Virus record (IMG/VR): IMGVR_UViG_3300010883_000148 | Span: 1-36,641 of that record | Length of the DNA: 36,641 nucleotides | Reading direction: 5' to 3' (one strand) | Source: a virus | Part shown: in pieces, positions 1 through 36,641 of the stretch | How the letters are laid out: every line of letters begins with the position of its first letter | Numbering within the stretch: position 1 is the first letter of the stretch | Notes under the pieces: generated by a model | Told to the model about the DNA's origin: nothing | Database searches by the model: none | Seen by the model: the letters and a program-made list of their open reading frames with translations, nothing else | Position numbers and translations under genes: made by a program

Positions 1-279
1 GCAGAGATGGATACGGCGCACGCGCTGCTTGCAACCCCCGCACAGGTTAACACTCAGGTCGTCGATGTGCTGCGAACCGACACGGCAGCCGAACTGTCCG
101 CCGTTCCCGCAGCAAGCCCCGCGATCCACACGATGATTCAGTATGTCTACATGAAGATCAGAAACAAGGAAACGCAGACATCGACAGCGGCGACAATTTC
201 AAACGACGCGGGCACCGCAATCGGAACCAGCACGACCAGCGACGACGCGACGACGTACACGAAAGGAGAGTACGCCTGA
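1..279 (+). CDS. Tail-fibre-like phage protein, C-terminal end (5' end outside window)
   Basis: The reading frame is open from base 1, and a Met codon at 7 is preceded by in-frame sense codons, so this is probably the tail end of a longer protein. The visible part has a short Ala/Ser/Thr-rich segment, then an IQYVYMKIRNKETQTSTAAT stretch and a C-terminal SDDATTYTKGEYA. This 'RNK.TQT..T......T.SDD.TT.T.GE' ending is one I recognise from long repetitive phage proteins placed just before the head-tail connector genes and often annotated as tail-fibre or hypothetical. The stop overlaps the next start (ATGA), indicating translational coupling. The family call rests on recall of this C-terminal signature; the molecular role is unproven. 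Confidence 0.6.
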   Translation, partial: AEMDTAHALLATPAQVNTQVVDVLRTDTAAELSAVPAASPAIHTMIQYVYMKIRNKETQTSTAATISNDAGTAIGTSTTSDDATTYTKGEYA

Positions 280-527
280 TGGCAATCGATACCAAAGCAA
301 AACGGGCGTCAGCACTGCTTGAGGGGTTCGTCGTTCCAGACGGGACAATCTCTGCCGCTGACCGATCAGCGGCGAGGTGGCATTACTCCGGCATCGCAAT
401 TAGTTCACTGGCGGTTGCCGTTGCACTCTATCCCGGCGATGTGACCGTGACACGAACCGGCCCCGGCGATACGATACTGACACGAACGGGGCCGGGTGCC
501 GCGACGGTCGGCAGGAGAACAACGTGA
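279..527 (+). CDS. Small conserved phage protein of the fibre/neck module
   Basis: An 82-residue protein with the N-terminal pattern MAIDTKAKRAS, then VPDGTISAADR and W.YSGI. I associate this arrangement with a family of small hypothetical proteins that follow the tail-fibre-like gene in many phages and prophages. The C-terminal third holds a near-repeat, TVTRTGPGD followed by ILTRTGPGA, that could be a short strand repeat. There is no signal peptide, membrane segment or catalytic motif. It overlaps the upstream gene by 1 nt and the downstream gene by 4 nt, so it sits firmly inside one operon. Function unknown; a virion role is inferred only from position. Confidence 0.6.
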   Translation: MAIDTKAKRASALLEGFVVPDGTISAADRSAARWHYSGIAISSLAVAVALYPGDVTVTRTGPGDTILTRTGPGAATVGRRTT

Positions 528-925
528 GCTTTCAGATTCTATCGGAGAAAGGCAGGACCGTTGACTTCTCGATCTCGCTGTACGAGAACGACGGGACGAC
601 CAGCGTCACGCTTGCCGCGACCGACGTTGTTCGGTTCAAGATGGGCCGACGCGATGGCGTCAAGCCGGACCTTGATTTGCTCAGCGGCGTCGTGACGGCC
701 AACGGTTCGACGGTGACAATCGACGAGACAGGCACAAGTCCGGTTGCTTCGGTGACCGTTCGGATGGCTCAGGCGGATACAAGCGGGCTGATTGCCGGGA
801 TGTACGATGCCGAGGTGCTGGTGGTTGACGACAGCGAGACGGCACCGGCCAACGCGATCAAACATTTCGAGCGAGGCACAGTTTCGATGCAAGAGTCGCT
901 CGGCGGCAGCATTGGCCTGACATAG
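524..925 (+). CDS. BppU-N-like beta-rich virion protein (putative)
   Basis: 133 residues, predicted all-beta, beginning with FQILSEKGRTVDFSISLYEND and continuing with alternating hydrophobic strands (TDVVRFKMGRR, TVTIDE, ASVTVRMAQAD, GMYDAEVLVVDD). The order 'hydrophobic strand, polar turn, VRFKMG, ...GMYDAEV' resembles the N-terminal Ig-like domain of baseplate upper proteins (BppU_N), in which the 'Y.AEV' strand is typical. It overlaps the preceding stop by 4 nt. A structural, host-facing or scaffold role fits the neighbourhood. The BppU comparison is by eye and could be a generic Ig fold, so treat the name as tentative. Confidence 0.5.
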   Translation: MSFQILSEKGRTVDFSISLYENDGTTSVTLAATDVVRFKMGRRDGVKPDLDLLSGVVTANGSTVTIDETGTSPVASVTVRMAQADTSGLIAGMYDAEVLVVDDSETAPANAIKHFERGTVSMQESLGGSIGLT

Positions 926-937
926 GGAGAGACGAAC

Positions 938-1036
938 ATGAAAATCCTACGGCAATACTGGCCGATGTATCTCGGGTTATTCATCGGAACATTGGTCGGC
1001 GACACCATCGGAATCCTACTATTTAGGTTGATGTAG
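938..1036 (+). CDS. 32-residue single-pass membrane peptide
   Basis: A short ORF starts at ATG 938 after a GGGAGA purine stretch (925-930) and ends at TAG 1034-1036, one base before the next gene. It encodes a basic N-terminus (MKILRQYWP), then one hydrophobic stretch (MYLGLFIGTLVGDTIGILLF) and a short RLM tail. The exact fit between two structural genes, the ribosome-binding sequence and the membrane-like composition support it as a real gene. Role unknown; such peptides in phage morphogenesis operons are rarely characterised. Confidence 0.55.
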   Translation: MKILRQYWPMYLGLFIGTLVGDTIGILLFRLM

Positions 1037-1037
1037 A

Positions 1038-1823
1038 ATGGCTGTTCTGTCTTCAATCTGTACGGTCAGCGACGTGCTGACGTATCTCGGCAAAGCGGGC
1101 ACCGCCGACGATGCGGCTCGCGGGCTGCTCCAGATGCTGATTCCGCTGGCCGAGGAATCAATCCGCAACCACGTCGGATACTCGGTCACGCAGCAGACAT
1201 ACACGCAACTCTACCCCGACCGCGACATGAGCAGCGACAACGGTGGCGATGAGTTCGTTGACATCACCAACGGCCGCGTCTCGTTCCGGCAAGGCGGCTC
1301 GACCCGCATCCTGCAACTTCAAGAGCTTCCGGTGCGGTCGATTACAACGGTCAAGGAAGATTCGAGCGCGTACGCGGGGCAAGGCAACAGCGACTTCGCG
1401 TCGATCACCGCGTTGACATCTGGCACCGATTACTACCTCGACGTTGACCAGAGCGGCATCTGCCGGACGGGTCACCTGATCCGCATCGGCGCGACATGGC
1501 CGAACCGTGGGCGGTCGGTGCAGGTCACCTACGTTGCCGGGTACACGTCGGCCGAGCTGGACGGGACGGCGACGGCTGGCATCCGTGCACAGGCCATCCG
1601 GTTCGCCGCGATCATCGCCGTCGCGGCATCGTTCAACGAGGCAGATATTCAAGGCAGCGGGGACCAAGGCGCGGGCGGTGCGAAGGCGTCCGAGACGATC
1701 AGCACCAATTCACACGCGGTTGCATACGACACCGCCGCGAACACGCTCAACGCGGGGTGGGCGGTTGACCTTCCACCGAAGTCGATCAGCCTGCTCGAAC
1801 CGTTCGTGAGGTTCCGCCGATGA
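1038..1823 (+). CDS. Head-tail connector, HK97 gp6-like (head completion)
   Basis: 261 residues. The N-terminal 60 residues (LTYLG.....DDAARGLLQMLIPLAEESIRNHVG) are helical and match the pattern of gp6/gp15-like phage connectors that ring the portal and complete the head. Family members are usually 100-220 residues; this one is longer because of a beta-rich middle (LPVRSITTVKED, TDYYLDVDQSGIC) of the type seen in longer 'gp6-like' proteins ('LP V.SI..V'). It starts two bases after the 32-residue peptide and overlaps the next gene by 4 nt. The protein should act in the neck of the virion. Start chosen at ATG 1038; no good Shine-Dalgarno is visible, so coupling from the upstream ORF is likely. 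Confidence 0.75.
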   Translation: MAVLSSICTVSDVLTYLGKAGTADDAARGLLQMLIPLAEESIRNHVGYSVTQQTYTQLYPDRDMSSDNGGDEFVDITNGRVSFRQGGSTRILQLQELPVRSITTVKEDSSAYAGQGNSDFASITALTSGTDYYLDVDQSGICRTGHLIRIGATWPNRGRSVQVTYVAGYTSAELDGTATAGIRAQAIRFAAIIAVAASFNEADIQGSGDQGAGGAKASETISTNSHAVAYDTAANTLNAGWAVDLPPKSISLLEPFVRFRR

Positions 1824-2170
1824 GCCTGCTCAAACGCCATACGAAGACTTGCACGATCAAGCGTGCCGCGACGACCAAGTCGTCAGCGGGCGGCGCGACG
1901 AAGGCATACACGACCGGCACACGAGGCACGCTTCCGACGTCGATGAAGATGCGGGTGATGCAACCGTCGGCACGCGAGCGGGCTGCCTACGCTCAACTGG
2001 ACGTGGAGACGACGGTCGTGCTGCTGTCTGACACCAACCCGCAGGTTGACACGCGGGACCAGATCACGTTCGACAGCCGCACGCTCGACGTGCTGGCTCA
2101 ACGCAACCCGCAGGAGATGTCCGACTTTTGGACAGTCGAGTGCCACGAATCAGATCGGGCGGTGAGATGA
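1820..2170 (+). CDS. Head-tail joining / head-closure protein (putative)
   Basis: 116 residues starting in an ATGA overlap with the connector gene. The sequence opens with LLKRHTKTCTIKRAATTKSSAGG, a typical beginning of SPP1 gp16-like/phage head-tail joining proteins ('..h...v.i.R......d..G...'), followed by strands carrying MKMRVMQPSARERAAYAQLD and an ETTVVLLSDTNPQVDTRDQI segment close to the family's 'd.v......G.f.V' region. Length matches the family (about 100-120). Position immediately after the gp6-like gene is the canonical one for this protein, which closes the head channel. Assigned from pattern and order. Confidence 0.65.
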   Translation: MSLLKRHTKTCTIKRAATTKSSAGGATKAYTTGTRGTLPTSMKMRVMQPSARERAAYAQLDVETTVVLLSDTNPQVDTRDQITFDSRTLDVLAQRNPQEMSDFWTVECHESDRAVR

Positions 2171-2418
2171 GAGAACAAAAGAAGGAATCGACGCCTAAGC
2201 CTCGTCAGCCTAAGCCGACTGTGCAGCCGACCCCGAACCAGATGTTGCGGGCGTGGATCGCAGCCAGCGGGCGAACGGTTGACGACGTGGCGGCCGACAT
2301 CGGGATGGATCGAAAGCAGGTCAGCGAGTTGATGCAAGGCACGGCGAGCATCTCGCACAGCACGGCACATCGGCTCCATCGGATCACGGGGATGCGCTGG
2401 GAGATTTGGTTGAAATGA
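2167..2418 (+). CDS. HigA/Xre-like helix-turn-helix protein inside the neck operon
   Basis: Translation from ATG 2167 (overlapping the previous TGA as ATGA) gives 83 residues. After a Lys/Pro-rich tail (KKESTPKPRQPKP) comes a compact HTH: PNQMLRAWIAASGRTVDDVA, then ADIGMDRKQVSELMQGTASI and SHSTAHRLHRITGM, ending WEIWLK. This closely follows the HigA-type antitoxin pattern ('P...L...L...G.s...lA..lG...q.vsel.nGk..it...A.rL....g...e.Wl'). DNA binding is expected. There is no HigB-like toxin beside it, and its position between head-closure and gp10-like genes is unusual. It could be a repressor-like regulator of late transcription or a domesticated antitoxin. An upstream in-frame start exists at 2128 but lies inside the previous gene. 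Confidence 0.75.
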   Translation: MREQKKESTPKPRQPKPTVQPTPNQMLRAWIAASGRTVDDVAADIGMDRKQVSELMQGTASISHSTAHRLHRITGMRWEIWLK

Positions 2419-2726
2419 GGGACGTCGCGTTCGAGGACATCGACGCATTCGTTGACGAGATGCGTGCGGTGCGCGAGACAGTGTCGGACAAGGTTGTCCG
2501 CTGCGAGGTCACTCAAGAGGAGATCAACAGCGGCAAGTCGAAAGTATTCGTCGTCGTCGGTTTCTGCGTCGGCGAGCAGAAGACTCAGTTGACGTACTAC
2601 TGCGGCGACTCGCTGCTCGGAAGCGACAATACCGAAGCGGGGGCTGATGTGGCGGAAGCGGTGCTGGTGATCGACAGGGCATGCGTTGAGAACGGGCTGG
2701 AATTCAGGCGAGGAGTTTTTCAATAA
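2415..2726 (+). CDS. Hypothetical protein of the neck operon
   Basis: 103 residues from ATG 2415 (ATGA overlap with the HTH gene; a TTG nine bases upstream is in frame but less likely). Acidic N-terminus (MRDVAFEDIDAFVDEMRAV), then a beta-rich core SKVFVVVGFCVGEQKTQLTY and a helix (GADVAEAVLVIDRACVENGL). No known motif recognised. The strand pattern resembles small HTH-partner or chaperone-like proteins, but nothing decisive is visible. It also overlaps the next gene by one base. Its adjacency to a HigA-like gene invites comparison with toxins, but the sequence lacks the HigB RelE-fold basic pattern. Confidence 0.55.
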   Translation: MRDVAFEDIDAFVDEMRAVRETVSDKVVRCEVTQEEINSGKSKVFVVVGFCVGEQKTQLTYYCGDSLLGSDNTEAGADVAEAVLVIDRACVENGLEFRRGVFQ

Positions 2727-3169
2727 TGGCACGATCAGTCGGAGCAGGCGGTTCGCGTTTTGTTTGGCATGGTCCCGCCGTGTCGAAACAGATAAAGTTG
2801 ACGGCGAAGAAAAAACTGATGCTGGCCGCCGAGGCGGTTTCAAATCAGGTCAAGCGGAACATCTCCGTCGGTCGCCCTGCATCGAAGCCCGGCCAGATGC
2901 CGCATGTTGACACGGGGAACCTGCGGGGGTCAATCTTCTGGAAGCCTATCAGCGATACCAAGGTGATTGTCGGAACGCCGCTCAAGTATGGGCTATGGCT
3001 TGAGATTGGCAGGGGGCCAATCGTCGCAAAACCGGGCAAGACGCTGCACTTCAAGATTGACGGGAAAGACATCTTTGTGAAGCGGGTCAAGGCGATGGCA
3101 CCGCGACCGTACCTGCGACCGACGCTTGCCTCGATGCGAGGCAAGATTGAACGAATTTTCTCGATGTGA
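2726..3169 (+). CDS. HK97 gp10-like neck / tail-completion protein
   Basis: 147 residues. The family signature is clear: an N-terminal helix with AAEAVSNQVKRNISVGRPAS, then the 'DTGNLRGSI' motif near residue 70, a VIVGTPLKYGLWLEIG strand-turn segment and a C-terminal APRPYLRPTLASMRGKIERI. The pairs 'DTG.LR.SI' and 'RP.LRP.L' are hallmarks of HK97-gp10/minor tail component proteins that join the head-closure protein to the tail terminator. Length fits the family (about 140). The start abuts the previous stop by one base. Confidence 0.85.
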   Translation: MARSVGAGGSRFVWHGPAVSKQIKLTAKKKLMLAAEAVSNQVKRNISVGRPASKPGQMPHVDTGNLRGSIFWKPISDTKVIVGTPLKYGLWLEIGRGPIVAKPGKTLHFKIDGKDIFVKRVKAMAPRPYLRPTLASMRGKIERIFSM

Positions 3170-3172
3170 TTT

Positions 3173-3607
3173 ATGACCGTTGCAATCGACAAGGCAATTC
3201 AGACGCGGTGGACGGCCACCAGCCTCGACAGTACCGTCACAGGCGGCCTGTGGTTCGGTCTGGCCGAAGACCCGACAACTATGCCGTATGCCAGCTACAC
3301 GGTCGTCAGCGACGCCACAGAGAGCCGCACGTCTGGTTCACGATACAACCGCAAGACAATGCAGATTCAATGCTGGGACACGACGCCTGATCTGGTTGGT
3401 GCTCACATCGAGACAATCGAGGATGCGTTCGTTCACTCCGACCGCGCGGCGACGAACCCGCTAGTCACGCTGCTCGTCAACGAGGTGATCAAGGACGTTG
3501 AGATCGTCGGCGGCCCGACGATCTTGCAGGAAGCCGACGAGGTCTGGCAGGCGGTGATCACTCTCGAAATCCTCTACGCAAAGGATCGGGTGCTCATCCC
3601 GTCGTAG
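3173..3607 (+). CDS. Tail terminator / tail-completion-like protein
   Basis: 144 residues starting at ATG 3173, three bases after the gp10-like stop. The layout is that of the gp17/DUF3168 tail terminator group: an N-terminal helix (AIDKAIQTRW), a MPYASYTVVSD strand, a central RYNRKTMQIQCWD strand, a helix DLVGAHIETIEDAF and a C-terminal 'EVWQAVITLEILYAK' strand. These proteins cap the tail tube and join it to the neck. Gene order (gp6, joining protein, gp10, terminator, tube) matches the canonical siphovirus module, which is the strongest support. Confidence 0.65.
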   Translation: MTVAIDKAIQTRWTATSLDSTVTGGLWFGLAEDPTTMPYASYTVVSDATESRTSGSRYNRKTMQIQCWDTTPDLVGAHIETIEDAFVHSDRAATNPLVTLLVNEVIKDVEIVGGPTILQEADEVWQAVITLEILYAKDRVLIPS

Positions 3608-3610
3608 CTT

Positions 3611-4129
3611 ATGGCAACACTTGGCAGAACCGCACTCGATATCGGCTACACGTTCGAGAAGGCCCGCACTATCGGTACGACCCGAGAGCGGGTCACGACG
3701 CTGGCCGACTCGGAGCGCAACTACACGAACGGCACCGGCACCGGCAAGTTCAACGTCGTCCACAGCTCGCGTCGCTCGCTGACTGCTGGATCGGCGACCG
3801 ACGACATCGACTTGACACTGCTCGAAGACCCGTCTGGAACGCCTTGCGCTTTCTCAATCATCCGGTTTATTTACATCAAGAATCGTGAGGCGTCAGGCGG
3901 CACTGACCTGCGGGTCGGCGGTGCCGGAACAAACGCTTGGATCGCACCGTGGAAAGACGCACCGTCGCCGACAGGCATTTTCACGACGGTCGAAGCGGGT
4001 GGCGAGTGGTTCCTCTCAAGCCCGATTGACGGAATGAGAGTCATCACCGGCGAGCGGCTGCTTCGCATCGTTCACGCAACCGGCTCAGGTGCTGCACTTG
4101 ACTACGACCTAATCGTTTGCGGAGAATAG
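3611..4129 (+). CDS. Putative virion structural protein (unknown)
   Basis: 172 residues, beta-rich, with FIYIKNREASGGTDLRVGGA about two thirds along and a C-terminal 'GMRVITGERLLRIVHATGSG...DYDLIVCGE'. Patterns of this type ('..fiyIkN......L.VGGa.tNaw....' followed by '..G.litVt.G....lri') occur in phage proteins of unknown role near tail genes; I believe they form a beta-sandwich. It is the last gene before a strong intrinsic terminator, which closes the neck transcription block. No enzymatic motif. Confidence 0.5.
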   Translation: MATLGRTALDIGYTFEKARTIGTTRERVTTLADSERNYTNGTGTGKFNVVHSSRRSLTAGSATDDIDLTLLEDPSGTPCAFSIIRFIYIKNREASGGTDLRVGGAGTNAWIAPWKDAPSPTGIFTTVEAGGEWFLSSPIDGMRVITGERLLRIVHATGSGAALDYDLIVCGE

Positions 4130-4228
4130 CAAACTGAACTTGGAGCGGGTGACCTAATCGTCTGCCTGCTGTACGGCTGAAGTCGGGCGACGGCTCGACG
4201 AGAGGCTTGACAATTCGCTGCCGTGTCA

Positions 4229-4267
4229 GGGGGCAGGCGATTAGAATCGCCCGCTCCCTTTTTTTAT
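4229..4267 (+). terminator. Rho-independent terminator ahead of the tail tube gene
   Basis: A long stem forms between GGGGGCAGGCGATT (4229-4242) and AATCGCCCGCTCCC (4245-4258) with a two-base turn; 12 of 14 positions are Watson-Crick, with one G-U pair and one mismatch. A run of seven T follows (4259-4265). This is the only GC-hairpin in the window followed by a proper U tract. It separates the neck genes from the tail tube gene, whose Shine-Dalgarno GGAGA begins directly after the T run. Confidence 0.88.
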
Positions 4268-4281
4268 TGGAGACACGACAG

Positions 4282-4662
4282 ATGGCACGCGGAATTTCAG
4301 GCAATTCTGGAAAGGTGCTGGCAGGCACGAGTACGATTGCCGAGCTGACACAGTGGGAAGCCGAACTCGCCAAGGACACGCAGACCTACAACTCGCAGGA
4401 TGGCGGTGTCTGGCAGAAGACAGTCGCGGGGAACAAGAAACTTTCCGGCACGTTGACCGGCAAGTACGACCCCGACGAGCCGATTGACGCGGTACTCGAC
4501 AGCGATGCGATTGTCGCGCTGCGTCTGTACCAGAACTCATTGAAGTACATCAGTTGCCAAGCACGTCTTGGCAGCCTGAACTTCAGCGCAAACATGGACA
4601 CGGGCGAGCCGGAAGAATGGACTTGCACGTTCGAGTCCGACGGCGCAGTCTCGTTCGTGTGA
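4282..4662 (+). CDS. Major tail tube protein
   Basis: Starting at ATG 4282 (GGAGA at 4269-4273) the product has 126 residues. It begins MARGISGNSGKVL and shows alternating strands with TIAELTQWEAELAKDTQTYN, WQKTVAGNKKLSGTLTGKYD, and a C-terminal SANMDTGEPEEWTCTFESDG. The 'W.......LS.....D......G......L.G..D.......l.....l.l.ly' pattern is that of short phage tail tube proteins, and the last strands ('G.Pe....F.s.G') are typical. It lies directly upstream of the tail chaperones, as tube genes do. An in-frame TTG at 4207 lies upstream of the terminator and is not a credible start. Confidence 0.75.
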   Translation: MARGISGNSGKVLAGTSTIAELTQWEAELAKDTQTYNSQDGGVWQKTVAGNKKLSGTLTGKYDPDEPIDAVLDSDAIVALRLYQNSLKYISCQARLGSLNFSANMDTGEPEEWTCTFESDGAVSFV

Positions 4663-4682
4663 TCTGACTAGGGGCAAGAGTC

Positions 4683-5213
4683 ATGCTGGAAGGCGTATCG
4701 AGAGCGTCGGGCGTCGGTGTCACGTTCGTGCTTGGCGGCGAGACGCTGAAAATCAGCGGCCGCCTGATGGAACATTATGGCGAGATCGAAGCCGCCGTGT
4801 TGCAAAAACGCGGCAGCCCTGTCTCCGCCGCTATGACGGCAATAGCGGAGCAGAATTCGTCGATTGCGAAAGACTGCGCGACGATGGATGAGACTGACAT
4901 CGCCGCGTTTATCCTGCGGGTCACGGCGATGAACGAGGCGTCGCAACGGCTGTCGCTAGAGATTGCGTACGACAAGGAAAAGCTGTGGCGGAATGTCAGC
5001 GGCCAAGAGATCGCCGACTGGATGGGTACGTTTCAAGGCTCGCGGTTTATTGCGTGGTTATCGATCCGCGACAACGACCCGGTGAAGTACACGCTGGAAC
5101 ACGTCACCCGAATGATTCTCAGCGACGCGGCGAACAACAGCGAGGAGAGCATCATCGCATCGCTCAACGAAGCGATCAATCAGGCGTCAGGCGAGGACTT
5201 ACGGGGAAACTAG
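4683..5213 (+). CDS. Tail assembly chaperone (G-type, unshifted product)
   Basis: 176 residues, mostly helical (EIEAAVLQKRG, AEQNSSIAKDCATMDETDIAAF, SLEIAYDKEKLWRNV). It sits in the invariant position between tail tube and tape measure. The stop codon at 5211-5213 directly follows the slippery heptamer GGGAAAC, so this is the shorter of two products. In the family, G-type protein coats the tape measure and recruits tube subunits. Family-level sequence similarity is weak, as is usual for these proteins; the call rests on position, helical content and the frameshift signal. Confidence 0.8.
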   Translation: MLEGVSRASGVGVTFVLGGETLKISGRLMEHYGEIEAAVLQKRGSPVSAAMTAIAEQNSSIAKDCATMDETDIAAFILRVTAMNEASQRLSLEIAYDKEKLWRNVSGQEIADWMGTFQGSRFIAWLSIRDNDPVKYTLEHVTRMILSDAANNSEESIIASLNEAINQASGEDLRGN

Positions 5214-5473
5214 ACTGGCCCTCTGACGAGGGCCGAAACGACAGCGGCGTCACGATTCGCGGAATTTACCGACGGTTGGCGGAAGCCTATAGTTGGCCGC
5301 CGTCGGTCACGAACAAGTTGACCCTATATCAAGCGTTGATGTATTTGTGCGACGAGGACGACTTGAGCGAAACCAAGTCATTCGGGAGCGTCGAAAGCAT
5401 GGCCGAATTCCGCGACCGAAAGAAACTGGAAGGCGAGAAGTTCGCCCGCAGGGTGCTGAATCATGGCGACTAA
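4683..5473 (+). CDS. Tail assembly chaperone GT-type fusion via -1 frameshift at 5204-5210
   Basis: A -1 slip on GGGAAAC (5204-5210) lets ribosomes bypass the TAG at 5211 and continue from 5210 through LDWPSDEGRNDSGVTIRGIY to a stop at 5471-5473. The fused protein has about 263 residues (176 + 87). The T-type extension contains a helix-rich AEAYSWPPSVTNKLTLYQAL and a basic FRDRKKLEGEKFARR end. It overlaps the tape measure start by 11 nt. Lambda gpG/gpGT and many siphoviruses use the same arrangement to produce a minor GT protein in a fixed ratio. The downstream frame has no convincing start of its own near the junction, which supports the fusion. Confidence 0.85.
5204..5234 (+). promoter_or_regulatory. 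-1 ribosomal frameshift signal (slippery site plus hairpin)
   Basis: In the zero frame the bases read CGG GGA AAC TAG, giving a canonical X XXY YYZ heptamer G-GGA-AAC at 5204-5210. Six bases later a perfect 7-bp GC-rich stem, GGCCCTC (5217-5223) with GAGGGCC (5228-5234), closes on a 4-base loop TGAC. Heptamer type, spacer length and stem are all within the usual range for bacterial -1 frameshifting, and the stop codon immediately after the slip site is a further typical feature. Confidence 0.92.
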
Positions 5474-7943
5474 ACTCGCAGAAGCATTCGTCGAGATCAA
5501 GGTCAAAACCAGCGGTGTGTCAAGTAAGCTCGGCACGGTTCAGAAGGGGATGACGAAGACGGGCGGAGCTGCGAAGGCCGCGACGAAACAAGTCGCAGGA
5601 CTCGGCTCGTCGTTCTCCGCACTAGGCAAGGTCGCGTCAATCGCTGGCGGGATCGTCGCATCCGCGTTCATCCTGCGAATAACAGCGGGCATCGCCAGCA
5701 TCATCCCGACGTTTGCCAAATTCGAGTCAACGATGGTACGCGTTGGCGGCGTGACAAATACGCTAGCAACCCGCGACTTCGCAATGCTCGAAGCGGCGGC
5801 AAAAAAAGCCGGTGCGACGACACGGTTCACCGCGACAGAATCAGCCGGTGCGATGGAAGCGTTGGGGCTTGCCGGTTTGACGACGCGAGAGATCATGGCG
5901 TCGTTGCCCGGTGCGTTGCAACTGGCGTCGGCCGCACAGATTGACATCGCCACATCAGCAAGCATCGCGGCCAAGACGATGAAGGCGTTCGGTCTGGAAG
6001 CAACCGACATCGGGCGAATCAACGACACTCTTGTCTCGACGTTCACTCGGTCGAACACGACGATCCTGCAACTGGCCGAAGCGTTGAAGCCTGTCGGCCC
6101 TGTTGCAAAAGCGGCAGGCGTCTCGCTGGAAGATACGTCGGCGGTTCTGGCTAAGATGGCCGACGCGGGGTTCTCTGGTTCGTTGGGCGGCACTGCATTA
6201 CGAAACGCATTGATCCGACTCGCCAGCCCGTCAACGAAGGCCGCCCGAATCCTGAAAGACTTGGGCGTCGACTCGGTTGATCCCCTATTCACAAAGCTGG
6301 AGAAGCTGCAAGCGGGCATCGAGGGGGCGGCGGGCGAGACGGAGAAGCTCCAGATTGCGTCCGAGGTGTTCGGCATACGCGGTGGCCCGGCGATGTTGGC
6401 AGTGCTCGACAGCGGCGTGATGTCTCTGCGTGACTTCTCTGCTGAGTTGAAGGATGCAGGCGGAATCGCAGAGCGGCTTGAGCAGGCTCAGTTAAAAACG
6501 CTGACCGGCCAGTTCGACCTGATGCGATCCGCGATTGAAGGCGCGGTGCTTGAGATCGGCGAGGCGATGAACCCGGTACTGATGGTGATGGTGAAGATAT
6601 TTCAGGACATTGGCCCGAACATAATCAGAGCCATCGCAATCATGTCCGCGTTCGCGCTGGGCATCGCAGCGGTAACGACGGCGACGTGGCTGTTCACCAG
6701 CGCGACAATAGCGAACACAGCGGCGAAGATCACGCAGATGGCGTTCTCAGGCCCGGCGGGGTGGGTGCAGATTGCAGTCGGCATCGGCATCGCGACGGCG
6801 GCAATCGTGGCAATGACCGGAGCGCTAGACGGTGCAGGGGACAAGGCAAAGAAAGCAGCGGCTGAGATCAAAAAGGTCAAGGGGCCGGGCGGCGCGGGAG
6901 GAAAGCCGGGCGGGTTCAAAACGGTTGGCGACTTTAGCGCACCATCGAAGATCAACACGCTGATGAAAGTCGAAGCAGATGTACCGACGTCGGTGCAGGG
7001 GCTGATTGACTTTCGCAAGGACGCAAAGAACAAAGGGATCAAAGTTGGGTTCGACCTTGGCGAAACGCGAAAGGCTCTTGATGAGACGATGCTCAGCCTA
7101 CGAGCGTTGGGGAGGTCGGGCGAGGAATACGACAAGGCTGAAGCGTCGATCCAGAAACTAAACGTCGCCGCGTTCGGATACCGCGATGAACTGCGTGCGA
7201 TCACATTTTCCGAGCAGTCTGGAGTGACCAACGCAAAAACCGGAGCCGAAGAGCGGATCGCCGCACAGAAAAAGTACAATGCGGTTCTGGCCGAGACGCG
7301 GGACGGGCTGGCAGCGTATGGCGTAGCGGCCGGTGTACTCGCAACACCGGAGCAGATTGCCGCCGGGGAGAAACTAACGAAGGCAATGGGCGACGGGGTA
7401 TCGCCCACCGCTGCGCTCGCCAACGAACTCGCCAAGCTAAAAGCGATGTCCGACGTTGGCGTGATCGGGTTTAACGCTCTTGAACTTGGGACCAAGAACG
7501 CGATGGACAAGTTCGACGAGGCAATCGGCGGGCCGGAAGAATCGCTGGAGAAGATGCGGAAACAGATCGCGTTGGTCGGGGCGTCGGCAAAGGATAAGTT
7601 TCTCGCACCGTTCATCGAGTCGTTCGCAGCCAGCGGCATGTCGGTTGAAGATCAGACGAAAAAGCTGTCCGAACTTGGCTCGACATTCGAGACGTTGGAA
7701 GCGGCAAAAGAGGCTGCCAAGAAACAGAAGGTAAAGGCGAAAGACCCAGAGAAGGAAAAGAAAATGTCGTTCACCGGCATCGCCCAGTTGTCGCAACAAA
7801 TTCAGGCGAACGTCGGGATGAGCAAGGAGCAAAAGGAAGCACGCAAGACGGCGAAGAACACAGAGTCCATTGCGAAGTCGAGCAAGGCCAGCGAGGAGTC
7901 GCTGGCGGTTATTGCTGGGCAGAGACCGGGAGGGTTGGCATAA
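5463..7943 (+). CDS. Tail tape measure protein, TP901 family
   Basis: 826 residues, the longest gene in the window. N-terminal 60 residues are basic and Gly/Ala-rich with a hydrophobic segment (IAGGIVASAFILRITAGIAS). Residues about 85-330 carry the TP901 core: FESTMVRVGGVTNT, AMLEAAAKKAGATTRFTATE, SAGAMEALGLAGLTTREIM and TLVSTFTRSNTTILQLAEAL. Two hydrophobic helices follow around 390-450 (IMSAFALGIAAVTTATWLF; WVQIAVGIGIATAAIVAM), then a charged coiled-coil C-terminus rich in Lys/Glu. At about 1.5 angstrom per residue the tail would be near 120 nm. The start overlaps the chaperone fusion gene, as is usual. Confidence 0.96.
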   Translation: MATKLAEAFVEIKVKTSGVSSKLGTVQKGMTKTGGAAKAATKQVAGLGSSFSALGKVASIAGGIVASAFILRITAGIASIIPTFAKFESTMVRVGGVTNTLATRDFAMLEAAAKKAGATTRFTATESAGAMEALGLAGLTTREIMASLPGALQLASAAQIDIATSASIAAKTMKAFGLEATDIGRINDTLVSTFTRSNTTILQLAEALKPVGPVAKAAGVSLEDTSAVLAKMADAGFSGSLGGTALRNALIRLASPSTKAARILKDLGVDSVDPLFTKLEKLQAGIEGAAGETEKLQIASEVFGIRGGPAMLAVLDSGVMSLRDFSAELKDAGGIAERLEQAQLKTLTGQFDLMRSAIEGAVLEIGEAMNPVLMVMVKIFQDIGPNIIRAIAIMSAFALGIAAVTTATWLFTSATIANTAAKITQMAFSGPAGWVQIAVGIGIATAAIVAMTGALDGAGDKAKKAAAEIKKVKGPGGAGGKPGGFKTVGDFSAPSKINTLMKVEADVPTSVQGLIDFRKDAKNKGIKVGFDLGETRKALDETMLSLRALGRSGEEYDKAEASIQKLNVAAFGYRDELRAITFSEQSGVTNAKTGAEERIAAQKKYNAVLAETRDGLAAYGVAAGVLATPEQIAAGEKLTKAMGDGVSPTAALANELAKLKAMSDVGVIGFNALELGTKNAMDKFDEAIGGPEESLEKMRKQIALVGASAKDKFLAPFIESFAASGMSVEDQTKKLSELGSTFETLEAAKEAAKKQKVKAKDPEKEKKMSFTGIAQLSQQIQANVGMSKEQKEARKTAKNTESIAKSSKASEESLAVIAGQRPGGLA

Positions 7944-7946
7944 CCG

Positions 7947-8840
7947 ATGGCAGTAGCATTCGACGAAGACAATTCAAGCCCGCGCGGGTCGCTGCGAGAC
8001 GGCAAGCATATTGTCACCCGCACCGGGCTGACCGCGTGGGGCGATCTTGACCTGTTCGCCATTGAGCTGATGCCGCCGTCTACCGGGAAATACACGCCAG
8101 CCGTTGGCGCGGCGATGCCGGGAAACAACCAGCTTCGCGTCTCCGCGTTCTCGTTCGAGCCGCATGGAAACGCGGCGGTCACAGGTCAGACGTTCTCCGC
8201 ATTGAACAGCTACACGAAAGCCAAGTGGTCGATCACCTACGAGCGGCCGGAGTACGCGGTCGATGAGACCGAAGCGGCTGCGGACGGCGACCCGATTCCG
8301 TTCCTCAGCCATACATGGGAAGGGGGTGGTGAATTTCTGACGTTACCGGATGACGCGCTGCTGTGGGTCACGTCTGGAGGTGACCCGTCGAGTGCGACGT
8401 TCACCAGCTCGGTCGGCGACGAGGCGAACGCTGGTCTGTTCATCCCGTCCATCGAACATCAGGTCACGTGGTCGAGAGTTCCGTCGCCGCCGTTCGATGA
8501 CATCCGCGCACGAGTCGGCAAGGTCAATCACGCCAACATGATTCTCTCGACCGGCACCGCAGCACCGGAGACGCTGTTGTTCCTGAACCCGTCGATCAGC
8601 CGCGAGGTGATGAGCGACGGGGCGAGAGCGTGGAGCGTGTCGTATAAGTTCAGCGAACGGCGGGTGATCGCTGAAGACCAGACCGACCCCGGCGGCTGGA
8701 ACCACTTTTATCGAAACAATTCGGGGGCAAGCGGATTCTACCGGATGAAGCGGACGACGGTTGCGAACCCGCTGACCCGCGCCGACATCAAGGACGTCTA
8801 CGACAAAATCAGCTTCGCCGAACTATTCCCGACAGGTTGA
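7947..8840 (+). CDS. Tail protein downstream of tape measure (unknown; distal-tail candidate)
   Basis: 297 residues, beta-rich with many aromatic residues (GKYTPAVGAAMPGNNQLRVS, KWSITYERPEYAVDE, HQVTWSRVPSPPFDDIRARV, AWSVSYKFSERRVIA). Its last 60 residues contain WNHFYRNNSGASGFYRM, suggesting a binding surface. No enzyme motif. The position right behind the tape measure is normally filled by the distal tail protein, and the size is compatible, but I see no Dit signature. A GGGAGGG sequence at 7928-7934 precedes ATG 7947. It is followed after three bases by the next gene, so both are expressed together. Confidence 0.55.
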   Translation: MAVAFDEDNSSPRGSLRDGKHIVTRTGLTAWGDLDLFAIELMPPSTGKYTPAVGAAMPGNNQLRVSAFSFEPHGNAAVTGQTFSALNSYTKAKWSITYERPEYAVDETEAAADGDPIPFLSHTWEGGGEFLTLPDDALLWVTSGGDPSSATFTSSVGDEANAGLFIPSIEHQVTWSRVPSPPFDDIRARVGKVNHANMILSTGTAAPETLLFLNPSISREVMSDGARAWSVSYKFSERRVIAEDQTDPGGWNHFYRNNSGASGFYRMKRTTVANPLTRADIKDVYDKISFAELFPTG

Positions 8841-8843
8841 ACG

Positions 8844-9338
8844 ATGGCTCAACAGAGCGGCGGCAACGAGCGATTCAAGGAGTGGCGGCAAGGCGAGCAG
8901 CTTTCCGCCGACTTCATCAATCGGGTTGCGTCTGCCGTCATGCGATCATCGACGATGGCTCGCGGCTCGGACATGATCGCCAACAGTAGCGGCGTATTCC
9001 CGCGACCGACGAAATCAACGTCATCGACAACTGCTGGCGGCGGCGTGCCGATCATCCGGTTCCAGCTCGTCAACGTTGACTGCGCCATCTGCATCGCACT
9101 CGGCACGGTCCTATCGCGGCCCGTCGGCGCGACTGAAGTGACGGGTGAGGCGGGCGGGCAAGTGACACTGTACGACTTCGCCGGGTGCTATTTCAACGCA
9201 CCGTCTGCCGACCTGACGGGCAAGCAGGGCTTCGCCGCGTTCCTGAACGGCGGAGCCGGTGACTGCGGTGTCGAGCCGATTGACACGGGGCGATGGGAAG
9301 TGTTCGCTCTTTGCTGTGCTGAGGAGTCGTGCCCGTGA
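8844..9338 (+). CDS. Tail-tip hypothetical protein
   Basis: 164 residues with an N-terminal helix (FKEWRQGEQLSADFINRVAS), a Ser/Thr linker and a C-terminal beta domain with five cysteines (VDCAICIALG, FAGCYF, CGVEPID, FALCCAEESCP). The 'FKEW..GE.L.A..IN.va' opening resembles the beginnings of several phage tail/fibre adaptor proteins ('.....G.......WNa....'). The cysteine-rich end foreshadows the next protein, whose GTG start overlaps this stop. A role as connector between the tail tip and the cysteine-rich protein is inferred from this. Confidence 0.5.
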   Translation: MAQQSGGNERFKEWRQGEQLSADFINRVASAVMRSSTMARGSDMIANSSGVFPRPTKSTSSTTAGGGVPIIRFQLVNVDCAICIALGTVLSRPVGATEVTGEAGGQVTLYDFAGCYFNAPSADLTGKQGFAAFLNGGAGDCGVEPIDTGRWEVFALCCAEESCP

Positions 9339-10954
9339 CGAACTGCAACGCGCCGCAGAACTCGTGCTGCTGTGGCCCCTGCTATATCAACCAAGGCTGC
9401 CCCGCTTCGACCCCGCCGCCGTACTGTTGCCGCTGTATGCCGCGTCGCCTGTGCGCGAAGCTGTACGTCGAGGAAGGCACATGCCCGTGCGCACCGGGAA
9501 CCGGACCCGGCTCGACGGTCGGCACTGGTGCGGAATTCCTGCACGACGGAACGCAATTGGCGTGGAGCTGCGCGGGCGGATCGTACACGGGCGACGGGAT
9601 ACTCTGCGGCAGCACGACCATCGACATCGACATCAGCTTCACGACGGTCGGCACCGACTGCTATGTGATGCTGACGTCGTCTTGCCTTGGGTATGAGCAG
9701 GTTGGGACCGGACCGGACACGCGGCTGAAGCTTGTGATGAGCAGCGACCCCTACACCAACGACAAGAAAAAACAATCGTGCCTCGATTTCACGTTCGCGT
9801 TCGAGATCGACATGAGTTCGTGCGACTCAGATTGCACGTCGGCCGTGCTGCTGATTCAGCCCGACTCGATGGAGTGTCGCGGTACACCGATGGAACGCGA
9901 CTCCCGACCGGCGACGATAGACGAGTGCAGCTACACCCGCATCTGCGCGACATACACGTCACCGACAGGCACGGGCGATCCGGAAACGAAAGTGTGCCTG
10001 ACCGATGGCACGGGTGGCCGGGACAACTATTGGACGGCGTCATTCCTAAGCGGCTCGTTGATCGCAACGATCACGCAAGACGGTGCCAACTTCGACCAGT
10101 TGACGTTGACGACCACTTCTGATTCTCCGTTGACCCCGACGATGACGATTGCGGATTGCCAGAACAACTTCAAGCTGACGTGGGAGCTGACGTCCGGTGC
10201 GACGATCACGGTTGAGGGCGATCAGCACACCGGCTGCGCCGATTGCACCTGCGTCTGCGAGTGCTTGTGCGTGACGCGAGTCAACAGCACGACTGGCGAG
10301 GCGACACGAACGCTGGCGTGCTGGAACGGCACCGGAACCGGAACGGGTGAGAGCTGGTCGAACGGCGATCTGGAAGTCACGATGACCTGCGACTACTGCA
10401 ACGACGTGACCGAGATCATCCTCAACATCGACCCTACCGCCACGCCGTTCACGCTCGACTGCCCCGACGTTGACGCATTGATCAGCATCACGACCGGCGA
10501 CAACCCCGAGGACGTCACGATCGCTTGCCGGAAGTGCACGCCGTGCGTCATCCCCGCAACCGTCATCGACGACTGCGGCTGTGCCTCAGTTCCAACGACG
10601 TTGACGGCGACCATCGAGAACGTCACCGACTGCGCGTGCGCCGACGCGGTCGCGACGACGCTGTATTACAACTTCGACTCGGTCTCGCCGCAGTGGTACG
10701 GTCTGATGCCAAGCGTGTGCGGCGTGTCCGATCTTGTCGTAACGCTGACCTGTGGCGGTGGCACTTGCGGTGGCAACTCCGGCTGCGACCAATACGAGCT
10801 GACAATCTGCGGCGGCGAGGCGTGCGCTGATGTCCCGGCTGGAACGGGCAGTTGTTGCAGCCCGTTCGAGCTGCTGTTCCAAGGACTCGGCGGCGGCTGC
10901 TCGGTGTGCAACGACCCGGTGACGTCCGACTTCAATGTCAGGATTACCGAATGA
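9335..10954 (+). CDS. Cysteine-rich virion protein (51 Cys), putative tail-tip/fibre
   Basis: Translation from GTG 9335 gives 539 residues. That start forms a GTGA overlap and sits 8 bases after GAGGAG; GTG 9329 is too close to the Shine-Dalgarno. I count 51 cysteines (over 9%), including SCCCGPC, PYCCRCMPRRLC and GCADCTCVCECLC. The rest is Thr/Gly/Asp-rich and predicted beta, with recurring units of the type 'hydrophobic strand-T-C-x(1-4)-C'. There is no transmembrane segment. It closes the tail module, so it is probably exposed on the virion; dense disulfides or metal sites would rigidify it. I recall similar Cys-rich proteins from planctomycete genomes. Function unknown. Its abundant Ser/Thr could also serve as glycosylation sites for the enzymes encoded next. 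Confidence 0.7.
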   Translation: MTNCNAPQNSCCCGPCYINQGCPASTPPPYCCRCMPRRLCAKLYVEEGTCPCAPGTGPGSTVGTGAEFLHDGTQLAWSCAGGSYTGDGILCGSTTIDIDISFTTVGTDCYVMLTSSCLGYEQVGTGPDTRLKLVMSSDPYTNDKKKQSCLDFTFAFEIDMSSCDSDCTSAVLLIQPDSMECRGTPMERDSRPATIDECSYTRICATYTSPTGTGDPETKVCLTDGTGGRDNYWTASFLSGSLIATITQDGANFDQLTLTTTSDSPLTPTMTIADCQNNFKLTWELTSGATITVEGDQHTGCADCTCVCECLCVTRVNSTTGEATRTLACWNGTGTGTGESWSNGDLEVTMTCDYCNDVTEIILNIDPTATPFTLDCPDVDALISITTGDNPEDVTIACRKCTPCVIPATVIDDCGCASVPTTLTATIENVTDCACADAVATTLYYNFDSVSPQWYGLMPSVCGVSDLVVTLTCGGGTCGGNSGCDQYELTICGGEACADVPAGTGSCCSPFELLFQGLGGGCSVCNDPVTSDFNVRITE

Positions 10955-12129
10955 TAACACTCGCCGAACTCCCGGCAGGTCGCCGACGTGTCGCTGACGG
11001 CACGAGCGGGTTGCCGCTCGACAAGGTCAACCAGTATCGAGCCAACTGGGGGATGGCTGACCTCGCCGCGTTGCCGCCCGGCGTCGTCGTGCGGACTCCG
11101 AACAAGGTTTCGGAGCACGGCACGCCGCGAGTCAAGCGGGCGGCAGTGCCGGAGTCAGGGCCGGGGACCGAGCTGAAAAAGATATTCAAGGCCAAAGGCG
11201 TGCCGTCGTGTCAGGCGTGCGCGGACTTGGCGGCGAAGATGGATGCGTGGGGCGTCGCCGGTTGCGTCAGTCGGATTGACGAGATCATCGACGAGATGGT
11301 GCCGCGAGCGCAGCAGTGGATCGCCGAGAATCGCGGCTTCGTCAACATGCTGTTGCCGAACGCGGTCAGCGGCATTCTGGTCAAGCCACGGCTGCGGCGG
11401 TACGTCACCGAGGCGATTGACGCGGCTGCGGTCAACGCGATCACGTGGGAATACGGCGTGACGACGGTTGATGAGCGACGCGAGACATTGTTGCCGAAGA
11501 CGCTGGCGAGCCTGAAGGCTGCGGGCTTCGGCGAGCCGCGGCTGTTCGCCGACGGTGCCGATGCGGGGATGTACGACGGGCTGGGTCTGGACGTGACGAC
11601 GCGACAGCCGAAGGTGATGACGTTCGCCAACTGGATTCTCGGCATGTGGGAGCTGTACGCCCGCAACCCGAACGCGGATCGGTACGCGATATTTCAGGAT
11701 GACGTGGCCGCGTATAAGAACCTGCGTGGGTATCTGGACCGCTGCGAGTTCCCAGAGCGTGGCTACTGGAACCTGTTTACGTTCATGGAAAACGAGCGGC
11801 GGGTCATGGGGCAGAGCGGCTGGGTCGAGTCGAATCAGACGGGACGCGGAGCGTTGGGATTGGTGTTCAACCGCGACGCGGTGGTTGAGATCCTGTCGAA
11901 CGCCGACTACATCGTCCGGTGGCCGCAGAACGAGGCGAGGGGCGACAGCATCATCGACGGGCAGATCGTCAAGGCGTTGAGGCGAGAAGGCTGGACGGAG
12001 TACGTTCACGCACCATCACTGGTCGAACACACGGGGCAACTTGCCGGGTCGATGAGCAAGCTGGTGCATCCGGCCGCAAAGACGTTCAGAGGCGAGCAGT
12101 TCGACGCTATGACGTTGCTGGGCAAATGA
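10951..12129 (+). CDS. Glycosyltransferase-like protein with N-terminal GTELK/Cys domain
   Basis: 392 residues from ATG 10951 (AGGA at 10940-10943; overlap with the previous stop). Residues about 65-120 hold GPGTELKKIFKAKGVPSCQA followed by C..L..KMDAWGVAGC and a helix; this C-x2-C...C domain looks metal-binding and I have seen similar ones in planctomycete and prophage proteins. The C-terminal 240 residues look like a GT-A glycosyltransferase: ITWEYGVTTVDERRETLLPK, LFADGADAGM, then the acidic motif RYAIFQDDVAAY, GALGLVFNR, and SLVEHTG near the end. The acidic DD would bind the metal and nucleotide sugar. A domain arrangement of adaptor plus transferase beside a virion gene suggests glycosylation of a virion protein. 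Family assignment is by pattern (GT25/GT2-like). Confidence 0.7.
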   Translation: MITLAELPAGRRRVADGTSGLPLDKVNQYRANWGMADLAALPPGVVVRTPNKVSEHGTPRVKRAAVPESGPGTELKKIFKAKGVPSCQACADLAAKMDAWGVAGCVSRIDEIIDEMVPRAQQWIAENRGFVNMLLPNAVSGILVKPRLRRYVTEAIDAAAVNAITWEYGVTTVDERRETLLPKTLASLKAAGFGEPRLFADGADAGMYDGLGLDVTTRQPKVMTFANWILGMWELYARNPNADRYAIFQDDVAAYKNLRGYLDRCEFPERGYWNLFTFMENERRVMGQSGWVESNQTGRGALGLVFNRDAVVEILSNADYIVRWPQNEARGDSIIDGQIVKALRREGWTEYVHAPSLVEHTGQLAGSMSKLVHPAAKTFRGEQFDAMTLLGK

Positions 12130-12145
12130 TGACAAAGGATACGTG

Positions 12146-12793
12146 ATGGGGATTCGACTGGCTGTGGGCCTGACAACGTGCCCACGGCAGGGGTTCAGCT
12201 ATCTGGGCGACACGCTTCGAAGTCTGGCCGATGCGGGGTTCGAGCCGAGGGTGTTCGACGACGCGAAGCGGGATCACGGGGCATACGGTGCCAGCAAGAT
12301 CGCACTGCGGTCGCTGCTGGACGCCGAGCCGGACGCTGACGGGTATCTGATATTTCAAGACGACCTGATTGCCAGCCGGAATCTGTCGGCCTACCTCGAC
12401 GCTGTGCTGTGGCCTGACGACGTAGCAAGCATCGGGGCCATCAGTCTGTTCACGCCGATGCCGCGAGCGGTCGAGGGCGTCACAGGGTTCGCTGCGGCCG
12501 ACTTCAGCAAGGACCGGCTGACGACGGGTGGGTTGGGATTGATCCTGCCCAATCACGCGGCCGAGACGTTGCTGCGTAATCCGCCGCGAGCGGGTAGTCG
12601 GCATGGCTGGGACTTGTCGGTTGCCGAGATGTGCATCCGCGAGAAGCTGTCATGGTGGTATCATCACCCGTCGCTGCTCAAGCACACCGGCGAGATTTCG
12701 TCGATTGCCGTTTGGCCCATCGACTGGCCGCCGCGTCAGTGCAAAGAATTGGTTGAGGATGCGGCGACGATCACGCCAGTCGCAGGTCGATAA
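12146..12793 (+). CDS. Glycosyltransferase-like protein, paralogue of the preceding gene
   Basis: 215 residues from ATG 12146 (AAAGGA at 12134-12139); GTG 12143 is also possible. It parallels the transferase half of the preceding gene: VGLTTCPRQ at the N-terminus, YLIFQDDLIASRNLSAYLD in place of YAIFQDDVAAYKNLRGYLD, TGGLGLILPN in place of RGALGLVFN, and HHPSLLKHTGE in place of HAPSLVEHTGQ. It lacks the cysteine domain. The DD motif and overall order support a nucleotide-sugar transferase. Its 3' end converges with a minus-strand gene, overlapping by 23 bases, so the leftward small-gene operon reads into it. Confidence 0.65.
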   Translation: MGIRLAVGLTTCPRQGFSYLGDTLRSLADAGFEPRVFDDAKRDHGAYGASKIALRSLLDAEPDADGYLIFQDDLIASRNLSAYLDAVLWPDDVASIGAISLFTPMPRAVEGVTGFAAADFSKDRLTTGGLGLILPNHAAETLLRNPPRAGSRHGWDLSVAEMCIREKLSWWYHHPSLLKHTGEISSIAVWPIDWPPRQCKELVEDAATITPVAGR

Positions 12794-12998
12794 CCTCGAC
12801 TTCGATCCAGTCGATGACATCCCAGTACGGCCGCCAGCAAACCGGCGCATCGGCTGATTCAATCAAAACTCTGTATGCTCGCAGGCACCCGGTATCCGCT
12901 CGATTTTTCTCGACGACTTTCATCGCACCGGCCAGCGTCTTGCGATACGCGGTCTGGTACTGCATCCCAGACCGTTGCGGTGTAATTCGGTATCTCAT
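12771..12998 (-). CDS. Hypothetical accessory protein (75 aa)
   Basis: Last gene of the leftward small-gene operon. It starts at ATG 12998, overlapping the upstream gene's stop as ATGA. The product begins MRYRITPQRSG and contains a helix AYRKTLAGAMKVVEKNRAD, then a strand-rich WDVIDWIEVEVIDLRLA end. Such small alpha/beta accessory proteins often modulate host functions, but nothing specific is recognisable. The 3' end runs 23 bases into the convergent glycosyltransferase gene. Confidence 0.55.
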   Translation of the reverse strand: MRYRITPQRSGMQYQTAYRKTLAGAMKVVEKNRADTGCLRAYRVLIESADAPVCWRPYWDVIDWIEVEVIDLRLA

Positions 12999-13204
12999 TT
13001 TTGCCCCGTCAAAACTTTGACAACGATTGCACCGACTCGGCTAATCGTGTGCCAGTTGATTAACGTCACGCAGATTCCGTTCTCGTTTGCCAGTTGGGTG
13101 TCTTCCCGCTTGACCGCACGTTGTACGCTGTGCGCGGTCTTGTATCGACGACCGCGACACGTCCAGCATTTCTCGGTTTCGTAAACATCGAGCGTGCGTC
13201 TCAT
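12995..13204 (-). CDS. Small basic protein with CxxC knuckle
   Basis: From ATG 13204 (ATGA overlap with the upstream gene) the product has 69 residues: MRRTLDVYETEKCWTCRGRR, then a basic region and INWHTISRVGAIVVKVLTG. One C-x2-C pair followed by Gly-Arg suggests half a zinc knuckle, which might bind metal as a dimer. The frame runs upstream to 13249, but the 13204 start has the operon-typical overlap. Function unknown. Confidence 0.5.
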   Translation of the reverse strand: MRRTLDVYETEKCWTCRGRRYKTAHSVQRAVKREDTQLANENGICVTLINWHTISRVGAIVVKVLTGQK

Positions 13205-13518
13205 GCCTGCACCGATTCCAGATATTCGCGGTGAGCCTTGGTGAAACATCCTTTAATGCCACGCCATGTTGTCGGGTTTCCGACTTCAATGCCGACACTC
13301 TGGCCGTCTGCCGTTTCCATCCAGATTGCGAATCCCATGCAATTGTCTAGCGGCAGATGCGGCGTCGCATTCCTGATGTAGATTCTCGCAAACAGGCCGA
13401 CACTCAGTTCTTGGATTCCGTGGAACTTATACATCGGGTGCATCCCCGTTCGTTCTTCGACTGTCATCGTGAACGTGAATCCGCGTGCTTCAAAACTGCG
13501 TGTTGTTTCAGTCTTCAT
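13201..13518 (-). CDS. Hypothetical accessory protein (105 aa)
   Basis: The start at 13518 is preceded on the minus strand by GGAAACGAAACG, the same start context used by other small genes in this phage. The protein begins MKTETTRSFEARGFTFTMTV and has a beta-rich middle (GIQELSVGLFARIYIRNATP, GFAIWMETADGQSVGIEVG) and a helical end (FTKAHREYLESVQA). No known motif. A perfect GC hairpin lies just upstream of it (13536-13555), separating it from the gene before. Overlaps the downstream gene by 4 nt. Confidence 0.6.
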   Translation of the reverse strand: MKTETTRSFEARGFTFTMTVEERTGMHPMYKFHGIQELSVGLFARIYIRNATPHLPLDNCMGFAIWMETADGQSVGIEVGNPTTWRGIKGCFTKAHREYLESVQA

Positions 13519-13535
13519 CGTTTCGTTTCCGATCT

Positions 13536-13555
13536 GCCCCGCCTTGCGGCGGGGC
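13536..13555 (-). repeat. Perfect GC-rich intercistronic hairpin without U tract
   Basis: GCCCCGCC (13536-13543) pairs perfectly with GGCGGGGC (13548-13555) around TTGC. It falls between two leftward genes and has no following T run on either strand. It resembles, in position and composition, the family of hairpins between the rightward small genes (28.8-35.8 kb), but its sequence differs. Confidence 0.8.
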
Positions 13556-13569
13556 GTTGTGTGTTGCGA

Positions 13570-13830
13570 TTACAGGTTGCCGAGTTGCAGGTGGTAGTCG
13601 CCATTGTTGGGCAGGATACTGAAGACCGGCTCACCGCCGATTGCTTCGATGTTGTCGAGAGATTCTTTGCGTGCCGAGTTCTTCTGGTTGTCGCTCATGC
13701 TTCCGATCAGCGTCGTCGTGTATCCCGGTCCGTCGCCGTGTCGGAACATCGTGACTGCCGGACTCCACTTGCCGTTGCGTCGGCTGATTTTGGTTGCTGC
13801 TTCCAAGACCGTTTGTTTGTTGCGTTTCAT
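13570..13830 (-). CDS. Hypothetical accessory protein (86 aa)
   Basis: First gene after the second leftward promoter; it starts at 13830 after GGAAACGAAACG. Basic N-terminus MKRNKQTVLEAATKISRRNG, then TMFRHGDGPGYTTTLIGSMS and a C-terminal PVFSILPNNGDYHLQLGNL. No motif recognised. The dedicated dual-operator promoter and the conserved start context make it a confident gene, likely expressed early and shut off by the phage repressor. Confidence 0.65.
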   Translation of the reverse strand: MKRNKQTVLEAATKISRRNGKWSPAVTMFRHGDGPGYTTTLIGSMSDNQKNSARKESLDNIEAIGGEPVFSILPNNGDYHLQLGNL

Positions 13831-13872
13831 CGTTTCGTTTCCTTGTTTGTGTTTGTGTTTCCTGATAAGAGT

Positions 13873-13914
13873 AATCTAACACAGACTGTGTCGGTGTGTC
13901 AAACACAAACTGTG
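13873..13914 (-). promoter_or_regulatory. Dual-operator promoter, leftward copy 2
   Basis: On the minus strand a TTGACA -35 box lies at 13902-13897 and a TAGATT -10 box at 13878-13873, spaced by 18 bases. CAC-N5-GTG dyads lie on both sides of the -35 box: 13904-13914 (reads CACAGTTTGTG on the minus strand) and 13880-13890 (CACAGTCTGTG), centres 24 bp apart. A repressor dimer on each site would cover both promoter elements. Confidence 0.85.
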
Positions 13915-13986
13915 CAAAATCCAAAGTTTTTTGACAATCCGTTTCGCCCCGTTAGGCGACCCGCACGATACAGGCCGGTCGGGTGG

Positions 13987-14175
13987 TTAGTTAACCCAGC
14001 GGTCCACCATTTCCTTGCACTCCCACTTCGTTTCGAGCAAGTCAACGGCCTTCCACCCACCTTCGTCATTCTTGCAAATTGTCCAGCCGATCCTGTTGTC
14101 GTCCATGTCGTATGCGATCTGGATCAGATAGCCGCGATACTCGTATTCGCCGGTTGCAATTTTTGTCGCGTTCAT
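13987..14175 (-). CDS. Hypothetical accessory protein (62 aa)
   Basis: Starts at 14175 after GGAATCGAAACG, 12 bases after the upstream gene's stop. It reads MNATKIATGEYEYRGYLIQI, then a DDNRIGWTICKNDEGGWKAV segment and a C-terminal CKEMVDRWVN helix: strand, strand, strand, helix. This 'GeY.YRGy.I' pattern resembles small phage proteins of the DUF-type early set, with no assigned role. Cotranscribed with the basic gene upstream from the leftward promoter at 14422-14463. Confidence 0.65.
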   Translation of the reverse strand: MNATKIATGEYEYRGYLIQIAYDMDDNRIGWTICKNDEGGWKAVDLLETKWECKEMVDRWVN

Positions 14176-14187
14176 CGTTTCGATTCC

Positions 14188-14385
14188 TCATTCGCCGTAC
14201 AGGTTGCGTTGCATGTTTTCGAGTCGTCGCGTCTCGCTCTTGGTCAGGCCGACGTCGTCTTGCTTTGTTCTCAGCTTGCCGATTGCAATCCGACTTCGGG
14301 TGAAGGTCGCGATTCTTGCGTTGCTCTTTTGCTCGCTCGTTCGGTTGTCTCGTTTGCCGTTTGCTTTTTTTGATTTGCGTGTCAT
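14188..14385 (-). CDS. Small highly basic protein (65 aa)
   Basis: First gene of the leftward operon, starting at 14385 after AAGGAAACGAAACG. The N-terminal 40 residues are extremely basic (MTRKSKKANGKRDNRTSEQK...), and the C-terminal part (GLTKSETRRLENMQRNLYGE) is an amphipathic helix. Nucleic-acid binding is likely on composition. Its leader and promoter are shared with the neighbouring unit. No family recognised. Confidence 0.65.
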   Translation of the reverse strand: MTRKSKKANGKRDNRTSEQKSNARIATFTRSRIAIGKLRTKQDDVGLTKSETRRLENMQRNLYGE

Positions 14386-14421
14386 CGTTTCGTTTCCTTG
14401 TTTGTGTTTCCTGATAAGAGT

Positions 14422-14463
14422 AATCTAGCACAGATTGTGTGCGTATGTCAAACACAAACTGTG
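14422..14463 (-). promoter_or_regulatory. Dual-operator promoter, leftward copy 1
   Basis: On the minus strand TTGACA (14451-14446) and TAGATT (14427-14422), spaced 18 bases. Dyads at 14453-14463 (CACAGTTTGTG on the minus strand) and 14429-14439 (CACAATCTGTG) flank the -35 box, centres 24 bp apart. The downstream leader matches that of the 13.87 kb copy over more than 30 bases, so the two promoters are a recent duplication. Confidence 0.85.
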
Positions 14464-14518
14464 CAAATTCCAAAGTATTTTGATAATCCGTTTCGCTCTA
14501 CCCTGTTAGACTCTATCG

Positions 14519-14533
14519 GCACAATTTGTGTGC
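14519..14533 (+). promoter_or_regulatory. Solitary operator-like dyad between divergent units
   Basis: GCACAATTTGTGTGC carries the same CAC-N5-GTG core (CACAATTTGTG, 14520-14530) as the promoter operators. It lies between the leftward promoter at 14422-14463 and the rightward gene at 14585. No good -35/-10 pair surrounds it (TTAGAC at 14506 lacks a matching -10), so it may be an auxiliary site or the remains of a rightward promoter. The rest of 14464-14584 shows nothing else I can identify. Confidence 0.5.
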
Positions 14534-14584
14534 ATGTTTAACCCATCGCTTGATTTTCTTGCGATTATCAAATAGAAACCGGGG

Positions 14585-15028
14585 ATGAGCAAGCACGGCG
14601 GGCGACGAACGGGGGCGGGCCGAAAACCGAAGGTGGACGGTGTCGCTGAGTTTCTCGTCGAAGATCACAGCGACGAACGGGGCCGACTGCGGGTGCTCGA
14701 CAATCTGCCGTTCGCAGTCAAGCGGGCATTCGTTCTCGACAGAATCCCCGCGACACAGCGAGCCGGTCACGCGCATCGCACCTGCCATCAGTTGATCTTC
14801 TGCGCGTCGGGTTCGTTTCAAGCCGAGACGGAGCAGCGACGACCGTACTCGTCGTTCGTGCGGAAGACACTGAAGCAAGGCGACGCGATGGTGATCCCGG
14901 CGATGCACTGGTTGACGCTCGACAAGTTCAGCAAACCGGCGATCTGTCTCGTGCTTGCGAGCGAACCGTTCAACGAAGCGGAGATGATCCGCGACTGGGA
15001 TGAGTTTCTGAAACTGACAGGAGAATAG
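14585..15028 (+). CDS. WxcM/FdtA-like sugar 3,4-ketoisomerase cupin with GGRRTGAGRK N-terminus
   Basis: 147 residues. Residues 35-140 match the WxcM-like/FdtA/QdtA cupin: RVLDNLPFAVKRAFVLDRIP, then RAGHAHRTCHQLIFCASGSF (catalytic-type HAH at 62-64) and a MVIPAMHWLTLDKFS strand. These enzymes isomerise nucleotide-linked 4-keto-6-deoxyhexose to the 3-keto form before transamination. The first 16 residues, MSKHGGRRTGAGRKPK, are of the 'GGRRxGAGRK' type seen at the start of phage small terminases and other DNA-associated proteins and are not part of the usual enzyme. First gene of the glycan cluster; GGGG directly precedes the ATG. No 3-aminotransferase of the FdtB type is obvious nearby, so substrate and product remain open. 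Confidence 0.8.
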   Translation: MSKHGGRRTGAGRKPKVDGVAEFLVEDHSDERGRLRVLDNLPFAVKRAFVLDRIPATQRAGHAHRTCHQLIFCASGSFQAETEQRRPYSSFVRKTLKQGDAMVIPAMHWLTLDKFSKPAICLVLASEPFNEAEMIRDWDEFLKLTGE

Positions 15029-15029
15029 A

Positions 15030-15329
15030 ATGCCCCGCACCGCACGAGTGAAGTTCACCGCCAAGGAAGTTCTCGCCGCGCTCGGCTTACCGGCCAGCAC
15101 GAAGATGGTATCGGCTCAGGCTCAATACCAAGGGTCGCTGATTCTGACGGTCGAGCACGCTGAACTGATTGACCACGACGGCATGCGCCCGCCTGTCGTT
15201 GACCCGCACTTCGGTCACGCGGAAGATGCGTTCCGATGGGATCAGAAGCCGCCCGTGTTGATGGGCGAGGACGGCGCGGCACATCGGAAAGAATTGCAAG
15301 CTCGACGAGATAAGAATGAAGGGAAGTGA
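15030..15329 (+). CDS. Hypothetical protein of the glycan cluster (99 aa)
   Basis: Starts one base after the cupin stop and is clearly coupled to it. The protein begins MPRTARVKFTAKEVLAALGL, giving a basic start and a helix, then SAQAQYQGSLILTVEHAELI (two strands), a His/Asp-containing VVDPHFGHAEDAFRWDQKPP and a charged C-terminal helix. No motif recognised. Its coupling to an enzyme of sugar-nucleotide chemistry is the only functional hint. Confidence 0.55.
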   Translation: MPRTARVKFTAKEVLAALGLPASTKMVSAQAQYQGSLILTVEHAELIDHDGMRPPVVDPHFGHAEDAFRWDQKPPVLMGEDGAAHRKELQARRDKNEGK

Positions 15330-15335
15330 TAGTTT

Positions 15336-15445
15336 GGTTCTGTGGCGTAACTGGCAAACGCCCCCAGCATGCGGGAGTCTTAGCGGTTTGCATGACAGGT
15401 GACTGATAGCCGTGGAGAATGCAGGTTCGAGTCCTGCCAGAACCA
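15336..15445 (+). tRNA. tRNA-like gene, 110 nt, Leu-type D arm, abnormal anticodon region
   Basis: Acceptor strands GGTTCTG (15336-15342) and CAGAACC (15438-15444) pair perfectly, with discriminator A. D stem GCGT/ACGC (15345-15348, 15358-15361) has a loop with GG, in a context like bacterial tRNA-Leu (TGGCGTAACTGGCAAACGC). The T arm GCAGG-TTCGAGT-CCTGC is perfect. CCA is not encoded. The 59 bases between D and T arms contain no normal 5-bp/7-nt anticodon arm. Instead CATGCGGG (15368-15375) pairs with TTTGCATG (15387-15394, three G-U pairs) around an 11-base loop with CTTAG, which would give UAG (Leu) if T80-A82-G83 region were the anticodon loop. Isotype is uncertain; it may contain an insertion or be a tRNA mimic. 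Confidence 0.65.
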
Positions 15446-15473
15446 CTTGGCGTGATAAGAAAGAGGGGAAGAC

Positions 15474-16271
15474 ATGAAGCTGTCAATTGTCACCGGCACC
15501 CGCAACAGACCCAAGAGCTGGGCAAGGTTCCTTGCGTCGGCGAAGGCAGCGGCGACGGTCGAGACGGAGATCGTTGTCGTTGATGCGAGTACCGGCCCGC
15601 AGTGGAGCCAGTCGGGGTACGTGACAGAACGCGGGGTGCCGCCGTACCACTTTGACATTCGATTGATCCGAGAGGGGGAGACGCGTCTCGGCCCGATTCG
15701 CGGATACAATCTCGGCTACCGTGAGGCACGAGGCGAGTACGTTGTCTGGCTAAACGATGACTGCGAGCTGATACCCGGCTGGGACGCGACGGCCATCGAG
15801 TTCATGGAAGCCAACCCAGCCTGCGGCATGGGCGTCATCTATTTCAAAGACCATTTCGGCGAGTTGGGTGCAGGCGACGCGGACGGCGACCCGCTTGCGT
15901 TCGGTGCGAGCTACGTTAATCAGGTAATTTTCGGCATCGTATACGCCAACTTCGGCATCATGCGACGAGAGGTGGGCGAGTCGGTGGGCTGGCACAGCGA
16001 AGACATCGGGTTTATGTACGGCGGCGATACCGATTTTGCATTCAAGATGATCATGGCAGGGCATCAGGTTCTGGCGATCCCCGAATGCCGGGTGATCCAC
16101 TGGCGGCAGCGAGACGACGAACGAGCTGAGACAATCGAGCAGTATGGCTACCGTGCCGACCGTGCGAAGTTCGACGCCAAGTGGGTCAACCAGATCGGTC
16201 AGTTGAAAGCAATGCAGAAGCCGTGGGCACATCTTGTCGGCAAGCGGAGCATCGGGGAACCGAAGGAATGA
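15474..16271 (+). CDS. Glycosyltransferase family 2 (GT-A fold)
   Basis: 265 residues from ATG 15474, preceded by GAGGGGAA. It begins with the GT2 pattern MKLSIVTGTRNRPKSWARFL, then EIVVVDAST, GPIRGYNLGYREARGEYVVW and the metal/nucleotide motif LNDD at 93-96 followed by C.LIPGWD. YGGDTDFAFKMIMAGHQVLA near residue 190 corresponds to the acceptor-side acidic motif, and IPECRVIH.R.. to the terminal strand. These enzymes transfer a sugar from a nucleotide donor with inversion. It lies between the tRNA-like gene and a methyltransferase whose start overlaps its stop. Acceptor unknown. Confidence 0.9.
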   Translation: MKLSIVTGTRNRPKSWARFLASAKAAATVETEIVVVDASTGPQWSQSGYVTERGVPPYHFDIRLIREGETRLGPIRGYNLGYREARGEYVVWLNDDCELIPGWDATAIEFMEANPACGMGVIYFKDHFGELGAGDADGDPLAFGASYVNQVIFGIVYANFGIMRREVGESVGWHSEDIGFMYGGDTDFAFKMIMAGHQVLAIPECRVIHWRQRDDERAETIEQYGYRADRAKFDAKWVNQIGQLKAMQKPWAHLVGKRSIGEPKE

Positions 16272-17542
16272 GCGACAAATCCAAGCGATTGCACGTGGGC
16301 AGCGGCACGGTCTACCTGACCGACTACACCAACGTCGAACTACCGTCGCCGGTGTCCGGCGCGGCGCTGGCGACGGACAACCCGCCCGGCGTCAATAAGT
16401 GGGGAACGACGGGCGACAACTATTACGGCAAGCTCGGCAACGTCACAATCGAGATGCTCCAGAACGGCCCGCCGATGGATCACCGCGACCTCATCTGCGA
16501 CATCTACGGCGAGTTCGGCAACCTACCCGCTGACGACGGCACCATCGAGGAAGTTTTGTCGCGGCAAGTCTGGGAGCATATGTCGCTGACCGAGTGCGAT
16601 GCGGCGATGGTTGAGTGCCGCCGCGTGCTTGCCGACGGCGGCATCCTACGCATCGACGTGCCGGATCACGAGGAGTCGCTGCGGCTGTTTGGCGAGGACA
16701 CAAAATGCCGACCGTTCTTTCACCGGCACATCTTCGGCTCGCGGCGCAACGATGCGGCTCATCATATTATGGGCTGGACTAGGGCTGGACTGGCCGCGTT
16801 CGTCAAGCGGCACGGGTTTGAGTTCGTCGCGGAAGAACCGAACATCCACGTTTATCCCGCGTTCTGTATCCGGTTCAGCAAAGGCCCGCACGATGTGCCG
16901 CTGGACGGCGAGATGGTCCCGCCTCGACAGTGGTTCGCCGCGTGGGAGTATTGCGGCGAGACGCCCGGCGAGCCGCTGATTGTGCCTGACGATCACAAGG
17001 TGCTGGAAGTGGGATGCGGAACTCGCCCGTGGCCTCGTGCTGATTACTATCTGGACAACGACGAGAGCGCGCGAGATAGCCTGTCGATGGACGCGCACGG
17101 CCGGTTCACTAAGGGGGACGCCGCCGACCTGCCATATGAAGACGGCGAGTTCGACTACGTATTCGCGTCGCACATCATGGAGCACGTCGAAGACCCGCGA
17201 CAGGTTGCGGCGGAACTCTCGCGCGTCGCGTCGGCTGGCTGCGTCGTCTGTCCGTCGAACATGAAAGACGCTCTGTTCGGATTCCACGAGGACGACCACA
17301 AGTGGTGGGCGTTGCCGACCAGTGAGGCCAACACGCTGCGGCTGATTAAGATTGACCCGGCTTGGATCGCCGCGATATTCGATGAAGACATGAGCAAGGC
17401 GATGCATCAGATGTTACGATTAGAGCATCGCCGGTTCGGCAAGGAAGGCCGCAAGCTGAAGAAGTGGTTCAACCGCAGCGAGCCGTTGCTCGATGTCGTT
17501 GTCAATTGGGAAGGCGAGTTGAAAGTGGAGTTGCTGACATGA
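16268..17542 (+). CDS. Tandem (two-domain) SAM-dependent methyltransferase
   Basis: 424 residues from ATG 16268 (ATGA overlap). Both halves look like class I methyltransferases. The first (residues 1-230) has LHVGSGTVYL as motif I, then EEVLSRQVWEHMSLTECDAA and LADGGILRIDVPDHE. The second (about 240-424) has KVLEVGCGTRPWPRADYYLD, GDAADLPYEDGEFDYVFASH, IMEHVEDPRQ and a C-terminal basic helix. Such pairs occur in polysaccharide clusters and could modify two hydroxyls, or one domain could be structural. Motif I of the first half is weaker (VGSG for EVGCG), so it may be inactive. Flanked by glycosyltransferases. Confidence 0.8.
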   Translation: MSDKSKRLHVGSGTVYLTDYTNVELPSPVSGAALATDNPPGVNKWGTTGDNYYGKLGNVTIEMLQNGPPMDHRDLICDIYGEFGNLPADDGTIEEVLSRQVWEHMSLTECDAAMVECRRVLADGGILRIDVPDHEESLRLFGEDTKCRPFFHRHIFGSRRNDAAHHIMGWTRAGLAAFVKRHGFEFVAEEPNIHVYPAFCIRFSKGPHDVPLDGEMVPPRQWFAAWEYCGETPGEPLIVPDDHKVLEVGCGTRPWPRADYYLDNDESARDSLSMDAHGRFTKGDAADLPYEDGEFDYVFASHIMEHVEDPRQVAAELSRVASAGCVVCPSNMKDALFGFHEDDHKWWALPTSEANTLRLIKIDPAWIAAIFDEDMSKAMHQMLRLEHRRFGKEGRKLKKWFNRSEPLLDVVVNWEGELKVELLT

Positions 17543-17832
17543 AAAAGAGGTCTGTGAAAAAACCGACTGACGGACTCAAGGGGGCAGGCCAGAAACTGAC
17601 CGCCCTATCAAAACAGATCGAGTCTGTGCTCCGCGCAGAAGTGACAATCTTTGTCGCTGACGAGGAACGAAACATGCTGAATACTCTTGCGGCTGTTGTT
17701 CGGACATACAATTCAATGCAACCGGGCGACGACATCGAGACTGAGGATTTCCACAGGAGCATCCGAGTGATCCAACGGATCATCTCACACAGGATCGCTC
17801 AGCGAGTTGATGAAGAATTATTTGAAGGCTGA
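17539..17832 (+). CDS. Hypothetical helical protein (97 aa)
   Basis: Begins at ATG 17539 in an ATGA overlap with the methyltransferase gene. The protein has a basic start (MKKRSVKKPTDGLKGAGQKL) and then looks entirely helical (SKQIESVLRAEVTIFVADEE, NMLNTLAAVVRTYNSMQPGD, RSIRVIQRIISHRIAQRVDE). No domain recognised. Such small helical proteins in glycan clusters may be adaptors, but nothing supports a specific role. Eight bases separate it from the next gene. Confidence 0.55.
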   Translation: MKKRSVKKPTDGLKGAGQKLTALSKQIESVLRAEVTIFVADEERNMLNTLAAVVRTYNSMQPGDDIETEDFHRSIRVIQRIISHRIAQRVDEELFEG

Positions 17833-17839
17833 TGCGTCA

Positions 17840-18787
17840 ATGAAGCCCATCCGCTACTACGTCGTGCCGCGTGAAGACGTGGAGCACGTCACGCAAGGCA
17901 CGCCGTTGCCCGGTGACTTTCTCGCCAATTGGGAAGCGGATCGGCCGGGCGTGTTGAACAAATCGACGCAGGACATCTTCGCCGCGAACTCGCGCAGCGA
18001 GCGGCAGGTGTGGAAAGACTTCTCGCTGTTCCGGCGGGTGCGAGATCCCAAGCGGGCCGACGTCGTCGTCTGCCAGAACTGGCTGGAACTGTTCCATGCA
18101 AACCGGCTCGACCAAGCGGTGCGGCTGCTGTTGCGGCACGTCGTGCTGACGTATCCCGACAAGATCAGCATCTTCAGCTGGAACCACGACGCCGACAGTC
18201 GCTCGCTGACGCTGTTCGGTGACCTGCCCGACAACTCCATCATTCTTGATTACAACACGTCGAAGCCGTGGCCGCAGTCGCTTGTGCTGCCGTTCTGGAA
18301 CGTGGCGACAGGTCAGATGGACCGCGTCGGCGACCGACCGTGGTTCGCGGGATTCAACGGGTACGTCGGCTCGGTCGCGTTGCGGCAGCAGTTGCGGTTC
18401 GCAATCTACCGGCAACACGGCTACCACTGCTCGGACAAGCGGCTGGGCGAGGCAGATTATCTGAAGCAACTGAGCGGGTTCAAGTATGCGTTGTGTCCGC
18501 GTGGCGGCGGGCTGTCGAGCTATCGGTTTTATGAGGCGATCCAGTGCGGAGCGGTTCCCGTGCTGTTCGCCGACGACGCGGTGCTGCCGTTCCCTGATTT
18601 GGATTACAGCAAGTTTTCGATTCGGTTGCCCGAAGCGGCGACGTATGAATTCTGGAAGATCGACGACGTGCTGCGCGAGGCTGACTGGGAATCGCTGCAC
18701 CGCGAGGTGTTGGCCGTGCAGCAACAGTTCAGTCTGCTTGGCGTGCAAAAGGCGATACATGCACGGGTGACGGAGATGATGGCATGA
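17840..18787 (+). CDS. Exostosin-like (GT47-type) glycosyltransferase
   Basis: 315 residues from ATG 17840; an upstream in-frame Met at 17807 lies inside the preceding gene. The C-terminal half carries the exostosin signature: SGFKYALCPRGGG (212-224), then YRFYEAIQCGAVPVLFAD (228-245) and LPFPDLDYSKFSIRLPE. The N-terminal half has SWNHDADSRS and ILDYNTSKPWPQSLVLPFWN. Exostosin-type enzymes have a GT-B fold and add sugars such as GlcA, Xyl or Gal to polysaccharides. The start fits the tight operon, and the stop overlaps the next ATG by 4 bases. Good family match; donor sugar cannot be read from the sequence. Confidence 0.85.
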   Translation: MKPIRYYVVPREDVEHVTQGTPLPGDFLANWEADRPGVLNKSTQDIFAANSRSERQVWKDFSLFRRVRDPKRADVVVCQNWLELFHANRLDQAVRLLLRHVVLTYPDKISIFSWNHDADSRSLTLFGDLPDNSIILDYNTSKPWPQSLVLPFWNVATGQMDRVGDRPWFAGFNGYVGSVALRQQLRFAIYRQHGYHCSDKRLGEADYLKQLSGFKYALCPRGGGLSSYRFYEAIQCGAVPVLFADDAVLPFPDLDYSKFSIRLPEAATYEFWKIDDVLREADWESLHREVLAVQQQFSLLGVQKAIHARVTEMMA

Positions 18788-19767
18788 GAATCCTCTGGCT
18801 CGACGAGTGCTACCCCGACGCATGGGCCAAGCTGGGCCGGTCGGCACGGTACTGTCACGGCACGGCAGATTTCTGGGACGTGGTCATCGAGAAAGAAACG
18901 CCGCACCTGTCGCGGACTGCATATCACAACGAAGGCCCGACCGACACGTCGGACGGGCAGTACGACGTGATCTGCTCACAGAACGTCGGGCGATGGAACG
19001 CAGCAGCACTGGACGACAACGCGGCGAAGATCGCGTTCGTGTCGTATCGGGCCAGCGACGCCGACATGATCGGCTTCGACTGCGTCTTCACGTCGTTCCC
19101 GTGGCTGGTCGGTCACCTGAGAAAGCTCGGCCAGCGATGCGAGTACATGCCGCTGGCGTTCGGCGAGCCTATCGTCTGCCGGACACTGAACCCCGACGGC
19201 GACGACCGACCGCGACCGGAAGGTCAGATGGCTGCGAGCAACCACGAACGCGACCTGCCGCTGACGTTCGTCGGCGGGCTGGGTCACTCGCACATCTGGG
19301 AGCGTGGCGAGAAGTGCTTGACCGCTGTGGCCGAAGCGTTCGACGAGTTCAAGTGGTGGGGCTACGCGGGTCCGCATTTGAGCGACGCGCTGCGGGCATC
19401 GCATCAAGGCGAGGCGTGGGGTTACGACTATTTCAACATACTGTTGCGGTCAGAGATTACGATCAACCGGCACGGCGAGATCGCCCGCGGCTTCGCAAAC
19501 AACATGCGGCTATTCGAGGCGACAGGTTGCGGCGCGTGTATGATCACCGAGCACTCGCCGAACATCGGCGATTTCTTCAAGCCGAGCGTCGAGTGCCTGA
19601 CGTACCAGTCGCCCGACGATCTGGTGTATGCTATCCGGTCGATACAAGGCGTCGATGGCGCGTCGCGGATAATCGCCGCGCGCGGGCACCGTCGGTGCCT
19701 TGCCGATCACTGTTACGAGAACCGCTTGCCGCAATTCATCGACGTGTTGGAGTCACTGGATGATTAA
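18784..19767 (+). CDS. CgeB-like GT-B glycosyltransferase
   Basis: 327 residues. N-terminal half: MRILWLDECYPDAWAKLGR, DVICSQNVGRW, then FDCVFTSFPWLVGHLRKLGQ and RCEYMPLAFGEP. C-terminal half: LTFVGGLGHSH, INRHGEIARGFANNMRLFEA, TGCGACMITEHSPNIGDFF and CLTYQSPDDLVYAI. This combination matches the CgeB/'glycosyl transferases group 1' proteins, where the E of 'RLFEA.GCG.....' contacts the donor nucleotide. Cytoplasmic; it probably extends the same oligosaccharide as its neighbours. The stop overlaps the following small gene. Confidence 0.8.
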   Translation: MRILWLDECYPDAWAKLGRSARYCHGTADFWDVVIEKETPHLSRTAYHNEGPTDTSDGQYDVICSQNVGRWNAAALDDNAAKIAFVSYRASDADMIGFDCVFTSFPWLVGHLRKLGQRCEYMPLAFGEPIVCRTLNPDGDDRPRPEGQMAASNHERDLPLTFVGGLGHSHIWERGEKCLTAVAEAFDEFKWWGYAGPHLSDALRASHQGEAWGYDYFNILLRSEITINRHGEIARGFANNMRLFEATGCGACMITEHSPNIGDFFKPSVECLTYQSPDDLVYAIRSIQGVDGASRIIAARGHRRCLADHCYENRLPQFIDVLESLDD

Positions 19768-19969
19768 ACGAAACGAGCGACGTCGGGCCAGCGACATGAA
19801 GCGGTGGAACCTGCGCCAGCGGTCTGCGTATATGCAGCGAGCGGGAATATCGCCGAATACATTGGCACCGACGGTGAAGCAACTGCGACACACCGATGAC
19901 GCGGGCACAGAATACGTCGATCCACAATGGGACAATACGAGATGGGCTGGAGTAAAAGTCGGCGTCTGA
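19760..19969 (+). CDS. Small basic protein directly upstream of the radical SAM gene
   Basis: 69 residues from ATG 19760, overlapping the glycosyltransferase stop by 8 bases and sharing a TGATG overlap with the radical SAM start. It begins MIKRNERRRASDMKRWNLRQ, continues with RSAYMQRAGISPNTLAPTVK and ends RWAGVKVGV. The N-terminal half is strongly basic and helical. Its tight coupling to a radical SAM/SPASM protein raises the possibility of a substrate or partner peptide. It lacks the Cys-rich or repeated core of familiar RiPP precursors, so this is only a suggestion. Confidence 0.55.
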   Translation: MIKRNERRRASDMKRWNLRQRSAYMQRAGISPNTLAPTVKQLRHTDDAGTEYVDPQWDNTRWAGVKVGV

Positions 19970-20694
19970 TGCGATTCCCGCAGTGGATCACCATCGACTG
20001 CCACAACTACTGCGACGCGAGTTGCGGCTATTGTGTGTACGCCGAGCTGGCGGCTGACAATGAGTACCCGCAGTCGTTCATGGACTTCGGCCTGTTCGAG
20101 CGGCTCGTCGCCGAGATGGTTGAGCACGCCGACGAGATTGATTCGACGCGGTTCGGGAACATCGCAGAGCACTTTATGACGCCGAAGCACTGGTTTTACA
20201 CCGAGCACTTCCTCGCCAGCGGATTGACGATGTATATCACCAGCAACATGACGCACATCGACGCGGCGACGATGGACCGGCTCGACGAGCTGGGATGGGA
20301 CCACGGCGAACTGGTGGCTCACGTCCAGCCGGGCATGGGTGTCGATTACGAGAACCAACTCCTGAATCTGAAAGAGGCACAGCGGCGGTGGGGCGACAGG
20401 GTGCAGCACTGCGTGATCGACCCGCCGCGAGGCTGGGCGGATTATGATGCGTCGATCCCGTTTCGCAAGGCGACACGCTGCGACGCGGGGCGACCTGACC
20501 ACACGATGATCATCGGATTCGACGGCCGAGTGCAGTTGTGCTGCCAAGACGTTCGGCAGTCAGTCATCGTCGGCGACTTGAACAACGAGACGATCAGCGA
20601 GGTATGGAACTGCGAGAAGGTCGCCGACGCGCGGCGAGCGTTGTCGAACGGTGAGATGAAACTCTGCAACAATTGCGAGTGGGGTGCGACGTGA
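19969..20694 (+). CDS. Radical SAM protein with SPASM-like C-terminus
   Basis: From ATG 19969 the product has 241 residues. FPQWITIDCHNYC leads into the cluster motif CDASCGYC (Cys15, 19, 22; C-x3-C-x2-C), which binds a 4Fe-4S cluster and SAM. The C-terminal part has IIGFDGRVQLCCQDVRQS, VGDLNNETISEVWNCE and LCNNCEW, the layout of a SPASM/twitch auxiliary cluster domain. Alternative starts at 19927 and 19942 exist but overlap the upstream gene and lack a Shine-Dalgarno. In glycan clusters such enzymes may perform sugar dehydration or epimerisation, or peptide modification. The substrate cannot be deduced. Confidence 0.88.
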   Translation: MRFPQWITIDCHNYCDASCGYCVYAELAADNEYPQSFMDFGLFERLVAEMVEHADEIDSTRFGNIAEHFMTPKHWFYTEHFLASGLTMYITSNMTHIDAATMDRLDELGWDHGELVAHVQPGMGVDYENQLLNLKEAQRRWGDRVQHCVIDPPRGWADYDASIPFRKATRCDAGRPDHTMIIGFDGRVQLCCQDVRQSVIVGDLNNETISEVWNCEKVADARRALSNGEMKLCNNCEWGAT

Positions 20695-20736
20695 CGATCA
20701 CCGACGCGAGTCCTGATCTGATCAAGGAAGTGTGCG

Positions 20737-21279
20737 ATGGAGTCAACTGAGACGTGGAGCGAGAAGCGGAAGCAGATCGCCGAACACATCGAGCGGCACG
20801 GCGTTGACCGGCACCGCGAGTGGGGCATCGTCCGACAACTGGTCAACACAGACTACAAGCCGCACAAAGCGTTCCTGCGATTTTATGAAGAACACATCGG
20901 GCCGATCTCGGCGGTTGACTCCATCGTCGAAGCGGGGCCGGGCATCGGTACGCTGGCGTCGGTAATTTACGCGAGCGGATTCAAAGGAAAGTACACGTCG
21001 TTCGACTTCCCCGAAATGCAAACGATTCAGCAGTACGCATTGGGCGGATACGACGTGGAGTATGTCAACACGGTCGATGAGCTGCCGAAGGCTGCCGGGC
21101 TGTTCATCGCGTCGTTCTCCGTCGAGGAGATGCCCGCCGAGTTGCGGTTCAACCTGATGGATCGGGCCAGCGGGTACGGCAGCCATCTGCTACAATTTAA
21201 CGGACCGATTCGCATTTTCTTTTCTCTCGTTGATCGGCACAAAGGCTGGTTGAACAGCGGCAACAAGTGGGCGAGATAA
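20737..21279 (+). CDS. SAM-dependent methyltransferase-like protein (180 aa)
   Basis: Starts at ATG 20737 after AAGGAAG (20724-20730). N-terminal helices (SEKRKQIAEHIERHGVDRHR, HKAFLRFYEEHIG) precede SIVEAGPGIGTLASVIYASG, which is motif I (E-x-G-x-G-x-G), then YTSFDFPEMQ. The overall shape fits a small Rossmann methyltransferase of the 'putative sugar O-methyltransferase' type. It is short and ends soon after the fourth strand, so it may be truncated relative to family members of about 230-300 residues. The stop overlaps the next ATG by one base. Confidence 0.7.
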   Translation: MESTETWSEKRKQIAEHIERHGVDRHREWGIVRQLVNTDYKPHKAFLRFYEEHIGPISAVDSIVEAGPGIGTLASVIYASGFKGKYTSFDFPEMQTIQQYALGGYDVEYVNTVDELPKAAGLFIASFSVEEMPAELRFNLMDRASGYGSHLLQFNGPIRIFFSLVDRHKGWLNSGNKWAR

Positions 21280-21992
21280 TGAGCGACGACACCTGTATTC
21301 TGATTCCATCTTGCGACGCATTCTCCGATGCTCATCCGCCATTCATGGCGTGCATGGAAAAGTATTGGCCGTATCGCCACTGGCCGATGCGCGGGCTGTC
21401 GGAGTACGGCTGGGGCGAACATCCGCTGGCCGTCGGCGACGACATGGGCTGGTGCAATAACTTGATTCACGGGCTGGAGCAGATCGACGAGGATTATGTG
21501 CTGATGTTTCTCGAAGATATGTTCATTTGCGAGCCGCCGGATCAGGCCGCGTTGAACAAGGCTGCGATGCTGGTGCGGGACGTTGACGTTGGTGCGATTC
21601 GCGTCGGGCCGGGTGCGGAAGAATGCGAGGCGACGGATGACCCCGGTGTCGGGCGAATGTTCCGGTCGAGCAACTATCGCATCGGCACATCGCCGACAAT
21701 CTGGAGCAAAGAATTCCTGCTGTTTGTGCTTCGCGGGCCGCGCATCAATACGGCGTGGGACTTTGAGATCGTCGGCACCAAGCAGTCGGTCGCACCGAGC
21801 GGCAAGGCGATACTGAAGATGACGCAGATGCCGCCGCCTGTGCAGGTTCTCTACACGGCGATCACTCGGGGACGCTGGGAAGAAGGGGCCTTGAATTGGC
21901 TCCGTCGGGTTGATATAGAAGTTGAAACCGACAGGCCGGTGAAGGGGTACGAAGTGGGGCAACGATGGCCGAAGGTGGAGAGCGACGAATGA
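21279..21992 (+). CDS. Glycosyltransferase-like protein with LEDMF acidic motif
   Basis: 237 residues from ATG 21279 (TAATG overlap). N-terminus CILIPSCDAFSDAHPPFMAC, then a hydrophobic strand with an acidic turn, DYVLMFLEDMFICEPPDQ, similar to the 'F.EDD' nucleotide/metal site of GT-A enzymes. VGAIRVGPGAEECE and YRIGTSPTIWSKEFLLFVL follow, ending in a helical region. It resembles the 'glycosyltransferase family protein' group that recognises sugar acceptors in LPS-type clusters. Family-level evidence is moderate. It overlaps the next gene by 4 bases. Confidence 0.65.
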   Translation: MSDDTCILIPSCDAFSDAHPPFMACMEKYWPYRHWPMRGLSEYGWGEHPLAVGDDMGWCNNLIHGLEQIDEDYVLMFLEDMFICEPPDQAALNKAAMLVRDVDVGAIRVGPGAEECEATDDPGVGRMFRSSNYRIGTSPTIWSKEFLLFVLRGPRINTAWDFEIVGTKQSVAPSGKAILKMTQMPPPVQVLYTAITRGRWEEGALNWLRRVDIEVETDRPVKGYEVGQRWPKVESDE

Positions 21993-23200
21993 AGCGACGA
22001 ATCAGGCTGGGGCATGTGGCGGTAGGCGAGGTCGAGCGCAACCTGCTGGCCGACGTGATCGCACAGCAGCGGCTGTCCTATGGGCCGAAGACCCGCGAGT
22101 TGGAGCAACGCATCGCGGCATTGCACAACGTCAAGCACGCGGTCTTCATGGCGAGTGGGACGTGCGCGTTGCAGGTCGGGCTGGAATCGATGAAAGAGAT
22201 CCACGACTGGCCGGACGACGGCGAGGTCATCATCCCGGCAACGACGTTCATCGCCACGATGTCGGCTGTGATTCACGCGGGACTGCGCCCGGTGCTGTGC
22301 GACGTTGAGGCCGACACGTTCGGGATGGATTCCGCCCGCATCCGCGAACACGTCACCGACAAAACGGTTGCCGTGCTGCCGGTGCATCTGCTCGGTCGAG
22401 CGTGCAAGCTGGGCGACATTATGCGGGTGACACGGGGCGGCACGGGAGAGCGGTACATACCCACCGCTGAAGACTGCTGCGAGTCTGTTGGCGTAGGAAT
22501 TGACGTCGTGGCGGGTAGGATAATGGTCGGCGAGCAAGCCGCGTTCGCGGCAATCTCGACCTACGTTTGCCATCACCTGTCAACTGGCGTCGGCGGTGCG
22601 GTGCTGACGAACAACGATGAGCTGGCGACGATCTGCCGGTCACTGATTCAGCACGGGCGTGACCCGTCGTATCTGTCGCTCGACGACGACTCGCCCGAGA
22701 CGGTTGACGCGAAGTATCGCTTCGTGCGTTGGGGACATAGCTACCGCGGTTCGGAGCTGCAGGCCGCGCTGGGTCTGGCTGGCGTCAAGTGCATCGACGG
22801 ATGGAAGTCGCTACGGAGACGAGTCGAGAAGCAACTGAACGAGCGGTTGCGTGGCCTACCGCTGTTGACGCTGCCGAGTTTCCACAAAGGCGACTCGCCG
22901 CTATTCTATCCGTTCGTCGTCGCTGGCGGCTGCGAAGATTTGGTGCGACACTTCGAGCAGCAAGGCATCGAGACGCGGCCGATGATGCCGCTGCTGAATC
23001 AGTCGCCGGTGATTGATTATATCCGCGATGACTTTCATCGCGAGAAGGTTGCAATGACGCAAGCATACTGGCGGAAAATGAAATGGCCCGTCGCGTCCCG
23101 CTTGCTCGACGAGGCATTTATTATCGGCTGCAATCCCGGCATGAGCGACGACGACATTGATTATATTGGCGAGGTGGCGAGGAACTTTTTGGAAAGGTAA
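21989..23200 (+). CDS. DegT/StrS-family PLP enzyme of the ColD/E1 (His-for-Lys) 3-dehydratase type
   Basis: 403 residues from ATG 21989. It shows the DegT/DnrJ/EryC1/StrS fold: LSYGPKTRELEQRIA, MASGTCALQVGLES, EVIIPATTFIAT and a PLP-binding TAEDCCESVGVG (D162). Where aminotransferases have the Schiff-base lysine ('..TKN...GEGG'), this protein has CHHLSTGVGGAVLTNND, with His195-His196. The same replacement marks ColD (GDP-4-keto-6-deoxymannose 3-dehydratase) and E1/RfbH. This points to C3 deoxygenation of a 4-keto-6-deoxy sugar nucleotide. With the GDP-mannose dehydratase and the fucose-synthase-like gene downstream it suggests GDP-colitose. Length fits ColD (about 390). Aminotransferase activity is unlikely without Lys. 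Confidence 0.82.
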   Translation: MKRRIRLGHVAVGEVERNLLADVIAQQRLSYGPKTRELEQRIAALHNVKHAVFMASGTCALQVGLESMKEIHDWPDDGEVIIPATTFIATMSAVIHAGLRPVLCDVEADTFGMDSARIREHVTDKTVAVLPVHLLGRACKLGDIMRVTRGGTGERYIPTAEDCCESVGVGIDVVAGRIMVGEQAAFAAISTYVCHHLSTGVGGAVLTNNDELATICRSLIQHGRDPSYLSLDDDSPETVDAKYRFVRWGHSYRGSELQAALGLAGVKCIDGWKSLRRRVEKQLNERLRGLPLLTLPSFHKGDSPLFYPFVVAGGCEDLVRHFEQQGIETRPMMPLLNQSPVIDYIRDDFHREKVAMTQAYWRKMKWPVASRLLDEAFIIGCNPGMSDDDIDYIGEVARNFLER

Positions 23201-23205
23201 TCGAG

Positions 23206-23868
23206 ATGAGCGACGAACTATGGACCGACCCGTGGTGCGACCGTGACGTGGCCGAGCAGCAGATGGCGGGCGTCAAGGCCGACATGGCGTCGTGGCTGGG
23301 CGGTCAACCGCACGCGGCGTTTGACCCGTATTGCGCGGTGCTGTTCCACACCGACGACGTGCACAGCGTTCTCGAAGCGGGCTGCGGCTGCGGGCAGTAT
23401 GCCGAGGTGACGCAGGCCAGCGGGCAGGTTGCCGATGACGTGTCGTTCACCGGCATCGACGCATCGGCGTATGCGATCAATCTGGCGCGAAAGCACTACG
23501 GGGCGTCGGGCATATACTATCAGTGCAACGCGGACAGCATCGCCGAGGATGACGGGGCGTTCGACCTTGTCGTCAGCGGCTCGCTGATCGGCCACGTTGC
23601 CGACTGGCAGGCGGTGGTCGGCGAGCTGTGCCGCGTGTCGAAGCGGTACGTGATGCTGCACCGGGTTCAGTGTCACGGTGCCGATATGATGTCTCGCGTC
23701 AAGACCAAGACAGCCTACGGCGTCGAAATGAAAGAGCGGTCATTCGACGGGGCTGAACTGATCATGTCGGTCGAGACGCGATTCAACATGCGGCACGTAT
23801 TCTCGACGACGTGGAGTAAGACCCGCCGAAGTTGGCAATTGTCGTGTCTGTTTGAGAAGGTGGGCTGA
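23206..23868 (+). CDS. Class I SAM-dependent methyltransferase
   Basis: 220 residues from ATG 23206, after GGAAAGG. Motif I is SVLEAGCGCGQYAEVTQASG, followed by FTGIDASAYAINLARKHYG (acidic residue at strand two), CNADSIAEDDGAFDLVVSGS and ELCRVSKRYVMLHRVQCHG. This is a complete Methyltransf_11/12-like core. The acceptor is probably a sugar, given neighbouring glycosyltransferases, though a protein or small molecule is possible. Its last base overlaps the next start by one. Confidence 0.82.
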   Translation: MSDELWTDPWCDRDVAEQQMAGVKADMASWLGGQPHAAFDPYCAVLFHTDDVHSVLEAGCGCGQYAEVTQASGQVADDVSFTGIDASAYAINLARKHYGASGIYYQCNADSIAEDDGAFDLVVSGSLIGHVADWQAVVGELCRVSKRYVMLHRVQCHGADMMSRVKTKTAYGVEMKERSFDGAELIMSVETRFNMRHVFSTTWSKTRRSWQLSCLFEKVG

Positions 23869-24698
23869 TGCAATACGTAACGCACTTCGATTCAGCCTAC
23901 CGTGCCCACGGCATGGCGTTGATCGCGTCTATGCAGGAATACTGCGAGCCGTTCGAGCTGACGGTCTTGGCACTCGACCACAAGTGCTATCGGTATCTGC
24001 TGGATCAGAATCTCGGCGACAACGTCCGCATCATCAGCCTGTCGTCGTTCGAGTTGAAGTCGAGGCATCCGCTGCACGTCATCCGGCAACAGAAGACGTG
24101 GAAAGAATACTGCTGGCTGTTGGAGCCGCTGCTGTGTCAGTCGATGCTGGAAGACATGGGCGTCGATGCGTTTGTGTATGTTGACGCCGACTCGTTTTTC
24201 TTTGGCACGCCGTCGTTCCCGAAAGGTGCCGCCGTCGCGTTGTCTCCGCACAACTTCCCCGACGGGCAGACGCATCGCGAGGCGACGGTCGGGCGGTTCA
24301 ACTTCGGCTTCGGGTACTTCGCACGCTGGCAGGCGACGATTGATCTGGTAAGCTGCTGGGTCGATGACACGCTGGAACGATGCGATGGCAACAGCGCAGG
24401 CCATCAGATGAGTCTCGACGACTGGCCCGACGTGATTGGCACGCTGTTCACCGAGCTGCCGCCGACGATCAACGTCGGCCCGTGGCAGCACGCGGAGATC
24501 ACGGGTGACCGGCCGACGATAGGCGGCGAGCCGCTGGTGCATATGCACTTCCATGAGCATCGACGGAGACTAGTCGGCGGCAAAAATCCGGTGATGCTCA
24601 AGGGGCAGCGATGGAACCGGACTGACTACCCTATTCACCCTGAGACTTTGAGCAGCGTGTATCTTCCTTACGAGCGAGTTTTGGAACGGTATATTTAG
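23868..24698 (+). CDS. Nucleotide-sugar transferase (GT8-like, DxD)
   Basis: 276 residues. YVTHFDSAYRAHGMALIASM is followed by FELTVLALDHKCYRYLLDQ, IRQQKTWKEYCWLLEPLLCQ and VYVDADSFFFGTP (103-115), whose DAD is the metal/donor site of GT-A enzymes. HNFPDGQTHREATVGRFNFG and GYFAR then form the acceptor region. The 'K....Y.wtl.P.l....l' and 'YlDaD..f' pair identifies this group of sugar transferases found in capsule and LPS clusters. It lies directly before the GDP-mannose dehydratase gene. Confidence 0.82.
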   Translation: MQYVTHFDSAYRAHGMALIASMQEYCEPFELTVLALDHKCYRYLLDQNLGDNVRIISLSSFELKSRHPLHVIRQQKTWKEYCWLLEPLLCQSMLEDMGVDAFVYVDADSFFFGTPSFPKGAAVALSPHNFPDGQTHREATVGRFNFGFGYFARWQATIDLVSCWVDDTLERCDGNSAGHQMSLDDWPDVIGTLFTELPPTINVGPWQHAEITGDRPTIGGEPLVHMHFHEHRRRLVGGKNPVMLKGQRWNRTDYPIHPETLSSVYLPYERVLERYI

Positions 24699-24699
24699 A

Positions 24700-25653
24700 A
24701 TGAAAACCGCACTACTCACCGGCATCACCGGCCAAGACGGCAGCTACATCGCCGAGCTATTGCTGTCGAAAGGCTACACGGTTCACGGCATCGTTCGCCG
24801 CTCGTCAACGCTGGCGGGGCAGTGGCGATTGGCGGAGTGTATCGACCGGATCACGCTGCACTTCGGCGACATCATCGAAGGCGTGCGGATGGCGCAACTG
24901 GTGCGGGACATCCAGCCCGACGAGGTCTATCATCTGGCCGCTCAGTCGCACGTTGCCGTCTCGTTCGATCAGGCGTCGTACACGATGCAGTCGATTGTCG
25001 GCGGGACGATCAACATGCTCGAAGCGGTGCGGCACTTCTGCCCGACGGCCCGTTATTATCAGGCGTCATCGTCGGAGATGTACGGCTCGGCACCGCCGCC
25101 GCAGAGTGAGGACACGCCGATGCAGCCGCGGTCGCCGTACGCGTGCGCGAAGCTGGCCGCCTATCACTCGGTGCGGAATTACCGCGAAGCGTATGGGCTG
25201 CACGCATCGAACGGCATCCTGTTCAACCACGAGTCACGACGACGCGGCGAGACGTTCGTCACGCAGAAGATTGTCGGAGCGGCGAAGGCGATCAAGGCGG
25301 GTACGCAGGACAAGCTGATTCTCGGCGACTGCTCGACGATGCGGGACTGGGGCCATGCGGCGGATTACGTGCGGGCGATGTGGTTGATGTTGCAGCAGGA
25401 CGCGGGCGACGATTACGTTGTGGCGACGGGCGAGCAGTATTCGATACAGGAGTTTTTGCATCAAGTGTTTTGCTGCGTTCTCGGTGACGACTGGAGATTC
25501 ACGCATTCTGGATGCGTCACGTTCGACGACCCAGCGTTCACGCGACCGCTCGACGTTCCGTCGCTGTGCGGCGATGCGTCGAAGGCCCGGCGCGTGCTGG
25601 GCTGGGAACCGACGATTGACTTTGCCGGGTTGGTTGATGGGATGGTACGATGA
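24700..25653 (+). CDS. gmd: GDP-mannose 4,6-dehydratase
   Basis: 317 residues. Extended SDR enzyme with TGITGQDGSYIAELLLSKGY (NADP Rossmann motif, 7-26), VRRSS, VYHLAAQSHVAVSF, SSSEMYGS (123-130), the YxxxK pair SPYACAK (Tyr147, Lys151) and NHESRRRGETFVTQKI (176-191). These segments are diagnostic for GMD, which converts GDP-D-mannose to GDP-4-keto-6-deoxy-D-mannose. Length is slightly short (family about 345), with a compact C-terminus. No mannose-1-phosphate guanylyltransferase is in the window, so GDP-mannose must come from the host. The product feeds the fucose-synthase-like gene at 25997 and probably the ColD-like gene at 21989. Confidence 0.95.
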   Translation: MKTALLTGITGQDGSYIAELLLSKGYTVHGIVRRSSTLAGQWRLAECIDRITLHFGDIIEGVRMAQLVRDIQPDEVYHLAAQSHVAVSFDQASYTMQSIVGGTINMLEAVRHFCPTARYYQASSSEMYGSAPPPQSEDTPMQPRSPYACAKLAAYHSVRNYREAYGLHASNGILFNHESRRRGETFVTQKIVGAAKAIKAGTQDKLILGDCSTMRDWGHAADYVRAMWLMLQQDAGDDYVVATGEQYSIQEFLHQVFCCVLGDDWRFTHSGCVTFDDPAFTRPLDVPSLCGDASKARRVLGWEPTIDFAGLVDGMVR

Positions 25654-25856
25654 CCCGTAAATTCCATCCGTTCGACTGGCACATTCCAGTCGGGCAAATA
25701 AATTGCGTTCGGCCGGGCGACACCGTGTTGGTCGAGGGAATAAGGCACAGGGTCAACACGACTGACGGCAACAATAAGCCGGTTGACATGACGCCGCTCA
25801 ACCCGTTCACCGACACACTGGATCTGATTGCCGAGGTGTGCGATGAAGCTGTCTGA
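25650..25856 (+). CDS. Small hypothetical protein (68 aa)
   Basis: Starts at ATG 25650 (ATGA overlap with gmd) and overlaps the next small ORF by 14 bases. It reads KFHPFDWHIPVGQINCVRPG, then DTVLVEGIRHRVNTTDGNNK and a C-terminal FTDTLDLIAEVCDEAV. The beta-rich start is reminiscent of small SH3-like proteins, but no family is recognised. Retained because of its tight packing inside the operon. Confidence 0.5.
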   Translation: MTRKFHPFDWHIPVGQINCVRPGDTVLVEGIRHRVNTTDGNNKPVDMTPLNPFTDTLDLIAEVCDEAV

Positions 25857-26007
25857 CTGGTTTGAAACTTGCGACATGATCGTCAGGCGAGAGCAGGTAT
25901 CCAAGGCGCTTCGTAAAATAGAAAAGATGGGCGGCTGGGACGCGGCAAAGAAGTGCTACGACTTGAAACAACTACTCAGCGAAATTGAGAGCGACGATGA
26001 ATCTTGA
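25843..26007 (+). CDS. Small helical hypothetical protein (54 aa)
   Basis: A short ORF from ATG 25843 to TGA 26005-26007 encodes MKLSDWFETCDMIVRREQVS, then a basic helix KALRKIEKMGGWDAAKKCYD and LKQLLSEIESDDES. It overlaps the previous gene by 14 bases and the next by 11, the same packing seen throughout the operon, which favours it as a real gene. No motif. Without it there would be a 140-base gap in an otherwise gapless operon. Confidence 0.45.
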   Translation: MKLSDWFETCDMIVRREQVSKALRKIEKMGGWDAAKKCYDLKQLLSEIESDDES

Positions 26008-26956
26008 CGGCAAGCGAGTTCTGATTACCGGCGGGCATGGGTTCCTCGGCGGCTACGTCCGCGATGCGATGGCGCGATGCGGGGCCGACTACATCTCGCC
26101 GCCGCGCCGCGAATACGACTTGACCAAGTCGCACGACACCCGACTGCTGATAAAAAACATCAAGCCGGAAATCGTGATCCATCTGGCGGCTGATGTCGGC
26201 GGAATTCAGTACAACAAAGCCAACCCCGCGTCGGTGATTTATAATAATCTGGCGATGGGTCTGAACGTCATCGAGGAATGCCGCAGAGCTGACGTCGCGA
26301 AGCTGGTGTTCGTCAGCACCGTATGTGCGTACCCGAAACATTGCCCGACACCGTTCGTCGAGTCGGCGATGTTCGACGGCTACCCAGAGGAAACAAACGC
26401 ACCCTACGGGATCGCCAAGCGGGCACTCGGCGTGATGCTTGATGCGTATCACCGGCAGCACGGCATGGCGTCGGCGCATCTGGTGCTGGCGAATCTGTAC
26501 GGCCCCGGCGATAACTTCGACCCTGCGTCGTCGCATGTGATCCCCGGTATGATTTGTAAGATGGCGGCTGCGCGTGCCTCTGGGGCACGCACAGCGACGC
26601 TGTGGGGGTCTGGTCGTCCAAGCCGAGAGTTCCTCTACGTCGCTGACGCTGCTTCTGCGGTGCTGCGGGCGGCCGAGTCGATTGGCGACCCGTCCCCGAT
26701 CAACATCGGCACAGGGTGCGAAACGACAATCAGCCTACTGGCTGACATCATCGCGGGCGAAACGGACTTCGACGGCGAGATCAACTGGGACACGTCGATG
26801 CCCGACGGTCAGCCGAAGCGGCGGCTGGACGTGACACAGGCTAAGGCTCGCATGCAATGGGAGTCATCGACTCCGCTGGTTGACGGCATCGCCAATACGG
26901 TGCAGTGGTTTCTCGCGAACCGCGAGACGCTCGGTCAGCGTCACGTCACGCAGTGA
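25997..26956 (+). CDS. GDP-L-fucose synthase-like epimerase/reductase (or GDP-colitose synthase)
   Basis: 319 residues from ATG 25997 (TTG 25985 is in frame but lies in the upstream ORF). Signature parts of the GFS family: VLITGGHGFLG (8-18), HLAADVGGIQYNKANPASVI (62-81), VFVSTVCAYPK with Ser107 and Cys110, PYGIAK (Tyr137, Lys141) and the SHVIPGMI segment with His180. Cys and His here correspond to the C3/C5 epimerisation acid-base pair, and Ser-Tyr-Lys to reduction. It acts on GDP-4-keto-6-deoxymannose (fucose) or, after ColD-type deoxygenation, on GDP-4-keto-3,6-dideoxymannose (colitose). Both routes share this fold, so I leave the symbol blank. End of the rightward glycan cluster; its 3' end overlaps a convergent gene. 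Confidence 0.9.
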   Translation: MNLDGKRVLITGGHGFLGGYVRDAMARCGADYISPPRREYDLTKSHDTRLLIKNIKPEIVIHLAADVGGIQYNKANPASVIYNNLAMGLNVIEECRRADVAKLVFVSTVCAYPKHCPTPFVESAMFDGYPEETNAPYGIAKRALGVMLDAYHRQHGMASAHLVLANLYGPGDNFDPASSHVIPGMICKMAAARASGARTATLWGSGRPSREFLYVADAASAVLRAAESIGDPSPINIGTGCETTISLLADIIAGETDFDGEINWDTSMPDGQPKRRLDVTQAKARMQWESSTPLVDGIANTVQWFLANRETLGQRHVTQ

Positions 26957-27198
26957 CGCACGGTGCGGCGTGTACGGTGCTTGTATCGGGCGGCGAGGTA
27001 TTGTGCCTTGGTCCCGCGCAGCTGTCGCCAGCCGCGTGTTGAGTCGTGCCAGTGCCACAGCGGGCCGTCGCCGGGCAACGCCCACGCGGGCAACTCGCTG
27101 TGCGTGACGTATACCGCCGCGATGCCGTCAGTCACGTTCCAGACGTGGGTCTGCGGGGCGGCGGTCAGGATTACGGCGAGCAGTGCGGCAGCGATCAT
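26941..27198 (-). CDS. Small secreted protein coupled to the lipase
   Basis: From ATG 27198, which overlaps the lipase stop as ATGA, the product has 85 residues. MIAAALLAVILTAAPQTHVW is a clear signal-peptide-like N-terminus with a possible cleavage after TAA. The mature part contains VTDGIAAVYVTHSELPAWAL, three or four Trp/His (GPLWHWHDSTRGWRQL) and a basic end. Being the third gene in the leftward lysis-type cassette, it may act in the periplasm or outer membrane, for example as a partner of the lipase or a spanin-like part. No lipobox cysteine is present, so it is probably not a lipoprotein. Confidence 0.6.
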   Translation of the reverse strand: MIAAALLAVILTAAPQTHVWNVTDGIAAVYVTHSELPAWALPGDGPLWHWHDSTRGWRQLRGTKAQYLAARYKHRTRRTVRHCVT

Positions 27199-27959
27199 GT
27201 TGATTTTACCAGTTCGAGGTAAGTCGGCATCGAGTGATGCTCGATGCCTGCGGTTCCGAATTTGCCGAGATGCCGCCAGCGGGCTTTGAGCCGGTCGGCC
27301 CATGTGAATATGCCGGGCGGCTGTTCGTAGCGTCTGCCGTTGACGTCGTAGTAAATCAGCGAGCCGAAATGGCGGTAGCAGCATTGGAGTTTTATCGACG
27401 GTGGGATTGACCACTGGAGCTTCGCGCCGATACGTGGGTGCCGCGTGACGACATCGGCACAGTGGACGATGCGGCGGTGCGGGATATGCTCGTGTAACCA
27501 GCGAGCCGCTTTGCGATCAGTCGCACGCGGGCAGCCGAACGTGGTCAGCGTGATCTCGCGGCCGTTGATGTATTGCAGACGCCCGGCGCACTGGACCGCC
27601 TCGCCGCCGCCTTTGCTATGGCCGGTGACGAGGATGCGTCGCGGGTCACGCCAATCGAGGTCGCGGACGATTTCGGGGTAGACTGTTTCGAGCGACTGCG
27701 CGAATCCGCGGTGGATTCTTCCGGGGCCGCTTTGCGACTCGATCAGGTCGAATGAGAGGTCGGCGAACCAGTCGTCGATGTGGTCCGGTCGCGTGCCGCG
27801 AAATGCGACGACGGTTGTGTCGCCGATTGAGGCGATGTCGCACTGGCATATGTCAGACTCGATGCGTGTGGCGTCGCCATCAGCGTCGTCAGCGTAGGCA
27901 TTCAGCGACCGCAGTGCTGCGACATCATCTAGCAGATTGTGCGGCAGGCTGATGGTCAT
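27195..27959 (-). CDS. Class 3 lipase-like alpha/beta hydrolase, possible lysis esterase
   Basis: 254 residues. Residues VVAFRGTRPDHIDDWFADL (50-68) give the oxyanion strand, IHRGFAQSLETVY the helix before the nucleophile elbow, and ILVTGHSKGGGEAVQCAG the GxSxG site (Ser115). LTTFGCPRATD follows and CADVVTRHP supplies the likely catalytic Asp169; a C-terminal His (several in FGSLIYYD.../GIEHHSMP) completes the triad. No signal peptide is visible, so release would need the holin-like protein upstream. The gene overlaps that one by 35 bases. Cutting ester lipids of the outer membrane, in the way LysB acts on mycobacteria, is the obvious idea, but a role in infection or host lipid metabolism is possible. 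Confidence 0.85.
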   Translation of the reverse strand: MTISLPHNLLDDVAALRSLNAYADDADGDATRIESDICQCDIASIGDTTVVAFRGTRPDHIDDWFADLSFDLIESQSGPGRIHRGFAQSLETVYPEIVRDLDWRDPRRILVTGHSKGGGEAVQCAGRLQYINGREITLTTFGCPRATDRKAARWLHEHIPHRRIVHCADVVTRHPRIGAKLQWSIPPSIKLQCCYRHFGSLIYYDVNGRRYEQPPGIFTWADRLKARWRHLGKFGTAGIEHHSMPTYLELVKST

Positions 27960-28275
27960 GCCCCATCCATTCGATTATTTGCGGTCCGAACGCGACCACG
28001 AGTGCGAGCGTCAGCGTCGCGATGGCCCCGGCGATGCCGAGCCGTAGTTCGCTGACGCCGATTCGGGTATTGACAGCGGCGAAGTTGGCGTCGGCCTTGT
28101 CCTCGATCTTGTCCCGCGCGGCCCCGGCCTTGGCGAAGTTGTCGTTGTCATCGCGGACGTGATCAGCGAGCGATGTCTTAAGAGACTTCACGTCGCGTTG
28201 CGTTGCTTCGAGCATAGCAGATACCCTTCCGCGCCATTCGGCTTCGGTTGCTTTTCGGTTTTCCGATTCATTCAT
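27925..28275 (-). CDS. Putative holin: coiled-coil plus single TM (XhlA-like layout)
   Basis: 116 residues from ATG 28275 (GGAG eight bases upstream); an upstream in-frame Met at 28341 lacks a Shine-Dalgarno. The protein is charged and helical (SAMLEATQRDVKSLKTSLAD, DKIEDKADANFAAVNTRIGV) and then has one hydrophobic helix, LGIAGAIATLTLALVVAFG, with a short polar tail. This coiled-coil/TM order matches XhlA/holin-like proteins and also small phage membrane anchors. First gene of the leftward cassette, directly upstream of the lipase with a 35-base overlap, which fits a lysis operon. Holin is a plausible but unproven label. Confidence 0.6.
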   Translation of the reverse strand: MNESENRKATEAEWRGRVSAMLEATQRDVKSLKTSLADHVRDDNDNFAKAGAARDKIEDKADANFAAVNTRIGVSELRLGIAGAIATLTLALVVAFGPQIIEWMGHDHQPAAQSAR

Positions 28276-28307
28276 CCCCGGCTCCGGCCGCAGGCCAAGT
28301 GCTGTGC

Positions 28308-28331
28308 GGGCGTATTGTGACCGATACGCCC
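28308..28331. repeat. Inverted repeat upstream of the leftward lysis cassette
   Basis: GGGCGTAT (28308-28315) pairs perfectly with ATACGCCC (28324-28331) around TGTGACCG. It lies in the 200-base divergent region between the holin-like gene and the first rightward early promoter. There is no U tract. It could be an operator, a leader hairpin of the leftward transcript or a barrier between divergent units. The AT-rich stretch 28349-28384 (…ATTTGAGATATTTTTGAG…) may contain the leftward promoter, but no clear -35/-10 pair is visible. Confidence 0.55.
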
Positions 28332-28384
28332 CCGCTGGCACAAGTGCGGTTGATTTGAGATATTTTTGAGAAAATGATTAAATT

Positions 28385-28426
28385 AACACAATCAGTGTTG
28401 ACGATACAACACTGATAGTGTTATTG
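28385..28426 (+). promoter_or_regulatory. Dual-operator promoter, rightward copy 1
   Basis: TTGACG (28398-28403) and TTATTG (28421-28426) are spaced by 17 bases. AACAC-N5-GTGTT dyads at 28385-28399 and 28408-28422 flank and overlap the -35 and run into the -10, with centres 23 bp apart. The arms here are the longest of all six copies (five matched pairs each). It drives the first early gene at 28476. Confidence 0.82.
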
Positions 28427-28475
28427 TTGGGTCATACGAAACACGTCACGCAACTCGAAACAAGGGAACGAAACG

Positions 28476-28835
28476 ATGAGCATTATCAGCAAACTGGCTA
28501 TTCACGAAATAATCGACCTTTGCGACGCTCACGGCGGCGGCATGACAGTATCGCAGGCCGTCGAAATGCAAGAGATCGTTTCCCGCAGCCAGTGGGCAGA
28601 AATAGATACAGCAGATATACCCGACCGTGAGTGGGTGGGAATGGTTGACGAGGCAACCGACACGCTGAGGATTAACGACAATGTTTTCATCGATGAGCAA
28701 GGTCACAGCTACGAAGGTTGCACCGGGCAGATTATTCGCATCAGCGACGGGGGGACGCTTGCAGTCGTTCACGTTTTCGGACTGGGCGTTTATCTCACAT
28801 GGTGTTTCAAGCTGACCGACCTGCTGCCCGAATGA
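28476..28835 (+). CDS. Hypothetical early protein (119 aa)
   Basis: Start at 28476 after AAGGGAACGAAACG. MSIISKLAIHEIIDLCDAHG and GGMTVSQAVEMQEIVSR are helical, followed by a beta half (GHSYEGCTGQIIRISDGGTL, AVVHVFGLGVYLTWCFKLTD). No motif recognised; the C-terminal half resembles small SH3-like or mechanosensing-type barrels only in strand pattern. It is the first gene behind the first rightward promoter and is followed by a GC hairpin. Confidence 0.6.
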   Translation: MSIISKLAIHEIIDLCDAHGGGMTVSQAVEMQEIVSRSQWAEIDTADIPDREWVGMVDEATDTLRINDNVFIDEQGHSYEGCTGQIIRISDGGTLAVVHVFGLGVYLTWCFKLTDLLPE

Positions 28836-28849
28836 AAATTGCCAACCCC

Positions 28850-28877
28850 GACCGGCCCGCAGTGTCGCGGGTCGGTC
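28850..28877 (+). repeat. Intercistronic hairpin repeat, copy 1
   Basis: GACCGGCCCGC (28850-28860) pairs with GCGGGTCGGTC (28867-28877) around AGTGTC: eleven pairs with one G-U. No U tract. First of six near-identical copies, each between two small genes and each followed by a GAACGAAACG-type start context. Confidence 0.85.
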
Positions 28878-28909
28878 ATCAACTGAACCGAGTCGAGGAG
28901 AACGAAACG

Positions 28910-29209
28910 ATGACCAACGGACAAGTGACTAAGAAGATTATGACGGCCTGCAAACGAGCATCGAGTGACCAAGAGCAGAACGACGCACTGCGAGTGACGG
29001 TGCAGCGGTTGCTCAGCTCGTTCCCGCTGTCGTCAACTAAACTCGTCTACGACAGAGACGCGGCGAAGGTCGATGATGACATCTGGTCGCTGCTGATCGA
29101 AGAATGCGTCAAGTCGGACAACGACAAGATGGCTCGGCAGAATAATTATCTGACGTCGCTGGGAATGAAGAAGTCCGAGCTGACGAAGTCATTCGGCCGA
29201 TCCAACTGA
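28910..29209 (+). CDS. Hypothetical early protein (99 aa)
   Basis: From ATG 28910 (GAGGAGAACGAAACG). An all-helical protein: MTNGQVTKKIMTACKRASSD, QEQNDALRVTVQRLLSSFPL, DDDIWSLLIEECVKSDNDKM and a basic end. An upstream in-frame start at 28718 lies in the previous gene. No family recognised. Bounded on both sides by copies of the GC hairpin, so it is a self-contained cassette. Confidence 0.6.
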   Translation: MTNGQVTKKIMTACKRASSDQEQNDALRVTVQRLLSSFPLSSTKLVYDRDAAKVDDDIWSLLIEECVKSDNDKMARQNNYLTSLGMKKSELTKSFGRSN

Positions 29210-29223
29210 TGCGACCAACACCA

Positions 29224-29252
29224 GACCGGCCCCGCGACGTAGCGGGTCGGTC
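29224..29252 (+). repeat. Intercistronic hairpin repeat, copy 2
   Basis: GACCGGCCCCGC (29224-29235) pairs with GCGGGTCGGTC (29242-29252) around GACGTA; one C is bulged on the left arm. No U tract. Same family as the copy at 28850. Confidence 0.8.
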
Positions 29253-29276
29253 GCAACCAGCAGGAGCGACGAAACG

Positions 29277-29348
29277 ATGCAGGTCATTACGAAGCTGAAG
29301 AAAATCGGGTGCGAAGTTGTTAGCCGTGAGACCACGCCGGGGCGATGA
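29277..29348 (+). CDS. 23-residue leader-type peptide
   Basis: A very short ORF begins at ATG 29277 behind the standard GGAGCGACGAAACG context and ends in an ATGA overlap with the next gene. It encodes MQVITKLKKIGCEVVSRETT plus PGR. The full start context and the coupled stop suggest it is translated, either as a micro-protein or as a leader that delivers ribosomes to the next gene. Confidence 0.5.
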   Translation: MQVITKLKKIGCEVVSRETTPGR

Positions 29349-29578
29349 AGTGGTGGCTGACCTACCCGAAGAACACCGAAGGCGGAAACCGCAAGTGGGC
29401 GACGATCAGGGCACTCGAACTCTACAACCCCGAACACTTCCCCCGCAGCAGGTTCTCGACTGCCGAATACAATCTGGAATTCCAGACTTTCCTCGCTGAC
29501 GGTCATCGGGGGATCTTTGTCGTCAAGGCCCGCAAGAACGACGCTGGCCGTCGCTACAACATTGGACTCGACACATGA
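29345..29578 (+). CDS. Hypothetical early protein (77 aa)
   Basis: Begins in an ATGA overlap with the 23-residue ORF. MKWWLTYPKNTEGGNRKWAT opens with an aromatic cluster, then NPEHFPRSRFSTAEYNLEFQ and a C-terminal FLADGHRGIFVVKARKNDAG strand pair. The 'LEFQTFLADG..GIFVVKARK' end is reminiscent of small nucleic-acid-associated phage proteins but no family is evident. Part of a chain of coupled genes reaching 30984. Confidence 0.55.
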   Translation: MKWWLTYPKNTEGGNRKWATIRALELYNPEHFPRSRFSTAEYNLEFQTFLADGHRGIFVVKARKNDAGRRYNIGLDT

Positions 29579-29790
29579 ACGCAAACGACAAGCTGCGAAA
29601 AGTGGATGCGGAACTGAGCAAGGTGCGGGCGCGGCTGACCGTCCTGCTCAAACGCAAGCGGAACATCTGCGAGGAAGTGATCGCCGAGTGCGAGAACCAG
29701 AAACAGCCGTGGATTTACGCCCACCCCGACGCCATCGCACGGCACCGGGGATGGGACATCGAGGCGATTGACAAGGAACTGAAACGATGA
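29575..29790 (+). CDS. Small coiled-coil protein (71 aa)
   Basis: ATGA overlap at both ends. The N-terminal half is a charged heptad-like helix (NDKLRKVDAELSKVRARLTV, LLKRKRNICEEVIAECEN), followed by PWIYAHPDAIARHRGWDIEA. A dimeric coiled coil is likely. Function unknown. Confidence 0.6.
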   Translation: MNANDKLRKVDAELSKVRARLTVLLKRKRNICEEVIAECENQKQPWIYAHPDAIARHRGWDIEAIDKELKR

Positions 29791-29993
29791 CGACAACCGA
29801 CATCCGAAGCCAACAGAAGCGGATCATCGCGACCGGCGACTATGCCGAGCGGATCGAAGTGGCGGCGACCCGACTGGCGGGAGTCATCGACACGACGATG
29901 CCCGCCGACGATCCCGAAGCAAGAAGTATCGCCCGCGAGCTGCTGGCGATTTATACGGAACTTGTGGAACTTTGCGGGAGAGTCGAACGATGA
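29787..29993 (+). CDS. Hypothetical helical early protein (68 aa)
   Basis: Coupled at both ends by ATGA overlaps. All-helical composition: MTTTDIRSQQKRIIATGDYA, ERIEVAATRLAGVIDTTMPA and SIARELLAIYTELVELCGRV. No recognisable motif. Confidence 0.58.
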   Translation: MTTTDIRSQQKRIIATGDYAERIEVAATRLAGVIDTTMPADDPEARSIARELLAIYTELVELCGRVER

Positions 29994-30262
29994 GCGTGCA
30001 AAGAGGGTGCGAGACAATCGAGTTGACTGCGGGGCAATGGTTCTGCGTCGTGGCAACGGCCGAGTACGATTACGACTTCGCCGACGCGACGGCCTACGGC
30101 CCGGCTCGAACTGCCGAAGACGCATGGAAGCTAATGAGCGACGCGGAGTGCAACCCCGGCGGCGGTTGCGAGACGACCCACGATCTGGTTGACGACGGAC
30201 AGCGGGCGTTGATCCAGCGAGCACGCAAAGGCGAAGTCAGACGGAGCAGCTACAGATGGTGA
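29990..30262 (+). CDS. Hypothetical early protein (90 aa)
   Basis: From ATG 29990 (ATGA overlap). MSVQRGCETIELTAGQWFCV and VATAEYDYDFADATAYGPAR form strands; AEDAWKLMSDAECNPGGGCE, HDLVDDGQRALIQRARKG form helices. The middle 'yGp..taedA...m' fits small proteins whose purpose is unknown. The stop overlaps the next gene by 7 bases. Confidence 0.57.
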   Translation: MSVQRGCETIELTAGQWFCVVATAEYDYDFADATAYGPARTAEDAWKLMSDAECNPGGGCETTHDLVDDGQRALIQRARKGEVRRSSYRW

Positions 30263-30462
30263 GAACAGCCCACATCGAAGCGACGCCGGGGCCGACGTTC
30301 GGCGGGGGCTACCGGGTGCGGATCATGGACGGCGGCAAGCAGGTGGCGACTCGCCACTTTCCCGTCCCGCCTGACCATCGGAACTATATGAGCCTGACGC
30401 AGGGACTGGTCTTGGCGTACAAGACCGCGAAGCAATGGTGCGACGAACAAGGATGTGACTGA
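30256..30462 (+). CDS. Hypothetical early protein (68 aa)
   Basis: Begins MVRTAHIEATPGPTFGGGYR, then VRIMDGGKQVATRHFPVPPD and a helical YMSLTQGLVLAYKTAKQWCD. A beta-hairpin plus helix layout. It overlaps both neighbours. Not recognised. Confidence 0.57.
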   Translation: MVRTAHIEATPGPTFGGGYRVRIMDGGKQVATRHFPVPPDHRNYMSLTQGLVLAYKTAKQWCDEQGCD

Positions 30463-30689
30463 TGAGACGCTGCCAGAATTGCGGGTGCAAGGCACCCGCA
30501 TCGACGAACGGAAACCGGAAGTGTCACCGATGCCGCGACGTGCATCTGCCCGACCTGCGGCAGATCGCCGCTCGCTGCAAGATCGAGCGACAGGCATGGA
30601 GCGACGAGCGGCTGGGCGACCGAGCCGGTGCGGTCGAGATCAAATGCGTCAGGATGTTCTGCTCGATACCGATTGGCGGTGACCTATGA
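30462..30689 (+). CDS. Small zinc-ribbon-like protein A
   Basis: 75 residues with MRRCQNCGCKAPASTNGNRK followed by CHRCRD: two C-x2-C pairs about 14 residues apart form a probable four-cysteine zinc site. The helix LPDLRQIAARCKIERQAWSD and ERLGDRAGAVEIK follows. It shares the same plan with the gene at 30757 (C-x2-C, C-x2-C, then '..IAA.C..IR..W.DE+L'). DNA or protein contact is possible. ATGA-coupled on both sides. Confidence 0.65.
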   Translation: MRRCQNCGCKAPASTNGNRKCHRCRDVHLPDLRQIAARCKIERQAWSDERLGDRAGAVEIKCVRMFCSIPIGGDL

Positions 30690-30760
30690 CGATTATCCTG
30701 TCACTGGTCGGCGGCGTCGCCATCGGCCTGCTCTATTTTCGATTGCGAGGTGAGTTGTGA
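30686..30760 (+). CDS. 24-residue transmembrane peptide
   Basis: ATG 30686 to TGA 30758-30760 encodes MTIILSLVGGVAIGLLYFRL plus RGEL: one hydrophobic helix with a basic tail. It overlaps both zinc-ribbon genes (ATGA and GTGA). Too short for annotation pipelines, but its packing between coupled genes supports translation. Confidence 0.5.
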   Translation: MTIILSLVGGVAIGLLYFRLRGEL

Positions 30761-30984
30761 AGAAGCACAAATGCACGATCTGCGAACGACTGACCCGATA
30801 CGCTGACCGACGGTGTCACTCGTGCCGGAACTGCTCGGAGCCGACGCACGACGAGATCGCCGCCGAGTGTGAGGCCATCCGCGAGAGCTGGCCCGACGAG
30901 AAGCTGCTCCCACCGGAGCATCGGGTCGAGGTTCAGACCATCGCCGTTCCACGCCATCTGAAGTATTTTCGGAAAATTCGTTAA
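30757..30984 (+). CDS. Small zinc-ribbon-like protein B (paralogue of A)
   Basis: Starts at GTG 30757 in a GTGA overlap. MKKHKCTICERLTRYADRRC and HSCRNC carry paired cysteines (C-x2-C repeated), followed by DEIAAECEAIRESWPDEKLL. Residues 'IAAeC..IR.sW.DEkL' match protein A, so the two are a duplicated pair separated by the TM peptide. Last gene before the second rightward promoter. Confidence 0.65.
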   Translation: MKKHKCTICERLTRYADRRCHSCRNCSEPTHDEIAAECEAIRESWPDEKLLPPEHRVEVQTIAVPRHLKYFRKIR

Positions 30985-30988
30985 TGTG

Positions 30989-31029
30989 ACACTATTAGTG
31001 TTGACGATGATACACTAATAGTGTCTAAT
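30989..31029 (+). promoter_or_regulatory. Dual-operator promoter, rightward copy 2
   Basis: TTGACG (31001-31006) and TCTAAT (31024-31029), 17-base spacing. ACAC-N5-GTGT dyads at 30989-31001 (ACACTATTAGTGT) and 31012-31024 (ACACTAATAGTGT), centres 23 bp apart; the two sites are reverse complements. Downstream, CGTGTTT and AAACACG (31030-31048) form a 7-bp hairpin in the leader. Confidence 0.88.
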
Positions 31030-31078
31030 CGTGTTTATGAGAAACACGTCAACCACAACTGCAACGGAGCGACGAACG

Positions 31079-31426
31079 ATGAAGACCGCAAAACGAATCA
31101 CACTGGCAACGATCAAATCTTTCATCCGCAAGAACCGCGACGAGCTGCTGATTCAGTCGGGATCAACATTCGACGGAATGGTCGATTGCGTCATGCCGTG
31201 CGAAGACAACGAATTCTCGACCGCGTTGCCATCAGACAGCAAGCACAACGTTGACCGCGACCTTGGGATTCACTCGGCATGGTTCGTCGGGAGCAGCCGG
31301 GATTACTTCGAGGTGTACAGCGACGGAACATTCACCGGATACAAGGTCAGCAACTGCTGCGGTCGATTCACACTGGCAATCAAAAATCCGAACGACCTGC
31401 GGGACATGCTCAGCGAAGTCAAGTAA
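31079..31426 (+). CDS. Hypothetical early protein (115 aa)
   Basis: From ATG 31079 (GGAGCGACGAACG); an upstream in-frame Met at 31031 falls in the leader. MKTAKRITLATIKSFIRKNR and DELLIQSGSTFDG start a basic helix and strand, then AWFVGSSRDYFEVYSDGTFT and GYKVSNCCGRFTLAIKNPND. The middle resembles small proteins of unknown function in phage early regions that share 'iksFi+kN.d.L....S.FDGM'. No function proposed. Confidence 0.6.
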   Translation: MKTAKRITLATIKSFIRKNRDELLIQSGSTFDGMVDCVMPCEDNEFSTALPSDSKHNVDRDLGIHSAWFVGSSRDYFEVYSDGTFTGYKVSNCCGRFTLAIKNPNDLRDMLSEVK

Positions 31427-31439
31427 CCAAACACACCCC

Positions 31440-31467
31440 GACCGGCCCGCAACGTAGCGGGCCGGTC
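31440..31467 (+). repeat. Intercistronic hairpin repeat, copy 3
   Basis: GACCGGCCCGC (31440-31450) pairs perfectly with GCGGGCCGGTC (31457-31467) around AACGTA. Eleven Watson-Crick pairs; no U tract. Confidence 0.88.
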
Positions 31468-31498
31468 ATCACGCGGAACGAAACGGGAGCGACGAACG

Positions 31499-31798
31499 AT
31501 GAAGACACTGGCAGACCTCAGCGAGTACGACCTGATGGAACTGACGGCACACGAGAACGGGAGCGTCGAGTACGCGACCTTCGATAACCTGCTCCGCGAA
31601 GCCTACGAAGACAACTGCGACGGAGCCGAAGACGCCGAGCCGGTCGGATCGGTGATGTTCCATTTCCCGAAGAACGGATTCCCGCTGCCGCTGGAACGCG
31701 AGGTCAAGTGCTGGAACGGCAAGAATCTGTTTTATCAGCCGACGACGCAGTGGATCAGCGACGGCGACTACTACATCGTCGAATATGAAGTCGTATAG
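31499..31798 (+). CDS. Hypothetical acidic early protein (99 aa)
   Basis: Starts at 31499 after GGAGCGACGAACG. MKTLADLSEYDLMELTAHEN and a helix EYATFDNLLREAYEDNCDGA are followed by a beta end with aromatic residues (SVMFHFPKNGFPLPLEREVK, WISDGDYYIVEYEVV). Acidic overall, as is common for phage anti-host or DNA-mimic proteins, but no family is recognised. Bounded by hairpin copies 3 and 4. Confidence 0.6.
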   Translation: MKTLADLSEYDLMELTAHENGSVEYATFDNLLREAYEDNCDGAEDAEPVGSVMFHFPKNGFPLPLEREVKCWNGKNLFYQPTTQWISDGDYYIVEYEVV

Positions 31799-31810
31799 AC
31801 GGAGACACCC

Positions 31811-31838
31811 GACCGGCCCGCAGCGTCGCGGGCCGGTC
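31811..31838 (+). repeat. Intercistronic hairpin repeat, copy 4
   Basis: GACCGGCCCGC (31811-31821) pairs perfectly with GCGGGCCGGTC (31828-31838) around AGCGTC. No U tract. It precedes the MoxR-type gene. Confidence 0.88.
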
Positions 31839-31871
31839 ATCAACGACAACCGAGCAAGGAGCCGACGAACG

Positions 31872-32999
31872 ATGTCCAACCAAATCAAGAAACTCGCACT
31901 GACACTGATCACGCCCGACTGCCTGCCGCCGCTTATCTGGGGCGGCTTCGGCATCGGCAAATCGGCACAGATCAGCCAGCTTGCCGCCGCGTTGAAAGAG
32001 TGGATGGAAACCGTCATCGCGGCGATCCGAGCGCCGGAAGACTTCGGCGGGCTGCCCGTCCCGTCACTCGACGGTCGGACGGTTGACCGCATCGCGGATA
32101 GCTGGGCGACCCGGCTCGTCGAGAAGGGACGCGGCATTCTGTTCCTCGACGAGATCAGCTGCGCCGCACCGGCAACGCAGTCTGCGTTGCTGCGAGTCGT
32201 GCTGGAGCGGACGGTCGGCGACCTGAAGCTGCCCGACGAAGTTCGGATCATCGCCGCAGCCAACCCGCCCGACGTTGCAGCCGGTGGCTGGGAACTGGCC
32301 GGGCCGCTTGCCAATCGGTTCGTACACTTCAACTGGGACGCGGATCCGGAAGCGTTCGTGAATTATCTCGGCGGTGCACGGATCAGCGAGCGGGACATCC
32401 CGACGCTCGACCTCGAACGCTGGGAAAAGGAGTTCGTCAAAGCCAAGGCCATCGTGGCCGCCTACATCAGACGCAATCCCGGTGCGATCACCGAAGACCC
32501 GAAGACGACCGAGGGGAGGTTCCCGCCAGCCATCGCAACGCCGCGAACGTGGGAGTGCCTCGCCCGGTTGCAGGCGACCTGCGCTGCGACGGGCAACAAC
32601 GAACTGATGGTCGAGATGGCGACCGCCGCCATCGGCGAAGGGCACGCCGTGCAGTATGCGTCGTATGTCCGCGAGATGGATCTGCCCGACCCCGAGGAAC
32701 TGCTGGCCGACCCTGACAGTTATGTGCCGGACGAAGTCAGACTCGACAGGACGTTCGCCACGCTGCTCGCCGTCGCCTCCGTCGCAACTGCCGCACCGAT
32801 TAAGAAAGCTCGCTGGCAAGCCGCGTGGGACGTTCTCGACCGCGCTCTGCATCTGGGAGCCGACATCGTCGCCGTGCCGGTGATGACGCTGGCCGACCGG
32901 GACAAGCGACCGAAGGGCGGGCTGACCAGTAGCCCGGCCGTCAAGCGGGTGGCATCTGCGATCCGCGACGTTGTCTCGGTTGCGGGGCTGTTGGAATGA
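31872..32999 (+). CDS. MoxR-type AAA+ ATPase
   Basis: 375 residues from ATG 31872 (GGAGCCGACGAACG). Walker A WGGFGIGKSAQI (GGFGIGKS, 24-31), Walker B RGILFLDEIS (88-97), sensor 1 VRIIAAANPPD (125-135) and a LANRF box with Arg149 that would serve as an arginine-finger or sensor residue. The C-terminal 150 residues are helical lid and a unique tail. MoxR ATPases work with VWA-domain partners to remodel or mature target proteins; a fitting partner starts at 35838. In a phage this pair might remodel host complexes, or serve in assembly. The gene starts behind hairpin copy 4 and ends in an ATGA overlap. Confidence 0.92.
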   Translation: MSNQIKKLALTLITPDCLPPLIWGGFGIGKSAQISQLAAALKEWMETVIAAIRAPEDFGGLPVPSLDGRTVDRIADSWATRLVEKGRGILFLDEISCAAPATQSALLRVVLERTVGDLKLPDEVRIIAAANPPDVAAGGWELAGPLANRFVHFNWDADPEAFVNYLGGARISERDIPTLDLERWEKEFVKAKAIVAAYIRRNPGAITEDPKTTEGRFPPAIATPRTWECLARLQATCAATGNNELMVEMATAAIGEGHAVQYASYVREMDLPDPEELLADPDSYVPDEVRLDRTFATLLAVASVATAAPIKKARWQAAWDVLDRALHLGADIVAVPVMTLADRDKRPKGGLTSSPAVKRVASAIRDVVSVAGLLE

Positions 33000-33247
33000 A
33001 ACATACAACGGAATACAGCCACTGGCCTCGACTGCTGATCGGAGCGGTCGAGGCGTGGCTATCTGATCCAAAGTCGGTCGTGAACAGCGAGGACTACGTT
33101 GACAACTTCCGCTTCGCCCGCAAGAGCAACGCCGCCGAGGTCGCGGCCTACGACGTGATTGCACGCAACGGATGCTGCGGATCGAGTGACGAGGAATTCA
33201 ACATCGGAGATGAGACGATAATGCTAGGGTGCAACTTCGGGCACTAG
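32996..33247 (+). CDS. Hypothetical protein coupled to the MoxR gene (83 aa)
   Basis: ATGA overlap with the MoxR gene. MKHTTEYSHWPRLLIGAVEA and WLSDPKSVVNSEDYVDNFRF start helical, followed by KSNAAEVAAYDVIARNGCCG and a short C-terminal strand. No motif recognised. Translational coupling suggests stoichiometric expression with the ATPase. Confidence 0.58.
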   Translation: MKHTTEYSHWPRLLIGAVEAWLSDPKSVVNSEDYVDNFRFARKSNAAEVAAYDVIARNGCCGSSDEEFNIGDETIMLGCNFGH

Positions 33248-33295
33248 CGGGGCGGCCTGATTCAACCTGTTATCTCAACAATGAGGAGCGACGAA

Positions 33296-33595
33296 ATGAC
33301 ACTGGCAGAACTGAAGTCGGAAGTAGAGCAGTCGGTGAAAGTAAAGTTCACCGACTACGACAACAGCGGCAACCCGTTCATCTACGGATACACGTCGTCA
33401 GACGAAACGCTGATCCTCAGCATCACCGACGACTCAAAGTTTCGGGTCGTTGGGTACGTCAAGAAAATCGGAGAGTCGCTGATGGATAACCCGCCGATGT
33501 TCGTTCTCAGTTGGGGCAGACCGTCGGTCGTGTTCGACACCGTTAGCGACCTTCTGGGGTTCATCGGAACGGAGTATCCCGAAGACGTGAAGTAG
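33296..33595 (+). CDS. Hypothetical early protein (99 aa)
   Basis: From ATG 33296 after GAGGAGCGACGAA. The start LAELKSEVEQSVKVKFTDYD and GNPFIYGYTSSDETLILSIT are followed by VVGYVKKIGESLMDNPPMF and a C-terminal helix. Beta-rich middle. The pattern '..lk...e....vkft..d...nP' is not one I recognise. The 48 bases before it hold a GC-rich stretch but no hairpin of the repeat family. Confidence 0.58.
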   Translation: MTLAELKSEVEQSVKVKFTDYDNSGNPFIYGYTSSDETLILSITDDSKFRVVGYVKKIGESLMDNPPMFVLSWGRPSVVFDTVSDLLGFIGTEYPEDVK

Positions 33596-33604
33596 CAGAG
33601 TCTA

Positions 33605-33630
33605 GCGGGGCAGGGTCAAACCTGCCCCGC
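33605..33630 (+). terminator. GC-rich hairpin closing the MoxR unit (weak terminator)
   Basis: GCGGGGCAGG (33605-33614) pairs perfectly with CCTGCCCCGC (33621-33630) around GTCAAA, followed by AAATTATCTTTGG, which is only mildly T-rich. Sequence differs from the repeat family. It precedes the third rightward promoter, so it likely ends the MoxR unit. Confidence 0.6.
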
Positions 33631-33659
33631 AAATTATCTTTGGAAAACTTTCTAAAGTA

Positions 33660-33700
33660 GCACTATCTGTGTTGACGATAGCACTAACAGTGCTATACTT
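33660..33700 (+). promoter_or_regulatory. Dual-operator promoter, rightward copy 3
   Basis: TTGACG (33672-33677) with TATACT (33694-33699) at 16 bases, the best -10 box of the set. Dyads CACTATCTGTG (33661-33671) and AGCAC-N5-GTGCT (33680-33694) flank the -35 box; centres are 21 bp apart, two bases closer than in the other copies. Confidence 0.82.
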
Positions 33701-33748
33701 GGGACATAAGAAACAAGTCAACGCGGAAACGAAACAAGGAACGAAACG

Positions 33749-33958
33749 ATGAACGATTTTTTCAAGTGGGTCAACTTTTTCACGGGTTGCACAGTCACAG
33801 TCGGCAACGGAAGGACTGAGTGGAAAGTTCTCAGCGGTTGCTGGGAAAACGACAACAGCCGGGGGCGTGTCAAGTTAGGCCGAACGCATCAGCATCGACA
33901 CCAGACTGAGGACGTCACCACTACCGTCAACTTCGACAGAGTCCGAATCGTCAGCTAA
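33749..33958 (+). CDS. Hypothetical early protein (69 aa)
   Basis: Starts at 33749 behind AAGGAACGAAACG. MNDFFKWVNFFTGCTVTVGN is aromatic-rich, then GRTEWKVLSGCWENDNSRGR, VKLGRTHQHRHQTEDVTT and a strand end. Looks like a small beta barrel (SH3-like) from the strand spacing. It stands alone behind a strong promoter, so it is probably well expressed. Unknown. Confidence 0.6.
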   Translation: MNDFFKWVNFFTGCTVTVGNGRTEWKVLSGCWENDNSRGRVKLGRTHQHRHQTEDVTTTVNFDRVRIVS

Positions 33959-33968
33959 CAACACACCC

Positions 33969-33996
33969 GACCGACCCGCAACGTAGCGGGCCGGTC
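33969..33996 (+). repeat. Intercistronic hairpin repeat, copy 5
   Basis: GACCGACCCGC (33969-33979) pairs with GCGGGCCGGTC (33986-33996) around AACGTA; one A-C mismatch. No U tract. Same family as copy 3. Confidence 0.83.
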
Positions 33997-34026
33997 ACAA
34001 CCTGAACCGAGTCAAGGAACGAAACG

Positions 34027-34344
34027 ATGAAGACAAAAAAACGACCGCAGGCAGCACGGCAACTGGAACACCGCACAATCGGCGACTTTGTTGATTATAA
34101 ATCAACAGTGGGTGACGGCGACAAGTTCAGCGTGCAGGGAATTGTGATCGTATCAGCAGGCTCGATGCGGATGGAGTTTGAGAATGGCGACGTGATCGAT
34201 GGCATCGTCAACATCATCAAGGTGACGTTCTGTCGCGGCGGGATGAACTACGTTGTAACTTGCAACGGCAGCATGATCCACGCAGACGGGTTTGCTGCTG
34301 AGTTCGCCAAGTTGTCGGACGCGGCTGAGTTCATCGGCGTGTAA
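34027..34344 (+). CDS. Hypothetical early protein (105 aa)
   Basis: ATG 34027 follows AAGGAACGAAACG. The protein starts with a basic stretch MKTKKRPQAARQLEHRTIGD, then a beta-rich core (DYKSTVGDGDKFSVQGIVIV, SAGSMRMEFENGDVIDGIVN, NYVVTCNGSMIHADGFAAEF). Small barrel-like fold possible. No family recognised. Both sides carry repeat hairpins. Confidence 0.58.
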   Translation: MKTKKRPQAARQLEHRTIGDFVDYKSTVGDGDKFSVQGIVIVSAGSMRMEFENGDVIDGIVNIIKVTFCRGGMNYVVTCNGSMIHADGFAAEFAKLSDAAEFIGV

Positions 34345-34358
34345 TGACCAAACAACCC

Positions 34359-34387
34359 GACCCGGCCCGCTACGTTGCGGGCCGGTC
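34359..34387 (+). repeat. Intercistronic hairpin repeat, copy 6
   Basis: GACCCGGCCCGC (34359-34370) pairs with GCGGGCCGGTC (34377-34387) around TACGTT; one C bulge. No U tract. Confidence 0.82.
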
Positions 34388-34418
34388 ACAACCTGAACCG
34401 AGTCAAGGAGCCGAAACG

Positions 34419-35039
34419 ATGATGACCGAACAAGCCTGTCTTTTCATCTACGACATCCCAAGCAAGAGCAAGATCGCCAACCCGACGCCGCTGCTCCGCA
34501 AGATCGGCATCAGGGCAAACTTGAGCTGCTGGGTGATCCCGTCGAGCCGCGTGCCGTACTCGCTGATCGCCGAGCTGCAAGAGGAAGGGGCGATCTGCGA
34601 GGTCGTGCGGTTCGATGTCGGCGAGATGGAGCGGCTGGAACGCATCGCACTGCAAGCGATGGCCGAGACGATGGCTCAGGTCAAGGCGTCGTTCTGGTCG
34701 TCACTGAAGTCAGCCGAGAAGAAGTACGCCAAGTTCGGCATCGGCGAACTGGACGGCGACACGCCACCGGAAGACATGCGGGAGAAGCGGGCGAAGTCAG
34801 CGATGGGCACGGCACGCCGGTCGTTGGAAGCGGCGACCGAAGCGGCCATCGCGTTCGATTTGCTGGGCGACGTCAAGGAGCTAATCGAAGGCACCGCCGC
34901 AGCCGTCAAGGCAGAGTTTGAGATATTCTTCGCTGAGCAGCCTGCGGAGCAGGTTGCTCCTGTGCAGGACGATCCATTCCTCAACACCGACATCCCCGCC
35001 GACACGACAACCGAGCAGTATGCAACGGGAGCCTGTTGA
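34419..35039 (+). CDS. Hypothetical protein with ferredoxin-like N-terminus
   Basis: 206 residues from ATG 34419 (GGAGCCGAAACG). The first 75 residues (CLFIYDIPSKSKIANPTPLL, RKIGIRANLSCWVIPSSRVP, YSLIAELQEEGAICEVVRFD) run strand-helix-strand-strand-helix-strand with 'YDIP', 'R..L' and 'S.W.IP': an outline like a ferredoxin-like fold, with distant resemblance to Cas2/ChrB-type proteins. The rest is helical and charged (ALQAMAETMAQVKASFWSSL, EKKYAKFGIGELDG...). No catalytic residues of Cas2 can be asserted. A start in frame at 34344 overlaps the previous gene. The stop overlaps the zinc-finger gene, indicating coupling. Confidence 0.6.
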   Translation: MMTEQACLFIYDIPSKSKIANPTPLLRKIGIRANLSCWVIPSSRVPYSLIAELQEEGAICEVVRFDVGEMERLERIALQAMAETMAQVKASFWSSLKSAEKKYAKFGIGELDGDTPPEDMREKRAKSAMGTARRSLEAATEAAIAFDLLGDVKELIEGTAAAVKAEFEIFFAEQPAEQVAPVQDDPFLNTDIPADTTTEQYATGAC

Positions 35040-35464
35040 TGACCTCAATTGAACGAGCCGTTGACCGGCTGGAGAAGTCCACCGGGCGGATCGCACGACG
35101 CAACGCGCGAGCGGCCCTGAAGAAGCTGCTCGACGCGACGTGGAAGGAATACGACATCTCGCACCCGCCCATCCGCAAGGATGGCACGGAGATCGTGCGG
35201 GTCAAGAAGCGGGGCGTCTGCTGCCCGATCTGCGACGTGCCGCTGAAAGGTTTCGTCGAGTTGGCGAGGCACGCGGCACACCATCACGGCTGCCATTGTA
35301 ATAATACCGATTTCAAATGCTGGTGCGGAAAAAGGTTCTTCAACACAAAGCAGAATGGGGTGTGGAGAAAAGGGACTGACAAGTTCACCCGGCATCTCGC
35401 AGGCGTCGGACGCGAGAACCTGAAGGCCCACGCCGTTATCGGTGCACTGGGCAATCTGGACTGA
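35039..35464 (+). CDS. Zinc-finger protein
   Basis: From ATG 35039 (TGATG overlap) 141 residues. A basic N-terminal helix (SIERAVDRLEKSTGRIARRN, ARAALKKLLDATWKEYD) precedes a C2H2-like finger (VCCPICDVPLKGFVELARHA then AHHHGC), plus further Cys (CHCNNTDFKCWCGKRFF) and a C-terminal helix with FTRHLAGVGRENLKAH. The CPIC/H..HH spacing (C-x2-C-x12-H-x3-H) fits a classical zinc finger; the second Cys cluster may form another site. DNA or RNA binding is likely. Last gene before the fourth rightward promoter. Confidence 0.68.
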   Translation: MTSIERAVDRLEKSTGRIARRNARAALKKLLDATWKEYDISHPPIRKDGTEIVRVKKRGVCCPICDVPLKGFVELARHAAHHHGCHCNNTDFKCWCGKRFFNTKQNGVWRKGTDKFTRHLAGVGRENLKAHAVIGALGNLD

Positions 35465-35495
35465 TTCAACTATTTTTGGAAAATCGGCTAATTGT

Positions 35496-35536
35496 CACAG
35501 TTTGTGATTGACGATAGACACTGATAGTGCTATCTT
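35496..35536 (+). promoter_or_regulatory. Dual-operator promoter, rightward copy 4
   Basis: TTGACG (35508-35513) and TATCTT (35531-35536), 17-base spacing. Dyads CACAGTTTGTG (35496-35506) and CACTGATAGTG (35519-35529), centres 23 bp apart. The upstream dyad is identical to the one in both leftward promoters. The leader repeats ATGAGAAACACGTCAACCAC found behind copy 2. Confidence 0.87.
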
Positions 35537-35584
35537 ACCTATATGAGAAACACGTCAACCACACGCGGACAAGGGAACGAAACG

Positions 35585-35782
35585 ATGAAACCAACCGACG
35601 ACCAAATCCAAACCGTCAAACTGCTCGCGGCTAACGGACATCCGATGACCTACTCTGTCGCAAAAAAACACGCGGCCATCATTCTCGAAAACACCGCAGA
35701 CTACTACGACTGCGGAGACCGCGAAGAAGAAACCCGCACTGATGATTTCTACTACGACGCCAAAGAATACTTCCAGAACTAA
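35585..35782 (+). CDS. Small acidic early protein (65 aa)
   Basis: From ATG 35585 after AAGGGAACGAAACG; the frame opens at 35543 but that Met lies in the leader. MKPTDDQIQTVKLLAANGHP, MTYSVAKKHAAIILENTADY, then YDCGDREEETRTDDFYYDAK. Strongly acidic C-terminus with many Asp/Glu/Tyr, as in phage anti-host proteins, but no family is recognised. Confidence 0.6.
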   Translation: MKPTDDQIQTVKLLAANGHPMTYSVAKKHAAIILENTADYYDCGDREEETRTDDFYYDAKEYFQN

Positions 35783-35794
35783 CCGGACACCAAC

Positions 35795-35817
35795 GCGGCC
35801 CGCATATCGCGGGCCGC
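35795..35817 (+). repeat. Shortened relative of the intercistronic hairpin
   Basis: GCGGCCCGC (35795-35803) pairs perfectly with GCGGGCCGC (35809-35817) around ATATC. Shares the GGCCCGC/GCGGGCC core with the repeat family. No U tract; 21 bases later the metallopeptidase-like gene begins. Confidence 0.75.
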
Positions 35818-35837
35818 CTAACGAGGCGACCCGCGAC

Positions 35838-36641
35838 ATGCACGCAAAAGACATACTCGCAGCGGCCCGACTATCGCTGCACCGCAAGGCACCGTACCTG
35901 ACAGCTATCGCATTCACCCTGCGGCCGTGCGAGCGGCCGGGGCTCGGCACGATGGCCGTCGATGCGGGCTGGCGACTGTACTACGACCCCGAAGCGGTCG
36001 AGCGGTGGGGCTGCAAGGAAACGACCGCATCGCTTGTCCACGAGGTCGGTCACTGCCTGCGACGGCATCACGACCGGCTGATCCACGCCGACCCGCTCAA
36101 ACGGAACATCTGCGGCGACGCGGAGATCAACGACGACCTGCCGCAGATGGGCTTCGACCTGCCCGACCCCGTGCTGCCGTCGTCGCTCGGTCAAGAGCCG
36201 GGGCTGACGATGGAGCACTACTATGCCCACCTGCCGTCACCAGACCCACCCGGTGGGTCTGAGAGCGAGCAGGGCGACGGTGACGGGACGGGCGACGGCG
36301 ACGCGGATGATTCATCACAACCGGCACCGGGCAACGTAGGGGCCAAGTGCGGGGGCTGTGCGGGCAATCCCCACGAGTTTGAGGGCGGGGCAGGCGAAGA
36401 CGCACCGCCGAAGGTTGATAAGTCAGAGCAAGCAGTCGTCCGACAGCAGGTGGCTCAAGCCATCGTCCAGCACGCAAAGCAGCAGGGCAACGTGCCGGGC
36501 GGGCTGAGGGACTGGGCCGACCGCGAGATCGCACCGCCGACAATCGACTGGCGCAAGCAGTTCGCGTCCGCTGTTCGCTCCACGCTGGCCGAGGTGGCCG
36601 GTCGGGTAGATTACACTCGCAAGCGGCTGTCACGTCGCTAC
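35838..36641 (+). CDS. DUF2201-type metallopeptidase/VWA protein, 3' end outside window
   Basis: The frame from ATG 35838 is open for 268 codons to the end of the window. Residues 60-100 read ETTASLVHEVGHCLRRHHDR, then NICGDAEINDD: HEVGH (68-72) is a zincin HExxH site and 'AEIN' the third-ligand region, as in DUF2201 N-terminal 'putative metallopeptidase' domains that are followed by a VWA domain. A Gly/Asp/Ser-rich linker (about 137-165) and an ADREIAPPTIDWRKQF segment follow, the point where the family leads into the VWA part, outside the window. DUF2201/VWA genes usually pair with MoxR ATPases, here at 31872. No start context of the GAACGAAACG kind is present; GAGGCGACCCGCGAC precedes the ATG. 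Confidence 0.85.
   Translation, partial: MHAKDILAAARLSLHRKAPYLTAIAFTLRPCERPGLGTMAVDAGWRLYYDPEAVERWGCKETTASLVHEVGHCLRRHHDRLIHADPLKRNICGDAEINDDLPQMGFDLPDPVLPSSLGQEPGLTMEHYYAHLPSPDPPGGSESEQGDGDGTGDGDADDSSQPAPGNVGAKCGGCAGNPHEFEGGAGEDAPPKVDKSEQAVVRQQVAQAIVQHAKQQGNVPGGLRDWADREIAPPTIDWRKQFASAVRSTLAEVAGRVDYTRKRLSRRY

Follow-up and report, generated by a model that had tools for sequence, protein, structure and literature searches.

Gene content of the window

The window, by which we mean the whole stretch of DNA analyzed here (36,641 bases), is the entire IMG/VR entry IMGVR_UViG_3300010883_000148. Head-tail adaptor, neck, and tape-measure genes occupy its left third, and an AAA ATPase and a DUF2201 metallopeptidase-like protein are encoded at its right end. 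Since no capsid, portal, or terminase gene was recognized in the 36.6-kb record, we take it to be a fragment, and since no tail sheath was recognized in it, this tailed phage, whose only source is environmental DNA, is probably siphovirus-like. The closest tape measure in IMG/VR is carried by a 61.6-kb contig (G001; 61% identity over residues 58-399).

The glycan genes form a single rightward, tightly packed run of ~12 kb with about a dozen enzymes (positions 14585-26956), which makes up 34% of the record (Table 1). Most of them overlap or abut, with a few longer gaps, one of which holds a tRNA-like element, and an earlier, first-pass annotation is confirmed in its description of one overlapping operon on a single strand; on the whole that annotation is sound, though some of its claims go too far. 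That annotation had also named a WxcM cupin, two sugar-nucleotide enzymes of the GDP-mannose branch (i.e., Gmd and an Fcl-type protein), and a radical SAM enzyme (the SPASM-domain protein). All of these were recovered, and the E values of their family matches, as well as that of the PLP enzyme, rule out chance.

Table 1. Features of the glycan gene run and of the genes upstream of it
Position	Strand	Feature	Evidence or remark
9329..10954	+	Cys-rich (9.4%), Ser/Thr-rich (21.8%) protein	Composition; position after tail genes
10945..12129	+	Putative glycosyltransferase with extra N-terminal domain, upstream of the cluster proper	Paralogue of 12143-12793
12143..12793	+	Putative glycosyltransferase	phrog_854 glucosyltransferase, E 0.0053 (weak)
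14585..15028	+	FdtA/WxcM-type cupin (sugar 3,4-ketoisomerase family)	Pfam FdtA, E 1.1e-25
15030..15329	+	Small ORF	No Pfam match
15336..15445	+	tRNA-like element	Cloverleaf fold
15474..16271	+	GT2 glycosyltransferase	Pfam, E 2.7e-14
16265..17542	+	Two-domain SAM methyltransferase	Methyltransf_11, E 1.6e-18, two stretches
17536..17832	+	Small ORF	Frame read directly
17807..18787	+	GT47 exostosin-type glycosyltransferase	Pfam, E 3.6e-20
18784..19767	+	Glycosyltransferase (Glyco_trans_1_2)	Pfam, E 2.9e-25
19927..20694	+	Radical SAM/SPASM protein	SPASM, E 3.8e-11; weak rSAM subfamily matches; CDASCGYC motif
20737..21279	+	Probable sugar O-methyltransferase (weak)	TIGR04371, E 2.7e-4, below cut-off
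21267..21992	+	Possible glycosyltransferase	Homologues in phage sugar loci L078 and L082
21965..23200	+	ColD-like PLP/PMP sugar 3-dehydratase	DegT, E 1.4e-61; His203 at PLP-lysine site
23206..23868	+	SAM methyltransferase	Methyltransf_11, E 6.4e-14
23868..24698	+	GT8-like glycosyltransferase (probable), GT-A	YVDAD motif; Foldseek
24700..25653	+	GDP-mannose 4,6-dehydratase (Gmd)	Pfam GDP_Man_Dehyd, E 1.5e-116, well above cut-off
25650..25856	+	Small ORF	
25985..26956	+	Fcl/ColC-type GDP-4-keto-deoxysugar epimerase/reductase	Likely start ATG at 25997; Epimerase, E 1.2e-53

The tRNA-like element, absent from the first-pass annotation, has a 7-bp acceptor stem, a D arm, a T arm, a degenerate anticodon arm, and a long variable region, and no such site occurred in 100 shuffled windows. 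It was not picked up by default ARAGORN or the Rfam tRNA model, and the Rfam matches at this site, all far below their thresholds, were not accepted. Also missing from that annotation is a leftward module of small genes (13201-14496) directly before the glycan run. With its own promoter-like sites, this module separates the operon from the tail genes, so that any co-transcription with the virion genes is hypothetical. A rightward ORF predicted there (13357-14373, 338 aa) was dropped; the skew is reversed at this place, and the stretch contains leftward ORFs that share a leader.

Glycosyltransferases, methyltransferases, and the cupin

The first-pass annotation counted at least five glycosyltransferases of four types. 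Three are firm (GT2, GT47, and Glyco_trans_1_2), and the cluster thus holds at least three and up to five. The protein preceding Gmd is likely a GT8-like GT-A protein: the top Foldseek matches of its low-confidence model (pLDDT 47) were glycogenins (E 1e-4), and a viral scan with it returned no relative. For the gene before the PLP enzyme, all of the support comes from ~30% identity to genes in two phage sugar loci; it had no family or PDB match, its predicted structure was unusable (pLDDT 34), and a viral scan found nothing. Similarly, two of the three methyltransferase genes originally claimed are firm, and the short one remains weak, its TIGR04371 match being below the cut-off. A virenose-type route with C-methylation, as described for Coxiella in the section consulted of PMC3204966, was considered and set aside, no C-methyltransferase family having been recognized among the cluster proteins.

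Two further transferases had been claimed upstream. They are indeed paralogues of each other (BLASTP E 3e-18), but the glucosyltransferase match behind their assignment is weak. The first of the two has no Pfam match; relatives with 44-48% identity were found in five viral contigs, and its N-terminal domain is shared with G002, a cousin phage of 51 kb, where a Cys-rich protein adjoins the protein with this domain. The Cys-rich protein of our record is a candidate glycan acceptor, judging by its composition and position. In G002 likewise, a Cys-rich protein stands directly before a glycosyltransferase-containing gene.

The cupin matches FdtA, WxcM, and QdtA structures in the PDB (E down to 1.3e-13) and keeps the HAH motif. 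No dTDP-sugar partner genes for an FdtA-type cupin were found in the record; for at least one sugar, the phage would then have to rely on its host.

A ColD-like enzyme in a recurrent, probable GDP-sugar module

Aminotransferases of this fold carry a lysine at the PLP site, and a histidine in its place is the mark of the 3-dehydratases ColD and E1. We aligned the PLP enzyme with five viral relatives and found histidine at this site in all six sequences. A profile built from that alignment and compared with solved structures matched ColD first (E 6.3e-105), then CDP-4-keto-6-deoxyglucose 3-dehydrase, and only then aminotransferases. His203 aligns with the ColD histidine, and the same position is Lys or Asn in PDB entries 2r0t, 3b8x, and 3gr9, which we take to be ColD His188 mutants. 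The DegT family membership, the ColD-type histidine, and the best PDB match all bear out the ColD-like assignment made at first pass.

In a tree of 89 sequences, the enzyme falls on a long branch within a well-supported set of 17, most of which have an Ala-His motif (Cys-His in our protein) and which stands apart from Ser-His and Gly-His sequences. This clade sits beside ColD-like Ser-His sequences, the tree itself being without any characterized ColD. Some of its members have Gmd and Fcl nearby, and several have no Gmd nearby. Given these members and the long branch, the sequence does not fix the exact substrate, which we infer from the neighboring genes. A viral scan with the PLP enzyme found nothing.

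The best NCBIfam match of Gmd is TIGR01472 (E 6.8e-118; 394 bits against a cut-off of 415). The Fcl-type protein is best matched by Fcl itself (NF047922, E 2.6e-79, below its cut-off) and by GDP-fucose synthases in the PDB (E 6e-59), and we regard it as an Fcl homologue whose sequence does not separate Fcl from ColC. Do the three genes belong together? Of the 80 best-matching bacterial and archaeal loci, 22 combine the His-type PLP enzyme with both Gmd and an Fcl homologue at a distance of no more than 6 kb. Likewise, Fcl lies within 4 kb of Gmd in 63 of the 80 best viral Gmd loci, nine of which also have a DegT enzyme; one of these (L070) is of the Lys type by sequence, leaving eight. A further viral trio, on contig L083, brings to nine the viral contigs in which Gmd, Fcl, and a His-type enzyme occur together. 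These counts describe the two sets of best matches rather than all genomes. Since the three genes recur side by side, they behave as one pathway module, and a GDP-colitose-type route is likely. The enzyme families and the ColD site together support the first-pass claim of a phage operon for glycan assembly and methylation that draws on the GDP-mannose branch and a ColD-type enzyme.

Comparable clusters in other viruses

A cluster of this size had been called rare for a phage of this style, which proved only partly so: sugar-related gene runs also lie near the tail genes of G001 and G002, L083 has a similar set, and T4-like cyanophages carry sizable clusters. In G001, the tape-measure relative, the tail genes are followed by GT2, FkbM, and other methyltransferase domains as well as by an MptE-like gene. 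G002 encodes Gmd (59% identity) and Fcl (53%), together with GT25 and sulfotransferase domains, GT61, an epimerase, and a hexapeptide transferase. On L083 (IMGVR_UViG_3300009529_001498), the sugar genes directly follow head genes and comprise Fcl, a His-type PLP enzyme of the same clade, Gmd, GT2, GT47, and methyltransferases; unlike our record, it has an additional GT11, FkbM, and a further epimerase, and no counterpart of our virion genes was found there. In all four records, ours included, sugar genes adjoin head or tail genes, which speaks for a virion target, although this arrangement may reflect only late expression.

T4-like cyanophages have clusters of 10-15 kb with Gmd and Fcl. Cyanophage ACG-2014f (Syn7803US26) encodes Gmd, an Fcl-type protein, and a His-type PLP enzyme side by side with several glycosyltransferases (153629-163582). 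It is, however, a 197-kb T4-like phage, its PLP enzyme comes from another clade (Gly-His motif), and GT11, GT6, and GT25 are annotated in place of GT47 and GT2. The occurrence of the same module in L083 and ACG-2014f points to phages having acquired deoxysugar pathways more than once. Cyanophages S-SCSM1 and S-SKS1, both larger than 200 kb, encode Gmd, Fcl, fucosyltransferases, and several glycosyltransferases, according to the sections consulted of PMC9602691 and the cyanophage records; the authors of that report count 13 cell-wall/sugar proteins in S-SCSM1, and no ColD-type enzyme is named in those sections. S-SKS1 also has a GT47-like gene.

Chlorovirus PBCV-1, an algal virus with a far larger genome, encodes GMD and GMER, soluble glycosyltransferases, and a methyltransferase domain whose presumed substrate is the glycan; its capsid-glycan transferases are reported to include no membrane protein, as here, and the relevant passages of PMC5408694 name no 3,6-dideoxyhexose step. 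Mycobacteriophages Che8, Corndog, and Myrna use glycosyltransferases of their own to decorate capsid and tail proteins (Freeman 2023, cited in PMC12363180), and no dedicated deoxysugar pathway is described in the sections consulted of that paper. Since comparable sugar-gene clusters are already known from cyanophages and chloroviruses, the present one is not unique.

Origin of the cluster

Many loci of bacteria and archaea combine Gmd, Fcl, and ColD-like genes, and the cluster might then be a recently captured host polysaccharide locus or an assembly chimera. The first-pass annotation would count a highly identical copy of the gene set in the O-antigen locus of a host as a refutation of its reading. 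We searched for it with the PLP enzyme in a collection of 84,980 species, each represented by a single genome, and no such locus was found. The enzyme reached at most ~40% identity to any genome match (the nearest being from Gemmataceae and Elusimicrobia), and the cluster genes outside the Gmd-Fcl-PLP trio had only one weak GT2 and one weak GT8-like match in the 80 best-matching loci. As for a possible host, the upstream glycosyltransferase had no match in six Gemmataceae/Elusimicrobia genomes. At the DNA level, the cluster had no match in the phage collection. In addition, the cluster does not plainly stand out as a recent insertion or a chimera by its GC content at third codon positions, which is similar to that of the structural genes (77% against 75%) and consistent with long residence in the phage. 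With phage genes to its left, phage-type genes to its right, and similar sets in other phages, we consider recent capture or chimerism barely credible.

Proposed pathway and target of the glycan

From the sequences we infer the reactions, the order of assembly, the methylation of the glycan, and its acceptor as follows. Gmd would convert GDP-mannose from the host to GDP-4-keto-6-deoxymannose, the ColD-like enzyme would remove the 3-hydroxyl, and the Fcl/ColC-like enzyme would epimerize C5 and reduce C4, yielding GDP-L-colitose, or GDP-L-fucose if the 3-dehydratase were bypassed. Soluble glycosyltransferases would build a short glycan in the cytoplasm, and the SAM enzymes would methylate it. 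Its target may be a structural protein of the phage's own particle, by analogy with the chlorovirus capsid and the mycobacteriophage capsid and tail, and the surface chemistry of the particle would change.

The reading in which the operon supplies a methylated deoxysugar glycan, most probably to the phage's own virion, we regard as roughly an even call. Its main competitor holds that the operon serves to change surface glycans of the host (LPS, capsule, or S-layer) during infection or lysogeny, for instance to block superinfection, with phage nucleotide sugars and transferases acting on lipid-linked host glycans at the inner membrane face. Similar genes are usually read in this way in cyanophages (in the sections consulted of PMC9602691) and in groundwater phages (PMC10980836), and Gmd-Fcl-ColD modules are common in cellular loci. 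Unlike gtrABC modules (PMC3688519), however, the cluster has no family match to a GtrA translocase or a GtrB bactoprenol transferase, nor does it contain a Wzx/Wzy-type flippase and polymerase as an O-antigen cluster would. Indeed, none of its proteins has a 19-residue stretch above 1.6 on the Kyte-Doolittle scale, i.e., there is no membrane protein among them, which argues against a self-contained seroconversion module or O-antigen system. No integrase was recognized in the incomplete record either. Since lipid-linked glycans could be reached at the inner membrane face without membrane proteins, a change of the host surface is kept as a serious rival, quite possible if on balance not expected.

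We also weighed modification of the phage DNA, in which the glycosyltransferases would produce glycosylated hypermodified bases as a counter-defense. The cluster holds sugar methyltransferases, GT47, and a GDP-deoxysugar route, which to our knowledge are not typical of DNA glycosylation, and no hydroxymethyl-pyrimidine or thymidylate-synthase-type gene was found among the tested genes at the right end of this incomplete record. Some phage glycosyltransferases do attach diverse glycans to DNA as a hypermodification (Pyle 2024, as cited in PMC12619734), but we consider such a role very unlikely here.

Returning to the virion as the target, the most specific form of this reading is put forward tentatively and with some doubt: a siphophage-like virus of medium size would use its own enzymes to make a methylated 3,6-dideoxyhexose glycan of the colitose type and fix it to its virion, the pathway from GDP-mannose to the finished glycan being dedicated and nearly complete. 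Virus-encoded glycosylation has been studied mainly in chloroviruses, giant viruses, and mycobacteriophages; if the glycan does sit on the particle, a phage lineage not yet cultured would join them and add a 3,6-dideoxyhexose step. As an enzyme prediction, the combination of a His-type PLP enzyme with Gmd and Fcl is concrete enough to be tested.

The His-type PLP enzyme of ACG-2014f is annotated as hypothetical, and part of the suggested uptake of such pathways would be hidden under "hypothetical protein" labels.

Minor features of the glycan gene region

Features in the window and in L090, the locus of the 51-kb phage contig G002
Feature	Position	Strand	Remark
Cys-rich proteins	window 9329-10954; L090 746-2491		each directly 5' of glycosyltransferase gene(s)
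98-nt repeat, two copies	13850-13947; 14399-14496	-	92% identity between copies
Cupin N-terminal stretch	14585-14650		precedes FdtA domain
tRNA-like element	15336-15445	+	inside operon
Lipase_3-type hydrolase; adjoining one-helix, holin-like protein	27195-27959; 27925-28341	-	
Beta-ketoacyl synthase III and Rieske-type oxygenase	L090 8367-11289		amid sugar genes of G002

Both repeat copies carry a promoter-like TTGACA-18-TAGATT site, and the small leftward genes downstream of them share the leader GGAAACGAAACG ahead of the ATG. A leader resembling this one also lies in front of the + strand gene at 28476.

The tRNA-like element has a perfect 7-bp acceptor stem and 5-bp T arm with GGTTCGAGTCC, together with a D arm, but its anticodon stem is 3 bp long, U33 is missing, and the variable region is very long; ARAGORN detects the element only when introns are permitted. 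Possible readings are a decayed tRNA and a processing site. The basic stretch GGRRTGAGRKPK at the cupin N-terminus may be an artefact of a wrong start codon or, alternatively, a nucleic-acid-binding tail.

Cysteine makes up 9.4% of the Cys-rich window protein, and its gene order relative to glycosyltransferase genes is common to the two phages, which are distant relatives. The hydrolase and its holin-like neighbor, encoded opposite to the operon, are a possible lysis pair.

Follow-up and report, generated by a model that had tools for sequence, protein, structure and literature searches.

Here we describe a phage tRNA-like element whose acceptor, D and T arms are complete but in which the place of the anticodon arm and variable loop is taken by 59 nt of other sequence. 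The element lies at positions 15336-15445 on the + strand (110 nt, one copy) of the window, the 36.6-kb virus record (36,641 nt, G+C ~59%) that was analysed here in full. Among the explanations considered, we tentatively favour an acquired, non-decoding tRNA-like RNA that would act as a mimic or sponge of the tRNA body, a function we infer from the parts of the molecule that are kept. Other phages carry a covarying family of anticodon-less tRNA-like RNAs, which is a stronger object than the orphan element of the window.

Genomic setting and tRNA body

The left part of the window holds connector (head-tail), neck and tape-measure genes, followed by genes for glycan modification. The contig is siphovirus-like, and its large glycan-modification cluster (14585-26956) encodes an FdtA-like protein, glycosyltransferases (family 2, GT47 and Glyco_trans_1_2 type), methyltransferases, a SPASM protein, a DegT aminotransferase and sugar dehydratase/epimerases (a GDP-mannose dehydratase-like protein and an epimerase). 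Matches of the tape measure protein spread over many unrelated phages (~30-37% identity) and point to no host, and searches via the neighbouring proteins found no relatives of the phage or the locus. The tRNA-like element is intergenic, between an open reading frame (ORF) of 99 aa and a glycosyltransferase gene, all on the same strand (+), with the following features:

15030..15329, + strand: upstream ORF, 99 aa, without known family (ORF list, domain and relative searches)
15301..15326, + strand: left copy of a direct repeat, in the 3'-terminal part of the upstream ORF (21/26 identities with the right copy)
15336..15342, + strand: 5' strand of the acceptor stem, GGTTCTG (7/7 Watson-Crick with 15438-15444; P 0.99-1.0)
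15345..15361, + strand: D arm, stem GCGT/ACGC, loop AACTGGCAA with the G18G19 signature (4/4 pairs, P 0.91-0.97)
15362..15420, + strand: middle in place of anticodon arm and variable loop (59 nt, no standard anticodon arm)
15363..15375, + strand: predicted mini-hairpin CCC-AGCATGC-GGG at the anticodon-arm position (P 0.93, single-sequence prediction)
15378..15418, + strand: predicted long variable-arm-like hairpin (most pairs P 0.9-0.99, end pairs 0.65-0.85)
15421..15437, + strand: T arm GCAGG-TTCGAGT-CCTGC (5/5 pairs, P 0.98-0.99; Rfam tRNA match of 14.4 bits)
15438..15445, + strand: 3' strand of the acceptor stem, CAGAACC, and discriminator A (paired with 15336-15342)
15446..15471, + strand: right copy of the direct repeat, holding the ribosome-binding site of the downstream gene (21/26 versus the left copy)
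15474..16271, + strand: downstream glycosyltransferase family 2 gene (PF00535, E 2.7e-14)

The first-pass annotation had called the acceptor, D and T arms perfect, and so they are: all pairs are Watson-Crick, with predicted pairing probabilities of 0.91-1.0 across the three stems, and the 16/16 intact body stem pairs are accompanied by intact D- and T-loop signature bases, with no erosion of the arms. The geometry of the D arm is standard, with U8 and G9 preceding a 4-bp stem and a loop (AACUGGCAA) that holds GG. The element shares with canonical class I/II tRNAs (RF00005) the 7-bp acceptor stem, the D arm with GG, the T loop TTCGAGT, the 8-9 spacing and the position of the discriminator; it differs from them in its 59-nt middle, which lacks a 5-bp/7-nt anticodon arm. 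CTT stands directly 3' of the discriminator A, so no CCA is encoded. A structural descriptor of such a body matched once in the window, on the + strand only, and none of 150 one-strand shuffles (first-order Markov) gave a match; the body arrangement is not due to chance.

Standard tools pass over this body. ARAGORN with default settings found no tRNA in the window, and Rfam found nothing there at the gathering score; the Rfam tRNA model (RF00005) covers the T arm only, at 14.4 bits versus a gathering score of 29. Weak Rfam matches of the element to YrlA, plastid-ycf2 and eiav are at chance level. The Y RNA-like YrlA (RF02553), a non-decoding bacterial RNA, has a tRNA-like module with which the element shares a tRNA-like elbow, but the match stops at 12.6 bits (E 8.5), where the gathering score is 69.

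The middle of the element

The gap from the D arm to the T stem is ~22 nt in a class I tRNA and 59 nt here, exactly the length annotated beforehand for the bases that stand in for anticodon arm and variable loop. A search of this middle for a contiguous 5-bp/7-nt anticodon arm with U33 returned only two weak 4-of-5 matches; the combination of a 5-bp anticodon stem, a 7-nt loop, U33 and purine 37 is absent from the element, and no tool called a normal tRNA with a long variable arm and a standard anticodon. A simple insertion into a tRNA, one of the origins initially proposed, does not account for the middle either, since a canonical anticodon arm does not emerge from the removal of any single block. 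A deletion combined with one substitution would yield such an arm, a result that is uninformative because most shuffled sequences reach the same.

The minimum free energy (MFE) fold of the middle consists of the 3-bp CCC/GGG mini-hairpin and the long hairpin at 15378-15418. The 8-bp hairpin that had been proposed instead (CATGCGGG/TTTGCATG) does have the required complementarity, but its pairing probability is 0.001 and its fold lies 10 kcal/mol above the MFE, and the extra CAG/CTG hairpin proposed alongside it reaches a pairing probability of only ~0.2. The observation of a tRNA body is real in its main point, and the proposed hairpin is wrong. The stability of the middle is unremarkable, with 43% of shuffles folding at least as well, and no specific fold of it is therefore demonstrated.

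A flanking repeat and a candidate insertion

The element is flanked immediately by a 26-nt direct repeat whose copies differ at 5/26 positions. Nowhere else in the window does the left copy have a match of at least 18/26; five shuffled windows gave top matches of 16-18, and the observed repeat match was reached in 0/200 shuffles of the flanks. When the flanks are joined in register, 145 nt drop out and the neighbouring ORFs come to share an ATGA stop/start overlap: the upstream ORF then ends DKKEGKT-stop, its TGA overlapping the ATG of the glycosyltransferase. Such an overlap is a common gene arrangement in phages. Because of the flanking repeat and of the overlap produced by the joined flanks, it looks as though the tRNA-like body entered as an added module of ~145 bp, with duplication of the gene junction.

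Provided that the repeat dates from this putative insertion, there is a hint of selection on the tRNA body, since the repeat has diverged at 5/26 positions and every stem pair of the body is still intact; the comparison is crude, because the repeat copies lie within sequence that codes for protein or binds ribosomes. No relatives of this singleton element emerged through neighbouring proteins. Its exact D arm has no relative among 2.9 million viral contigs, and it shows no recognisable promoter or terminator of its own. On another viral contig (L016:7900-8040 region), copies of a 12-nt direct repeat (11/12 identical; 0/200 shuffles) stand on either side of a tRNA-like gene, which suggests that this gene, like that of the window, may also have been inserted.

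Odd tRNA-like genes in other phages

We scanned viral contigs with the window element's D-loop and T-arm pattern and an over-long gap, which returned chance and tandem-tRNA matches as well as several odd phage genes. Perfect acceptor and T stems around a 50-80-nt middle that lacks a standard anticodon arm were found in further unrelated phages, in L016, in L017/L024/L026/L027/L028, in L030, in L035 and in others, while L033 has one near-standard arm (CTGG-GTCGTAA-CCAG, 4/5 pairs). Several of these contigs hold another tRNA-like family, with a 77-83-nt middle (L028:7678-7813 and 8421-8550; also L017, L024, L026 and L027), which occurs twice in one phage and whose acceptor pairing reaches 11-12 bp in the copies read. 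The D arm most resembling that of the window belongs to a tRNA-like gene at L030:82-202, downstream of which (~480-560) stands another unusual tRNA-like gene whose leader, GTGACAGCC-GGGAAAGA, is similar. A phage tRNA at L092:8981-9082, Ala(UGC) by eye, has a 32-nt variable region, an imperfect T stem and a normal anticodon arm (ACGTA-CTTGCAA-TACGT, read by eye), and is flanked by an inverted repeat (ATCGATAACAA/TTGTTATCGAT). A D-loop/T-arm pattern gave 3 matches in bacterial genomes, none of them a comparable tRNA-like gene by eye. The Vibrio phage annotations 'tRNA-Und' and 'tRNA-OTHER' refer to genes of normal length (73-75 nt) and are a different matter.

A conserved anticodon-less family

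Starting from seven loci (L002-L008), we assembled a family (L002-L008 and L055-L087, e.g. L004:4525-4633 and L072:604-720, both + strand) on 40 phage contigs of freshwater type, comprising 36 complete copies and 15 distinct sequences. The copies have a sigma70-like promoter (TTGACA/TATAAT-like) just upstream, an encoded CCA and a nearly invariant D region with a T-bulged D arm. At the anticodon position stands a CUCC/GGAG-type hairpin, capped by UUCG or GAAA in several members, and 3' of it a variable-arm-like hairpin whose loop is short and A/U-rich; given the tetraloop caps at the anticodon position, the family therefore has no anticodon. Compensatory changes occur at 16 pairs, and the acceptor, T, variable-arm and anticodon-position helices covary, with a covariation score of 0.422 (shuffled, 0.142; slid, no more than 0.095); the D stem was set one column off in the structure used, which lowers the D-helix count only.

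Rfam gave no match at the gathering score in the seven family loci scanned (L002-L008), ARAGORN called nothing in the four members scanned whole and no such gene among the matches listed for the others, and annotated phages yielded only short matches to the T arm and acceptor end. In the family contigs inspected, there is a divergent radical-SAM gene on the upstream side, and translation initiation factor IF-1 is encoded a short way downstream (L004:5700-5918, PF01176, E 1.5e-20 in L004; matching ORFs in L002, L003, L005, L007 and L008); in L004 a gene for a MazE-like small protein precedes the IF-1 gene. In the hairpin at the anticodon position, many members carry UAGUA...GAAC across the internal loop, a possible resemblance to a bulged-G (sarcin-ricin type) motif, and the family's invariant ACCUCCU may likewise resemble the anti-Shine-Dalgarno sequence.

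The window element is not a member of this family, scoring 24.4 bits with its covariance model, where ordinary tRNAs score 20-26 and members 113-134. The two have in common a tRNA body without an anticodon arm and a middle of similar length (57-69 nt in the measured subset of the family versus 62 in the window element), whereas the own promoter, the encoded CCA, the T-bulged D arm and the specific covarying helices are features of the family only; the window element has neither the upstream promoter nor the CCA. What the two share is a design, in which the body is kept and the anticodon arm replaced, and not membership.

Alternative explanations

The main rival, which we regard as quite possible, is that the element is a tRNA pseudogene, now without function, in which insertion, deletion and drift have garbled the anticodon arm and variable loop. 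A singleton without conserved relatives, promoter or CCA and with no significant fold in its middle is what this would leave behind, and a block deletion with one substitution does give a canonical arm, although shuffled sequences usually give one too. A decaying gene sits less well with 16/16 body stem pairs and D- and T-loop signatures still intact beside a flanking repeat that has diverged at 5/26 positions, or with a middle that no single insertion explains.

It is improbable, in our view, that the element is a working decoding tRNA of odd shape, with a 3-bp anticodon stem and a 41-nt variable arm. This would match the predicted fold of the middle, where the mini-hairpin (P 0.93) has the loop AGCAUGC and a would-be anticodon CAU, and the irregular phage tRNA of L092 shows a normal arm combined with a 32-nt variable region. 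Position 33 of tRNAs is, however, near-universally U and the anticodon stem 5 bp, against G33 and 3 bp here, and the fold is no better than those of shuffles.

We see little prospect, likewise, that the element is simply a processing signal, at which RNase P would cut a polycistronic mRNA and for which the middle would be irrelevant. The intergenic position in a run of same-strand genes, the lack of an own promoter or terminator and the right repeat copy, which gives the downstream gene its own ribosome-binding site, would all suit such a role, and RNase P is known to recognise tRNA-like substrates through their structure (PMC12710915, PMC6186949). The best-conserved comparison family, on the other hand, has its own promoter and an encoded CCA, both superfluous for a cut site.

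An intron-containing tRNA gene is strongly disfavoured. With introns allowed, ARAGORN calls a tRNA-Arg(gcg) with a 14-nt intron, but the call is worthless because 196/200 constructs with shuffled middles are called as well; no single-block deletion yields a canonical arm, no bulge-helix-bulge arrangement is seen by eye and 59 nt is too short for a group I intron. We reject this reading on the shuffle control and the deletion scan. To chance or an assembly artefact we give almost no weight, as the element, although known from one metagenomic contig only, is matched in 0 of 150 shuffles and lies internally between intact ORFs, with a flanking junction that makes sense.

A candidate mimic of the tRNA body

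RNase P, the CCA-adding enzyme and the proteins that bind the acceptor or elbow read the parts of a tRNA that are kept here, and the ribosome reads the part that is missing; for this reason an acquired, non-decoding tRNA-like RNA ranks first among the readings. The explanation draws its support from perfect arms around a non-tRNA middle, the exclusion of chance, the signs of an added module and the similar RNAs of other phages. A tRNA mimic had also been offered in the first-pass annotation; it comes out ahead on grounds other than those given there, namely because the arms are intact, the anticodon arm is absent and cannot be restored, the element is module-like and other phages demonstrably keep anticodon-less tRNA-like RNAs. 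The suggested decoy for anticodon nucleases in particular fits poorly, since it is precisely the anticodon loop that is missing; a decoy for a reader of the acceptor, the CCA end or the elbow would fit better. Against the favoured explanation stand the singleton status of the element, its unremarkable middle, its lack of promoter, terminator and CCA, and its position outside the conserved family.

In the sequence of events we envisage, ~145 bp, comprising the tRNA body and a copy of the gene junction, would have been inserted between two genes of the glycan-modification operon. The element would be co-transcribed with the operon, its transcript folding into an acceptor/D/T body recognisable to RNase P, the CCA-adding enzyme and elbow- or acceptor-binding proteins, and would then be excised by tRNA-processing enzymes. 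A host enzyme would presumably add the CCA, and in the last and least certain step the RNA might serve as a mimic or sponge directed at a host factor that recognises the body of a tRNA and not its anticodon.

Phage tRNAs that evade host defence have been described, among them the tRNA-Lys of T5 acting against PARIS (PMC11455837) and tRNAs of mycobacteriophages (PMC10264068). These share with the window element a phage-encoded tRNA body and a plausible counter-defence role, but they are decoding tRNAs with point changes in the anticodon stem-loop or loop (PMC11455837, PMC10264068), whereas the window element has no decodable loop; with known counter-defence resting on decoding tRNAs changed in the anticodon region, an anticodon-nuclease decoy does not suggest itself here. 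Soil metagenomes have yielded irregular tRNAs with extra stems, the allo-tRNAs and five-stem-junction tRNAs (Mukai et al. 2017, reviewed in PMC7609411), and some such irregular tRNA-like genes are unusable in E. coli translation (PMC7609411). The anticodons of allo-tRNAs are readable and their acceptor domains are 8/4 or 9/3, in contrast to the 7/5 domain of the window element, which has no readable anticodon. We found no description of anticodon-less phage tRNA-like genes in the open-licence literature.

More broadly, phages might repeatedly evolve non-decoding RNAs that keep the tRNA body but have structural hairpins in place of the anticodon arm, all of them mimics of that body in infected cells and the window element an independently acquired member beside the conserved family with its neighbouring IF-1 gene, a generalisation we regard as rather unlikely. 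tRNA mimicry may nonetheless be a recurring and overlooked viral trick: tRNA finders list genes whose anticodon can be read, which leaves anticodon-less phage RNAs invisible to annotation, and such RNAs were missed here by ARAGORN, by Rfam and in the annotated phage collection. The existence of a covarying anticodon-less family makes the reading as a tRNA mimic worth testing, and that conserved family offers a well-supported object on which to test the idea of body mimicry. If functional, phage tRNA mimics of this kind would target host readers of the acceptor end or elbow, possibly RNase P, EF-Tu, synthetases or enzymes acting on the tRNA 3' end by modification or cleavage, and the tRNA arms race would extend beyond the anticodon loop.
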